Shown here: positions 1 to 64,000 of the stretch, piece by piece
Layout: each line of letters begins with the position of its first letter
Numbering within the stretch: position 1 is the stretch's first letter
Source of the DNA: Rugalucina vietnamica
Taxonomy: Eukaryota; Mollusca; Bivalvia; Lucinida; Lucinidae
Length of the DNA: 64,000 nt
Reading direction: 5' to 3'
Assembly: GCA_964017185.1 (NCBI GenBank)
Contig: OZ024871.1
Span: forward strand, 28,806,488-28,870,487
Notes under the pieces: model-generated
Told to the model about the DNA's origin: nothing
The model's input: the letters and a program-made list of their open reading frames with translations, nothing else
The model's database searches: none
Program-made: the position numbers and the translations under genes

Positions 1-1076
1 TTCAAATCGTTCCCTATCATCCCTTTTTACACCAATATTTGCAAAATTCTGGGTATTCTTGGAAAATTAAGAGCACGCCAATCGGTATTCAAAATTGAGC
101 ATCAACATCTTTAACCTATTTGTCCATCTTTTATTAAGAGCTTTTATTCGCTATAGATATATATGTAGAAAAAGGGGACGTGGTTGGGGGACTATACTTA
201 TTTTGATCAGTTTAGTTTACACTTAGCGCACGCTCAGTTGATTAGATTTGGTCACATACAATGAATCAAGTCCTACAGACTACATCAAGGAGCATTTTAA
301 AGACAAATTGTTGATTTGGCGCCGGGATCGTAGCCATTAGCTTACTTTACTTGACATCAATTACAATAGTTGCGGCCCATTTGCTGAAAAAGCAAAAGGC
401 AATAATTATTTTAGTAAGGTTAGTACATGTGACCTAACCTAATTCATATTAACGAATGTACTTTCATTTCTTTTCAATTTCATTTTTCATGTTTGTTTTT
501 TTCAGTGAGAGATTGTGTACAGTACGTATGTGTCTCGTCAGAGTTACTCTCGCTATAGACAAGGTTCTATTAATTAAATGAGCCGTCTTGTGAGAAAACC
601 AACATTGTGGTCTGATAGATAAGTTATAAACGTATGGGCTATAACCTAAATGGGATGCGACGGTCTGCATGTATAGTGGTCCCAACATAAATCTAAATTT
701 ATTTTAGTTGGATCGGGTCGGATGTTTTCGTCTGTTGTTTGGCACACAGGGTTTCAGTTGGTGTATTCTTTCTGCTCCAGGTTTGAGTGTTGTTGTTTGA
801 CTTCCAGTGGATCTCCATTTGCAGTGAAGTGCATGTTTATTTTATCTGTAGTCATCGTTTTGTTCCTATCAAGGTTTTAAGGGTGATGCCCTGGTTCTGA
901 ATGCAACAGTTCATGTTCATTGCTTTTATCGTTCCAAACTTTACTCTAAAACTATAGGACAATAACCTTTGTTGAATTCTTGGAAAACTTCAATTTGGAT
1001 ATTTCAGTGACAAAATAACGTTGTCGACTTTAATAATGTAAATACCAATATGTATAAATATTCAGAATGCTTAGCC
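1..1076. other. AT-rich stretch without recognised genes
   Basis: I see no coding region, splice-supported exon or complete repeat here. The only recognisable item is a short MITE-B end at 578-612. Confidence 0.5.
578..612 (+). mobile_element. MITE-B terminal fragment
   Basis: The run TGAGCCGTCTTGTGAGAAAA followed by CCAACA matches the terminal inverted repeat of the MITE-B family (compare 3855-3880). The rest of the element is missing or too diverged to follow. Confidence 0.5.
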
Positions 1077-1340
1077 CATCAGGAAAACATGTCCGTGTAA
1101 TGTATACCCCCTTATACCCCACTTTTATATAGAAAAACTGGGGTTTGCAGGGGTATACCTATTTTTCTTATTTTTGCTCAAAAACATAGATTGTGGGTAC
1201 TCGTTAGAACCGCCTCAGCGAGTACCCACAATCTATGTTTTGAGCAAAAATAAGAAAAATATCAGAAATTTTCAACTGGAATTTTCCATTTTTACAGTTC
1301 AAAAAATCTCTGTATATTGCATGGGCGTGTTTTCGTAATG
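1077..1340. mobile_element. MITE-A, full-length palindromic MITE
   Basis: Terminal inverted repeats begin CATCAGGAAAACATGTCC on the left and end GGGCGTGTTTTCGTAATG on the right. The centre is a second inverted repeat around AGATTGTGGGTACTCGTTAG, flanked by GAGCAAAAATAAGAAAAATA and its mirror. It is non-coding. Other copies lie at 2202, 6363, 22676, 24735, 47833 and 48496, with remnants at 5858 and 17565. This copy has lost part of the central GGCGGTTCTAACG arm. Confidence 0.8.
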
Positions 1341-1562
1341 CACTGTCCTCCAAATTCAGACGTTCAGTTTATTAGGCGTGGCAGTCGACGTGAAAGCGTA
1401 TCTTCCTAAAATGCAAATTATTTGAGCATCTTTATTTGAAAGTAAATATGCATAAATAATAGTTGCAATTGTCAAGGACAAACAGTTGGAGGAGACGTTT
1501 TAAGCATGTTGTGGAGGGGTTTAATCTTTTACCTGTAACACTGCAAAACATAAGTGTTACCA

Positions 1563-1800
1563 TGGAGCCGCATCGTCAGAAAACCGGATTTTGCCCAATA
1601 TGCGAAAAAAGGTGCAGATCAGCTTCGCAGTAACTGCGAAGCTGATCACGCCTGTTTTTTCGCTACATGGATAGTACAATTTCTCGTCTTCTTAAATACG
1701 AAATTTCCAGATTCTATCCTGCTTCTGTGATTGTACAGTTCGGTTTGTGTCAGACCTGGTCGGAAACCCAGAAGACCGGGTTTTCTCGCGTCGCGGCTCA
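1563..1800. mobile_element. MITE-B, palindromic MITE
   Basis: The ends are TGGAGCCGCATCGTCAGAAA and the mirror TTTTCTCGCGTCGCGGCTCA. The centre is the palindrome CAGCTTCGCAG / CTGCGAAGCTG flanked by the GCGAAAA / TTTTCGC motif. The open reading frame at 1667-1924 is a by-product of the repeat and not a gene. Confidence 0.75.
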
Positions 1801-1845
1801 ATGTGCAGAAGTGCAGGTTTTTGACTTTTACAAAATAGATGTCAT

Positions 1846-1915
1846 CATAGAGAATTTTATTGAGAAAATATTTAATGGCTTAGAACATATTCTAACACAC
1901 CCTGCCTATAGAAGC
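1846..1915. repeat. R2 dispersed repeat fragment
   Basis: The block around AGAATTTTATTGAGAAAATA and the following TTTAATGGCTT recurs at 5757, 16550 and 58570. No coding capacity is seen. Confidence 0.5.
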
Positions 1916-1928
1916 CAATGGTAAAGTG

Positions 1929-2100
1929 CAGTGATATATTTAGTAATGTATCACTGGGCGGATTAGCGTGACGCTACTTTGCGCCGTTTTGACACCATTT
2001 TGATTAAATTATGACGTCAGCTATTCCAAAAGTCACGTTACCTTGACGTTAGACGGTGTAACGTCATTTCAACGCGTTCGTATGTAAACATTTGCGGTGC
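1929..2100. other. GACGT-rich segment with small hairpin
   Basis: A short inverted repeat (CAGTGATATA ... TGTATCACTG, 1929-1958) is followed by several GACGT motifs (ATGACGTCAGC, TTGACGTTAGACG). The arrangement resembles the larger GACGT-plus-hairpin units at 5080, 7830 and 56660. GACGTCA is the textbook CRE/ATF site, but nothing here shows a promoter. Confidence 0.4.
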
Positions 2101-2201
2101 AGTCAAAAGTTTGGCGGGATTACTTCAGTGCAATGGTGGCAAAGTTAAAGAAACAGGTTTAAAATGATTTTATTCCGGAGTCGAAAAAGATCAGCTCAGA
2201 T

Positions 2202-2373
2202 AGATTGTGGGTACATGTTAGAACCGCCTCGCCGAGGCGGTTCTAACGAGTACCCACAATCTATGTTTTGGAGCAAAAATAAGAAAAATAGGTATACCCC
2301 TGCATACCCCAGTTTTACTATATAAAAGTGGGGTTCAAGGGGGTATACATTTCACGGACAAGTTTTCCTGATG
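2202..2373. mobile_element. MITE-A, 5'-truncated copy
   Basis: The copy retains the central palindrome, including GAACCGCCTCGCCGAGGCGG, and the right half ending CGGACAAGTTTTCCTGATG. The left terminal half is missing. Confidence 0.75.
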
Positions 2374-2449
2374 TTTAATCTTGTTAATGTATTTTGTCCC
2401 AGTCTTTGATTTTGGTCCGAACTTTTCTTTAGCATCACTGACCTATATA

Positions 2450-3320
2450 GAGTACACGGATCGAGTACAGCTATGTCATGCATATTGTCCTATCAAGCGA
2501 TCAAAACATGACAACAAGGCAGATTTATGACGGGGCGCTATAATCTTCTCAGCATTTTATGAGCGATCTGTTGGATTTCAGTGCAAACACAATGTCGTTT
2601 GTAGAGGATTTTCAATAATGGGACAAAACTGCTGGAATTTTATTGCTGATGGTTATTTATTATAAGCATGTTCTGGTGTAAGTGTTCTTTGACAAGGAGT
2701 TTTCTTTCGTGTGAAAGCAGAAAAATACACTTTGGCATGAAACTGGCGAACCAGAATAGTACACATAAAATAAAAAGGTATTTTTTTCTAAAAACGTAGA
2801 CAACCAGGTTTCTTAACCAACCTTATATATTAGTACGTAGCATTCTAGCTTCAATCGGCTTTGGTTGTCCTGGATTTCTTAAACTAATGTTTGTTTGTTT
2901 TATTTGATGCTCTACTTTCCAACAGCTGGTTCTCTTAAAAGTATAACTTTATAATTTTTGAAGACATTAAATATGTCACCACTGTCAGATGATTGTACTT
3001 ATGCATGTTTAGAATAAAGATTAAATTGTTAATAAAGCCTTTTCTTTCTGAAGTTAGTTTAGTTTACCCAGAACTAAAACTGACAGAAGGCGATTTCGTT
3101 TTATAGCTCTGAGATCATTCGTACAATTCGAAGCAAAACTGTAATGGCCTAATTCCATTTAAGAACATAACTACCAGACACCAAACATCCCCTATTGCAA
3201 ACAATTGATATACTTTGTTGCCTTTTATGACGGCACCGAAAGTTTTCAATTAGCTTTGTAGACGAATAACACTTAAAGGTTTAGACTGTCTCCTTTATGA
3301 AAACTACTGGGCAAACTGAA
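2450..3320. repeat. R3 long dispersed repeat
   Basis: This ~870-bp block is colinear with 37460-38258 and 46427-47225, with shared landmarks GAGTACAGCT, CTATCAAGCGATCAAAACAT and TTTGTTGCCTTTTATGAC. It is partly colinear with 9110-9790. It is non-coding and its family is unknown; the right edge of the 9-kb tandem duplication falls inside another copy of it. Confidence 0.65.
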
Positions 3321-3795
3321 TTTTCAACGAGAAATAACGTCTGTGTTGCTATGTTACGCAAGAACTGATTTCAAGTTAAATGTTTACTTTCCAAACATTG
3401 TTTTGAAATAATGAAATATCTTGAATTTGAAAATTAGTGGTATATTTTTAGCACCAATGACATTCAGTGTTTTTAGTCTTTTTTAACAGGTGAAAGGGGT
3501 TAGTAACTGTACTTCTCTTCTATTTTTAACATGAAAAATACCGTCCTTGAATGCTGGTTATGACCTTATTTCTTTGCTGTACTTGCATGCGGCCTGGGCC
3601 TTATCCTTATCTGCTGTATAAGTTGGGGCACGCTAGGAGTTGTGAAGCATATAAATGAGCTTTTATTGGCGGAAATTATAATGGGAGTCTGAGGAGTGAA
3701 TGGGAAAGATAATTCCGTGTCTCTCTGTCCACAAAAGTCTATTGATTTAAACTGGTACAGTTTATCTTAGAAAATAAAACATCAGAAAGCAGAAC
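3321..3795. other. no recognised feature
   Basis: AT-rich sequence with no usable open frame. I found no internal repeat and no second copy in the window. Confidence 0.4.
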
Positions 3796-4190
3796 AGTTA
3801 TACTATTGTATATAACTTAAATTATCCTACAGGGCAAGTATCGTCTGACATTAATGAGCCACCTCGTGGGAAAACCAACAATGTGGTTTCCGAACAGGTC
3901 CGACACAAACCGGACTGTACAAGCACAGAAGAAGGTTAGAAGCTTGAAATGTTGGATTTAGAAAGAAGAGGAATTGTACTACCCATTTAGCGAAAACAAA
4001 GGCGCTGATCAGCTTCGCAGTTACTGCGAAGCTGATCTGCGCCTTTGGTTTCGCATATGCAGATTGTTGGTTTTCTGATGAGGCGGCTCATTTGATTCTG
4101 ATATGCAGGAGGATAAGATCAAACAGAATTAGTGAGAAAACGCCATTTGGTGTTGGTCTGATGATGAGAAGTTGTTATCGTTTTCCCAGA
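3796..4190. repeat. R5 dispersed repeat, interrupted by MITE-B
   Basis: The left part (GGCAAGTATCGTCTGACATT) and right part (TTTGATTCTGATATGCAGGA) match the uninterrupted paralogue at 10400-10560, and partly 56222-56340. The MITE at 3855-4090 therefore inserted into an existing R5 copy. Confidence 0.65.
3855..4090. mobile_element. MITE-B, full-length palindromic MITE
   Basis: Terminal inverted repeats are TGAGCCACCTCGTGGGAAAA and TTTTCTGATGAGGCGGCTCA. The central palindrome runs from AGCGAAAACAAAGGCGCTGA through CTTCGCAGTTACTGCGAAG to its mirror. The paralogous empty site at 10463 shows a clean insertion. The target duplication is not clearly resolved (TTAA on the left, TTTGA on the right). 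Confidence 0.8.
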
Positions 4191-4299
4191 AGTGGCGAAC
4201 CCTTTTTGCTTAATAAATTTCTGTCTATATTTTGTGTTTACTTTTTGTATAATATCTTGGCCTGTTTCTTATGATGTTACGAGCTCGTATTTTTAATTT

Positions 4300-4596
4300 T
4301 TGAATATTCACATTATAGATAGTGATTATGAAGTCATTTTGTCTCTGAAAACATTGGCCTTTTCCAAGAAAATTCCACAAAGTTTCATTCTTGACTTTTA
4401 TAGTAAGATGTACAGCGTAAAATATCAGAACTATGATGTTGGTGCTGATTTATTTGACAAAATTTACTTAAATCATAGGGTTGCAATAATTGAACTTGTT
4501 GAAGCACGTTACATATACGAGCGTACATTACCCGCAAATTACGGTTATACTGATATATTCGATTCGGCTAATGAAATGGAAAAAAAAACGTCGTAG
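4300..4596 (+). CDS. orphan open reading frame, 98 codons, unrecognised
   Basis: This open frame could encode an acidic 98-residue peptide with an ordinary amino-acid mix (DSDYEVILSL near the start, a Glu/Lys-rich end). I recognise no domain, signal peptide or membrane segment. No splice signals tie it to neighbours, and it sits between R5 and R2 repeat debris. In AT-rich animal DNA a frame of this length is not strong evidence of a gene. It could equally be an exon fragment of a decayed transposon. Confidence 0.2.
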   Translation: MNIHIIDSDYEVILSLKTLAFSKKIPQSFILDFYSKMYSVKYQNYDVGADLFDKIYLNHRVAIIELVEARYIYERTLPANYGYTDIFDSANEMEKKTS

Positions 4597-4679
4597 CCGA
4601 CGTCTAAACGCTTCTGAAATGGCAATCACATGGGCATCTGTTCTCTATTGGTAAAAAATACATAGTTCAAAAAGGTGTA

Positions 4680-4890
4680 GGAGATGCGGTGACGGCGTTT
4701 TGGGTAATGTTGTGGCGGGTTTAACCCTTTACCTAGGGGCGTAGTATCTAGAACGTAAACTGTACCGAGGGCGTTAAATCTTATATTACCAGGTATTACT
4801 GCAAATGGTAACACAGCAAAGATAAGACTCTGAAGAAGTGCACGTTTCTGAGTTTTGCAAAATGTCACACTAAAATTGAATCGCACATAG
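4680..4890. repeat. R2 dispersed repeat copy
   Basis: It shares GAGATGCGGTGACGGCGTTT, GTGCACGTTTCTGAGTTTTG and AAAATGTCACACT with 16325-16540, and partly with 58470-58560. The minus-strand frame at 4626-4886 runs through the repeat and is not a gene. Confidence 0.6.
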
Positions 4891-4904
4891 AGGATCCTAC
4901 ATGA

Positions 4905-4975
4905 GTGGTCATTTCATATGAAATTTAGTAAAGGAGACTTCGGCGAGTTTAATAAATTTCATATGAAATGGCCAC
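4905..4975. repeat. inverted repeat hairpin
   Basis: Arms of 23 bp, GTGGTCATTTCATATGAAAT on the left and its mirror ending GAAATGGCCAC on the right, have one mismatch and surround a 25-bp loop. Each arm itself holds the palindrome TTTCATATGAAA. Confidence 0.75.
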
Positions 4976-5079
4976 GAGACTCAGTGTAAGATTCGTTTTA
5001 TCATACGACTTTCAAAAAAGGATGTTATCGTTTTCAAAGTGGAAATATTTATAAAGAAAATTTACATTGTTGTTATGGG

Positions 5080-5340
5080 CGTCGTCAATGACGTTACGTA
5101 TTCCCGCAAAAATGTTAATACACGTGTGGTCATAACACTTTTTATTACATGACGTTATCCACTGGAAAACAGCGACGTCATATGATAAATAGAGGATATT
5201 TGCTTTTTTGAGGTGAATACCAAATATATTTCATCGAGTGAGTTGAAAACATAAAAATTTTCACGAGTGCGCAGCACGAGTGAAAATTTTTATGTTTTCA
5301 ACTCACGAGATGAAATATATTTGGTATTCACCGAAAAAAG
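5080..5340. mobile_element. foldback hairpin element beside GACGT motifs
   Basis: A near-perfect inverted repeat with ~64-bp arms (5203-5340) folds around the loop GTGCGCAGCAC; an arm contains GTGAATACCAAATATATTTC. Upstream at 5080-5190 are repeated GACGT motifs (TGACGTTACG, TGACGTTATC, GCGACGTCAT). It resembles the units at 7830-8214 and 56660-57012. It is non-coding; the open frames at 5280-5555 are generated by the arm. Confidence 0.7.
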
Positions 5341-5613
5341 GCAAATTTTCTTTTTATTTTATACAATACACGGGCATTTTCCAATTCACAAGGCAGGCGG
5401 TGAAAATGCAAAAACCAAAAATTTTTGAAAACACAAATAATTTTGGTACCACATTGTTCCTTACGTTCTAACTCAGAAAATGAATACCCACACTTTATGT
5501 TTTCGTTCATAAATAACGGAGTTATAGGCGTTTGAATTTCTGAAGTGAGACACATTTAATGACGTCAAGTAAATGGAAACGTCAGAAGTAATCCAAAATC
5601 TACAGTGATGATA

Positions 5614-5690
5614 TAGGCTGATATCAGTCACTAGTGACTTTTTATATCAGTGAGATTTGATATCAGTGAAATTTCATATCAATGAAAATA
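5614..5690 (+). repeat. short ATATCAGTGA repeat cluster
   Basis: Degenerate repeats of GATATCAGTGA occur about four times in 80 bp, with the inverse TCACTAGTGA between them. This may be minisatellite debris. Confidence 0.5.
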
Positions 5691-5756
5691 CAATTTTTAT
5701 CAAGTTCTGATATACATTGGTTTTCACTGTAAAGTATAAAATAAAGCCTGTTATTG

Positions 5757-5905
5757 TACACGTCATCAAATAGAATTTTACTGAGAAGATATATAATGGT
5801 TTGGAACATAATAATTTCCTAGAAAAAGTTTTTACGAGTAAACACTGAATGACTTTATTCATCAGGAAAACATGTTCTTGAAATGCATACCTTTTATGTA
5901 GAAAG
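5757..5905. repeat. R2 fragment followed by a MITE-A end
   Basis: 5757-5856 matches R2 (GTCATCAAATAGAATTTTA). 5858-5905 begins with TTCATCAGGAAAACATGTTC, the MITE-A terminus, and breaks off after about 45 bp. Confidence 0.55.
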
Positions 5906-5949
5906 ATTTTTATTACGAAATAAAAGTATAGACTATGAATATTTCACAT

Positions 5950-5951
<2 letters not shown>

Positions 5952-5991
<40 letters not shown>
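5952..5991 (+). repeat. poly(T) tract
   Basis: Forty consecutive T bases. It could be a retroposon poly(A) tail on the minus strand, but no element is recognised beside it. Confidence 0.9.
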
Positions 5992-5995
<4 letters not shown>

Positions 5996-6362
5996 GTCCG
6001 GGCCATTGTCTTTTTCAAGGATGAAGGTTTCAGATTTCTTCAACTAAGGGGAATCCACTCTAAAAAAAGAAAACTACCTTAATTTAAGAGGATCATTTAT
6101 GCAATGCTTTTGGCAATTTTAATGACTTCTGTTGGCGAGCCTGAATTGAGGTCTGAAATGTTTTTGTCCTCTTTGTGTAAGTACGTAATTGTCAATTTAG
6201 TTTTTTTTCTACCTTGAAGATTGCGCAATTGCCTGTACCTATTCATGTTAAATTAGACAGTTGATACAGCATAACCTTCAACAGCTGTAGTCACGGGTGT
6301 CTTCAAGGTTTGTTAAGTTGCTTAAACAACGATGTCGTCCTGCGTTTGTGTCACTTTTCTAC
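5992..6362. other. diverged repeat, no gene
   Basis: 6000-6080 (CTTTTTCAAGGATGA, TTTCTTCAACT, GAATCCA) resembles 58925-59000, so this is a diverged dispersed repeat. No gene is seen. Confidence 0.35.
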
Positions 6363-6641
6363 CATTACGAAAACATGCCCATGCAATATACAGAGATTTT
6401 TATGGCTATAAAAAATGAAATTTTTCAGCAGAAAAATTTTGATACTTTTCTTATTTTTGTTCAAAACATAGATTGTGGGTACACGTTAGAACCGCCCCGG
6501 CAAGGCAGTTCTAACGAGTTCCCACAATCTATGTTTTGGAGCAAAAATAAGAAAAATAGGTATACCCCTGCGTACCCCAGTTTTACTATATAAAAGTGGG
6601 GTTTAAGGGGGTATACATTACACGGACATATTTTCGTGATG
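6363..6641. mobile_element. MITE-A, full-length copy
   Basis: Ends are CATTACGAAAACATGCCC and CGGACATATTTTCGTGATG. The central inverted repeat AGATTGTGGGTACACGTTAG is complete. The open frames at 6297-6685 on both strands arise from the palindrome. Confidence 0.8.
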
Positions 6642-6812
6642 GTTTTCATAGAGTTGTTGCAACATCTTTCTTCAAAATTTATCAATACATTTAACCCATA
6701 TTTGACGAATGGATTTTCCCATCATTATAATTAGGGTGAGTCCACTTTCATTTTTAGGGGCGTCAGGAGTGAATTTTAAATTTTATTCATTTTTTCGATG
6801 AAAATTCTCTGA

Positions 6813-6879
6813 GCAAACAGAATAGCCCCAGATGGGACGCCGCGTTCTGCGGCGTCACATAAGGGGCTATTCTGTTTGC
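6813..6879. repeat. nested perfect hairpin
   Basis: Outer arms GCAAACAGAATAGCCCC and GGGGCTATTCTGTTTGC are a perfect 17-bp pair. Inside them, GACGCCGC and GCGGCGTC form a second perfect stem with loop GTTCT. Confidence 0.85.
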
Positions 6880-6906
6880 CTATGTCCCATAAAAGGGACG
6901 CCAGGC

Positions 6907-7095
6907 TTAAATGAGTTAATTCGAAAATGCGGCCCATTATCTTTCATCATTTCAATGCTTTTCATGTGACAATCAAATTGAAAAGGAGGAAACTCAACAT
7001 AGTTCAATTTCGAACTTAATAGTTTTCCTGTTGCGTGATCGATTCTGCATGTGAGTTATTCAGCTAGATTTATTCCTTAGACATCCGATTATTTG
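6907..7095. repeat. R4 dispersed repeat
   Basis: It shares CCATTATCTTTCATCATTT, CAAATTGAAAAGGAGGAAAC and TTCCTGTTGCGTGATTGATT-type landmarks with 36953-37140, 45920-46107 and 61562-61742. It is non-coding. Confidence 0.65.
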
Positions 7096-7099
7096 GTAT

Positions 7100-7825
7100 T
7101 ATTATTTTGAAAAAAAGGAGAATTTCATTCTCGTTAGTAACACGGGCAACCATTCTATCTCACACGTGTACGAATTACAGCCATATTAGACCTCTCAGAC
7201 TGTGGGTAGCTGCTCTAGAGTGTCTGAAAAATCTCCCTAGGGTAAGATTCATCATAGGAAAATGTTTCGACCATACAAGTAATTCAACTTGATTGTTCTC
7301 AAGTGAGCGTTCGTTTCCCTTTGGGCTATTTGTGGATCTATTTCCTTCAAGTTGTGTATGGGAGTTCATCTACCGGGAAGTGCTTTTGGCTCAATATCGC
7401 CCATTAAGTACGGAGTTGAGGCATTCGATGAATAATAAAAATACGTTTTAATATATTTTGCATAAATGGGTGGTATGTGGTTTAAAAGTTTGCACTGTCA
7501 CACACACACTGGGAAGATCTAGACCTAAATTATACTAGATCATATTATATGGATTTTCGAACACAGTATTTGACCTTTATTTTTGTAAAAAATACTTATT
7601 TTTTCATTGTTAGGTTTAAAGTTGTTCTTATATACTTTGCGCTTTGGTAAGTGTAATATTTATGGGGGAAAACTGTATTTAATTTAACAGATATTTCCAG
7701 TGCGAGTTATGGCCTTTCATTAATCTGCAGATATGTGTCAATACACTATATTTACATTTTTATTGTAATCGCCCTACATGAAAGTATCTTTCTTGATGTT
7801 CTTCATTTCCCAATGAAAACATCAT
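7100..7825. other. no recognised feature
   Basis: Short open frames on both strands at 7107-7369 overlap each other and match nothing known to me. Neither a repeat nor a gene signal stands out. Confidence 0.4.
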
Positions 7826-7829
7826 GTCA

Positions 7830-8214
7830 CGTGATCTAGAGGCCACGCCTATGGGCGGGGCGACGTCAAAAACCCATCCAGTGACGTTGTTTGTTTACTC
7901 TTGTTGTCGTGACGTTGGTCGCATATCGCCATGACGTTAGGCGCGAAAGTTTGACGTTTTGGCTGTTCTAAAATTAAGTCGGATTTAATGTCAAATAACA
8001 TGAAAATGAACAGTGATATAAGCAATTAAAAATCTGATACTTGATTGATAATATAAAATGTAAATATAAGTATTGAAATTCAGATTTTAGCTCTCATTGG
8101 ATGATGAAAAACATTAGCTGTGTTAACGTCTCCGAGAAACCCTTCGGGCTTCGAAGACATTAAAACAGCCTAATGTTTTTCATCACCCAGTGAAAGCTAA
8201 AATCTGAATTTCAA
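7830..8214. mobile_element. foldback hairpin element beside GACGT motifs
   Basis: Inverted arms of ~62 bp lie at 8073-8214, for example TTGAAATTCAGATTTTAGCT pairing with its mirror ending at 8214. The loop region holds GAAACCCTTCGGGCTTCG. The 7830-7970 flank carries five GACGT motifs (GCGACGTCAA, GTGACGTTG, GTGACGTTGG, ATGACGTTAG, TTGACGTTTT). It ends six bases before the next element. Confidence 0.7.
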
Positions 8215-8220
8215 TCCTTC

Positions 8221-8896
8221 AAACAGCAGTCACACATTAGCGTATAAGTGAAACGCTCACCGGGCGTGTTGAAAAAATACAAATTTCCACATACGTCAGA
8301 CGCACGTCGGAGACACGTCCAAGGCGCGTTAAGCGCGCGCTGGGTACGCTTGGTGTACGTCCGGCGCGCGTCGCTAAAAGTCGGCGCGCGTTTGGGCTAA
8401 ATAAAATTTTAAACATGCTAAAAATTTTCTAGAAGTTGGGCGTGTGTCGGGCGTGTGAAATAAACAATACAAGTACGTTCCACGCACGTTACAGGCGCGT
8501 TGAATACGTTTCGAACGCGCCCAGCACACGCCGAGCACACGTTTCAAGCACGTCGTATACGCTACGTGCGCGTTTCGATTTTAACCGGATGCTGGTTTGG
8601 GCGAGTGTGGAACGCGCCTGTAACATGTGCCAAGCGTGCTTTGAACGCGCATGAAACGCATACAGCGCGTCTGTAGCGCGTGCCTAGCGTGTCTGGGACG
8701 TACGACAAACGTACTCCAAAACTTTGAGATTTTTTATTCGTCCGGCACACGCCTCAGTCACGCGCTAATGTGTGACTGCAAAAGCGTGTTAAAGGAACAA
8801 ATTAATTTTATACGTCCAAAATCTTCAGCGTGTTAATACGCATGTTCATACGCCCGGAGCGCGTTTGGGTTATACGCTACAGTGTGACTGCTGTTT
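8221..8896. mobile_element. non-autonomous TIR element with subterminal CGTGCG-type arrays
   Basis: Terminal inverted repeats AAACAGCAGTCACACATTAG, then CGTATAA, and the mirror ending GTGTGACTGCTGTTT bound 676 bp. The interior is dense in short degenerate repeats of type ACGCGC / CGTGCG / ACGTACG on both strands and is far more CpG- and GC-rich than its surroundings. There is an internal copy of the TIR core, TAATGTGTGACTGC, near 8766. No transposase frame is present; the frames at 8436-8836 are readings of the arrays. The TIR core TAGCGTATA resembles the end of the element at 52430. Confidence 0.7.
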
Positions 8897-9109
8897 AAAT
8901 AAATAATTGGATTTTGATAATGTCAACAAATTTGGTTTATAAATATAAATTTGAATTATTTTTTCTTTGATGGGACAACATGCATTCCTGCAGAGCTTTT
9001 ATTTCATACAAAGGTAGAAATCAAGGTATCTTTACAAACGTAATACGCCTGTAATTTCAACTAGCTTGTTTTGTTTTAAATTGTTTGTTTATGTAAGGCG
9101 TTACGTCCG

Positions 9110-9790
9110 TGTCAACAGCTGGTTTTCTTAAAACGTATAGCTTCATAAATTTGAAGACTTTAAGTATATCACCAGTATCAGATGATTTTATTTGAAAATG
9201 TTGCGCATAAAAATTACATTGCGTATTTTTTTGGTTTCAGCGGCCCCCGTGGCCGAGCGGTTAAAAGCGCTGTCTCTTAATCACTCGACCATCTCACCGC
9301 TGTGTCTGGTGTGGGTTCGAGCCCAGCCCTGGCCACATGTGAGACAAGCCAAGTTCTGCTTGCGGGTGTACAAGGTGGTTTTTATCGGGGTTCTCCCGTT
9401 TTCGCCCACCTACTGATTGGCCCATCTCATATGAGCTGAAATAATCTTGAAAGGGACGTAAAACTCAATTACAAAAAACAACAACAAAAAAACAATTAAT
9501 TTGGTTTCTTTCATACATTATTTTAGTGGACCAAGACAAAAATTGACACACCTATGTCGTTTTATAGCTCTGAGATCAAATTACACAATTCGAAGCAAAA
9601 ACTGCAATAGACTAATTCAATTTATGAACATTACAATCAGACAGCAGACATACCATATTAGAAATAAATGATACATTTTGTTGCCTTTTAAGACAACATC
9701 GGAAGTTTTCAATTAGGTCTGTAGACTAACAGCACTTAAAGATCGGGACTATGTCTCCTATGAAAATAACTGGGCAAACGGTATTTTCGA
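9110..9790. repeat. R3 dispersed repeat, interrupted by SINE-A
   Basis: Left part (CAACAGCTGGTTTTCTTAAA, 9114 onward) and right part (TCGTTTTATAGCTCTGAGAT, 9559 onward) match 2920-3320 in order. The SINE at 9241-9491 lies between them. Confidence 0.6.
9241..9491 (+). mobile_element. SINE-A, tRNA-Leu-like SINE
   Basis: The head resembles a class II tRNA: A box TGGCCGAGCGGTTAAAAGCG and B box GGTTCGAGCCC. A conserved body follows (GGTTTTTATCGGGGTTCTCC), then the tail GGGACGTAAAACTCAATTAC and an A-rich end. The head is followed by SINE body and tail and sits inside R3, so this is a SINE and not a functional tRNA gene. Pol III internal promoters are present in sequence. Confidence 0.8.
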
Positions 9791-10399
9791 AAAGAAATTT
9801 CGTTTCAGCGGAGTTCCATTTTGCTGTGTCACGCATAATCTGGTTTCTGGTTGTTTTCTTTTTGCAGAAGTAAAAAAATATCAGAATATTTAGGAAAGAG
9901 ACACAATCAAATCTTCCCGTTATAATTTTCCCCAAAACAAACCCCATTCACATGTGTTTCACAACTATCATTGGGTACAAGTAAGCAATGATCTCATTAT
10001 CACAAGAGAGAGTATATTCCAGTTTGGTTGCAAGTGCAACATAGACATAGGGTAGGCAACCAGCGTCAAAAAGTGGTATTCTCTCTATTTAGGAACACCC
10101 CAAAATCGACTATGGTCGAGAATTCAAAAATCCACATTTCGGCCATCGTATGGCAAAACAGCAGCTCATGAAATCACTCAATTTAGCAAAATATTTGAGA
10201 ACGGTAACGATATCTCATGATACATGTAAATACGGTAAATACCACACATTTATGACCAATCGTAGGTAGACGTACATCTGAAATTTACTATGGTAGCTCT
10301 GCCCACATTTCAGACCAATTGTTCAACGTTATTATAACAGGTCGGTGTCCATCGACATTGTTATAAACCAATACAGTATCTTGGAGAATAAGCATCAAA
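9791..10399. other. no recognised feature
   Basis: No repeat copy or credible open frame is recognised. The 73-codon minus-strand frame at 9726-9947 has no recognisable content. Confidence 0.4.
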
Positions 10400-10560
10400 C
10401 AGCAGACCGGTTATACTATTTTCCATCACTTAAATTGTCCTGCAGGGCAAATATCGTCTGACATTTGATTCTGATGTGCAGGAAGATAGGGTCAAACATA
10501 ACTTTAATTAGAGAGAAAACACCATGTGCTGTAGGTCTGATGATGAGCTGTGTTTTATTT
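10400..10560. repeat. R5 dispersed repeat, uninterrupted
   Basis: It contains GGCAAATATCGTCTGACATT directly joined to TGATTCTGATGTGCAGGA. It serves as the paralogous empty site for the MITE-B insertion at 3855. Confidence 0.65.
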
Positions 10561-10789
10561 CCCATTAACTTGCGCTTTAAGGAATATATAAATGTTCTTG
10601 TGAAATTTTTTTTGATGTAAATTCGCTTTGACAATTATCAAATGCTCAGATTACGTCTATGTGTATCCAATTTAGCATAATGATATAGTACAGCGTCGAA
10701 GCAGACACAAAAACATGTCTTCTGAAATGCCAATTACTTGGTGATCTCTATATCTAAAGAAAATGCATATATAAAGGTAAAAACAGGCC
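10561..10789. other. no recognised feature
   Basis: I see no structure that I can assign in this stretch. Confidence 0.4.
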
Positions 10790-11043
10790 ATGAGCAGGAA
10801 ACGGTGCAATCAGAAAGAAATTTTCACTCCGAGGTGAGACAAACCTAAATTAACAATTAGGTACTTATACTAGGAAAACATATTGTAAGCCGAGTGAGCA
10901 GCTATTTTCCAAACAGATGGCCACTCAGTTACCCAAACTTAACTAAAAATATACATGAGATGTAAACAGCACAAAATTTCAACCCCAAGACATAAACAAT
11001 AAGAACCACCACAGAAGTATCGCATTGGTACGATTAGAAATAT
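10790..11043 (+). repeat. R1 dispersed repeat, left part
   Basis: It matches R1 copies at 17775 and 19320 (GCAATCAGAAAGAAATT, GAGCAGCTATTTTCC, ACCACCACAGAAGTATCG). It breaks off at the ATAT target site of the LTR element and resumes at 15865. Confidence 0.7.
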
Positions 11044-11970
11044 TGTAACAACCTTTAGGCCGGGGGGTGGTATGGGGTTAAAGGTTCTCCATGTTTCTGG
11101 TACATAAATAAACACTGAGAATGATTTCAAATAAATCTTGCTTTAATCAGAAAACTAGAATAAGGTTCTTTGTTGGTGTGAATTACATACAGCAAATCCG
11201 TGGCTATAGGTCCCAGATACTGTTTAATGAATCCTCAGGGTAGAGCAGTGTGGCTTCACTAAGTGGGTGGGGTAACCATGCTAACTAAACATAACGACGA
11301 TCGAGATTTAATGCACAAAATCCACGAAATGTAATGATTATTAATGTAAAGTCTCTCGCCAGTATGAATTTCAGTATAACTTTCCTCAAATGTTGTCCAA
11401 CTAAAGCATAAAGTGATTTTAAGTAATTTCCATAACACAAAACGTAGAATGAATGACCGCCACAGACGAAAGCTGGAGACACAACCAACCAAAACTGGTC
11501 GCCCTCGCACTATTTATATGAACTCGACCTAAAGGGGCGGGGCGAGTCGCCTGGTCGCGACTCACCGGAAGGTCGCAGGCGACGCAGTTCAGCGAGTCGC
11601 CTGGTCGAGTTGACCAGGTCACGTGACAGGTCTTGACCCGGAAGGCGTCGCATTTGAGGTCGGCGCAGAACAATGCGCACTCGAAACCGAAAGTAAAACA
11701 ATCTGTTAGTTACGCGAAGCAAATTCAACCGCGATTTCCAGCGATAATAAATGGCAAACGATACAAATCGACGAAGGGACAATTGCATAAACATGGAATC
11801 TATAAACCGATGAAGTGTCAATGGCTAACTCGACGCGAATCGGACAAACAACACAAAAATACAGGTGAGGCGAAGCGAACCGCGAAAACTAATGACAATA
11901 AAAACTTTGACGGTAAATTACACAACGAAAACAGCATCAATCAGAACGCGAATAGCCCGAGCTCGCTACA
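11044..11970 (-). repeat. 3' LTR
   Basis: This is the 927-bp copy of the LTR, 3' in the minus-strand element. It carries the TATA-like CATATAAATA (minus, 11511-11520), a GC box beside it and a palindromic block rich in GAGTCGCCTGGTCG. The open frames at 11259-12142 lie in or run out of the LTR and show no protein family. Confidence 0.88.
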
Positions 11971-11984
11971 CTACTCCCCCCTCG
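11971..11984 (-). promoter_or_regulatory. polypurine tract
   Basis: Minus-strand GAGGGGGGAGTAG directly abuts the start of the 3' LTR (TGTAGCG). This is the position and composition expected for the plus-strand primer of reverse transcription. Confidence 0.8.
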
Positions 11985-14926
11985 GACAAAGTTCGTCCCG
12001 AACTTTAAATAATGTACGAAAACTGCATTTTCAAGAAAATGACATAAACAGTGAAACACAGTCTGACAGTAGTTTTACAATCACTTTTCTCATTTTGTTT
12101 AGATTAACAAAAGTACACTCAATCAAATTGCTCCTAAGATAATGCTATTACTTATTCAATAATTACTACTATGCACCAAATGTCTGATATTCCAGTAACA
12201 TAATGTAATTGATAGGATCAGACAGTAAGCTCATCTTATACATACAGTCTTTCAGGCATATGACTTGAATGTCAGCAAAATATCACAATAGCTACATTTT
12301 AAATAAGAAATATGATAAAGAGACATTCTGGACAAGAGATAAAGTAATTAATAAATTACAATCTTTAAGCTTGATACAAAAGTAAACATGCAGATTTCAA
12401 CAAAATCTTATTTTACATATGTACATGTGAATTAATAATTTAATAGTACTCAAAACAATCAAAATACAAGTACACATAGATAATGCTGATGATTTTCTAA
12501 TAGACCGATAGCCACGAATAATAAGACAAGTTGCAAAACACTGATCTTGACCTCCAATTTTCTTTTTCATCACAAAATCACTGACTTTGTATTACAGAAA
12601 ACTCTGAACATGAAAAATTCTCATTTGAATAGAAATGCATAAATGTCTATAATAAATAATTTCTATGTCACATATAATTGAATTTGAGATTAACATTCAT
12701 CAAAATTAAATTTTGATAAGATCAGTATCATGTCAGCTCGTTAAACAATGCATAATAAAACTAGACATTAGAGCATACAATCTGCAGTTTTTAAACATAC
12801 ACAATGACTACATGCCATGGGTATTAATGTGTGATTTCAAAATAAAAGTGGAATTTGTCAGTACTGTACATTATGGTATCATAAGAAAAAAATTTCTAGT
12901 TTGTGTCACGTTAACACCAGTCGAAATAAGAAAATGGCATAAATATATGATCCGATTCACCGAGCACCACTTAGCGGTCAGTCCAGTGCTGCTGGGAAAA
13001 TCAGACCCATGATTGCTATTGATCACATTTCATTCATTCATAAAAACGCTTTATACTCAGAAATAATATGTCCGTACAATTTCAACCACGTCTAAATCTG
13101 AACACTTTACCAACCTACAGATACTGTCCTTGCACATCTAATGATCTTAAAAGTTTATCTTTAACCCCGTCCTTGAAATTATTTTATATACTGTTCTAGT
13201 CATTTCAACATGTGACACCGAACCTGAATAATCTATAACATTAATGATCACAGTAAATTGTCATTCTATTATATAAAGTGCATGTATGTACTTTGCTGAC
13301 ACTAGTCCAGAATGTTGATAAATCATTCACAAATGTCACTTGATTCACTAGTTCAAAGAATTTTTGTCACATATTAAATTGCTGAAGATGAAGGGTCCCA
13401 GGAGGGAACCTTGGCATACCATACATTCTTTACCCTCGTCTGGTGAGCATCCTCTGGAGTAGTACTTCTTCAGAAAATTAACATCTTGGATAGACAAACT
13501 CATATGAGCAACTTCTGGCGTAAAATAGAATGGGCATCTTCCACGATAAAAGGACCAGATATACCCTCATTAGCCCAATAAAAATGCATCCTTTGTTTAA
13601 AGGTAAAATTTTATCCCACCCGTTTAATTTGTAGCATCCAATTACATAGGACTAACATACCTCAATCTGCTTGAACCTCTGCTACCACTTGCGACAAAAC
13701 AATGAGTACCTCTAACATACCCATTTTTATAACCCAATCCATTTCACACTTAGAAGAATTTGAGTCCTTGCGCATTGAACCCCATTCTTAACTTCTATCG
13801 ATGCTACCCCAAATGACTTATTGACATTGCAGCTGGGATCTTTCTGCATCTCACATTCGGTAGGACACACATCATATGTGTTCCTCCAGTCTGGATTACT
13901 TTCAATGCAGGAAATTTCACTCTTTTTCAACTTTTCAATTAAACATAATTGGATTGTCTCCCTTTGACCATTTCTCATTGTTGTCTGGATTGATAGTCCT
14001 GAATAAAAGGATATAAGATGTAATCCACCTCTTAGAGCCCAAATAAATAAACCAAAATCACACCTGTTGTACCAATCCTGTACAACCTACATAAAATAAA
14101 TCGGCTCCTCCCCAACTCGCTGTAGGGATCTCCCTTGCCGCCCGCGGCTATCCTCTACCTCTTCGAGTCCGAGCCCATATCCACTCTCCACACTCGCTGT
14201 AGCCTGGGTCTCTGCCTGCCGGCCTATATCCTCTACCGTGTCGGTTCCATGGGTAGCGCTTCGCCCATCCGATGTAGGGATCCCTCCCGGCTTGGCTACC
14301 CTCTACAGCCACGAGTGTATAAAATAAAAATAACTTCACCACTTCATGGTGACCCAGCCCCCATGGGCTATCATCTACCTCCAATATGGCTCTAAGAGTA
14401 AAACATTTAACTTCGGTTGATTTGTTTGTTCCCCTGTTCTCTCCCCTGTTATTTATATACAAAATTTAATAACTAAGCATAGCCAATCATGATAGGTGTG
14501 CCTTCACTGGCAGAATTTACAACAAGACAAGACCTGGCTTTTGTTTTTGATTAACTTCTGGTGCCCTAGAGGAGTTGGGCTGACTGGCAGTGGGTTGTGT
14601 CTCCAACCTTGACCTGGGACTAAACAAAATGTGAATATATGTGTGTACGTTTCTTGTTTACATGTGAACCCAAATCCTATTGATAACTATACTTGTTCAT
14701 CTTCTGTAACCGTTAAGGTATCTTCTATGACTGGTAATGTCATATCATCTGGGTTCAACATCTCAACTGTTAAGGCAGTTTTCTAAACCAACAGAATTTT
14801 AAAACAGCACATCCCATTCTCAGAATTTGAAATCACCTTCAACATAATGGTAGCCGAATGTATAACACAATTGTACCAGAAAATTCCTGCCGAGCTCTCG
14901 GAACTGGAATCTAATCGAAATCTGCA
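11985..14926 (-). other. LTR-element interior without retroviral-type genes
   Basis: The interior is AT-rich with no frame over about 100 codons that resembles Gag or Pol. The 99-codon plus frame at 12713-13012 and the 83-codon minus frame at 13727-13978 (Cys-containing) are unrecognised. Candidate contents are packaging or leader signals only. A nested inverted repeat begins at 14029. Confidence 0.6.
14029..14398. repeat. possible nested TIR insertion, GC-rich
   Basis: CTCTTAGAGCC at 14029 and its exact mirror GGCTCTAAGAG at 14388 bound 370 bp. The segment contains a GC-rich stretch (14110-14330) with repeated CTCGCTGTAG and ATCCTCTACC phrases, unlike the AT-rich surroundings. It may be a separate element nested in the LTR interior. 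The 11-bp ends are too short for certainty. Confidence 0.45.
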
Positions 14927-14938
14927 CCGCTGCCACCA
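14927..14938 (-). promoter_or_regulatory. primer binding site
   Basis: Minus-strand TGGTGGCAGCGG lies two bases inside the 5' LTR end. Its complement ends in CCACCA, as a tRNA 3' end would. I do not assign the tRNA species. Confidence 0.75.
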
Positions 14939-14939
14939 G

Positions 14940-15864
14940 CGTAACAACCTTTAGGCCGGGGGGTGGTATGGGGTTAAAGGTTGTCCATGTTTCTGGTACA
15001 TAAATAAACACTGAGAATGATTTCAAATAAATCTTGCTTTAATCAGAAAACTAGAATAAGGTTCTTTGTTGGTGTGAATTACATACAGCAAATCCGTGGC
15101 TATAGGTCCCAGATATTGTTTAATGAATCCTCAGGGTAGAGCAGTGTGGCTTCACTAAGTGGGTGGGGTAACCATGCTAACTAAACATAACGACGATCGA
15201 GATTTAATGCACAAAATCCACGAAATGTAATGATTATTAATGTAAAGTCTCTCGCCAGTATGAATTTCAGTATAACTTTCCTCAAATGTTGTCCAACTAA
15301 AGCATAAAGTGATTTTAAGTAATTTCCATAACACAAAACGTAGAATGAATGACCGCCACAGACGAAAGCTGGAGACACAACCAACCAAAACTGGTCGCCC
15401 TCGCACTATTTATATGAACTCGACCTAAAGGGGCGGGGCGAGTCGCCTGGTCGCGACTCACCGGAAGGTCGCAGGCGACGCAGTTCAGCGAGTCGCCTGG
15501 TCGAGTTGACCAGGTCACGTGACAGGTCTTGACCCGGAAGGCGTCGCATTTGAGGTCGGCGCAGAACAATGCGCACTCGAAACCGAAAGTAAAACAATCT
15601 GTTAGTTACGCGAAGCAAATTCAACCGCGATTTCCAGCGATAATAAATGGCAAACGATACAAATCGACGAAGGGACAATTGCATAAACATGGAATCTATA
15701 AACCGATGAAGTGTCAATGGCTAACTCGACGCGAATCGGACAAACAACACAAAAATACAGGTGAGGCGAAGCGAACCGCGAAAACTAATGACAATAAAAA
15801 CTGACGGTAAATTACACAACGAAAACAGCATCAATCAGAACGCGAATAGCCCGAGCTCGCTACA
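14940..15864 (-). repeat. 5' LTR
   Basis: This 925-bp LTR begins (minus strand) TGTAGCGAGCTCGGGC and ends GGTTGTTAC. It is 5' in the minus-strand element because the primer site lies just below 14940 and the polypurine tract lies above 11970. Compared with the 3' LTR it has one 2-bp gap near 15801 and substitutions near 14979 and 15115. Confidence 0.88.
15407..15417 (-). promoter_or_regulatory. LTR TATA-like box
   Basis: Minus-strand TCATATAAATAG is preceded by GCCCCGCCCC, an Sp1-type GC box about 10 bp upstream, inside the 5' LTR. This is a plausible U3 core promoter; the transcription start is not determined. Confidence 0.6.
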
Positions 15865-16115
15865 ATATGAAATTACTTGCGGGCTTAAACTAGTTTTACA
15901 GGCCAATCCTCACCTTCATGTTCTGCAGTGGTTCACAACATTTAGTTATTTGTTCGGTTCTCGTGGTGAATCTCTTACTTAACAGACAAGAAGCTCCGGC
16001 TCTAACCAACTAAAATGAATAGCATTAAGTCGAGGCCATCATAGAGTCTGACGCCCGACCCACCGGCGTGCAATTAAAGAAGGCCCATGATTGGGTTAAA
16101 AGTTAAGCATGCAGA
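15865..16115 (+). repeat. R1 dispersed repeat, right part
   Basis: It continues the R1 copy broken at 11043 (ATATGAAATTACTTGCGGGC). Landmarks are TTCTGCAGTGGTTCACAAC and GACGCCCGACCCACCGGCG, shared with 21690-21775. Confidence 0.65.
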
Positions 16116-16324
16116 GTGTCGCATAGCATTTGTTATATCCTAGACGTTAGTAACGTATATTTTTTCTAAATTGAAAAGAAAAATCATTCCTATAAGTTTC
16201 TTAAATTTGTAAATCAAATCAAGTCATCATAAAATTCTGGATTTGAAAGGCATTCGCGTAAAAGCACCTTAACCGTAGTTTCAATTTCGCATGACAAGCA
16301 TTTGAAAGGACAAACATTTGCAAA

Positions 16325-16690
16325 GAAGATGCGGTGATGGTGTTTTCGGCAATGCTGTTGAGGGGTTTGATCCTTTTCTACAACATTTAGCTCTAGGGCG
16401 TAAGATGTACCGACAAACATAGATCATATTTTACCAGATATTGTATTACTGCAAAAGACAGCACTACAAAAAAGCAATCTGCAGTAGTGCACGTTTCTAG
16501 GTTTTGCAAAATGTCACACTGAAATTGAATCAGAGACTGTTATTGTTCACGTCATCAAATAGAATTTTATTGAAAAAAAATATCTAATGGCTTGTAACAT
16601 AATAATTTCCTACAAAACGTTTTATGAGAACGCACTAAGTGTATCTACTGATGCTTTAAAATGACAGTTAATGACAATTTTGTTTGCAAA
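16325..16690. repeat. R2 dispersed repeat, longest copy
   Basis: It covers GATGCGGTGATGGTGTTTT, TGCACGTTTCTAGGTTTTGC and CACGTCATCAAATAGAATTT, joining blocks that are separate in the other copies. It is non-coding; the frame at 16214-16420 overlaps it. Confidence 0.6.
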
Positions 16691-16834
16691 TTATGCTGCT
16701 CCTGATAAATAAAAAAATCACTGCGAATAAAATCAAAATGAGATATTGCCCATGCCATTAACAGATTTTTTTTTCAGTTGTGAACGCGAAAATTTCATTG
16801 GAAAAAAAATATTGACAGTTTTCATATTTTTGTA

Positions 16835-17545
16835 ACCCGCCTTTTCGAAGAAAATCGGCGGGACATAGTTTTCGGCTTTCCGCCCGTCCGTTCTTCTGTC
16901 CGTCCATCCTTCCGTCCTTCAGCCCTTCCGTATGTCCGCCCTTCCGTCCCCCAATAGAAGTATGTATCTTGTGTGCGCAACTCCAACAGGATTATACCGA
17001 TTCTTTTGGAACTATACAAATGTCTTTTCTATGCTTTGCAGATATGCATGTGGTTTGGATATGATCCTCAGAGTATTTTTCACACTTTTTGTTGCTATTT
17101 GAACTTAGGCATTATCCGAGCATTTTGACAATGAAAGTGAATGGACAGAATAAACCGTGTGTGCGCAACTCCGCCTACACTTATATTCTGATTCTGTTGA
17201 AACTTTTCAGATGTCTTGACCATGATTTGAAGATATATATGTGGATTGGATATAATCCTCAGATTAATTTTGGCACTTTTTCGCAATTTGAACTTAGTCG
17301 TTTTTCATGCATTTTGATAACAAAAGTGAATGGACAATGGATACCTTGTGTGCGCAACTACTCCTACAATTTGATTCCAATTCTTTTGAAACTTTACAGA
17401 TGTCTTGAACATACTTTGAAGATATCCATGTGGTTTGAATTTAATCCTCACTTTTTTTTCATTTTGAACTTAGTCGTTTTTCGAGCATTTACACTAAGAA
17501 AGTGCAAGTGGTTTGGATATACGTTTTCTCAGATTGTATTTGTTT
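16835..17545 (+). repeat. tandem repeat, ~188-bp unit, three diverged copies
   Basis: GTGTGCGCAACT recurs at 16971, 17159 and 17348 (periods 188 and 189), with shared GATGTCTTGA, ATGTGGTTTGGATAT and TTGACAATGAAAGTGAATGG. A pyrimidine-rich leader of GTCCGTCCTTCC type (16870-16950) precedes it. The 152-codon open frame 17089-17547 is a reading of the repeat. Confidence 0.75.
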
Positions 17546-17564
17546 AACTTAACAATCAAGGCGA

Positions 17565-17690
17565 GGGACAGTACACGTTAGAACCGTCTCGCCTCGTGTA
17601 TGTTTTGGATCAAATTTAAGATAAGAAACATGTCCCAGTTTAACTATATAAAATTGGTGTCCACAGACATGTACTCCTGATGAAAAACTG
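17565..17690. mobile_element. MITE-A remnant
   Basis: Pieces of the MITE-A right half are present in order: ACACGTTAGAACCG, ATGTTTTGGATCAAATTTA, CAGTTTAACTATATAAAATT, CAGACATGTACTCCTGATG. Confidence 0.6.
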
Positions 17691-17774
17691 TCCCATAAGT
17701 ACAAATGTATAGCATAAAAGGAATGTTTACGAAAGTCATAATAAAATCATAAACTGACTGAATCAAAAAGTTAA

Positions 17775-18135
17775 AGTAAGCAATTATGAGGAAATTGTGC
17801 AATCAGAAAGAAATCCCCACTCAAAATTCGAGGTGGAAAGAAACTAAATTTACAGTAAGAGAACATATCGTAACCCGAGTGAGCCGCTGTTTCCCAATAC
17901 ACCGACTTAGCTTAACGTATAAAAACGTACATAAGATGCACACCTCACATGAATTCAATGTCAAAACAGAAAACAATCAGAACCACAACAAAAGTATCGA
18001 CTTGGAACGGTAAGTAAGCTTAAATAGTTTTCACAGGCACTTTACCTGATCCCCAGCTCCTGTGGTGGTTCACAACCTTTAGTTAGTGGTTCGGCCCTCG
18101 TGGGGAATCTCTAGTCAAGGAATCCTCATTATCAG
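17775..18135 (+). repeat. R1 dispersed repeat
   Basis: It shows the R1 order AATCAGAAAGAAATCCCCAC, CGAGTGAGCCGCTGTTTCCC, GTATCGACTTGGAACGG, CCTCGTGGGGAATCTCTAG. It is followed directly by the SINE-C target site. Confidence 0.65.
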
Positions 18136-18310
18136 ACAAATACATTTTAATAAACTTTATGATTGGTTGATTGGGGTTTAACGTCCCACCAACAGCTAAG
18201 GTCATATGGAGACGGGACCTCGGTTTATAGTCCCATCCGACGGACTGGAGAATAAAATATAAAGGTTTGATCCTTTGGAAGCAATAAGAACATTCAAAGG
18301 AAGATAGAAT

Positions 18311-18356
18311 GGACTATATTGCGCAATTTCGGGTAATGAACCCTCATCAGTAGCCC
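18311..18356 (-). ncRNA. hammerhead ribozyme, copy 1
   Basis: On the minus strand stem I is GGGCTA pairing with TAGTCC (6 bp, one G-U). The core CTGATGA is followed by stem II GGGT-TCATT-ACCC, then GAAA. Stem III is the short self-complementary ATTGCGCAAT, followed by the cleavage base A (UA) between positions 18317 and 18316. All invariant core positions of the hammerhead (CUGANGA, GAAA, UH) are present. The very short stem III fits the class found in animal retrozymes and Penelope-like elements. Confidence 0.85.
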
Positions 18357-18684
18357 TTTTTAAACCGGCGACGAAAGCCAGACTATTGTACTTTAATTTC
18401 GAAAATTTACACGAGAAGTCTAAATCAAAGACACATTCCAAAACGGGGTCAAATAATTTAAACATTGCTTAGAAGTATGTTTCTAAACTTGAATGGTTTG
18501 AACACTCTAAATATCTTTACTGATCTCAAAGGACATAAATAAAAATATAATCTGCACTATGGATGATGTACGGGGAGACTTTTTACGGCCGCCACACGGC
18601 ACAGCACCAGCTGCAGTAATAGCAAATAAAATATAAAGGTTTGATCCTTTGGAAGCAATAAGAACATTCAAAGGGAGATAGTAT

Positions 18685-18730
18685 GGACTATATTGCGCAA
18701 TTTCGGGTAATGAACCCTCATCAGTAGCCC
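18685..18730 (-). ncRNA. hammerhead ribozyme, copy 2
   Basis: The sequence is identical in core, stems I, II and III to copy 1, one 374-bp period away. The expected cleavage lies between 18691 and 18690. Confidence 0.85.
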
Positions 18731-19058
18731 TTTTTAAACCGGCGACGAAAGCCAGACTATTGTACTTTAATTTCGAAAATTTACACGAGAAGTCTAAATC
18801 AAAGACACATTCCAAAACGGGGTCAAATAATTCAAATATTGCTTAGAAGTATGTTTCTAAACTTGAATGGTTTGAACACTCTAAATATCTTTACTGATCT
18901 CAAAGGACCTAAATAAAAATATAATCTGCACTATGGATGATGTACGGGGTGACTTTTTACGGCCGCCACACGGCAAAACACCAGCTGCAGTAATAGCAAA
19001 TAAAATATAAAGGTTTGATCCTTTGGAAGCAATAAGAACATTCAAAGGGAGATAGTAT

Positions 19059-19104
19059 GGACTATATTGCGGAATTTCGGGTAATGAACCCTCATCAGTA
19101 GCCC
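19059..19104 (-). ncRNA. hammerhead ribozyme, copy 3 (junction copy)
   Basis: Core and stem II are intact. Stem III reads ATTCCGCAAT, so the outer three pairs remain around a loop. The 5' strand of stem I (GGGCTA) overlaps the SINE sequence GCGGGC at the array boundary. The expected cleavage lies between 19065 and 19064. Confidence 0.75.
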
Positions 19105-19319
19105 GCGATCGAACCTGCGCTCCCTGGTTTACAAGGTAAGTGACATAACCACTGCACCACGGAGGCTTCTAATAAACCTTATGTCTCCTCTTGTCATTAT
19201 TATAGTATAGTTAAAGATTTGTTTGCTTTGGTTTTGAAATGTTGGAAATGGCCAGAGTGATCGAATATCGTTTTGCCTATGAAAACGAAGGGTGATATAT
19301 AATTGCGCGAGTCAGTCGA

Positions 19320-19745
19320 CTAGGTACAAGTAGGCAAAGATCAGGAAAAGGCGCAATCAGAAAAAGATTCCCACTCCAAAAACCGAGGTGGAAAAAACCA
19401 AACTAACAATCAGGTACTTAAACCATGAAGACATATCGTAAGCCGAATGAGCAGCTATTTTCCCAATAGGTGGCCACTCAGTTACCTAAACTTAACTAAA
19501 AATATGAAAACATACATAAGGCGTCAACAGCATATAAATTTTAAACACCAAGACATAAAACAAAAAGAACCACCACAGAAGTATTGCCTTGGAACGATCA
19601 GTAACACAAAGTTACTGGCGGGCTTAAACCGCTTTTACATGGCCATAACCTCACCCTCAGCTTCTGCAGTGATTCATAATATTTACTTAGTTCTTCGGTC
19701 CTCGTGGTGCATCACTAACTAGTCAATGATTTATCAAGAACAAAC
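19320..19745 (+). repeat. R1 dispersed repeat, longest single copy
   Basis: It runs from GTACAAGTAGGCAAAGATCA through CGAATGAGCAGCTATTTTCC and CCTTGGAACGATCAGTAACA to GGTCCTCGTGGTGCATCAC. The first ~285 bp equals the discrete insertion at 20172-20455. Confidence 0.65.
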
Positions 19746-19779
19746 AAATAAATCACGATAAACATCCTGATGAATAAAC

Positions 19780-21566
19780 AAGAGGACCAATGGTTCTGTA
19801 AAACGCTCACCTGAGAACTGGGATATGCAACCAAAGCAGACCTTGCCGTAAAATAGGTCAAGGCCATCCCAGGGTCATGATGCTCCACATAAAGTTTGGC
19901 TTTTATTGGCAAAGTGGTTTCAGAGAAGAAGATCTTTGAATATTATGGTCATATACATGTATATAGCCTGGAGGTGGGGCAGACAAGCCCCTGAGGACAT
20001 TTTTTTTCCATCAACATAAATCGTCTGTCCATTTGCATATTCCCAGCAAGTTTTCCCCTATTTAATTACATTTTACTTACTTTCCACCATTCAAATGCAT
20101 GGAAAACCTATGTTGGCCTTGCCATAAAATAGGTCAAGGTCATCCCAAGGTCATGATTTATATAAACTTTGTGTTACTGATCGTTCCAAGTCGATACTTC
20201 TGGGGTGGTTCTTTCTGTTTTATGTCTTGGTGTTTAAAAATTTTTGTGCTGTTGGCGCCTTATGTGTGTTTTCATATTTTTAGTTAAGTTAAGTTAACTG
20301 AGTGGCCACCTATTGGGAAAATAGCTGCTCATTCGGCTTACGATATGTTTCATGGTATAAGTACCTGATTGTTAGTTTGGTTTTTTCCCACCTCGGTTTT
20401 TGGAGTGGGAATCTTTTTCTGATTGCGCCTTTTCCTGATCTTTGCCTACTTGTACCTTTGTAGAGCTCTTCTCCCTGATGCTTCATGCCAAGTTTCAAAA
20501 TCATAGGCCTTCTGGTTCTGGAGAAGAAGATTTTTAAAGTTTTTTTTGCTATTTATAGCCATGGCGGCCATCTTGGTCATGTGACCTTGATCATGCATAT
20601 AAACTTTCATTCTCCCTTCCTAAGAATACTCAACAAGATGTTTGGCTTTGTCGAAACGGTTTCAGAGAAAAAGATCTTTGAAAAATATGGTAATATATAC
20701 ATGTATATTGCCCCCGGATGGGGGCAGACCTGCCCCTGGGGTCCTTTTTTCAGAATCATAAATATTCAGTCAATTTGCCCATTTCCATAAAGTTTTTCCT
20801 GTCAAATGACATTTAGACAATTTTCCCCATTCAAATGCATGCGCGACCTATGTTGACCTTGCCGTAAAATAGGTCAAGGTCATCCCAGGGTCATGATTTA
20901 TATAAACTTTGTAGAGCTCCTCCCCCTGATGCTTCATGCCAGATTTCAAAATCATAGGCCTTTTGGTTCTGGAAAAGAAGATTTTTAAAGGTTTTTGCTA
21001 TTTATAGCCATGGCGGCCATCTTGGTCATGTGACCTTGACTATTTATATTAACTTTCATTCCCTCATCGTAAGGATACTACATATAAAATTTTGCTTTGG
21101 TTGGTTGAGCGGTTACTGAGAAAATTAAGTTTAACATTTAATTTGTAAATGAAAATGACCTTATGCCAAGGTCAAGAAATGACCTTGATCTTTAATACTC
21201 ACATCACTTCATTAGCTCAACATGTTGTCTGTATCTACCAACTTTCAGGTCACAGGCTACAAAACTTCCTGAAAAATTCAATGTTTTCACTTTTTTCCAT
21301 TGAAAAGCCTATGTAGCCAAAATTGATCTTGCCGTAAAATATGTCAAGGTGAACCCAAGGTCATGATTTATATAAACTATAATGGGCCAAAGTCCCCGAT
21401 GCTACATACCAAGTTTCGTCGAAATCGGTTGATTGGCCCAGTGGTTTCAGAGGAGAAGATCTTTGAAATTGTGGACGGACGACGGACGACGACGGACGAC
21501 GGACGGACGCCGGAGCATGGCCATCCTATAAGCTCAGCTTGTGAGCCTTCGGCTCAGGTGAGCTAT
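19780..21566 (+). mobile_element. L-rep copy 1, long bivalve repeat with ~450-bp internal units
   Basis: Bounded by GCTCACCTGAG (19805) and its mirror CTCAGGTGAGC (21553). Internal units repeat GCCATGGCGGCCATCTTGG (20560, 21008) and ATAGGTCAAGGTCATCCC. The right end has a GACGGACGACGG-rich stretch and GCATGGCCATCCTATAAGCT. The same structure occurs at 49050-51002. It is non-coding and interrupted by an R1 core at 20172-20455. I know this repeat type from bivalve genomes but not its formal classification. Confidence 0.7.
20172..20455 (-). mobile_element. R1 core as a discrete 284-bp insertion
   Basis: R1 in reverse orientation is inserted into the L-rep phrase ATTTATATAAACTTTG / TAGAGCTC, with CTTTG duplicated on both sides (20167-20171 and 20456-20460). 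Read on the minus strand it begins GTACAAGTAGGC and ends GATCAGTAACA; its plus strand begins TGTTACTG. The 5-bp duplication suggests a solo LTR or similar, but the far end lacks the CA expected of a canonical LTR. Confidence 0.65.
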
Positions 21567-21850
21567 AAACCAGGACTCACAAATTGAGTAAGCTGCCCGA
21601 CGATGGAGGACCCTGGGCGCCGAATAACCTACTAACTCTGGAGCAAAAGAAAAACATCAGTTGGACCCTGGTGGGCCAAGCAACAGACAAGAAGCTCCGG
21701 TCCCAACCAACTAAAATGAATAACTTTAAGTCGGGGCCATCATAGAGTCTGATGCCCGACCCACCGGCGTGCAATTAAAGAAGACAACATGATAAATATC
21801 AACCATGATTGGGTTGAAAACTTAGCATGCAGACTTTTGCATTATATTCA
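21567..21850 (+). repeat. R1-associated 3' segment
   Basis: It shares AGAAGCTCCGGTCCCAACCA, GAGTCTGATGCCCGACCCA and CCATGATTGGGTT with 15985-16110, and partly with 58400-58450. Confidence 0.55.
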
Positions 21851-22112
21851 AATCCTTACTGACTTGGTTGCAAATCATAGCTTGCATCAATGCAAAAAAC
21901 ACCGTGCTGGCATCGAATCATTGGAAGAAGCCTTTGTAAAGTACGTCGAATTTTGCATTTTATACTTACCATATAGTCTAAACACAGTAAAGTATTTGAT
22001 CATGTCAGAATGTGTGCGACGCCTTATCCTATCTCCAAGGCAATATTAATCTTAAATATTTAAACGTGCACCTTATGCACGTTTAACCGTGACTAAGTTA
22101 TACAGAAAAAAA

Positions 22113-22545
22113 ATGTTGGAATTCCTATGGGTACAAATTGCGCCCCAATTTTAGATGATTTGTTCTACACTGCTACGAAAGGAATTTTATGGATTCTCTT
22201 AACCATGACAATCAATCTGATGTTATCGAGGCTTTCAATTCGACTTCCAGGTACCTCGATGACCTTTTAAACATTGATAACCCTTTTGAAGGCACGGTCA
22301 ATCAAATTTATCCGCCTGAACTACAGTTGAATAAAGCCGAACACCATAGATACTAAAATCCTAGTTTGTTTTAGATTTACATCATTCTAATGCAGATGGA
22401 TTATTTATGATATACGCAATGACTTTGATTTTGATATAGTAAATTTTCCATTTTTGGATGGTGACGTTCCCCGCCGAATTTCTCACGTTGTATACATATC
22501 ACAACTTATTTCTAGAGTTTGCAATAATGTTACAGAAAGGACATG
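22113..22545 (+). pseudogene. Penelope-like element reverse transcriptase fragment, broken
   Basis: In shifting frames the sequence encodes GIPMGTNCAPILDDLFY, then RNFMDSLNH, then the catalytic-type RYLDDLLNIDN, then FPFLDGDVPRR and VVYISQLISR. This order of motifs matches the C-terminal palm region of Penelope-like reverse transcriptases. At least one frameshift (after DDLFY) and an in-frame stop beyond the YLDD motif make it non-functional. No GIY-YIG endonuclease or element end is recognised. It lies about 3 kb from the hammerhead array. Penelope elements often carry hammerheads and have been proposed as movers of such RNAs; any link here is inference. Confidence 0.75.
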
Positions 22546-22675
22546 TTCGTGTGTGTTGTCGGAAAAATGTTTTGTTGTGTTTTATGTATTTTCATTCCCA
22601 ACTGGTGTCTATGCTTGGATTTTAAATGTATTTGTATCGATTCCTGGTCCCTCTATTCTTACTTCGAAATAAATG

Positions 22676-22913
22676 CATCAGGAAAACAAACATGTCCATG
22701 CAATGAATACCCCCTTAAACCCCACTTTTATAAAGAAACACTTGGGTTTGCAGGGGTATACCTATTTTTCTTATTTTTGCTCCAAAACATAGATTTTGGA
22801 TACTCTATGTTTTGAGCAAAAATAAGAAAAATATCAAAAATTTTCCGATGAAATCTTTAATTTTCACAGATGAAAAAAATCTCAGTATATTGCATGGGCA
22901 AGTTTTCGTAATG
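22676..22913. mobile_element. MITE-A copy with shortened centre
   Basis: Both ends are present (CATCAGGAAAACAAACATGT and GGGCAAGTTTTCGTAATG). The central palindrome is collapsed to ATAGATTTTGGATACTCTA. Confidence 0.75.
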
Positions 22914-23029
22914 TTTTACAACCAAATGTTTCCCTCAGTGCTCTCGGAATCAGAAACTTCGAAAATTAAACATTTTCAGTAAGGTATTGGGCGCCCAGTG
23001 ATCTCCATTGTCTGGCAGCTTACTGAATC

Positions 23030-23340
23030 TGTGAGTCCTCGTTTTTGATTCATCATGGTGGTTATTATGATTTATTTGTTTGTCCTTGACGATTCATTGA
23101 CTAGTTAGAGATTCACCACGAGGACCGAACAAATAACTAAAAGTTGTGAACCATAGCAGAAGCTGAAGGTGAGGTTATGGTCATGTAAAACTCTTTTTGT
23201 AATTAGCTTTGAAATAGCTGCTCAATCGGGTTACGATATATTCTCTTTGTATAAGTACCTGAATGTGAATTTAGTTTTTTCCCACATCGGTTTTTGGAAT
23301 TTTCTGATTGCGCCATTTCTTGATCATTGCTGACACTATA
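23030..23340 (-). repeat. R1 dispersed repeat, inverted
   Basis: It contains the reverse complement of R1 landmarks: TAGAGATTCACCACGAGGAC, TAGCTGCTCAATCGGGTTAC and TGATTGCGCCATTTCTTGAT. Confidence 0.6.
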
Positions 23341-23400
23341 ACATCAATACCAAACGTCCAGGTTTATTTGGACTTGAGGTTAAATGCAGAAGCCCCCAAC

Positions 23401-23690
23401 CCCCCCCCCCCCCAAATATTACATGTCATACTGTTATTAAACTTTAAATTGTCTAATACTAGTTATAAAATGCCTGAAACTGAAGTCATTGCCATTAGCT
23501 ATTTTTCTCAAAATTTTGTCGAAGGATTTTCACCCTAGAATGAAATAAGATTAATAATCAAAGCAATTCGTCAACCATTGTTTACATAATAGGAATTGTG
23601 ACAAATTACTCCTATAGTCTTCTTACGAACTTTTCTTACATAAGTTCGAAACATTTATGGATATATTGCCACATATCTCGATATGAGAGA
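23401..23690 (+). repeat. poly(C) tract and R8 dispersed repeat
   Basis: After a C tract (about 14 bp) the sequence is colinear with 60085-60270: CATTAGCTATTTTTCTCA, AATAATCAAAG, ACATAATAGGAATTGTGAC. No coding capacity is seen. Confidence 0.5.
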
Positions 23691-23699
23691 TATGTTAAG

Positions 23700-24734
23700 A
23701 AAACAAAGTTAAAAGTAAGCAATAATCAGGAATAGGCGCAATCAGAAAGGAATCAACCCGGACAATAGTCGTATTTCAATATAGGCACATAAGCAAGCAA
23801 TCGATTTTACTAGCGCTCAGGTAAATTTACGGAGACTTTCCGATAATATCCGATATTGGCCGGCGATATTCGATCATGTCCAGGTAATGTCAGTGTTGCC
23901 TGGGGACAGTTGTCTTATCGATGTAAATCAAGGGATTAAAGATTTCATCGCTTTATTTTAACAGCTTTCTCTGCGTGAAAACTTGATTTTAATTAAGCGC
24001 AGTTGACATGGTAAAAGACTAAATGCATGACGCAGGGACCGGGGGTATTCATCTGCTACTCCCCATGTCACTTCAGATGATTTTATATAGGATATAACTG
24101 ACAGAGAACCAACGTAAACAAAATCACTTATCTTGCAGACGCGGGCACGCCTTTGCATTTTCAAGATGCATATATTTTTAAGAGACTTTATTAGTTGTTT
24201 GTAACCTTAAATGGAGTAAATGTGTTGTTCCCTTTTGAAAATATTTACGTTGTAGTAATCAAATTGTTGAAAAATAAATTAAGACGGCCATCAGGATCCG
24301 AATGTGAAAGACACATATAAAATATTAAATAAATAAGTTTTTGTTTAAATAGAAATTAAATGTAATTCGCGTCAAATAAATGAATTTAGAATGTTTATAC
24401 ATTTTCGCTGGGTAAACAACTGGGACAATTAACCTCAGTCAGCTAAGGGACGTTACCAAGACGTTACCTGGAAAATTACCTGTGCAGATCAAATTTCGAT
24501 CATTTCCCATAGATTGCGATGTGCGCGATGTCCTATTTTGACACCTGAGGGACAAAATACCAATATAGACCTGTGTTTTACAGGTATAACTTGTGGCTAA
24601 GGCCTGGGATTGATTTATGAAATTTGTGTTATATGAAATTGAAAGAAAAAGAGCCCATCATAGTAATAAGAAATGGATGTTTCTGAAAGGGTTCTGACCA
24701 GATTAGACGTATTCCGTCTGTGCAGTCAAAAATG
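23700..24734. other. mostly unassigned sequence
   Basis: A short R1 start (GCAATAATCAGGAATAGGCG) lies at 23715-23760. The rest shows no gene or repeat that I can place. GCGCTCAGGTAAATTTACGG near 23813 resembles 27690. Confidence 0.4.
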
Positions 24735-24971
24735 CATCATGAAAACATGTAGATGCAATGAATACTCCCTTAAATCCAAAATTATTTAGTTAAACTGGGG
24801 TATACAGGGTAACCTATTTTTCATATTTTTGCTCCAAAGCGGTTCTAATGTGTTTCCTTATTCCATGTTTTGAGCAAAAATATGAAAAATATCAAATATT
24901 TCCAGTGAAATGTTTCTATCATTACCGCTGAAAAAAATCTCTATATATTGCACGAGCAAGTTTTCGTAATG
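24735..24971. mobile_element. MITE-A, diverged copy
   Basis: It runs from CATCATGAAAACATGTAGAT to GAGCAAGTTTTCGTAATG. The centre retains only GCGGTTCTAATGTGTTTCC and GAGCAAAAATATGAAAAATA. Confidence 0.7.
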
Positions 24972-25114
24972 GGTTACTATATTTGAATTCTTGAAATTAG
25001 AAAAGATAACAATTATGTTTCATAAAATTTACCACGCATGTGCATGCTCCTTAGAATTGCAGGAGCGGACTTTGCTGTCGGTCTGTGTGCTTTTCGGTAA
25101 TTAAAATACAGTAG

Positions 25115-25220
25115 AAGGGAGCTTTTTCCTAGTGACATGGTGTCAGACTCCATATCGAGCGGTCCTGGGTTCGAAACCCTCAAGGGGCACTGTGTTTTGT
25201 CCTTGATTCCCTAGAGTAAC
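25115..25220 (+). mobile_element. SINE-B, tRNA-derived SINE fragment
   Basis: B box GGTTCGAAACCC sits within GGTCCTGGGTTCGAAACCCT. Downstream GTGTTTTGTCCTTGATTCC matches the copy at 56341. The A box region (CTAGTGACATGGTGTCAGAC) is diverged, so it is not scored as a tRNA gene. Confidence 0.6.
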
Positions 25221-26343
25221 GTTGTATGCATGGGAAGAAAAAAAGAAAACAAAACATGATGCAATTATGCAATTTATTTTATATGATCAGGCACGAATCG
25301 CACAATAGAGGTACAAATTGCCTGCGGGGATTCAGTGTGCAGGCTAAGCTTAAGAGTTCAGAGAGTGAATGATGGCCTATTGTCTTTAATTTTAGTTGTG
25401 AATTGTCACTTGACAAAAGCGTCTATCACCTCGATGCAGTTATAGACACAAATGTTGATTTGCACAAACACAGTCTCATGTCTTAAAATGACTGAATTGG
25501 AATTTAGACGCATTATTTTTCAGACTAAAATTTTTTTTTTGTAATAAAAAGTCTATTTTTGTAGGTGACAATTAGCTTTCTTCGTTTTGCGCCTAGAAAC
25601 AATGCTTTGTTATATTTCCAATCTCGGAGACGCACCTATATGTATGTACGTGTTTATGGAGCAGATATGGTGTGCAGGCTGATCGAATCATGTTTTCTTA
25701 TCCATATACTCAGATCTATATCCAAAGTCCTGGGTGCATCTAAGTGTAGTTTCTCTACTTGCGTAGAAGGCCTAGTCCTCTTTCACAGCGATTTTTTTTT
25801 GTTTTCTACATGTATCTCTAAATAGATCATTTATTTTACGAAGAAAAGCATACGCAACATGCAATCTCTATTCAAAACGCTCAGTTTGTCAAAATCACCT
25901 ATCGTCAAGGTAATACGGCCGCGGGCCCCAGCTTTTATTGCAGGGGATGTTTATTTAAGACACGTGCCACAAGTTGTTTTGAGAATTACAAACTGATTCA
26001 ATGTGTGAACAATCAGTTTGGTCGCGACATGAAAAAAGCTTTTCACCAGCCTGTCATCAAACCAGGCCGGTTTGTGACTACAGATGACAACGCTCTTACA
26101 AAACTCGGAGTTTGGGACAGGTATACTATCTACATAGCAAAATCATGCACGCTGATTAAATACATGTTCAATTCTCATGCAGCTTATTTTCATCTATAAA
26201 AAGGTATCTAACATGTATTTCGCGTTAAAAGTTCTCATTTTCTTAAAAAAAAAGATGCATTTAGTAAGTCAAAATCTTTAAATTCCACATTTCATAAAAT
26301 AAGTTCTTTAATTAAACATGATTTGAACTTCATATTTTATTAT
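25221..26343. other. no recognised feature
   Basis: Frames of 86 and 64 codons (25565-25825, 26005-26199) have no recognisable domain. No repeat partner is found in the window. Confidence 0.4.
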
Positions 26344-26344
26344 C

Positions 26345-26347
26345 GTT

Positions 26348-26399
<52 letters not shown>

Positions 26400-26456
26400 T
26401 TCTTTCTTTCTTTCTTTCTTTCTTTTTCTTCTATTCTTTCTTTCTTTTTCTTCTAT

Positions 26457-26531
<75 letters not shown>
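26345..26531 (+). repeat. (TTTC)n microsatellite
   Basis: About 187 bp of TTTC units, with two short interruptions (CTTCTATTC). The long open frames across it on both strands are artefacts. Confidence 0.95.
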
Positions 26532-26532
<1 letters not shown>

Positions 26533-27920
26533 ATACTATGCATTCTTTCTACGTTGCAAAAACACACACTGATTTAATATATGTGCAATTTCCATGCAGT
26601 TGATTTCTACCCGACGAGTGTTAAATATTTTTACAAATGTTGGATAGAGACAAAGAGTCCCGCCTCTCACAGTTTGTGATTGGCTTGTTATGACACACCG
26701 GTATATATTTGGAAGGCTTTAGGTGTATTTTCACTCAGAATGGGGATTTCAAAGTGCATGCAGGCATTCAGAATAATATCATACTGGATTTTTCATTTTC
26801 CATGCATTTGAGTTTTACGTTTTAGACCATGCACTTTAACAATCACCTACTCTACTAAACTGTGGAATTCTTATCATCTGTTTATTGTTTGTCTCGTTCC
26901 TTGGTTTGTAAATGTTTTCTGTGCGATACGACTACAAGGAGTTAAGCACAGAAAAGTTGTCTATCATGGTGTCAACATGTATGTCGCGGTATATTAAATG
27001 ATTTAAAGGTCTCACTTCCAGCTAAACTGCTGTTGAGTAAAACAAATTACTATAGCGAGTACAAACCTTTAATTTCTGCATTGAATTCGACTCCTTTCAT
27101 TAAAATAATTTCTTTAATTAAACATGATATTTAACTCTTTCTTTATTTCTTTATTGAATAACCGACTCAAGTTCAACTGGTTACGGTGGTAGCAACGCTG
27201 CTCCTCTTGGTTTGGACTTAGGCATTTCATAGAGTAAGTCAGGATGGTAGTTGCGAAACGCGTAATTTTGCATCTTCTTAGTCAAATGGAAGAAATTTTG
27301 AAAATACTTATTTTATTATAAAACACATCAGATTAACGCTTATAAAATTTTCTAAATGGTGATAACTTATAAAAAGTTCGCAAAAAATCCTAAATTTATG
27401 AAATTTAAGGCTAAAAATGGCTTCTAACACCTTTTCGCAAAATTCCTACTGAGTCTATGAGATTAATATGGACAAACTTTCGAATATGGAAGGATTTTCA
27501 ATCGCAAAAGGAAGAAACAAGACAAATACTTATTTTGTATATTTTTATACCACATTTTATGGCATATTATAAACATTATGACCATAACTTATAAAATTTT
27601 GTCGTAAAACGGAAAAAGTGTCATTTTTAACATTTTATATGGTTTTCCTATTCAATTGTGTACATCGCTCAACAGTTCACAGGTAAGCGCTCGGGTATTT
27701 CCGTAAATCCGATAATAGCCGATTGTGCTAGTGAAGACTTTTGTTCCCTATGAAAACTTTGATATTCACAGTTTATATATTATGAAAGATACATCGATTT
27801 GGACTTCACATCTATACTGGTTTGTGTCAAACCTAATCCTAATGAAAAAAAAAATCCTAATAATATGGAGACATGGGTTCTCTTGATATGACAAACCCTG
27901 TCAATAAATCACAGGAAAAT
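26532..27920. other. AT-rich unassigned sequence
   Basis: 27290-27640 contains two loosely similar segments, each with AAATACTTATTTT and CATAACTTATAAAA-type phrases, suggesting an old local duplication. No gene is seen. Confidence 0.4.
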
Positions 27921-28157
27921 TGAGCCACTGCATCAGAAAACAAATAATCTGCATATGCGAAAACAAAGACGCAGATCAGTTGTGCAGTAAATGCACAGCT
28001 AATCAGCGCCTTTGTTTTCGCTACACGGAAAGTGAATTTTCCTCTTCTTCTTAAATCAAACCTCCAAGCTGCTAGCCTGCTTCTACGACTGTACAGACCG
28101 GTTTGTGTCGGACCTGGTCAAACACCCAAATTATATGTTTTCTCACGCGAATGCTCA
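27921..28157. mobile_element. MITE-B copy
   Basis: Left end TGAGCCACTGCATCAGAAAA; right end TATGTTTTCTCACGCGAATGCTCA in part. The centre is a degraded form of the CAGCTTCGCAG palindrome (CAGTTGTGCAGTAAATGCAC). The left GCATATGCGAAAACAAAGAC is intact. Confidence 0.7.
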
Positions 28158-28389
28158 AATATTCTATCGGGGTGGACAATAATATAAGTTATAACTGCTG
28201 CATTCCGACTTGCATTAAGTCCGAAACATTATTTTCGAGAAACATGGGGAAATGTCTTGCTCAAAACTAACCACTAAGCCAATTCGGCCCTTCTAGCATG
28301 TAGCTTACTCGCCGGGAAAACAATGAGAAGAGACGTTTTAATGATAATGATTTATTCATCTTAATGCATGTAAATGGAAAAGTTTGATG

Positions 28390-28465
<76 letters not shown>

Positions 28466-29086
28466 ATAGCATATGAAACATAACGTAAATTCAAACATTA
28501 AATCAATTTTCAACTTTGTATGATAACAAAAATATAAATATTTGTAAACAGAACTTGTATAACATGTTGCATTGAACAACAAATGTAATATTTGGCTTTG
28601 TAACAAAATAGTCTGGTGCAATGTATAAATAAAAAGGTATTAAAAATATGTAAAATTTAATGATTGATTGAACATCATGCATTTATATGATATTAAAGAG
28701 ACAGAAAAACATGTGCATTAGTCATAATAACATGGTGTATAAAAAGAAATGTTAACAGACATGTATATCACCTTTTTTTCAAAATCACACATTTAGATAA
28801 GTTTACATTGGGCATGCATGTTCTAAATTGTCGCTTGTTTTCATTTTTAACAGATATGCTAGATTTATTTCAGTATAGATATGCATCATTAATGTAGTGT
28901 TCAATAACCCTCCCTACACTGAGATGAGGATGTCTCCCCTAAGGCTACTAAACAAACAACATTGTTGTAAGCGTTTTCTAATTAAAATCTAATACTATAC
29001 TGACAGTGTAAAGAAACAAGCGGTTTCTATCGTTATACTTAAACGACATTTATTTGTTTTTATCCCTTATTGATAATACATTGATC
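28158..29086. other. (TC)n microsatellite and unassigned sequence
   Basis: A TC tract with one GTT interruption spans about 28392-28464. At 28265-28330 the minus strand reads GGCTTAGTGGTTAG, a tRNA A-box-like SINE head fragment. The rest (28465-29086) shows nothing recognisable. Confidence 0.55.
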
Positions 29087-31669
29087 TTACAATTTGGCAG
29101 CTGCCAGGGCCTCTTTTAGTAATATTACCAATTTAGATTTCAGCCTTGCTTTGCTTGGTCTACCTAATTCATTCAGTTTTGCTTTGATTTCAGGAACCGA
29201 CATGTTATCAACTGCATCAATACTGACTTGCGGTTTGCTGTTTGTGTAGTTTTCGTCCGCTTCTTTCATTTCAGTTTGGATCTTTTGCTTTTTTGTCAAC
29301 ATTTGTTTGGACTTTTCATGGGACCAATACCTATCATCAGTTTTCTCATATTTTCTCTTTGTTCTTACGTTACTTTCACTGTACCCTAATTCAAGTCTTT
29401 TACGACAAATAAGCGCTTCCGTTGTTGCGTCAATTTTGCTACTTCTAGCCTGGTGTATTTGTTTTACTATGTCGTTAGTTTTTTCCACTCCCTGGCCACT
29501 AAACTGTATAAGACTTCCGTATCGCCCGACAAAGTACGGCACGTGATATACCAATACGTGTAAATAGGGGGTATCATTTTTGGGCTGATAACCTTCTCGT
29601 TTTTTGGTTCCTATTTTGAGAAAATCTTCCACGAATTACCTAACTTTGCTGAAAACATGAGAACTGTCAAATTCTGCATTGCAGTCATTGTCAGTGATCA
29701 TTGTGTATATGGCCCTAAAGTTTTTCCATAGGTTTATTACATCTTCTTGTGTGTCTTCATGAAGACAAAACAAGAGACGTTCTGGCAAGTTTCTAAGGAG
29801 GGTTTTTTGGTCATTCCCGGACAGAGAAGTGTACTCAAATTCACCCGTTTTAGTAACCCATGTTCGAAAGGAAACCCCACAATTTTGAATGGCCTTTACT
29901 AAAAGTTCTAAGTTATCTGTGGCTTGCCCGACAAGTTTTGCATATTGATCGTTCGACATAGCGTCGTCAATCAAATTCGTAAGAAGAATGTCTGTTATTC
30001 GCATAAGCAAATGCAGCTCATCTGGAATGTAGTGATCAATGTCAATGTCTAGCAATGGGGCATATTTTGAACCAAAATTTGCTTTTGCACATGTTGGCGC
30101 ATCTCATCCACCTTTCGTTGTGTATCATTTTCATGCTAATGATTCCATGGAAACGAAATATTGCCACGAGAATCCTTCGGTACCTTACACCAAGGACAGC
30201 AGTAAGTTGCGATACTGCTGTTAAGCCCAAGCAGGATTTGGAGGAATTTCATGTCCCCTCCCACAAAGAATTCAAGCTTTACATCAACATTTCTTACCTG
30301 TAAAACAGGCTTTGCGTTCAGCGCATTGATTTCGTCAAATAACGGCCCTAGTGAACTTTTCAAGTTACTATAGTTTTCATCTGTATTTACTACGGCCAAA
30401 ACCCTTTGTTTTTTTGTGACTTACACCACCTTTACCATTGACTAGTGAAAACGAAACCACTATGAAGTTTGAGACCCTGCTAACCTTAGCTCCATCACCG
30501 GATATTTTGATTTTTAAGTTAGTCGGTATAGTACCTTCGTCTTTTTCTATCGCGAGAACAAGATTTTCAAGCTCAGTTTGGATGCTTAAGTATGAACCGG
30601 GTAGCATTCCTGGGGTGCGTTTAACATCAAACGTTTGATTTATTTCATTTCTACATGCAATAAGATGGTTTCTACGTGGCAGAGTAGGCATGCGCATAGC
30701 AATTTCCTGGTATGCTGAGTCAGATATCATCGCATTGTCGCAAACGTTAAGCATTGATTTTACTTCATGTTTTGCATCGGAAGACATGTTTTCATACGAG
30801 ATTTGTTGTGTTTTGCGCCCATCGACGTTAAGTGCGCACGGATCGCCCGTTAATGTTTCACAAATCAATTGTTTAGGGATGACACCGTAAGATTCCACAA
30901 AATCTAACGATTTCTCAACATCTGCCTCAAGTTTATGTTTAAACTTACTTTTGTTGGTTTTAGAGACCTTATCAAGACGTTTGCGAGGTACTGACTTTGT
31001 TTCAGACTTTGAAACATCTGAAGAAGTTACCATCTCATTTTCTTGAACATTAATCTTTTTAAGCTTCTCATCAAATTTTGTCTTTTTATGCCCACTTCTG
31101 ATTTTTTTGTACTCATTTTTTGTCCTAGATATTTCCTTTCTTAATCTGGAAACCAAATGCTCACCATGTTGTAATTTGACATATTGTAATTCTGTGTTAA
31201 TTTGATCAATTAAAGAATCGTCATTCATGTCAAGCTTCCTTAAAACCTTATTTGGTATTTCTATATAGGTTTGGTTGCCGGTTTTAGGTGATTCGTGAAT
31301 GGATAAATTTAATTCACTTAAAAGTGAAGTTTCAAGTTTTCTTGGCTCTATGCCAGACAAGTTTGAACCTCTTATAGGGGTAAATGACATAGGGGATTCT
31401 TGAAATACAGTGTATTCCCTATCAGGTGTGTTTATCATCGCCAAAGGCGATTGTAACCCCCCATTATTAACCTCTCTTAGGGGTGTGCTTCTTTTGACAG
31501 GGGTACCTTGCACAGGCTTGTGCTGTTCTTCAAGGGGCAAGTTTGACGATTTGGTCCCGTTTCGCCTACTCCCATTTCGCCTACTCCCTTTTCGCCTATT
31601 CCCATTTCGCCTACTCCCGTTTCGCCTACTCTGGACATTCAATGAATTCCCATTTCGCCTACTCTGCAC
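29087..31669 (-). pseudogene. DDE-type transposase-like gene with SAP-like C-terminus, broken (copy 1)
   Basis: Four minus-strand frames in order make one protein of roughly 850 residues. First (31669-30377, 430 codons): five near-tandem SRRNG-type repeats, a basic coiled region, then KISGDGAKVSRVSNF with the first candidate catalytic Asp. Second (30399-30136): EFFVGGDMKFLQILLG with the second Asp, then CPWCK, a Cys pair typical of zinc-binding insertions in such transposases. Third (30055-29636): IPDELHLLMRITD. Fourth (29632-29087): GRYGSLIQFSGQGVEKTND, a candidate for the last acidic residue, and a C-terminal SAP-like helix pair (VPEIKAKLNELGRPSKARLK). Frame breaks occur at an A-run near 30406, a TAG at 30136, a shift near 30065 and a TAA at 29636. 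I recall this motif set from transposase-like proteins in corals, Hydra and molluscs, but do not assign a superfamily. The duplicate copy shares every break. Confidence 0.7.
31556..31664 (-). repeat. 15-bp minisatellite inside transposase N-terminus
   Basis: Six units of GTAGGCGAAATGGGA / GTAGGCGAAACGGGA (minus strand), five contiguous and one displaced, encode SRRNG repeats in the transposase-like frame. The fourth Asn position varies between AAT and AAC, a silent change. Confidence 0.85.
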
Positions 31670-32005
31670 TTTTTGACAGCAAATGTGTTTTTGTTTTCTT
31701 TTTCAATCTTATTATCATTGAATTCTATTCTACATGTTTTATAGTGAATAAAATATGTGAATATTGTAGTTGTTTTAATTGTTAAAATAGAAATTAATTT
31801 AATTTAGATCAACAATTAATGAGTTTGCAATTTATATATGCTTGCACAAGCCCTTTAAATAATCATTTTCTTCAGAACCAAAAAATAAATAAATACACAT
31901 ACTAATTTCACTTTTCTAAGGTAAACTTTCAAATGTATTTGCATATTTAAATGAATCTCATGTTTGAAAACAACATTCTATTCTTGTTATTCATCCATAC
32001 TGGAT

Positions 32006-32136
32006 GAGTAGGCGAAACGGGAATAGTGAACATTTCTGGTGTAGGCGAAATGGGAGTAGGCGAAACGGGAGTAGGCGAAATGGGACAAATCATAGGCGAA
32101 ACGGGAGTAGGCGAAATGGGAGTAGGCGAAACGGGA
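32006..32136 (+). repeat. 15-bp minisatellite, inverted partner cluster
   Basis: Seven units of the same 15-mer as 31556-31664, now reading GTAGGCGAAAYGGGA on the plus strand, are grouped 1+3+3. The two clusters are therefore inverted, separated by ~340 bp. On the minus strand they read VSPTP / ISPTP in the frame 32153-31947, which has no other sign of being a gene. Confidence 0.85.
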
Positions 32137-32333
32137 ACATCCCAGTTTGACATGGTTGAATCAATTACAGATAATGCGTTAAAAACACAATGAATATATG
32201 AATATTGTACTAATGAAATTCACATAAAAGTAAAAGTATGTTTTAATACAAAATGTAGTTCATCACACACGTGTTAATTACACAAAAGGCACTTCCATGA
32301 CCGATAATGTTCAATTTATATAATCCAATGATC

Positions 32334-32813
32334 TTATAAGTCAGACACACAACATGCTTCTGTGCACGAATAAATTATGCATCTCTCCACGGGAATAGTT
32401 TTTTCGGTTAGTTTCTGGTTCTCCTTGACAAATATTTTCCGCATACACAAACGAATTGACAGTCTAACAGGGAACTTTATTTTTCTACCACTTCCATCAT
32501 TATTTAATCTATAATACCAGTTATCAGGTAGATTTAGAAACTCGAAGTCGCGCAATTCACATAACTTGGCTTTTTCACCGAAAAGATATCGAAAGATGTC
32601 AAAGTCCATATGAATCACAGATCGTGGGTTTTTGGACTTGAGTCGAGACTGAATAGTCCTCTCGAAGGCGTCGGAGACAGCTTTTATTCTTTGAGCGTCG
32701 ACTTCTGTCGGGATGTAGTTGTTCACGACAACAGCCGGTAGATGGCTCTCTGGCTCCCAGGTACAGTCAGACGCGTGGTAGCCTTCCCATTTTACCAAGT
32801 ACTTCTGCTCCTG

Positions 32814-32872
<59 letters not shown>

Positions 32873-33058
32873 CTATTCCGACATGCGTTCATCCGGCACG
32901 CGTTCGGTGTTGATTGCAATACTCAATGATATTTGTATTATGACACGTGTTGTAACTGTCATAGTGTTTATTCAGATATGATTATACAATTACCTGAAAT
33001 AGGTATTCAGAACGGACGTAAGACAATTATTTAATGAGTATTGATGAGCAAATGGAAA

Positions 33059-33113
<55 letters not shown>

Positions 33114-33162
33114 ATGTCTAGGGTTCACAAGCCACATATCCCCTCAGTAAAATGGGATATAA

Positions 33163-33210
<48 letters not shown>

Positions 33211-33379
33211 TTACATGACTTCCTTTTTCTTTCTTTCTGTGAATCAACCTCTCAACGTTGAAGGTCCCGTCTAGTACGACGGGTGTTGAGTTTTGGAGTG
33301 TCTTTCGAATACTAAGAGATTCACCTTCATTTAACAATTTATAATCTGTCTTTTGTCTTGGTCTTAGAGTTAACTCCAT
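32334..33379 (-). CDS. two-exon chromodomain protein (copy 1)
   Basis: Exon 1 is 33379-33215 (55 codons from ATG). Exon 2 is 32810-32334 (158 codons and a stop). The donor is CAT|GTAAGT and the acceptor TTTACAG|GAGCAG; both join in phase 0 and complete a chromodomain across the junction: TFNVERLIHRKKEKG from exon 1 and KYLVKWEGY, CTWEPESHL from exon 2. Cage positions corresponding to HP1 Tyr-Trp-Tyr read Phe (FNVERL), Trp (VKW) and Tyr (EGY), compatible with methyl-lysine binding. Residues ~100-213 are basic and unrecognised. The predicted 213-residue product would act on chromatin in the nucleus. It lies upstream of the broken transposase on the same strand. It could be a host gene or an accessory gene of the element, and unlike the transposase its frame is intact. 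Confidence 0.72.
32811..33214 (-). repeat. chromodomain intron filled with microsatellites
   Basis: The 404-bp intron contains two (TAAA)n arrays (about 32813-32872 and 33053-33114). An (AG)n array (33168-33207) begins six bases after the splice donor, so the transcript has a CU-rich tract right behind GTAAGTG. The equivalent intron in copy 2 is 380 bp because these arrays are different lengths. Confidence 0.8.
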
Positions 33380-33771
33380 GATGATAACAGGGATAATGAT
33401 AGTTTCACACCAACGATTTCACACACAAGCAACATTTGAGTAGAACTTGATTGCGAAACACAGTGTCATTACTAATTGACATTATACAATCATGAGCTAA
33501 TTGACATCTGTGTTTTCAATTCGACATATACTGCCGAAAAAGGAGAAGGTGTTGAGCAAAGGATTTAGTTAATTGCGCACCGACAATACTAATTGGCACT
33601 TTAAACCTGTCTCAGAATAATTGAAGACTCGTCTTTGAATTCGGTAACTTATTGATCCCAATTACTTTCAAACATGAAATATTATTAAAATCACTTTAAT
33701 AATTTTAACAAATTAATCGGGTCTTTTCAAACGCAATCAAGAACTATCATGACATTAGAAAACAATGATGG

Positions 33772-33823
<52 letters not shown>

Positions 33824-34603
33824 ATAAAGATATGATCCCGAGCTTATAGAATTAGAAAAAAAATATAGTAATGTTTAATGTTTTATTTCCGCAAAATATC
33901 AATCTCTAAACTAAATCCTATAAATTTATTCATATAAAATTCTCTATTACACTATCAGTCATCAAATACATTTTATTTTCATATTAGAGCGATAATCGTC
34001 GCCCACGGTATTATTACCTGGAAATTAAGTCGGGTCTTATCGGTGCATTTTACGGAGACTCACGGAAATTCCAGATAGAAAATAATATTTATTATTTTTG
34101 GTCCTTGCTCAAACAGACCAATTTATCGTTGAGCTACAAAAATAAAAAATACACCAAACTAAAAGATAATATTTCTTCTACATTAGACCGTTTGTGACGC
34201 CTAACATTTATATAAAATTATCGCTTAAAATTGTTGCTTAAGTCATGTACCTAGGCGTATTTAACCGCGTTTTACGGAAATTTTGCTATATATTTAATTA
34301 AATTGCGTACAACTAGACAACCGTCCTCAAACAGACCATTTTATAATAGCGCTACGTCAAAAATTTAAAAACTATGGTAAAGATAAAGGATTATACTTTC
34401 TAACGCCGTTCGTGATACAAAAATATCATAACAAATAAGGAAGTTATTAAGTGCTAAATATTTTTCCCTATATGTTTTATACAATTCATTGGCCAATATC
34501 TGTAGAAGTGCTAGTACGAATAAAGTACCTCATGTTCTACTCCAAAAATAACCGATGTTGGAAAAAAAACTTAACTTAACAATGATCATGACTCGGTCAA
34601 GGC
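33380..34603. other. unassigned AT-rich sequence with poly(A)
   Basis: A pure A tract of about 50 bp lies at 33773-33822. No gene or repeat partner outside the duplication is recognised. Confidence 0.45.
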
Positions 34604-34615
34604 AGAATCAACTTG

Positions 34616-34779
34616 TTGGTTGGTTGATTGGGGTTTAACGTCCCACCAACAGCTAAGGTCGTATGGAGACGGGACCTCTGTTTATAGTCCCATCCGACGG
34701 ACTGGAGAAGCCCGGGATCGAACCTGCGACCCCTGGCTTACAAGGCGAGTGACATAACCACTGCATCACGTAGGCTTCT
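34616..34779 (-). mobile_element. SINE-C, intact tRNA-derived SINE
   Basis: A 12-bp target duplication AGAATCAACTTG flanks it (34604-34615 and 34780-34791). The minus-strand head has A box-like GATGCAGTGGTTATGTCACT and B box GGTTCGATCCC. The tail ends GGGACGTTAAACCCCAATCA plus CCAACC repeats. This is the uninterrupted reference for the split copy at 18162-19170. Confidence 0.85.
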
Positions 34780-34791
34780 AGAATCAACTTG

Positions 34792-35829
34792 TGTTGTAGT
34801 TCTGGTTGATTATGGTTTGGCTTTGAAGTTTTCAAGTGTGCTGTTTGCACCTTATGTACATTTTCATATCATTTACATGTAGTTAAGTTCGGGTAACTGA
34901 TTCAAGTCGATTTCAATTTCTACTTGAGTCGAACTTTATTCGACGAAGTCGTTTAAGAACATTTTGTGACCCAGATTTTAACTTATATGGATGGAAGAAA
35001 CCGAGTGTCATGGAATCATTATTGATCCATATACACACCATTTTCCAATGTAAATTATGTTTCTTTTATTTTTTTATTACATTCATATTTTATCTTCATA
35101 TCTTCGCTGAAAGATTGATAATAATTATCACTTCAAATGGAATGTACGGGAACAATTTACTGTGTCGGTGCTCTTGAAAATCTGATTTATGTGACGTAAA
35201 AAATATTCCATACAAAAACGTATGAATGAATCGACGAACTATTTTCTGTTGCGAAACTTGTAATGCGATTTTATGAATGAAAAGCATTATCCCGCGTGAA
35301 TAACAGTGGCCAGCCTGTTGTATAGTAGCACAACAGGTACGAGATGATATTCTCAAACGATCCTATTGGTTGGGTAAACAATAAGCTGGCGATTTACCGT
35401 ACCAATACCAGGGAAAAGTTAAATTCATAATTTATGCCGTACCGGCTGTTTAGGCTATTAGAACTGTTGGAAAACTGACCTTGAATTCTAAATAACCGAC
35501 AAATCATTTGCTATTTATAGGCAGCAAAGGTCAAATGATTGAATCGATTACATAAATCATATTTGCAATTAATGGCTTGCATTTTGCATCATTGCATTCT
35601 CTCTTATTTAATGTCTAAATTTATATGCACACAAAGAATGCGGCAAATTTTGCTTTAAAAGTGCATTTTATACCCAGAAGCGTCTTGCAGACGACAATTA
35701 TTACCCTGCGTGTAACCCCAGTTTTAACTTTTTCTGTTAAAAGGAATCTTTGTCCAGTATTGAAAATAGGAAATAAAACAGAGGACCCCATTGTTCCTGA
35801 GAACGCACACCTGAAGCCTGATTTTGGGG
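34792..35829. other. no recognised feature
   Basis: Frames of 86-88 codons (35096-35356 minus, 35625-35891 plus) lack recognisable domains. This sequence is duplicated with the rest of the unit. Confidence 0.4.
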
Positions 35830-36290
35830 CATTTAGTAATCATAAAATGACCTTGACATTGAATACTCACACACCTTTATTGATTTTATAAGTTTCAAGT
35901 CTAAGGCTGCAATCGTTTCAAAAATCCAATGTTTTCACTTTTTTTTCATATAAAAGCCAGTTTCCATATTTGACCTTGTGGTAAAATCGGTCAAGGTCAC
36001 CCTTTGGTCATCATTAGCAAACTATGATGGGTTAAGGTCCCTAATGCTATATACCCAAGTTTCAGGAATATCAGCCCACGGATTCTGGAGAAAGAGATGT
36101 TTGAGCATTTGTGAGCATGGCAGCCATGTTGAGAAGAATTCAATCCAGATTCAGTATAAAATTTTGCCCCCCCCCCCCAAAGCATGGAGGCTAAAATTTC
36201 ACTTTCAAAAGCACGGTGATTTCTGAGATAACCATATTTTTACTTTTGATAATTTAAAGACCTTGGGCCAAGGTCAAGAAATGACCTTCA
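35830..36290 (+). repeat. L-rep diverged fragment
   Basis: Landmarks AATGACCTTGACATTGAATA, GTCAAGGTCACCC, CTATGATGGGTTAAGGTCCC and AGCATGGCAGCCATGTTG are diverged forms of the L-rep unit. A poly(C) tract lies at 36167-36178. Confidence 0.6.
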
Positions 36291-36604
36291 CATTACTACA
36301 GGTATGTCGTGTTATTTGAAAGTTAAAGAATAAAGCAATAAAGAAGGTAATCTCTTAAGTTTTGTTATTACATTTATCATATACATCAATTTACAACTTT
36401 TGTAAATTTTGAAAAGGTAATTTTTCCATTGATGTCATTGCTTAAAATTCCCAAAATTTTGCCAATTTTCATGATCTTCGATTTTCACCATTGCCAATGC
36501 AAAATTCCTTTGCAAAAATTCATTTTGTTTATAAGAATGCAAGTCCTGAAAGGACAAACTAAGACCCAAGATATTGACAGTAAAAAGATCCTATCGTCCA
36601 CCAA

Positions 36605-36742
36605 GCAAACCTTTTCTGCGAAAAAACATTATCAGACTGAGGCGAGGTTTTCGATTTTAATTACATTGTACATGTGCAAACCTTTTCTGCGAAAAAACAT
36701 AATCAGAGGCGAGGTTTTCGACTTTAATTACATTGTACATGT
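36605..36742 (+). repeat. ~70-bp direct repeat, two units
   Basis: Units at 36605-36675 and 36676-36742 start GCAAACCTTTTCTGCGAAAA and end ACATTGTACATGT; the second lacks ACTG after ATCAG. Confidence 0.85.
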
Positions 36743-36952
36743 AGTTGATGAAATATAAATGTTTTAGACCCATTGTTCAATTTTTCAATCATGATAAAAC
36801 TAATGAACATCATCGTCTTCCCTTCGTCGTATATCTTTTTTAAAGATATTTTTTGTTAAGTTTATTTATACATTAGAGATGGGGGTTTATCTTAACAACC
36901 ATGTGTCCCATTTTGCGCGATAACACAGCGATTTTCAAAATTTAACAATTCA

Positions 36953-37140
36953 TTTAGTTCGAAAATGCAGCCCATTATCTTTCATCATTTTCAATGCTTT
37001 TCATGTGACAATCAAATTGAAAAGGAGGAAACTCAACATGGTTCAATTTCGAGTTTAATGGTCTTCCTGTTGCGTGATTGATTTTGCATGTGATTTAGTC
37101 TGCTAGAATATTCCTTAAGTACGCATCCGATTATATTAGT
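36953..37140. repeat. R4 dispersed repeat
   Basis: It is colinear with 6907-7095 and 61562-61742 (CATTATCTTTCATCATTTTC, TGTTGCGTGATTGATTTTGC). The following 37141-37459 holds a 70-codon frame of unknown meaning. Confidence 0.65.
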
Positions 37141-37459
37141 GTACCAGCCAATGTTTTGTATATAGAACGAAAAGTACAGAAACAACGTAACACCGGTACG
37201 CATGCTGAAACGGTTTGTCCTTGGGTTGGCGCTGAAAAAACGCGACACGTTTGTGATAATAGAGGGATTTTTGGGTTATTATTTCGAGAACGACGAGACT
37301 TTTAGTTTGGCTGATATGTATAGCGCGGCAAATACCCGAACTGTCCTAATAGCAATAACCAGTTGTTTAACACACCGCATGCAGTTCATATATGAGTGTG
37401 CCAACAAATACTAACAAACGCGCATGTAACAAAGTCTTCAGAATCATTGGTCGAAATGG

Positions 37460-38258
37460 GTGGCATCGATCGAGTACAGCTCTGCCATGCATATTGTCCT
37501 ATCAAGCGATCAAAACATGACAAACCACAAATTTATTACAAAGCGCCATAATCTTCTCAGCATTTTTACGAGCGTTCTGCTTGATGTAAGTACAAAAACA
37601 ACGTCGTTTGTTGAGGAATTTCCATAATGGGTCGAAGCTGCTGGATTTTAATGACGGCTATTCATTTTTATGTACTGGTACACGTTTGCTTTGACAATGA
37701 GTTTCTTTTGAAGCCTGTGAAAACAAAAAAGTACGCATTTGTGATGACATTGAAAAATCAAAACAGTGAACCACGAACAAAAAATAGGCAAGATTTTATA
37801 CGTCTTCTAGTTGCTGTTTACCAAAAGGTGTACATTCAGCTACCTTAATTAATTGGAATGCACCTGTACAGTTCCAGCTTTAGCGGCTTTATTAAATGGT
37901 TGTTTTATTTACAATAAGAATTATGACGTGTTAAAACAATATTTTGAAAGTCAGCCCTACGATCGTGACCTGTTGGAAAATGTATATAAACAATGCGTCT
38001 GAAGAAACGCATATATTCCAGTTCTAATAAAACCATTTGCTTCGTAAATTGTTTTAGTATACCAGGAAATTGACTCACCGGTGTCGTGTTATATCTCTGA
38101 GATCATTCGCACAATTCGAAGCAAAAACAACTGTAATAGCCTAATTCCATTTAAGAACATTACAACCAGACAGCAGACATACCCAATTACAAACAAATGA
38201 TTTACTTTGTTGCCTTTTATGACAGCATCGGAAGTTTTCAATTAACTCTGTAGACGAA
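37460..38258. repeat. R3 dispersed repeat, ending at duplication junction
   Basis: It is colinear with 2450-3270 and is cut at GTAGACGAA where the second duplication unit begins. Confidence 0.65.
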
Positions 38259-38262
38259 TCTT
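38259..38262. other. 4-base filler at the duplication junction
   Basis: TCTT lies between GTAGACGAA (shared with 47217-47225) and TTTGGATC (shared with 29275). Neither flank supplies these bases. This looks like an end-joining scar. Confidence 0.75.
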
Positions 38263-40657
38263 TTTGGATCTTTTGCTTTTTTGTCAACATTTGTTTGGAC
38301 TTTTCATGGGACCAATACCTATCATCAGTTTTCTCATATTTTCTCTTTGTTCTTACGTTACTTTCACTGTACCCTAATTCAAGTCTTTTACGACAAATAA
38401 GCGCTTCCGTTGTTGCGTCAATTTTGCTACTTCTAGCCTGGTGTATTTGTTTTACTATGTCGTTAGTTTTTTCCACTCCCTGGCCACTAAACTGTATAAG
38501 ACTTCCGTATCGCCCGACAAAGTACGGCACGTGATATACCAATACGTGTAAATAGGGGGTATCATTTTTGGGCTGATAACCTTCTCGTTTTTTGGTTCCT
38601 ATTTTGAGAAAATCTTCCACGAATTACCTAACTTTGCTGAAAACATGAGAACTGTCAAATTCTGCATTGCAGTCATTGTCAGTGATCATTGTGTATATGG
38701 CCCTAAAGTTTTTCCATAGGTTTATTACATCTTCTTGTGTGTCTTCATGAAGACAAAACAAGAGACGTTCTGGCAAGTTTCTAAGGAGGGTTTTTTGGTC
38801 ATTCCCGGACAGAGAAGTGTACTCAAATTCACCCGTTTTAGTAACCCATGTTCGAAAGGAAACCCCACAATTTTGAATGGCCTTTACTAAAAATTCTAAG
38901 TTATCTGTGGCTTGCCCGACAAGTTTTGCATATTGATCGTTCGACATAGCGTCGTCAATCAAATTCGTAAGAAGAATGTCTGTTATTCGCATAAGCAAAT
39001 GCAGCTCATCTGGAATGTAGTGATCAATGTCAATGTCTAGCAATGGGGCATATTTTGAACCAAAATTTGCTTTTGCACATGTTGGCGCATCTCATCCACC
39101 TTTCGTTGTGTATCATTTTCATGCTAATGATTCCATGGAAACGAAATATTGCCACGAGAATCCTTCGGTACCTTACACCAAGGACAGCAGTAAGTTGCGA
39201 TACTGCTGTTAAGCCCAAGCAGGATTTGGAGGAATTTCATGTCCCCTCCCACAAAGAATTCAAGCTTTACATCAACATTTCTTACCTGTAAAACAGGCTT
39301 TGCGTTCAGCGCATTGATTTCGTCAAATAACGGCCCTAGTGAACTTTTCAAGTTACTATAGTTTTCATCTGTATTTACTACGGCCAAAACCCTTTGTTTT
39401 TTTGTGACTTACACCACCTTTACCATTGACTAGTGAAAACGAAACCACTATGAAGTTTGAGACCCTGCTAACCTTAGCTCCATCACCGGATATTTTGATT
39501 TTTAAGTTAGTCGGTATAGTACCTTCGTCTTTTTCTATCGCGAGAACAAGATTTTCAAGCTCAGTTTGGATGCTTAAGTATGAACCGGGTAGCATTCCTG
39601 GGGTGCGTTTAACATCAAACGTTTGATTTATTTCATTTCTACATGCAATAAGATGGTTTCTACGTGGCAGAGTAGGCATGCGCATAGCAATTTCCTGGTA
39701 TGCTGAGTCAGATATCATCGCATTGTCGCAAACGTTAAGCATTGATTTTACTTCATGTTTTGCATCGGAAGACATGTTTTCATACGAGATTTGTTGTGTT
39801 TTGCGCCCATCGACGTTAAGTGCGCACGGATCGCCCGTTAATGTTTCACAAATCAATTGTTTAGGGATGACACCGTAAGATTCCACAAAATCTAACGATT
39901 TCTCAACATCTGCCTCAAGTTTATGTTTAAGCTTACTTTTGTTGGTTTTAGAGACCTTATCAAGACGTTTGCGAGGTACTGACTTTGTTTCAGACTTTGA
40001 AACATCTGAAGAAGTTACCATCTCATTTTCTTGAACATTAATCTTTTTAAGCTTCTCATCAAATTTTGTCTTTTTATGCCCACTTCTGATTTTTTTGTAC
40101 TCATTTTTTGTCCTAGATATTTCCTTTCTTAATCTGGAAACCAAATGCTCACCATGTTGTAATTTGACATATTGTAATTCTGTGTTAATTTGATCAATTA
40201 AAGAATCGTCATTCATGTCAAGCTTCCTTAAAACCTTATTTGGTATTTCTATATAGGTTTGGTTGCCGGTTTTAGGTGATTCGTGAATGGATAAATTTAA
40301 TTCACTTAAAAGTGAAGTTTCAAGTTTTCTTGGCTCTATGCCAGACAAGTTTGAACCTCTTATAGGGGTAAATGACATAGGGGATTCTTGAAATACAGTG
40401 TATTCCCTATCAGGTGTGTTTATCATCGCCAAAGGCGATTGTAACCCCCCATTATTAACCTCTCTTAGGGGTGTGCTTCTTTTGACAGGGGTACCTTGCA
40501 CAGGCTTGTGCTGTTCTTCAAGGGGCAAGTTTGACGATTTGGTCCCGTTTCGCCTACTCCCATTTCGCCTACTCCCTTTTCGCCTATTCCCATTTCGCCT
40601 ACTCCCGTTTCGCCTACTCTGGACATTCAATGAATTCCCATTTCGCCTACTCTGCAC
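38263..40657 (-). pseudogene. DDE-type transposase-like gene, broken and truncated (copy 2)
   Basis: This is the second copy of 29275-31669, with the same four frame breaks and the same SRRNG repeats. Differences are Leu to Phe in the third segment (38893) and Phe to Leu in the first (39931). The C-terminal ~65 codons, including the SAP-like motif, are missing. After KKQKIQ the frame runs across the junction into R3 and stops at 38141. Since both copies carry identical lesions, the gene was dead before the duplication. Confidence 0.7.
40544..40652 (-). repeat. 15-bp minisatellite (copy 2)
   Basis: The sequence is identical to 31556-31664, with no change in unit number. This contrasts with the changed TAAA arrays. 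Confidence 0.85.
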
Positions 40658-40993
40658 TTTTTGACAGCAAATGTGTTTTTGTTTTCTTTTTCAATCTTAT
40701 TATCATTGAATTCTATTCTACATGTTTTATAGTGAATAAAATATGTGAATATTGTAGTTGTTTTAATTGTTAAAATAGAAATTAATTTAATTTAGATCAA
40801 CAATTAATGAGTTTGCAATTTATATATGCTTGCACAAGCCCTTTAAATAATCATTTTCTTCAGAACCAAAAAATAAATAAATACACATACTAATTTCACT
40901 TTTCTAAGGTAAACTTTCAAATGTATTTGCATATTTAAATGAATCTCATGTTTGAAAACAACATTCTATTCTTGTTATTCATCCATACTGGAT

Positions 40994-41124
40994 GAGTAGG
41001 CGAAACGGGAATAGTGAACATTTCTGGTGTAGGCGAAATGGGAGTAGGCGAAACGGGAGTAGGCGAAATGGGACAAATCATAGGCGAAACGGGAGTAGGC
41101 GAAATGGGAGTAGGCGAAACGGGA
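40994..41124 (+). repeat. 15-bp minisatellite, inverted partner (copy 2)
   Basis: The arrangement is the same as at 32006-32136. Confidence 0.85.
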
Positions 41125-41321
41125 ACATCCCAGTTTGACATGGTTGAATCAATTACAGATAATGCGTTAAAAACACAATGAATATATGAATATTGTACTA
41201 ATGAAATTCACATAAAAGTAAAAGTATGTTTTAATACAAAATGTAGTTCATCACACACGTGTTAATTACACAAAAGGCACTTCCATGACCGATAATGTTC
41301 AATTTATATAATCCAATGATC

Positions 41322-41801
41322 TTATAAGTCAGACACACAACATGCTTCTGTGCACGAATAAATTATGCATCTCTCCACGGGAATAGTTTTTTCGGTTAGT
41401 TTCTGGTTCTCCTTGACAAATATTTTCCGCATACACAAACGAATTGACAGTCTAACAGGGAACTTTATTTTTCTACCACTTCCATCATTATTTAATCTAT
41501 AATACCAGTTATCAGGTAGATTTAGAAACTCGAAGTCGCGCAATTCACATAACTTGGCTTTTTCACCGAAAAGATATCGAAAGATGTCAAAGTCCATATG
41601 AATCACAGATCGTGGGTTTTTGGACTTGAGTCGAGACTGAATAGTCCTCTCGAAGGCGTCGGAGACAGCTTTTATTCTTTGAGCGTCGACTTCTGTCGGG
41701 ATGTAGTTGTTCACGACAACAGCCGGTAGATGGCTCTCTGGCTCCCAGGTACAGTCAGACGCGTGGTAGCCTTCCCATTTTACCAAGTACTTCTGCTCCT
41801 G

Positions 41802-41844
<43 letters not shown>

Positions 41845-42030
41845 CTATTCCGACATGCGTTCATCCGGCACGCGTTCGGTGTTGATTGCAATACTCAATG
41901 ATATTTGTATTATGACACGTGTTGTAACTGTCATAGTGTTTATTCAGATATGATTATACAATTACCTGAAATAGGTATTCAGAACGGACGTAAGACAATT
42001 ATTTAATGAGTATTGATGAGCAAATGGAAA

Positions 42031-42073
<43 letters not shown>

Positions 42074-42122
42074 ATGTCTAGGGTTCACAAGCCACATATC
42101 CCCTCAGTAAAATGGGATATAA

Positions 42123-42174
<52 letters not shown>

Positions 42175-42343
42175 TTACATGACTTCCTTTTTCTTTCTTT
42201 CTGTGAATCAACCTCTCAACGTTGAAGGTCCCGTCTAGTACGACGGGTGTTGAGTTTTGGAGTGTCTTTCGAATACTAAGAGATTCACCTTCATTTAACA
42301 ATTTATAATCTGTCTTTTGTCTTGGTCTTAGAGTTAACTCCAT
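41322..42343 (-). CDS. two-exon chromodomain protein (copy 2)
   Basis: Exon 1 is 42343-42179 and exon 2 is 41798-41322, with splice sites, phase and predicted 213-residue product the same as copy 1; I saw no coding difference. The 380-bp intron has shorter TAAA arrays (41801-41842, 42028-42074) and a longer AG array. Reading straight through the TAAA array gives an open frame of FIYL repeats, which is an artefact of the intron. Gene dose in this window is therefore two. Confidence 0.72.
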
Positions 42344-42735
42344 GATGATAACAGGGATAATGATAGTTTCACACCAACGATTTCACACACAAGCAACATT
42401 TGAGTAGAACTTGATTGCGAAACACAGTGTCATTACTAATTGACATTATACAATCATGAGCTAATTGACATCTGTGTTTTCAATTCGACATATACTGCCG
42501 AAAAAGGAGAAGGTGTTGAGCAAAGGATTTAGTTAATTGCGCACCGACAATACTAATTGGCACTTTAAACCTGTCTCAGAATAATTGAAGACTCGTCTTT
42601 GAATTCGGTAACTTATTGATCCCAATTACTTTCAAACATGAAATATTATTAAAATCACTTTAATAATTTTAACAAATTAATCGGGTCTTTTCAAACGCAA
42701 TCAAGAACTATCATGACATTAGAAAACAATGATGG

Positions 42736-42786
<51 letters not shown>

Positions 42787-43566
42787 ATAAAGATATGATC
42801 CCGAGCTTATAGAATTAGAAAAAAAATATAGTAATGTTTAATGTTTTATTTCCGCAAAATATCAATCTCTAAACTAAAGCCTATAAATTTATTCATATAA
42901 AATTCTCTATTACACTATCAGTCATCAAATACATTTTATTTTCATATTAGAGCGATAATCGTCGCCCACGGTATTATTACCTGGAAATTAAGTCGGGTCT
43001 TATCGGTGCATTTTACGGAGACTCACGGAAATTCCAGATAGAAAATAATATTTATTATTTTTGGTCCTTGCTCAAACAGACCAATTTATCGTTGAGCTAC
43101 AAAAATAAAAAATACACCAAACTAAAAGATAATATTTCTTCTACATTAGACCGTTTGTGACGCCTAACATTTATATAAAATTATCGCTTAAAATTGTTGC
43201 TTAAGTCATGTACCTAGGCGTATTTAACCGCGTTTTACGGAAATTTTGCTATATATTTAATTAAATTGCGTACAACTAGACAACCGTCCTCAAACAGACC
43301 ATTTTATAATAGCGCTACGTCAAAAATTTAAAAACTATGGTAAAGATAAAGGATTATACTTTCTAACGCCGTTCGTGATACAAAAATATCATAACAAATA
43401 AGGAAGTTATTAAGTGCTAAATATTTTTCCCTATATGTTTTATACAATTCATTGGCCAATATCTGTAGAAGTGCTAGTACGAATAAAGTACCTCATGTTC
43501 TACTCCAAAAATAACCGATGTTGGAAAAAAAACTTAACTTAACAATGATCATGACTCGGTCAAGGC
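42344..43566. other. unassigned sequence with poly(A), duplicate of 33380-34603
   Basis: Same content as copy 1. The A tract here spans about 42736-42785. Confidence 0.45.
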
Positions 43567-43578
43567 AGAATCAACTTG

Positions 43579-43742
43579 TTGGTTGGTTGATTGGGGTTTA
43601 ACGTCCCACCAACAGCTAAGGTCGTATGGAGACGGGACCTCTGTTTATAGTCCCATCCGACGGACTGGAGAAGCCCGGGATCGAACCTGCGACCCCTGGC
43701 TTACAAGGCGAGTGACATAACCACTGCATCACGTAGGCTTCT
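43579..43742 (-). mobile_element. SINE-C (copy 2)
   Basis: Duplicate of 34616-34779, including both 12-bp target duplications. It was carried by the segmental duplication and is not an independent insertion. Confidence 0.85.
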
Positions 43743-43754
43743 AGAATCAACTTG

Positions 43755-44796
43755 TGTTGTAGTTCTGGTTGATTATGGTTTGGCTTTGAAGTTTTCAAGT
43801 GTGCTGTTTGCACCTTATGTACATTTTCATATCATTTACATGTAGTTAAGTTCGGGTAACTGATTCAAGTCGATTTCAATTTCTACTTGAGTCGAACTTT
43901 ATTCGACGAAGTCGTTTAAGAACATTTTGTGACCCAGATTTTAACTTATATGGATGGAAGAAACCGAGTGTCATGGAATCATTATTGATCCATATACACA
44001 CCATTTTCCAATGTAAATTATGTTTCTTTTATTTTTTTATTACATTCATATTTTATCTTCATATCTTCGCTGAAAGATTGATAATAATTATCACTTCAAA
44101 TGGAATGTACGGGAACAATTTACTGTGTCGGTGCTCTTGAAAATCTGATTTATGTGACGTAAAAAATATTCCATACAAAAACGTATGAATGAATCGACGA
44201 ACTATTTTCTGTTGCGAAACTTGTAATGCGATTTTATGAATGAAAAGCATTATCCCGCGTGAATAACAGTGGCCAGCCTGTTGTATAGTAGCACAACAGG
44301 TACGAGATGATATTCTCAAACGATCCTATTGGTTGGGTAAACAATAAGCTGGCGATTTACCGTACCAATACCAGGGAAAAGTTAAATTCATAATTTATGC
44401 CGTACCGGCTGTTTAGGCTATTAGAACTGTTGGAAAACTGACCTTGAATTCTAAATAACCGACAAATCATTTGCTATTTATAGGCAGCAAAGGTCAAATG
44501 ATTGAATCGATTACATAAATCATATTTGCAATTAATGGCTTGCATTTTGCATCATTGCATTCTCTCTTATTTAATGTCTAAATTTATATGCACACAAAGA
44601 ATGCGGCAAATTTTGCTTTAAAAGTGCATTTTATACCCAGAAGCGTCTTGCAGACGACAATTATTACCCTGCGTGTAACCCCAGTTTTAACTTTTTCTGT
44701 TAAAAGGAATCTTTGTCCAGTATTGAAAATAGGAAATAAAACAGAGGACCCCATTGTTCCTGAGAACGCACACCTGAAGCCTGATTTTGGGGCATT
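43755..44796. other. unassigned, duplicate of 34792-35829
   Basis: No gene recognised. Confidence 0.4.
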
Positions 44797-45257
44797 TAGT
44801 AATCATAAAATGACCTTGACATTGAATACTCACACACCTTTATTGATTTTATAAGTTTCAAGTCTAAGGCTGCAATCGTTTCAAAAATCCAATGTTTTCA
44901 CTTTTTTTTTCATATAAAAGCCAGTTTCCATATTTGACCTTGTGGTAAAATCGGTCAAGGTCACCCTTTGGTCATCATTAGCAAACTATGATGGGTTAAG
45001 GTCCCTAATGCTATATACCCAAGTTTCAGGAATATCAGCCCACGGATTCTGGAGAAAGAGATGTTTGAGCATTTGTGAGCATGGCAGCCATGTTGAGAAG
45101 AATTCAATCCAGATTCAGTATAAAATTTTGCCCCCCCCCCCCCCCAAAGCATGGAGGCTAAAATTTCACTTTCAAAAGCACAGTGATTTCTGAGATAACC
45201 ATATTTTTACTTTTGATAATTTAAAGACCTTGGGCCAAGGTCAAGAAATGACCTTCA
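44797..45257 (+). repeat. L-rep diverged fragment (copy 2)
   Basis: Duplicate of 35830-36290, with the poly(C) tract three bases longer and one substitution at 45182. Confidence 0.6.
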
Positions 45258-45571
45258 CATTACTACAGGTATGTCGTGTTATTTGAAAGTTAAAGAATAA
45301 AGCAATAAAGAAGGTAATCTCTTAAGTTTTGTTATTACATTTATCATATACATCAATTTACAACTTTTGTAAATTTTGAAAAGGTAATTTTTCCATTGAT
45401 GTCATTGCTTAAAATTCCCAAAATTTTGCCAATTTTCATGATCTTCGATTTTCACCATTGCCAATGCAAAATTCCTTTGCAAAAATTCATTTTGTTTATA
45501 AGAATGCAAGTCCTGAAAGGACAAACTAAGACCCAAGATATTGACAGTAAAAAGATCCTATCGTCCACCAA

Positions 45572-45709
45572 GCAAACCTTTTCTGCGAAAAAACATTATC
45601 AGACTGAGGCGAGGTTTTCGATTTTAATTACATTGTACATGTGCAAACCTTTTCTGCGAAAAAACATAATCAGAGGCGAGGTTTTCGACTTTAATTACAT
45701 TGTACATGT
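45572..45709 (+). repeat. ~70-bp direct repeat (copy 2)
   Basis: Duplicate of 36605-36742. Confidence 0.85.
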
Positions 45710-45919
45710 AGTTGATGAAATATAAATGTTTTAGACCCATTGTTCAATTTTTCAATCATGATAAAACTAATGAAAATCATCGTCTTCCCTTCGTCGTATA
45801 TCTTTTTTAAAGATATTTTTTGTTAAGTTTATTTATACATTAGAGATGGGGGTTTATCTTAACAACCATGTGTCCCATTTTGCGCGATAACACAGCGATT
45901 TTCAAAATTTAACAATTCA

Positions 45920-46107
45920 TTTAGTTCGAAAATGCAGCCCATTATCTTTCATCATTTTCAATGCTTTTCATGTGACAATCAAATTGAAAAGGAGGAAACT
46001 CAACATGGTTCAATTTCGAGTTTAATGGTCTTCCTGTTGCGTGATTGATTTTGCATGTGATTTAGTCTGCTAGAATATTCCTTAAGTACGCATCCGATTA
46101 TATTAGT
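45920..46107. repeat. R4 dispersed repeat (copy 2)
   Basis: Duplicate of 36953-37140. Confidence 0.65.
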
Positions 46108-46426
46108 GTACCAGCCAATGTTTTGTATATAGAACGAAAAGTACAGAAACAACGTAACACCGGTACGCATGCTGAAACGGTTTGTCCTTGGGTTGGCGCT
46201 GAAAAAACGCGACACGTTTGTGATAATAGAGGGATTTTTGGGTTATTATTTCGAGAACGACGAGACTTTTAGTTTGGCTGATATGTATAGCGCGGCAAAT
46301 ACCCGAACTGTCCTAATAGCAATAACCAGTTGTTTAACACACCGCATGCAGTTCATATATGAGTGTGCCAACAAATACTAACAAACGCGCATGTAACAAA
46401 GTCTTCAGAATCATTGGTCGAAATGG

Positions 46427-47240
46427 GTGGCATCGATCGAGTACAGCTCTGCCATGCATATTGTCCTATCAAGCGATCAAAACATGACAAACCACAAATT
46501 TATTACAAAGCGCCATAATCTTCTCAGCATTTTTACGAGCGTTCTGCTTGATGTAAGTACAAAAACAACGTCGTTTGTTGAGGAATTTCCATAATGGGTC
46601 GAAGCTGCTGGATTTTAATGACGGCTATTCATTTTTATGTACTGGTACACGTTTGCTTTGACAATGAGTTTCTTTTGAAGCCTGTGAAAACAAAAAAGTA
46701 CGCATTTGTGATGACATTGAAAAATCAAAACAGTGAACCACGAACAAAAAATAGGCAAGATTTTATACGTCTTCTAGTTGCTGTTTACCAAAAGGTGTAC
46801 ATTCAGCTACCTTAATTAATTGGAATGCACCTGTACAGTTCCAGCTTTAGCGGCTTTATTAAATGGTTGTTTTATTTACAATAAGAATTATGACGTGTTA
46901 AAACAATATTTTGAAAGTCAGCCCTACGATCGTGACCTGTTGGAAAATGTATATAAACAATGCGTCTGAAGAAACGCATATATTCCAGTTCTAATAAAAC
47001 CATTTGCTTCGTAAATTGTTTTAGTATACCAGGAAATTGACTCACCGGTGTCGTGTTATATCTCTGAGATCATTCGCACAATTCGAAGCAAAAACAACTG
47101 TAATAGCCTAATTCCATTTAAGAACATTACAACCAGACAGCAGACATACCCAATTACAAACAAATGATATACTTTGTTGCCTTTTATGACAGCATCGAAA
47201 GTTTTCAATTAACTCTGTAGACGAAAAGCACTTAAAGATT
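46427..47240. repeat. R3 dispersed repeat, continuing past the duplication edge
   Basis: Duplicate of 37460-38258. Here the sequence continues naturally (AAGCACTTAAAGATT) as in 3270-3290, so 47225 is the true right breakpoint. Confidence 0.65.
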
Positions 47241-47248
47241 AAGTAACT

Positions 47249-47453
47249 TGAGCCGCTGCACAAGAAAACCAACAATCTGCATATGCGAAAACAAAGACGC
47301 AAATCAGTTGATCAGCACCTTTGTTTTCGGTACACGCATGATACAATTCCTCTTATTCTTTAATCCGAAATTTCAAGCTTCTAACCTTCTTCTGTGTTTG
47401 TACAGTCTGGTTTGTGTCGGACCTAATCGTTGGTTTTCTCATGCACAGGCTCG
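47249..47453. mobile_element. MITE-B, internally deleted
   Basis: Left end TGAGCCGCTGCACAAGAAAA; right end TTGGTTTTCTCATGCACAGG then CTCG. The central palindrome is reduced to CAGTTGATCAGCACC. Confidence 0.7.
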
Positions 47454-47832
47454 TATAGCTATTCTATGAACATTACGCGTTGAGCTGAATTATTCACGGG
47501 AAATGGTTTGTTTCTATTTTGCTGCTAAAACTGTTTACTTTCCAAATCAGACTTTTAAAAAAAAACGTCCATTCTTCTATTTGATGCTACAATGCTTCGT
47601 GACAGAAACTTGGGTGTCTCCTCGAGACACTTCCGAGGTGTTATAAAAAGTAATGATAAAACGTGAAACATCACTATAAATGTTCAATGGACCCTCACCC
47701 TCGCCCCACAAGTGAAGATGACAATACATCACCCTCCAAAATTGGCTATTTTACACACTGTGGGTGGGGTAGCGAAAGGTTAAAGCAGGTAATGATACTT
47801 AAACTAAGAAGACATAAACTTAGAGATTTTCG
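47454..47832. other. no recognised feature
   Basis: No repeat partner or credible gene is found. Confidence 0.4.
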
Positions 47833-48108
47833 TCATCACGAAAACATGTCCGTGACATGTATACCCCCTTGAACCCCACTTTTATATAGCAAAACTGGGG
47901 TATGCAGGGGTATACCTATTTTTCTTATTTTTGCTCCAAAACATAGATTGTGGGTACTCGTTAGCTCGCCGAGGCGGTTCTAACGTGTATCCACAACTAT
48001 GTTTTGAGCAAAAATAAGAAAAATATAAAAAAAAAATTCAGCTGAAAATTTTCAATTTTTAAAGCTCGAAAAATCTCTGTTTATTGTATGGGCAAGTTTT
48101 CATAATGT
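47833..48108. mobile_element. MITE-A copy
   Basis: It runs from CATCACGAAAACATGTCCGT to GGGCAAGTTTTCATAATG. One central arm has lost a few bases (CGTTAGCTCGCCGAGGCGG). Confidence 0.8.
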
Positions 48109-48495
48109 GTTTTCACAACATCATGACCATAGATGTCTGCTTGATAATGTATAATCCTTGTTTAGGCCTGTATAGCTATAATCCTGCCAACATTGGCCAA
48201 GTCTTTTATTAGGCATTTTTATTTCCTCAATATCAAGACCTTTCCCAATTACTTTTGAAAACCTGAAAATCAGACTTTAAAGAATCTTAATGCTATATTA
48301 CTGCAGAAGAATAGTGAATTGTATACCATATTTTGATCACAACGTACAGAGTTTGGTCGTAAATGTCTTCTCTACTTAATAAAATCATAAAATACTGATC
48401 AGATAAAGATTCATTGCTTTGTTTTCATTCGAACGGATTTGGTAATTCTTCAAAGCTTCACGTCGCATTGAATATACACTATGGAGACGCCAACA
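48109..48495. other. no recognised feature
   Basis: This stretch lies between two MITE-A copies. Nothing is identified in it. Confidence 0.4.
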
Positions 48496-48774
48496 CATTA
48501 CGAAAACTTGCCCATGCAATATACAGAGATTTTTTGACCTTTAAAAATTGAAAATTTTCAGCTGAAAAATTTTGATATTTTTCTTATTTTTGCTCAAAAC
48601 ATAGATTGTGGGTACCCGTTAGAACCGCCTCGGCGAGGCGGTTCTATTTAGTACCCACAATCTATGTTTTGGAGCAAAAATGAGAAAAAAGGCATACCCC
48701 TGCAAACCCCAGTTTTACTATATAAAGGTGGGGTTTGAGGGGGATATACTTTACACGGACATGTTTTCCTGATG
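48496..48774. mobile_element. MITE-A, best-preserved copy
   Basis: It runs from CATTACGAAAACTTGCCCAT to CGGACATGTTTTCCTGATG. The centre GAACCGCCTCGGCGAGGCGG is a perfect palindrome. It lies in opposite orientation to the copy at 47833. Confidence 0.82.
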
Positions 48775-49049
48775 TCAACACGTTCTCAGTTGTCAAGAAC
48801 ATGGTTCTTTTTGAGGAATACAAAAAAATCAAGATTCCACTGCCAATGAAAGTTATTTTCCGACACGATGCTAGACTTATTTTTCTCTTCGCTTGTTTTG
48901 CGATGATACTTACTTATTCTTCCTAAAGAATAACGTATAATTATGTTATGACGTATAATTATGTTAATGTAAAAATGCAAAAGAAACAATTCCAGATTAT
49001 TTAAGAAGCATTTTTTTCACTTTAACGACCAAGATTGGCAATTTTTAAA
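48775..49049. other. no recognised feature
   Basis: A 26-bp near-direct repeat (ACGTATAATTATGTTA twice, 48930-48966) is the only structure seen. Confidence 0.4.
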
Positions 49050-51002
49050 CCAGAGGACCATTGGTCCTGTAAACGCTCACCTGAGACCTGAGATATATAC
49101 CAATAATTTTGTTTGACTAGAATGGTAATATACATGTATATAACCCCAGGGCAGGGTCAGTGCAACCTCTGGAGTCAATTTCTTTAATAAATCATAAAGA
49201 TTCAGTCATTTGCAAATTGACTGCACGTTTTGCCCTTCAAATGACATTATAACAATTTTCCCCATTCAAATGCTAAGGCAACCTAAGTTGAATTTGCCAT
49301 AAAAAGGTCAATGTCATCCCAGGGTCATGATTTATACAAACTTTGAAGAGCTCCATTGTTTGATGCTTCATGCCAAGTTTCAAAATCATAGGCCTTCTAG
49401 TACTGGAGAAGAAGATTTTTAAAGGTTTTTGCTATTTATAGCCATGGCAGCCATATTGGTCATGTGACCTTGACCATTTATACAAACTTTCATTCACTCT
49501 TCCTAAGAATGTTCCACATAAAGTTTGGCTTTAATTAGCCAAGCGGTTTCAGAGAAGATGTTTCAATATTATGATCATACACATGTATATAGCCCCGGGG
49601 CAGGGGCAGACAACCCCCCAGGGCCCAAAATATTTTCATAAACATAAATCTTCTGTCCATTTGCTCATTCCTAGCAAGTTTTTTGCCATTAAATGACATT
49701 TTCCTATTTTTTTTCACATTCAAGTGCATGGGCGGCCTAAGTTGACCTTGCCGTAAAAAAGGTCAAGGTCATCACAGGGTCATGATTTATACAAACTTTG
49801 TAGAACTCCATTGCCTGATGCTTCATGCCAAGTTTCAAAATCATAGGCCTTCTGGTTCTGAAGGAGAATATTTTAAGGGGTTTTGCTATTTATAGCCATG
49901 GCGGCCATCTTGGTCATGTGACCTTGACCATTTATACAAACTTTCATTCACTTTCACTGCTCCACATAAAGTTTGGCTTTGATTGGCCAAGTGGTTTCAG
50001 AGAAGAAGATCTTTGAATATCACTGTAATATACATGTATATTACCCCGGGGTGGGGGCAGACAGACCCCTGGGGTCCATTTTTTTTAGAATCATCAATTT
50101 TATGTCCATTTGCCCATTTCCTGCAAGTTTATCTCTACAAATGACATTTTAACACTTTTCCCCATTCAAATGCATGAGCGGCCTATGTTGACCATGCCAT
50201 AAAATAGGTCAAGGTCATCACAGGGTCATGATTTATATAAACTTTGTAGAGCTCCAGTCACTGCTGCTTCACACCAAGTTTCAAAATCATTGGCCTTCTG
50301 ATTCTGGAGAAGAAGATTTTTAAAGTTTTTTTTTCTATTTAAAGCCATGGCAGCCATCTTGGTCATATGACCTTGACCATTTATATAAACTTTCTTTCCC
50401 TTTTCCCATGGATGCTCCATGTGAAGTTTGGCTTTGATTGTCCAAGCGGTTTCAGGCGAGAAGATGTTTCATTATTATGAAAATATACATGTATATAGCC
50501 CCGGGGCAGGGGCAGACAACCCCCCCCCAGGAGCTAAAATTTTCCATTAACATTAATCTTCTGTCCACTTGCCTATTCCCAGAAAGTTTTACCCATTAAA
50601 TAGCATTTCACCATTTTTCCCATTCAAATGCATTGGCGACCTAAGTTGACCTTGCCGTAAAATAGGTCATGGTCATCCTTGGGTCATGATTTATATGAAC
50701 TATGATGGGTCCACGTCCCCAATGCTACATACCAAGTTTCTGGAAAAGAAGATTTTTAAATGTTTTTGCTATTTATAGCCATGGCGGCCATCTTGGTCAT
50801 GTGACCTGGACCATTTATATAAACTTTCGTTCCCCCTTCCTAAGGATGCTCCACATGAAGTATGGCTTTGATTGGCCAAGCGGTTTCAGAGGAGAAGATC
50901 TTTGAAATTATGGACGGACGACGACGACGGACGACGACGGACGGACGCCGGAGCATGGCCATCCTATAAGCTCACCTTGTGAGCCTTCGGCTCAGGTGAG
51001 CT
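49050..51002 (+). mobile_element. L-rep copy 2, long bivalve repeat
   Basis: Bounded by GCTCACCTGAG (49075) and CTCAGGTGAGCT (50991). It has four internal units marked by GCCATGGCNGCCAT at about 49440, 49897, 50345 and 50777. The GACGGACGACGACGG stretch and CGGAGCATGGCCATCC lie before the right end. It is uninterrupted, unlike copy 1. The open frames are repeat readings. Confidence 0.72.
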
Positions 51003-51209
51003 AAAAAAAACTCGGTCAGTTTTGTTGTCTAAAATGGTGAAAACTTGGTCAGTTTTGTTGTCCAAAATGGTGATTGCTGCACATAAGAAATAAATTTAAA
51101 TTGGAATTTCGACATTTTGATTATGTTTGCAGTAGTAGAGATAAGGAAATGAAAGCAATTATATATTTTTAAGTACGCTATTTTATATTTTTTAAATATT
51201 TTACCCCAT

Positions 51210-51823
51210 GTAACGGAGTGGACATTGTAACGGAGTTGACAATTATAAACCGTTTTCTTCAACAAATGTAGTAAATGTTTCATTTACTTTCTTTTATCTA
51301 TAATACTCTACACACTTTTGTTTGATTGTTAATCACATGTGCATCCCTCAAAAACTGTCTTGTGGTTGTCATTAGACTGTTAAAAGTAAAGTATGTCAAC
51401 TCCGTTACAAAACTCATTGTAACGGAGTTGACATTTTAGGCTTTTTGTAACGGAGTGGACCGTAACGGATTGCAATTTAATAACATTTTATAATTAAGCT
51501 TCTTTATTCAGTAATGTTATCGTGAAAACTGAACATTAACCACACCTGGGTATGATCATTATTCTATGTGTTTCACTGATTTTGACTTGCTGCATTTTAT
51601 CTATATGAAACAGTATGAGCGGAGTGGACCAAACATTAGTATACGCATCATAGGAATCACTAAAAGCAATTTTTACTAAACTAATAACTACGTAAGAGTT
51701 TTCACTAGCATATTATTTACTATTTTCACAGTACAGTATCTGCACATTCTGATCAACAATTTTGTTTACAAATAAGTATTTACCAAATTATGGACAAAAA
51801 TATCGATCGTAAAGGAGTTGACA
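51210..51823. repeat. cluster of the 15-mer GTAACGGAGTTGACA
   Basis: Near-exact copies lie at 51210, 51227, 51395 (inverted), 51419, 51447 and 51809, with partial ones at 51462 and 51617. Positions 11 and 15 vary (T/G; A/C). Spacing is irregular and the DNA between is AT-rich and not repeated, so this is not a tandem array. Confidence 0.85.
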
Positions 51824-51849
51824 TAAAAGTGAGGGACACATGTTACGGA

Positions 51850-52425
51850 TGTGATAAATCACACATACAACGGCAAGCATCGATTTACTGGAGTTATTTA
51901 GCTTAGATTTCATCTTAACTAACAATTCCTGGCAAAACACGGCATCATTTTGATAATTAATCTGATAGAAATACTCAAACACCCCGCAAACCTGTGAAAG
52001 GGACATGCTGATTTTGCATATGTGGGGGTTGTTCCGTCGTTGGCTTTCTTACAAAATGTTGCCTGTTGCAAAACAAGCATGTTTAGATTTACGTATGTGT
52101 ATTAGTTAAATGAAACACATAGAAAATTTCAAATTATTTTGCTTATTTTGTGATATATCGTGATAAATACCACAGGGGCATAGGAATTCACGTTATTTTT
52201 GAAATGACTGATTTCCATGTACAACATCGTGCCAGGCGACGACACATGATCCAACTTAACGTCATAAAAACATGGCTCTGACCAATGTGATTGGACGTTG
52301 TAAATGTCATGTCGTCATCGATGCCGTTCCGCTGTTTGAACACACACTGTGTGTAAATTCTCTATTGTAAATGTTATCGCCTTGGTAATTTTTCAACAAG
52401 CGATAGAGAGAAATCGATTTAAATA
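51850..52425. other. no recognised feature
   Basis: No gene, repeat copy or tandem structure is identified. Confidence 0.4.
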
Positions 52426-52429
52426 TTAA

Positions 52430-55400
52430 GGGGTGCTCACACCACAGCGTATAGCGCCAACGTATGCCGACGTATGAGATATTTTGTCCATACGTTGGTG
52501 TACGTTGCATACGTTCGGCATAAGTTTTGCATAAGTTAGGGGTACGCTACAATACGCTGGCATACGTTGTCGTACGTTGTGTACGCCCATAAATTTTGTG
52601 CATGCACAAAATTTCCAACGTATGCCGACGTACTGATAATACGTTACTCATAAGTTAGGCGTACGCAACGAATACGTTATGCATAAGTTCATGAACGTTA
52701 CCTGTAAGTTACTCATACGTTCGCATACGTTGTCGTACGCCAAAGCTCACCTGGATTTTTGTTTAGCGTATGAGAAGCGAATGCATAACGCATTACCAAC
52801 GTACGAGCAGCGTGCTCGGAACGTACGCAGCGTATGTTAAACGTGCGAAGAACGTACTCAGCGTATGCACAACTTACGCGTAGCGCATTGGGCAGCGTTC
52901 GGGATTTTATGTATAAAAATGGAATGAATAGGGACTGTGTTCATGATTAAATAGCCACATGGAAGCATCAAAATAATATAGCCTACTCGGCCAACAACAA
53001 ATTGGACAATAAATTGTATTCACTGTTGTATTATCGTCCAGAGAATATTTTTTGTAAGAACTGGATGCATTCAAAGCTCATATTCGATGACCCTTTATAA
53101 AATTATCGACATATAAAGTATGAAAGATTTGTTGAGACGTCGCGTCAGAAGTTGCCGTCATACGGAAAAGTCGACATAACGATTTATAAATGTACGTGTA
53201 ACATACTTATTTGTGGAGGCATTCTGCTCAAATTTCAACAAAATACTCGTTTTGAAATGCGCAATCCGATAAATGTTGAATTTATATTTTGTTGCGTCGC
53301 ATTTTAGCGTGGTACAGATTTTCGGGGCGATTTTGTCTAAAAACCGGGCTGTAAACTTGTAACAACGTTCTGCACTACCGAGCATTCAAATAAACATAGC
53401 TCGGTAATTATTCCGTCGAATTTAATGCGGAAGCATTCTGCGTTTTTACAAATGATTTTTGATGTGGCGCACATTTGCATTCTTAAATGCGTTGACTATA
53501 ACGACCGAGGATAAAGCGTTTAATGAATGTCATAACCTGTAAACTTTGCGTTTTTAAGAACATTTAACTGTGATAATCTCAGTTTCCATGGCAATCAGTT
53601 TAGTTTATGTTACGCATTGCATCATTTTGATTTATATTTATATGTACAAATACACATGGAGTTGACTAATATTATTATTTTAGTTCTAAACATTATATTT
53701 TTCGAAATATGAGCGATTATTTCAAAACGGAAAATATGTCACAATTTTCTAAAACGGCAAATCACATTAGCATACAAGAAAAATTATCGTAGCTTGCCTA
53801 TTCTGACGTGTTTGCAAACTATTACTTCACAATTCGTATGCGTTGGTAAAATGTTTGGCGCATTTTATTAAACTTTCAAGCCAATTGACGTTAGAGAAAC
53901 AACACATTGCCGGTAGTTTTTGCGTTTGATGGATATGTCACAATATTAGAAAGTGACGTTTTTTTCTTAATATTTGATCCTCACACGGATTTTAAATGCA
54001 GAATTGCAGCGGTATTTTAGTTGCTATTATTTATCCTCATACATTGATCAAGTACTAACATAATGACTGACATTTAAACAAATTTTCATTTGATTATTTG
54101 TACACGTTACAAAGAAGAGATGCAATGAAAAGCCGTATATTCATTTGTAACAATTTTCAAAAACCGTCAAATTTTGTGAAGTATCGAAACTAGCTATGGT
54201 ATTTGCAAACACAAGACATAGCTATATGTAGGCATATCAAACAAATAAAGTGATGACAGTAATCCTCACATTCTAAAGTCGTAGTGTATGAAATTTTGTC
54301 CTAAAACTACAAGTATTAAATTGTTGGCGAATTTTTAAATGTACGTTTACAGTTTGTAACACAGACGAAAAATGACGTATTTTTAACGTCGCGTTATATT
54401 TGCGTTAAATACTGTCATCAAACATGCTATCGTAAAGACATTTTATCTTCATTTTATGTGATCTATGAAGAGCACTTGTTAGTTAATAACTGAAGAATGA
54501 ACACAAAATACTGATAATCTGCCTCAAGTATGCATGCTATAGGACAGTGTGGTTAGCATGACTGAGCTTCCTAACTCGACTGGAGCTTGCTTATTGTGGA
54601 AGTAAAAGCTTTTACTGTCGCTACATAAATCACTCTACTTTCTTTTTCGTCCATCGCTGTTACCACACGCTTCATGTTCATGACATACTATGGCATTTGG
54701 TGAGTATCTTGAAGAAGTTATATACTGTTCGAAACGAAACCTAAACGTTCACGTTCAAATATGAAACGCCGTAATTTACGTCGATTTTAACGTTACAAAC
54801 ATGAAGGCAATACCTGACGCGACGTCTGAATATTAAAGTCACTTCCGAATATCAAAGGTAGCTGAAAATTTAAGCAGGTAGATTCCACAATATGCTGGTT
54901 TCAGTACGTGTATATCGAATGATTACATTTTGTAGAAATGAAAAGTTGTTGAGAAATTGTTATGGGAGACTTCCTTAGCTGTGAGAAGTGTTAAGATTGA
55001 AACAGAAACAGACGCGAATCTTAAAAAACGTTACCCTGACATCATAATATATGTTTCTACTAGGTCTACTCAAGTAAGACAAGAATACAAGCAGTGACAA
55101 TTTGTTTGTTTCGATTTTGGTGTGCATGGAAGCTTAGTCACTAAAATACATGTATCGAATACGATGAACTATTGCACAATTAAGTATAGTTTATGAGTTA
55201 TACCATGCAAGTTTTCAGCTCCAGTCAATTATTTGTCATTATCGATGATTTTGTCACTTTTGTTAAGTGACCCATAAACTCAGTTCTACCTAATTAGGAA
55301 ATGATTCTTCTGAGAAACGATATAAGAAATCCACAAAATGCACCCGAAGAATCAGGTGTGTAGATTACTTTGGTCATTTTAATTTCCTTTTATTTATTTA

Positions 55401-55797
55401 TTTATTTATTTATTTCCATTTTTACTGGATATATGTTTGACTCCCTTTTTTGAAGAACGTCAAGTTCGTTAGAAGCACGCTATGCATACGTTTGGAATAC
55501 GTCAGACGTACGTTGTTCATACGCTCCTAATAAGTCACGAACGCTATGCTAACGCTGGGCGCACGCTGTAATACGCTGTTATAAGTCATGATACGCCAGG
55601 GATACGTTATGAATAAGCTACTCATACGTTAGACATACGTTCCGTGCGCTAAGCATACGCTTTGCATACGTTCAGAGAAAGCATTTTCCGGATTTTTAGC
55701 ATAGAATGAACAGCGTATGAAAACGTACAATAACGTACTGGGTGTTTTTTCATACGCTGCTCATACGTTGGCTAATACGTTGTGGTCTGAGCGGGCC
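52430..55797. mobile_element. TTAA-flanked transposon with subterminal CGTATG arrays
   Basis: TTAA occurs at 52426-52429 and 55798-55801. Next to these, the termini GGTGCTCACACCACAGCGTA (from 52432) and the mirror ending TAATACGTTGTGGTCTGAGC (to 55792) form imperfect ~24-bp inverted repeats. Both ends carry dense arrays of CATACGTT / CGTACG-type hexamers (52430-52910 and 55490-55797). The 2.5-kb middle is AT-rich; the 75-codon minus frame at 53158-53385 is unrecognised, so no transposase is evident. TTAA duplication is known for piggyBac and Kolobok superfamilies; the terminal bases do not settle which. Confidence 0.72.
55388..55415 (+). repeat. (TTTA)n microsatellite
   Basis: About seven TTTA units inside the TTAA-flanked element. 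Confidence 0.9.
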
Positions 55798-55801
55798 TTA
55801 A

Positions 55802-56221
55802 ACAATGAGTTTGTTTTTTATGTTCATGGAGCTATTAACCACACTGAGTTGCTATTGAAGCTAACATGAACCCCTTCGGGGTTCATTCACTTTGCACACG
55901 ACCCACTGTGGTTCATTCAGAAAAATTGAAAATATCATCGTGGAAACGTCGCTAGGTAGTATTTTCACATGTACATGAATGTAACAAACAGTCTAAAGAA
56001 AACCGAGAGGAGCTCTGAATGTGAAACTTAATTTATCAACTGCTAATGTCGCCGACAACAAATGAGTTAAAGTATATCCCCTAACGCATTGCAAATTAAC
56101 CCTCAGCTTCCATTAATGATTATGCATCACAATTTAACCACATTTTCTTGATTTGAACGAATGCAATTTATCATTGGAACCAAAACATTTTATCATTTGA
56201 GCCAATGCACTTTATCCTTAA
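55802..56221. other. no recognised feature
   Basis: A small hairpin (GAACCCCTTCGGGGTTC, 55869-55885) is the only structure seen. Confidence 0.45.
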
Positions 56222-56340
56222 AACAATCTCCAGTAAGCGACCATTTATACAATTTCCCATCACTTAAGTTATCCTAGAGGGCAAATATCGTCTGACATTT
56301 AATTCTGGTCTGCATGAGAATGCGCCATTTGCAGTATGTC
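56222..56340. repeat. R5 dispersed repeat
   Basis: It matches 10405-10560 (GGCAAATATCGTCTGACATT, TAATTCTGGTCTGCATGAG) and is broken at the SINE-B insertion. Confidence 0.6.
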
Positions 56341-56477
56341 TAGTGATTGGCTGGTAATTGGCTAGTGGTAGAACGCCGGACTCCGAATCTAGAGGTCCTG
56401 GGTTCGATCCCTACAGGCGTCACAGTGTTGTGTCCTTGAACAAGACACATTAACTCCCTACAGTACTGGTTAAACCC

Positions 56478-56478
<1 letters not shown>
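56341..56478 (+). mobile_element. SINE-B, tRNA-derived SINE
   Basis: A box TGGCTAGTGGTAGAACGCC and B box GGTTCGATCCC are correctly spaced. The body GTGTTGTGTCCTTGAACAAG is shared with 25190. It ends in the TAA microsatellite, which probably grew from its tail. It is not a functional tRNA. Confidence 0.75.
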
Positions 56479-56531
<53 letters not shown>

Positions 56532-56552
56532 TCATGAATTATAATAATAATA

Positions 56553-56592
<40 letters not shown>
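56479..56592 (+). repeat. (TAA)n followed by (TTA)n
   Basis: About 17 TAA units, a short spacer, then about 13 TTA units, giving a pair of complementary microsatellites. Confidence 0.92.
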
Positions 56593-56593
<1 letters not shown>

Positions 56594-56659
56594 GCCATGT
56601 AAAAATACGGCAATTCTCGTGAGCGCGTGCTGTTAATACATGGCTTTAACTTATGCTTG

Positions 56660-57012
56660 TTACTGGGCCTCTCGCAAAAATTGACGTCATCGCGTAACGT
56701 GCATATGAATTAACGTTATATTGTGACGTCATCATGACGTTGAAGTTTGCACCGAAATCAGCATTTTAAAACGTCGTTAGCTAACGTCATTTTTTTCGCG
56801 CCATTTTAGGTTCATGAAAACCTGGACAATTTATCGAAAGTTTTGCATAAAATAGTTGTATAAGAACGATCAAACATGTTCTTTCTGATGCATTAACATC
56901 TGCTGGGCCCCGAGCGAGACGTTAAAACCCTCGCCTTTCAGGCTCAGGCTCGATTTTTAACGCCTCCCTCGTGGCCCAGCAGATGTTAATTCAAAGAAAA
57001 CCATGTTTGATC
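56660..57012. mobile_element. foldback hairpin element beside GACGT motifs
   Basis: Arms of ~70 bp (56868-57012) run from GATCAAACATGTTCTTTC to its mirror and include AACATCTGCTGGGCC. The loop is CTTTCAGGCTCAGG. The left flank has GACGT motifs (TTGACGTCATCGCG, GTGACGTCATCATGACGTTG). It is the third unit of the kind seen at 5080 and 7830. Confidence 0.7.
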
Positions 57013-57619
57013 CCTATATCATTGGCTTAAAGTTAAGCATAATTTGAAATTTGGTATTTTAATTTCTAGAAGTGTTGAACAAACACATGTTTACTTTGAA
57101 TAAGAAAACAAAGATAGAAAACGTTGTTCCGTACATGGTGTGCAGAAAATCAGAAAGTCCTAAATTGATTACAAACGAATTGTACTTAAAATGGCACCTT
57201 ATGTGCACAATCCGGAAGTTCACCTTCATGCTGACCATTTTGGACTTTATGTTTAATTACACTAAGAAATAAACTATAATCAAAATATTTGCCAAAGTTC
57301 AAGCAAAACAAGCCATATACATATATGATGAAAGTGTGAATTTTCCTACAAAATAGCGTTACCTGAAAAAGTAAATTTGGGTCTATGTTTTCATTTCGAA
57401 ACAAATTGACTTAAATTAACTACCGTTGTAAAGGGAAATGAATAGGGGGTACTTAAAGGCATGTGCCAGATTTCACAATCGTTAAACAAGGGTAAAACAG
57501 TTAGAAAGTATGTATCATACCTTTTTCACCTGTCAAATACCCGCCATTTTATGAGGTAGCCTGTGTTTCCTAAAACGAGTGCCTGTGCGTTTCAGATGTT
57601 GCCTATGCGCTTACCAATG
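57013..57619. other. no recognised feature
   Basis: Overlapping 66- and 72-codon frames on opposite strands (57072-57404) show no domain. Confidence 0.4.
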
Positions 57620-58460
57620 ACCAGTGTGTACTTATACAAAGAGAACATATCATACGCCGACCTAGCACTAGTTACCCAAACTTAACTAGAATATCGAAAC
57701 GTACATAAGGTGCAAAAACACAACAATGCAACACAGCAACATAAAGCTAAGATGCAAACAACACAATAATTAAACACCACAACATAAAACAATTAGAACC
57801 ACTACAGAAGTATCGCCTTGGAGCGATCAGTTGTATAAAATTTCTGGGGGCTTAAACCAGTTTTAGAGCTTCTCCTTACATGCATTTGATTTTTGTTTGT
57901 TTTTAGCCATTATTGATTGCTATTACAATGAGTTTTCTTATCCCATTTTGTGAAGCACTTCTTTCCCGCCTGGTTACTGCTGGTTGGGTGTGTTTGTGTA
58001 CATACATGTAATATATGAAAACGTACATACGGTGCAAACAGCACAAATATGCAACACCAAAGCATAAAACAATAAGAACCACAACATAAGTATGCCCTTG
58101 AAACGATACGTAATATAACATTACTAGAGGCTTCATTAGATTTTACAGGCATCACCCTCCGCTTCTGTAGAGGTTCAATATTTAGTTAGTTGTGCAGTCC
58201 TAATGGTGAATCTCTAACTACATGTATTTAATGAATCATCAAGAGCAAACAAATATATTATAATAAACACCATGATGAATCAGAAACGAGGACTCACAGA
58301 TACTATAAGCGGCCCTGCGATTTGATATCTTTGGGAAGCTAAGCAAATCAATGAAGATCTTGAGTAAAAGAAAAGCACCAGTTGAACCCCGGTGGGCAAA
58401 GCAACAGACATGACGCTCCGGTCCAAATAGCTTTAAGTCACGGCCAGCGTAGAGTTGAAA
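57620..58460 (+). repeat. R1 dispersed repeat, two adjacent partial copies
   Basis: R1 phrases occur twice: AGAAGTATCGCCTTGGAGCG near 57800, and ACGTACATACGGTGCAAACA with CCCTTGAAACGATACG near 58020-58110. GACTCACAGATACTATAAGC and ACGCTCCGGTCC follow. The minus frames at 57903-58155 are readings of the repeat. Confidence 0.6.
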
Positions 58461-58469
58461 TGATGTTTA

Positions 58470-58720
58470 CCAGGCATTGTGTGTTTTACTGTAAAATGTA
58501 ACATCGCAAAAATAAAAATCTGCAGTAATGCACGTTTTTGAATTTTGCGAAATGTTACACTCTGTTATTGTATCAAATAGAAATTTTATTGAGAAAATAT
58601 TTAATGGCTTGCAACATTATACTTTCCCACAAAAGCTTTTACGAGAAAGCACTGAATGATCCTGAATGTCTCCACTAATGCTTTAAAACCACAATTTATG
58701 ACAACATTGTTTGCAAAATC
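58470..58720. repeat. R2 dispersed repeat
   Basis: GCAGTAATGCACGTTTTTGA, AATTTTATTGAGAAAATATT and TTTTACGAGAAAGCACTGAA match the other copies. Confidence 0.6.
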
Positions 58721-59036
58721 ATTCTGCTTGTGATACATGTAGATAAAATATGATATAAGTAGCAATGCTTCTGATAAAGCAAATAGGGATTTTTTTCCAT
58801 TTTCTTCATAACACCATTATCTGATGTATATCTCAATTAATAACTCTTCTTTCCATTAGTTGTCGTTCACTTATTGTGAGATTAATTGGTATGGCATATA
58901 AATATGTTACACTCTTTCTCCTAATTGGGTCTAAGACTTTTTCAGGGATGATAGCTTCATATTTCTTCAACTCAGTAGAATCCAGTGGAACCATTATAAT
59001 TTGAGAAGTAATTTCAACTGGTATATTGAGCCGCCT
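58721..59036 (-). other. repeat-like stretch with an unrecognised open frame
   Basis: A minus-strand frame (59078-58833, 81 codons) begins inside the MITE-B at 59037 and continues as IPVEITSQIIMVPLD ... KKYEAIIPEKVLDPI. It is not a family I know. The DNA around 58925-59000 resembles 6005-6080, so this may be a decayed mobile-element exon. Confidence 0.3.
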
Positions 59037-59262
59037 CGTGGGAAAACCAACAATGTGGTTTCCGAACAGGTCCGACACAAACCGGCCTATACAAGTACAG
59101 AAAAGAGCTAGAAGCTTGAAATTTCGGATTTAAGTAGAAGAGGAATTGTACTATCCGAGTAGCGAAAACAAAGGCGCTGATCAGCTTCGCGGTTACCGCG
59201 AAGCTGATATGCGCCTTTGTTTTCGCCTATGCAGATTGCTGGTTTTCCCATGGGACGGCTCA
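59037..59262. mobile_element. MITE-B, full-length copy
   Basis: Ends TGAGCCGCCTCGTGGGAAAA and TTTTCCCATGGGACGGCTCA. The centre CTTCGCGGTTACCGCGAAG is a perfect palindrome. Overall closest to the copy at 3855. Confidence 0.82.
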
Positions 59263-59644
59263 TATGATTTTGCTTCGGTTTTGATAAAGTCGAAAAGACG
59301 CCTTCGTATAGTGAGAACGGTAACTAACACGTAGGGCAAACGGGATTGTCCTCATGTAAACGTCATCTGGTCAGAATGACCAAAACACGCTTTCGAGTTT
59401 GAAAACAATAGGTGATGATTCTTCTGACTGCTAGAATCGACAAATCCCTACGTACCTGGTTGAAATAGACACAGCTTGCAGCAATAAATAAAGTACACAA
59501 TGTACTGACGCAAAAACATTAGAAGTGGTCATTATAATTGGCAAGAGAGGCATGTCGGATTTGGTAGTTTATGTTGATCAAATAGTCTCAGCCCAGTAAA
59601 GTCAGTGTGCAACGTTCAGGTTGAAATCGTGATTTAATGCAGAT
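59263..59644. other. no recognised feature
   Basis: I see nothing that I can assign here. Confidence 0.4.
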
Positions 59645-60070
59645 AAAGGTTAAAATAGGCAAAGATCAGGAAATGGCGCAATCTTAAAGAAATTCCCACT
59701 CCAAAAACCGAGGTGGGGAAATACTAAATTGACAATACTTATACAAAGGGAACATATGGTAAGCCGAGTGAGCAGCTTTTTTTCCAAAAAGGCGGCCACT
59801 CAGTTACCCGAACATTCCTTAGTATGTGAAAACGTACATAAGATGCAAACAGTACAAAAATCAACACCAAAACATAAAGCAACTAGAACCACAACAGAAG
59901 TATCAAATTGGAAGAATCAGTAAGATAATATTAGTGGCGGGCTCAATCGATTTTATATCGCCATAACCTCACCCTCACCTTCTGCGGTGGTTCACAACAT
60001 TTAGATAGTTGTTCGGTCCTCGTAGCGAATAACTAGTCAATAAATCAATGCAGGCTACTAGTCAATGCAG
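59645..60070 (+). repeat. R1 dispersed repeat
   Basis: AGGCAAAGATCAGGAAATGG, CCACTCCAAAAACCGAGGTG, GAGTGAGCAGC and TTCGGTCCTCGTAGCGAAT appear in R1 order. Confidence 0.65.
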
Positions 60071-60084
60071 AAGCCCGCGTAATA

Positions 60085-60440
60085 TTGCATGCAATGCCGT
60101 TATAAAACTATACATTTCTCTTCTATCAATAATTTAATACCTGAATATGGAGTAGTTGACATTAGCTATTTTTCTCACAAGTCAGTCTGGCTATTTTCTG
60201 TCTAGAATTAAGTGAGACAAATAATCAAAGAACGTCATCAACCAATGTTTACATAAGAGGAATTGTGACCTATTAGTCTTTCAGGTTGACGTCCACGTTT
60301 GGCCTCTTTATCCATTTTGTAGGATAAACCCAAAAGCCGTGTGGATATAATTGCCATATCTCTAGATTTGAGATTGTGTACATTCAGACGATGTGCCCGA
60401 GAATTTTGGGACATGAGAACTAAGAGGTCAAACACACTGT
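60085..60440 (+). repeat. R8 dispersed repeat
   Basis: It is colinear with 23410-23690 (GACATTAGCTATTTTTCTCA, ATAAGAGGAATTGTGACC). Confidence 0.5.
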
Positions 60441-60974
60441 GAAGATACTTTTGACTGGTTAACTAACTTAATTTTGTATATATATATTTATTTTCTTCAT
60501 TTTGTGACCAAAACATGTACGTAAACTTACACGTTTAAAACGACAAGGAACCTGTCCAGGCAGTGACAAATTCATGCCCCAACCGCGAAGGGTGGAAACA
60601 AACGAATAACGAAGGGATGCCCTTAATCTAGAATCCCTTTAGTATTAGCAATGGGCGTCTTTTATATCATAAGGATGAAAAAAAAAAAAAACAACAACAA
60701 TTTTTGCTTGTCAAAGATTGTTGTCAAGTTACTAAGCTAGATCGTCTGTTGTTTCATCAGAATACTGTATTTATTTTCACTTACATCTGAGGTTCTCATA
60801 CCAAAGAGTACAATCTTACTATCCGACAGCTTCTAACCATTACTAGCCGAGTCCTCTATCTATTATGCGGTTATACACCTCTGTGGTGGGAGTAACTAGG
60901 GTTTCTTAGCCCTGCTCAAACACCAACACCACTCTGAATTTGTGTTGAATTTCGTCAAGCATAATCGCATCTCC
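60441..60974. other. no recognised feature
   Basis: A short A tract at 60678-60690 and nothing else notable. Confidence 0.4.
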
Positions 60975-61561
60975 TAAGGACTAGGGCATTTAACGCCTGA
61001 TTTTGGCCTCAGATTTTGCTAAAAAATAAATTTTGGAATTTAGGTGAGAAAACTATTCCTTAAGACAGCCATATGTCTCCTCTATTTAAAACAAGAACAA
61101 GTATTTCATTTATCCTACAAGCGTTGCCATGGCAACGCCCAGAAGAACCATAGATAGAGCACATTCTGCACTTTTTGGTCTATTTTTGACCATTTCTGAA
61201 CACATTTTTTAATTTTTAACTGCCAGCCCACACTTCGAACAAAATTATACTTAGCATACAATATCTCTGGATGATACTTCATAATTATTTCACAATAAGA
61301 AATTGTTCGTCGTGTGAGCCGGTAGTTGAAAATGATTTTGAATGGTGAAAAATAGACACAAAATTGCAAAAAGGGACATTTCTATGCTTTTTGGAGGGTT
61401 GCCATGGCAACATGTGTAATTTGAATGTGATAGTTGTGCTAGAAAATATAAACAGGGACCTATACCTGCTATTTGCAATACGTTTCTGCTCAAAATTCCA
61501 AAATTCAGTTTTTTATAAACACATGAGGCCGAAATCAGGCCTTAAATTCCCTAGGCCTTTA
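60975..61561. mobile_element. MITE with ~75-bp TIRs and two X-box palindromes
   Basis: The left terminus AAGGACTAGGGCATTTAACG continues to CAAATTTTGGAATTTAGG-like sequence and pairs with the mirror ending AAATTCCCTAGGCCTTT at 61560. Inside are two copies of GTTGCCATGGCAAC (61123-61136 and about 61399-61412), each a perfect palindrome matching the RFX X-box consensus. It is non-coding; the 84- to 89-codon frames across it overlap on both strands. Confidence 0.68.
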
Positions 61562-61742
61562 ACTATTCATTCGAAAATGTGTACCCATTATTTTCCACCT
61601 TGTTCGATGCTATTCACGTGGCAATCGAATTGAGAAGGAGGAAGCGCAGCATGGTTCAATTTAGATTTTAATGGTCTTCCTGTTGCGTGGTTGATTTTGC
61701 ATGTGAATTATTCTGCAAAAATCTTTCTTTAAATATGCAAGA
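61562..61742. repeat. R4 dispersed repeat, diverged
   Basis: CAATCGAATTGAGAAGGAGG and TTAATGGTCTTCCTGTTGCG match R4. It directly abuts the preceding MITE, which therefore inserted at or beside R4. Confidence 0.6.
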
Positions 61743-62810
61743 GATAGCTTCACGAAGGAACCAATAAAGCCGTAAATATGTTGTCCAAATCGATGCATTT
61801 TAATGCAAACACATTAAACTGAGGAGGATAAACCATTAAAAAAGAAGAAGAAAATAACTTTGTTAAAACACAATGCAGAATTAATATACAGTCAGACATA
61901 AGTTAAGCATCACCCTAACATTATTCTGGAAACGATATTGAGATAACAGTTACTTCATAACAACAATTATTCTATGAAGGCATTTTAACCACTGTCTTTT
62001 CTTGATCTGTTAGAACTGTCAGAATGACATTTGCCCCAATCGCTTATATTCTGTTGGGTCATTTATACACTTATCCATGTTTTTGGGCTATGTCCTTAGT
62101 AATTGTATAATTCATCAATAACTATTCGAGTTGAATTTGTATAAGCTCGAAATTAAACTAGAGTTAAAATATAGACAAGTTCCAAGAGGCATTTTGATAT
62201 ACTCAATGTTTTATGGAGGTTACAGGAATAGCCATCAAAACTTATTCGCTAGTTATTTAAGCATTACCTTTTTTACTATGTATCATGCCGTTCCTGAACC
62301 TTTTATAACTGTTGGTATCAGAAATATCAGTTTGCATTTTCATGGTGGTTAGGGTGGATTTGACATTGTATCAAAATGACATTAACATTTTACACTTTTT
62401 TGACGATTTGGATATTTCAAATTTCTGGGCTATTTCAAGGTATGTTTTCATAGTCAGTATCAAGTTTATTGTAAATTATCATTGATGTATCAAATGTCAT
62501 AAATGTCACAAGTCGAAATGGTTTGTCTGGTTCATTCTGGCACATATTCCAAGATATGTTGTAGTTGCACTTGAATCATAAAGCACTCTGCATTGTGTAC
62601 AGCGGCTCCATGCAAAACGAGGTACAGTACATGTACCAAACTTGTGTGTTTTGCATTCATGGAGGGTAGGGTACTACATCCATTTCGTACGACTAACGTT
62701 ATTATGTCTTCGACAGCTGCTAAATACCACTTTACTCCTAAATAATCACGCTTGGTTTCAAAACATACATGGTAAAGAAATGTCATCTGTTGAAAAGTTT
62801 TGATACAATA
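61743..62810. other. unassigned sequence
   Basis: A 95-codon minus frame (62819-62532) contains VEDIITLVVRNG and PSMNAKHTS. I do not recognise a family. No repeat partner is found. Confidence 0.4.
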
Positions 62811-62812
62811 TA

Positions 62813-63749
62813 TACACATGGAAATAAGTTAGGGAACACCTGTAATAATGTGACTACCACCTTTGGACTGTATATATCCTTCTTTGTAAAATATATGAAG
62901 AATGTTTTGACAACTTGTCAGAATCTGTAATATCCAAAGTTGCTTCTATGTGGAAATGGTTAGCATCAAACATTATCTGTGGCGGACAGCGGCTATCTTT
63001 GATTAAGAATTTTTTTGCTAAATTTAAGAAACACACTGCTAGTCGTTGCCATAACTTCATCATTTGAACTCGCATTGTCGTAATTTTTCGCAAGCATAAA
63101 TCTGAGACATTGCTTGTTGAACACTGATCACAAATTCTTTATTTTCTGACCGACTGTCGGCGGTAGGTCCATACTTTCCCCAGGGTAGGTTTCTTGGTCA
63201 AGTTTTGTTCTTTGGGTATACATTTTGCAGGTTGTAAATGTTGGGTCAGATATTCGATATGACCCTTTAGGAATCCAAACATGAACGTTCTGGTTATAGT
63301 GCCCTAGCGGAATTATTCTTTTACGGCTTTATTTGCAAAATATCCAAGAATTTTTCTTTCCATAGACATCAATGCAAACAGTAGATTTTGTATGATTAGC
63401 TGCTTTAGAGATGACGCATGAAGTTTAAGGTCCGAAGTCGTTTCTTCATTCAGAACGATCAGATTCAACATTTTATTCCTGTTTTGCTGTCAAAAATTGA
63501 GTTTTGCGGAGTGCAGAAGCAAAAAGGTAAACTTGTATTCCGTAAAAGTGAAGTTTTTCACATATGGCATATTGTATCCTCCGTAGTACAAAGACAAAAT
63601 GTTGTGAATTTACATAAAATGGTCTGTAGCTAGGCCAAGGTATGAAATATATGTGATAAAAATTTCAGTATCGCCAGAAAAAAGGAAAACGGATTTTTTC
63701 AAACTTTCCCCAAGAGCTAAAAGTGTTCCCTAACTTATTTCCATGTGTA
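62813..63749. mobile_element. TA-flanked element with ~28-bp TIRs
   Basis: TACACATGGAAATAAGTTAG, then GGAACAC, and its exact mirror GTGTTCC, then CTAACTTATTTCCATGTGTA, bound 937 bp with TA on each side. This is typical in form of Tc1/mariner-like elements. On the minus strand broken frames contain VHVWIPKGSYRIS and EVMATTSSVFL but no DDE signature that I can identify, so it is a non-autonomous or internally deleted copy. Confidence 0.7.
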
Positions 63750-63751
63750 TA

Positions 63752-64000
63752 TTTAGGTGATGCTGTGATGTCTAACTGTATATAATGAACAATTGATCTT
63801 TATAGTGTGATGTTTGTAAACGCTGACCAAAATCAGGAGCAAACAGACATAGATATACCGAAACATTATGTTAGTCGAAGGTGTTTCAAGTTCCCAAAAT
63901 GTGATCACACAGTTGCCTTTACCGAACCAAACATGATTTTACATTCAGAATATACTGACATCACTGTAAATGACGTCAAAACGAGAGACAGAGGACATGT
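63752..64000. other. no recognised feature, window edge
   Basis: GACATCACTGTAAATGACGTC near the end could be the start of another GACGT-rich unit cut by the window. Confidence 0.35.

Follow-up and report, generated by a model that had tools for sequence, protein, structure and literature searches.

The RNAs of animal retrozymes can be very abundant, and the repeats that encode them have so far not pinpointed the enzyme by which they spread. In its accessible part, a 2020 review describes animal retrozyme repeats as being without a conserved motif that would indicate the spreading retrotransposon. The retrozymes of the mussel Mytilus galloprovincialis, as portrayed in the available sections of their account, consist of type I hammerhead ribozymes (HHRs) in tandem repeats of 350-390 bp, which are low in GC, non-coding and present in thousands of copies (PMC7229834), a description that also suits the array reported here; to those sections, the present analysis adds 3′ ends that share one internal point, 5′ ends that vary, no excess of target-site duplications and a conserved box. 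The HHR satellites of newt and axolotl are alike in their 330-350-bp repeats, their weak stem III and, in one of two axolotl families, a palindromic loop, and differ in sequence and loop details, with ~126,000 HHR motifs in axolotl (PMC7229834, in part). The palindromic stem III described below is reminiscent of the palindromic tetraloop of these amphibian hammerheads and of their action as dimers (PMC7229834). Plant LTR retrozymes share HHR-delimited monomers and a circular RNA model (PMC4918200, PMC7229834), but differ in having type III HHRs, LTRs, a primer binding site, 4-bp duplications and longer units.

A different class of elements with HHRs is that of the Penelope-like elements (PLEs), such as Poseidon of Anolis (PAc), which resemble the present retrozyme in carrying the HHR in tandem units and in their AT-rich targets, and whose reverse transcription starts internally, as we propose for the retrozyme, in PAc 85-92 nt 3′ of the HHR cut and with a need for RNA beyond this start (PMC11167929). 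PLEs encode reverse transcriptase (RT) and GIY-YIG, whereas the retrozyme encodes nothing, and PAc has two start sites in the accessible part of that study (PMC11167929), whereas the retrozyme has one end point. In the open-licence literature, we found no report of a common end or of a link between retrozymes and internal initiation. What is new is thus the internal end point common to the arrays, the box beside it and the pattern of truncation, the retrozyme kind itself being already known. A common end ~66 nt past the ribozyme, an adjacent box and random 5′ truncation offer a concrete, testable address for the enzyme, and the retrozyme ends link the question of the partner to internal initiation, recently shown for a PLE.

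The window, which is the whole 64,000-nucleotide stretch of Rugalucina vietnamica DNA that was analysed, lies on contig C3 of a 1.09-Gb genome. The original prediction placed in it a 374-bp tandem array at 18253..19100. The array stood and its limits did not, since Tandem Repeats Finder gave a slightly longer, plain head-to-tail repeat at 18251-19104 (period 374, 2.3 copies, 98% matches). Beyond what had been predicted, the array has a fixed 3′ end and a conserved box, and is inserted into a repeat that we take, by eye, to be SINE-like. Its features are as follows, unit phase 1 being the first base 3′ of the predicted HHR cleavage site.

18251..19104, minus strand: retrozyme array, 2.28 units of 374 bp, 5′ end at 19104 and 3′ end at 18251 (unit phase 66)
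19059..19104, minus strand: HHR 1, the 5′-most, cleavage predicted at 19065/19064, loop CCGC (pattern and covariance model)
18685..18730, minus strand: HHR 2, cleavage predicted at 18691/18690 (pattern and covariance model)
18311..18356, minus strand: HHR 3, the 3′-most, cleavage predicted at 18317/18316 (pattern and covariance model)
18691..19064, minus strand: predicted 374-nt monomer between cleavage sites 1 and 2 (from repeat period and HHR pattern)
18317..18690, minus strand: predicted 374-nt monomer between cleavage sites 2 and 3 (from repeat period and HHR pattern)
18251..18282, minus strand: conserved 3′ tail, phases 35-66, AAAGGATC...TTTTATT, at the end of which arrays usually stop on the 3′ side
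18551..18621, minus strand: conserved box, phases 70-140, second unit (comparison with 14 other loci)
18925..18995, minus strand: conserved box, first unit (comparison with 14 other loci)
18149..18250, strand not assigned: half of the interrupted SINE-like repeat, holding the array insertion
19105..19171, strand not assigned: other half of the interrupted SINE-like repeat, on the far side of the array

As predicted, three complete type I hammerheads lie 374 bp apart on the minus strand. The pattern CTGANGA-N-GAAA-N-TATAGTCC matched three times, on that strand only (18311-18350, 18685-18724 and 19059-19098), and never in 100 dinucleotide shuffles. Since GGGCTA directly precedes each match, stem I is GGGCTA/TAGTCC; stem II is GGGT-TCATT-ACCC and stem III has 3 bp (A-U, U-A, U-A) and a 4-nt loop, so that the stems originally put forward, including a minimal stem III, agree with the sequence. 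HHR 1 begins exactly at the insertion boundary, and its loop is CCGC where GCGC stands in the other window copies. The three predicted cleavage sites bound two complete 374-nt monomers that could be set free, and, as originally proposed, the minus-strand transcript would cleave itself into such monomers, which may form circles.

The lack of a covariance-model hit above threshold had been named in advance as grounds for giving the ribozymes up, and formally the outcome goes against them: Rfam hammerhead families gave no match in the window at the curated gathering score, nor at E up to 10. This negative carries little weight because Rfam also overlooked a well-formed predicted phage HHR, which the model built here detects (E 5e-10). 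With the latter model, which was trained on the same superfamily, the three window HHRs score E 8.5e-20 to 1.6e-14. Free folding of the window copies showed no preference for the HHR (z-scores -0.48 to +1.27), and the HHR fold lies 2.7 kcal/mol above the minimum energy for a typical family sequence. When the monomer was folded as a circle, the sense strand gave an MFE of -79.6 (z -1.72, 60 shuffles, 62% paired) and the antisense strand a z of +0.94, a predicted self-pairing of the circular sense monomer that is modest.

Covariation points to a conserved structure. In an alignment of 16 HHRs, comprising the window family, diverged relatives and two further families (A and B), standard pairs fill 95.0% of pair cells, against 85.8% in shuffles, cells with a double change number 22 against 8.0 and the covariation score is 0.387 against 0.221, with none of 500 shuffles as high for either of the last two measures. 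The numbers of pairs with a double change (5 vs 4.2) and of further pair types (11 vs 12.7) show no excess over shuffles in these 16 HHRs. Sliding the structure along the alignment lowers pairing to 23.8-43.1%. One stem III pair switches from U-A to C-G across families. In its main form, each family has a palindromic stem III region (TTGCGCAA, TTGTACAA and CCGCGG), exceptions being L089, among others, and single copies. In four of the five family B rows, stem II has an A-C mismatch at its base, and some retrozyme copies carry mutations in the HHR core. HHR anatomy and stem covariation thus extend across three families, and since the stems covary, the predicted cleavage seems to have been selected.

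These sequences are numerous. A one-unit query produced 94 matches from the best 40 scored of 4,260 candidates, and six exact patterns of 26-29 letters, for each of which the reversed control gave 0, set lower bounds. There are at least 1642 exact copies of the window-type HHR segment, at least 1466 of that of family A and at least 2363 of that of family B (at least 5,471 segments of 26-29 nt in the three sequence families), at least 4568 of a box segment, at least 1414 of the window-type tail and at least 105 of a 26-mer of the window subfamily. Exact 26-mer counts are not used as a depth profile because they differ mainly through sequence differences between families. Among the 100 matches listed of the 1466 of family A, 14 multi-copy groups were counted by eye among 80 loci, which is consistent with short arrays.

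Metazoan non-LTR retrozymes are defined as type I HHRs in tandem repeats of ~150-450 bp, with GC below about 45-50%, non-coding and present as many dispersed dimers to multimers. Here, the unit of 374 bp recurs with three HHRs, its GC is 36%, no stop-to-stop ORF of at least 120 aa overlaps 18251-19104, and the thousands of HHR segments are accompanied by 44 stretches of 0.60-4.08 units, spread over many contigs. Larger target-site duplications, optional in the published wording, show no excess over control pairs in 44 flank pairs. The array has no ORF with RT and GIY-YIG as in PLEs, and neither domain was detected in the eight ORFs scanned of the 14 of at least 120 aa in the window. By size, GC, topology and dispersal, all read from sequence, the window array is a further member of the known metazoan non-LTR retrozymes. 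The retrozyme-like nature originally proposed for it gains from covariation across three families, from thousands of dispersed copies and from the close fit to mussel retrozymes, as far as the available account of these goes (PMC7229834).

The ends of the arrays are part of what is new in the anatomy. In a survey of 39 loci (38 fetched around query matches, plus the window), which stem from a one-unit query and are biased to arrays of at least one unit, 44 of the 51 matched stretches have their 3′ end at phase 65-73, 34 of them at phase 66 or 67, and every locus has at least one such end. Among these 44, six have diverged and match the window unit at 86-91% identity. The seven other stretches are either broken by an inserted repeat (three, in L037, L040 and L049) or fragments of 53-135 bp (four). 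When 14 loci were picked by the box alone, 13 ended, by eye, at the equivalent TTTTATT or a variant, and the 14th continued into the next unit. The 5′ ends, by contrast with this common 3′ end, cover the whole unit, with a mild clustering of phases (Rayleigh p about 0.016, 37 listed by hand) that is expected of a query by which arrays slightly longer than a unit are preferred. In one locus, L040, two arrays abut inverted, at 1892-2450 (minus) and 2448-3024 (plus), with 86.5% and 96.2% identity to the window unit.

Array lengths fit random termination: those of 35 arrays of at least one unit fit an exponential distribution in which arrays exceed one unit by 0.76 unit (285 nt) on average, with a KS p of 0.99, the mean being fitted to the same data and the set leaving out L037, L040, L049, L053, diverged copies and shorter stretches. 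One fixed and one free end are the mark of target-primed reverse transcription truncated at random, and since products are longer than one unit, a circular or multimeric template is needed. Two other routes were considered and rejected, integration of linear cleaved monomers, in which case phase 1 would be an end, and integration of DNA circles at random, which would scatter both ends; neither gives the observed ends. Units are 98.1% identical within an array (58 pairs) and 96.0% between arrays (3,200 pairs). Of the positions covered by at least three units, 30 have private variants shared by all units, 6 have them in some units and 69 in a single unit. This pattern fits one master circle per insertion, though duplication at a later stage or a multimeric template could account for it as well.

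Directly 3′ of the insertion end lies the best conserved stretch of the unit for which loci were not selected. Against the window unit, the 14 box-picked loci are 96% identical over phases 70-95 (for which they were selected) and 91% over phases 96-140 (for which they were not), compared with 67% over phases 141-240, 63% over phases 241-330, 61% over phases 1-34 and 74% over both the hammerhead and the tail. This suggests that the ~70-nt box is a putative binding site for the reverse transcriptase, a promoter being the alternative. Among the 4568 exact box copies, 45 have a non-tail upstream sequence, as judged by a pattern that excludes three tail letters and that an estimated ~1/3 of random contexts would pass. 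For the 43 of these with letters shown, the upstream sequence is mostly varied, one set occurring three times and another twice.

An autonomous element with the retrozyme tail or box was sought with exact patterns, which would miss diverged or very short shared tails, and none was recognised. A 15-nt tail had 19 matches (reversed control 2), three of them with common upstream letters. A 17-nt tail with retrozyme upstream letters excluded had 34 matches, 11 of which belong to one repeat with nearly identical upstream letters. In the three of these 11 copies that were read (L069-L071), this non-retrozyme repeat has 21 nt exactly in common with the retrozyme tail (L069 2950-2970). Its ORFs in L069 look, by eye, YqaJ-like and Harbinger-like, and we presume it to be a Harbinger-type DNA transposon. 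It was set aside as a tail-sharing partner, the shared 21 nt being internal to the repeat and taken as chance.

Insertion sites give a view of the other junction. The SINE-like repeat split by the window array has uninterrupted paralogues at 34606-34780 and 43569-43743, and comparison with this paralogous empty site shows that five of its bases (GGGCT) match the 5′ start of the element, with at most one base missing. In L049/L053, one duplicated locus with a diverged array, there is a 7-base 5′ microhomology (ATGATTT), and in L046 one of four bases (GCTT) in two of four paralogues; the 5′ junction of L055 has no microhomology, and L042 and L060 are ambiguous. The evidence for 5′ microhomology thus comes from three loci, with empty sites that are paralogous rather than allelic. 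Flanks show no excess of shared words, as target-site duplications would give, over mismatched pairs: within 20 bases, such words occur in 1 of the 44 flank pairs (2.4% in mismatched pairs), and within 40 bases in 4 of 44 (10.8%). L033 may have an 8-nt target-site duplication, and a 15-nt flank match in L060 was rejected as one, since it looks native to the target, whose paralogue has similar repeats.

Several other repeats were seen in and around these insertions. Two copies of a several-kb stretch, at 31555-36742 and 40543-45709 of the window and about 8.97-8.99 kb apart, correspond in their tandem repeats and have ORFs in pairs, one ORF of the first copy having a Chromo domain; they also contain the two uninterrupted paralogues of the repeat split by the retrozyme. 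A repeat named X, also present at 19322-19676 and 20165-20457 of the window, sits inside the retrozyme arrays of L037, L040 and L049 at ~phases 217-221, a recurrent position that suggests a target preference. A composite element formed by template switching, considered for these three arrays that share a 5′ junction phase of 217 beside X, was dropped, as comparison shows that X inserted into the arrays. At 49122-50912 of the window, a 455-bp repeat occurs in tandem, in about four copies that have diverged, and related sequence is found upstream of the retrozyme in L043.

Our main reading, to which we give a probability of about 0.8, is that a non-coding, non-autonomous metazoan retrozyme inserted once to give the array, copied by target-primed reverse transcription from a fixed internal start on circular or multimeric RNA. 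Minus-strand transcription of arrays would yield a multimeric RNA, which the HHRs would cut into 374-nt monomers, and a cellular ligase, by analogy with mussel and coral work, would close these into circles. The RT of an autonomous retroelement, primed by nicked target DNA, would then begin at a single internal point, ~66 nt beyond the cleavage site on its 3′ side and immediately before the ~70-nt box that is its putative recognition site, run along or round the template and stop at random. The cDNA would finally join the other side of the break, mostly without target-site duplication and sometimes via short microhomology.

Tandem arrangement, and units that are more alike within arrays than between them, are also what ordinary satellite DNA evolving by unequal crossing-over, with no RNA step, would show. 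Yet flanks differ at nearly all 39 loci (L049/L053 being duplicates) while the 3′ end point stays the same, paralogous empty sites exist for the window copy, and arrays are short and lie on many contigs; with a common 3′ end in unrelated flanks, the satellite explanation is hard to keep as the sole one and we consider it highly improbable. A dead relic, in which HHR motifs are inherited and no longer active, would accord with the weak HHR fold, which is not that of minimum energy, and with the core mutations of some copies. It has to face window-family copies that are ~96% alike between arrays and ~98% within them, and compensatory changes that preserve the stems, which together point to recent activity and make such a relic quite unlikely.

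The form of the template is less clear-cut. It might be a linear, uncut multimeric read-through transcript instead of a circle, the HHR being idle in transposition, as the accessible part of the Anolis study reports in vitro, where HHR mutants of the PLE insert normally (PMC11167929). This would suit array lengths that are memoryless, with no pile-up of 5′ ends after exactly one turn, as well as the small number of box copies with a non-tail upstream sequence and the 6 positions at which variants occur in some units and not in all. Against it, HHR stems covary across families as if cleavage were selected, positions covered by at least three units carry private variants in all units more frequently than in a part of them (30 vs 6), and circles accumulate from published animal retrozymes, as far as the available text describes them (PMC7229834). 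A linear template is a minority option, unlikely though well ahead of the satellite and the relic.

Which enzyme would make the copies is a more tentative matter, a Penelope-like enzyme and a LINE standing level, each of them possible at somewhat less than even odds. The former is considered as likely as any because internal initiation has been described for its class. In the accessible part of the Anolis study, reverse transcription starts inside the RNA, 111-118 nt into the ORF, the HHR cut is at +26 and RNA to +172 is required, HHR mutants having no effect on insertion in vitro (PMC11167929). The order in that PLE (hammerhead, 85-92 nt, start site, needed RNA) resembles that in the retrozyme (hammerhead, 66 nt, end point, box), and the common 3′ ends at phase 65-73 fit internal initiation downstream of the HHR. 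The genome also has candidates for such an enzyme, at least 150 matches for GIY-YIG ORFs being scored of 451 candidates, with open frames of up to 977 aa and a tandem spacing of ~3.89 kb. At C15:425918-437860 and other places, tandem GIY-YIG elements with 964-aa stop-free frames recur with a spacing of ~3.89 kb, some as head-to-head pairs, and are taken as Penelope-like.

The local PLEs themselves fit less well. In one family, a hammerhead-like motif was found by eye, with an extra A before stem II; it scores 6.4 bits (E 2) with the model built here, and no Rfam hammerhead was found in the three PLE stretches scanned of four. Three array ends of this family, at 41, 136 and 136 nt from the presumed cut, all run into (TA)n, and this spacing is weak support for a PLE link. 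In a second family, (TA)n follows one element, and a simple core pattern revealed no HHR motif in the 861 bases read before this run. Since none of 43 retrozyme 3′ flanks opens with at least four TA units, unlike these PLE ends, the local PLE families are unlikely partners, and because the model gave the local PLE hammerhead no confirmation, a Penelope-type partner was given lower odds. It is accordingly doubtful (slightly down from about one in three), though worth stating, that animal retrozymes are templates for Penelope-type RTs that would start at a fixed internal site beside the hammerhead on circular RNA, with the box as the enzyme binding site and tandem arrays as a record of the RT circling.

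A LINE (non-LTR) RT would instead recognise the conserved tail, as LINEs do for SINEs. A fixed 3′ end with variable 5′ truncation, which the arrays show, is the classic LINE/SINE signature, and the (TA)n that follows local PLE ends and not retrozyme ends speaks in the same direction. Target duplications, for which there is no excess in the 44 flank pairs, speak in the other, as does the tail, which in its 15-17-nt form was recognised in no other repeat family apart from the one whose 21 shared nt are probably a coincidence. A circle also lacks the 3′ end of an RNA that LINE enzymes are generally considered to use. In Nematostella, HHR repeats have 15-bp LINE-like target duplications according to the accessible part of their description (PMC4918200), which is a further point for a LINE.

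Hammerheads were also predicted in a source of another kind, the viral contig L072 (IMGVR_UViG_3300017747_001556), on the minus strand at 5618-5680, 4817-4875 and 3525-3581 (42, 29 and 21 bits). Each overlaps the end of an ORF on the same strand (5672, 4872 and 3573, respectively), and the motif TTAACTGA(T/C)GA may unite a stop codon and the predicted ribozyme core.
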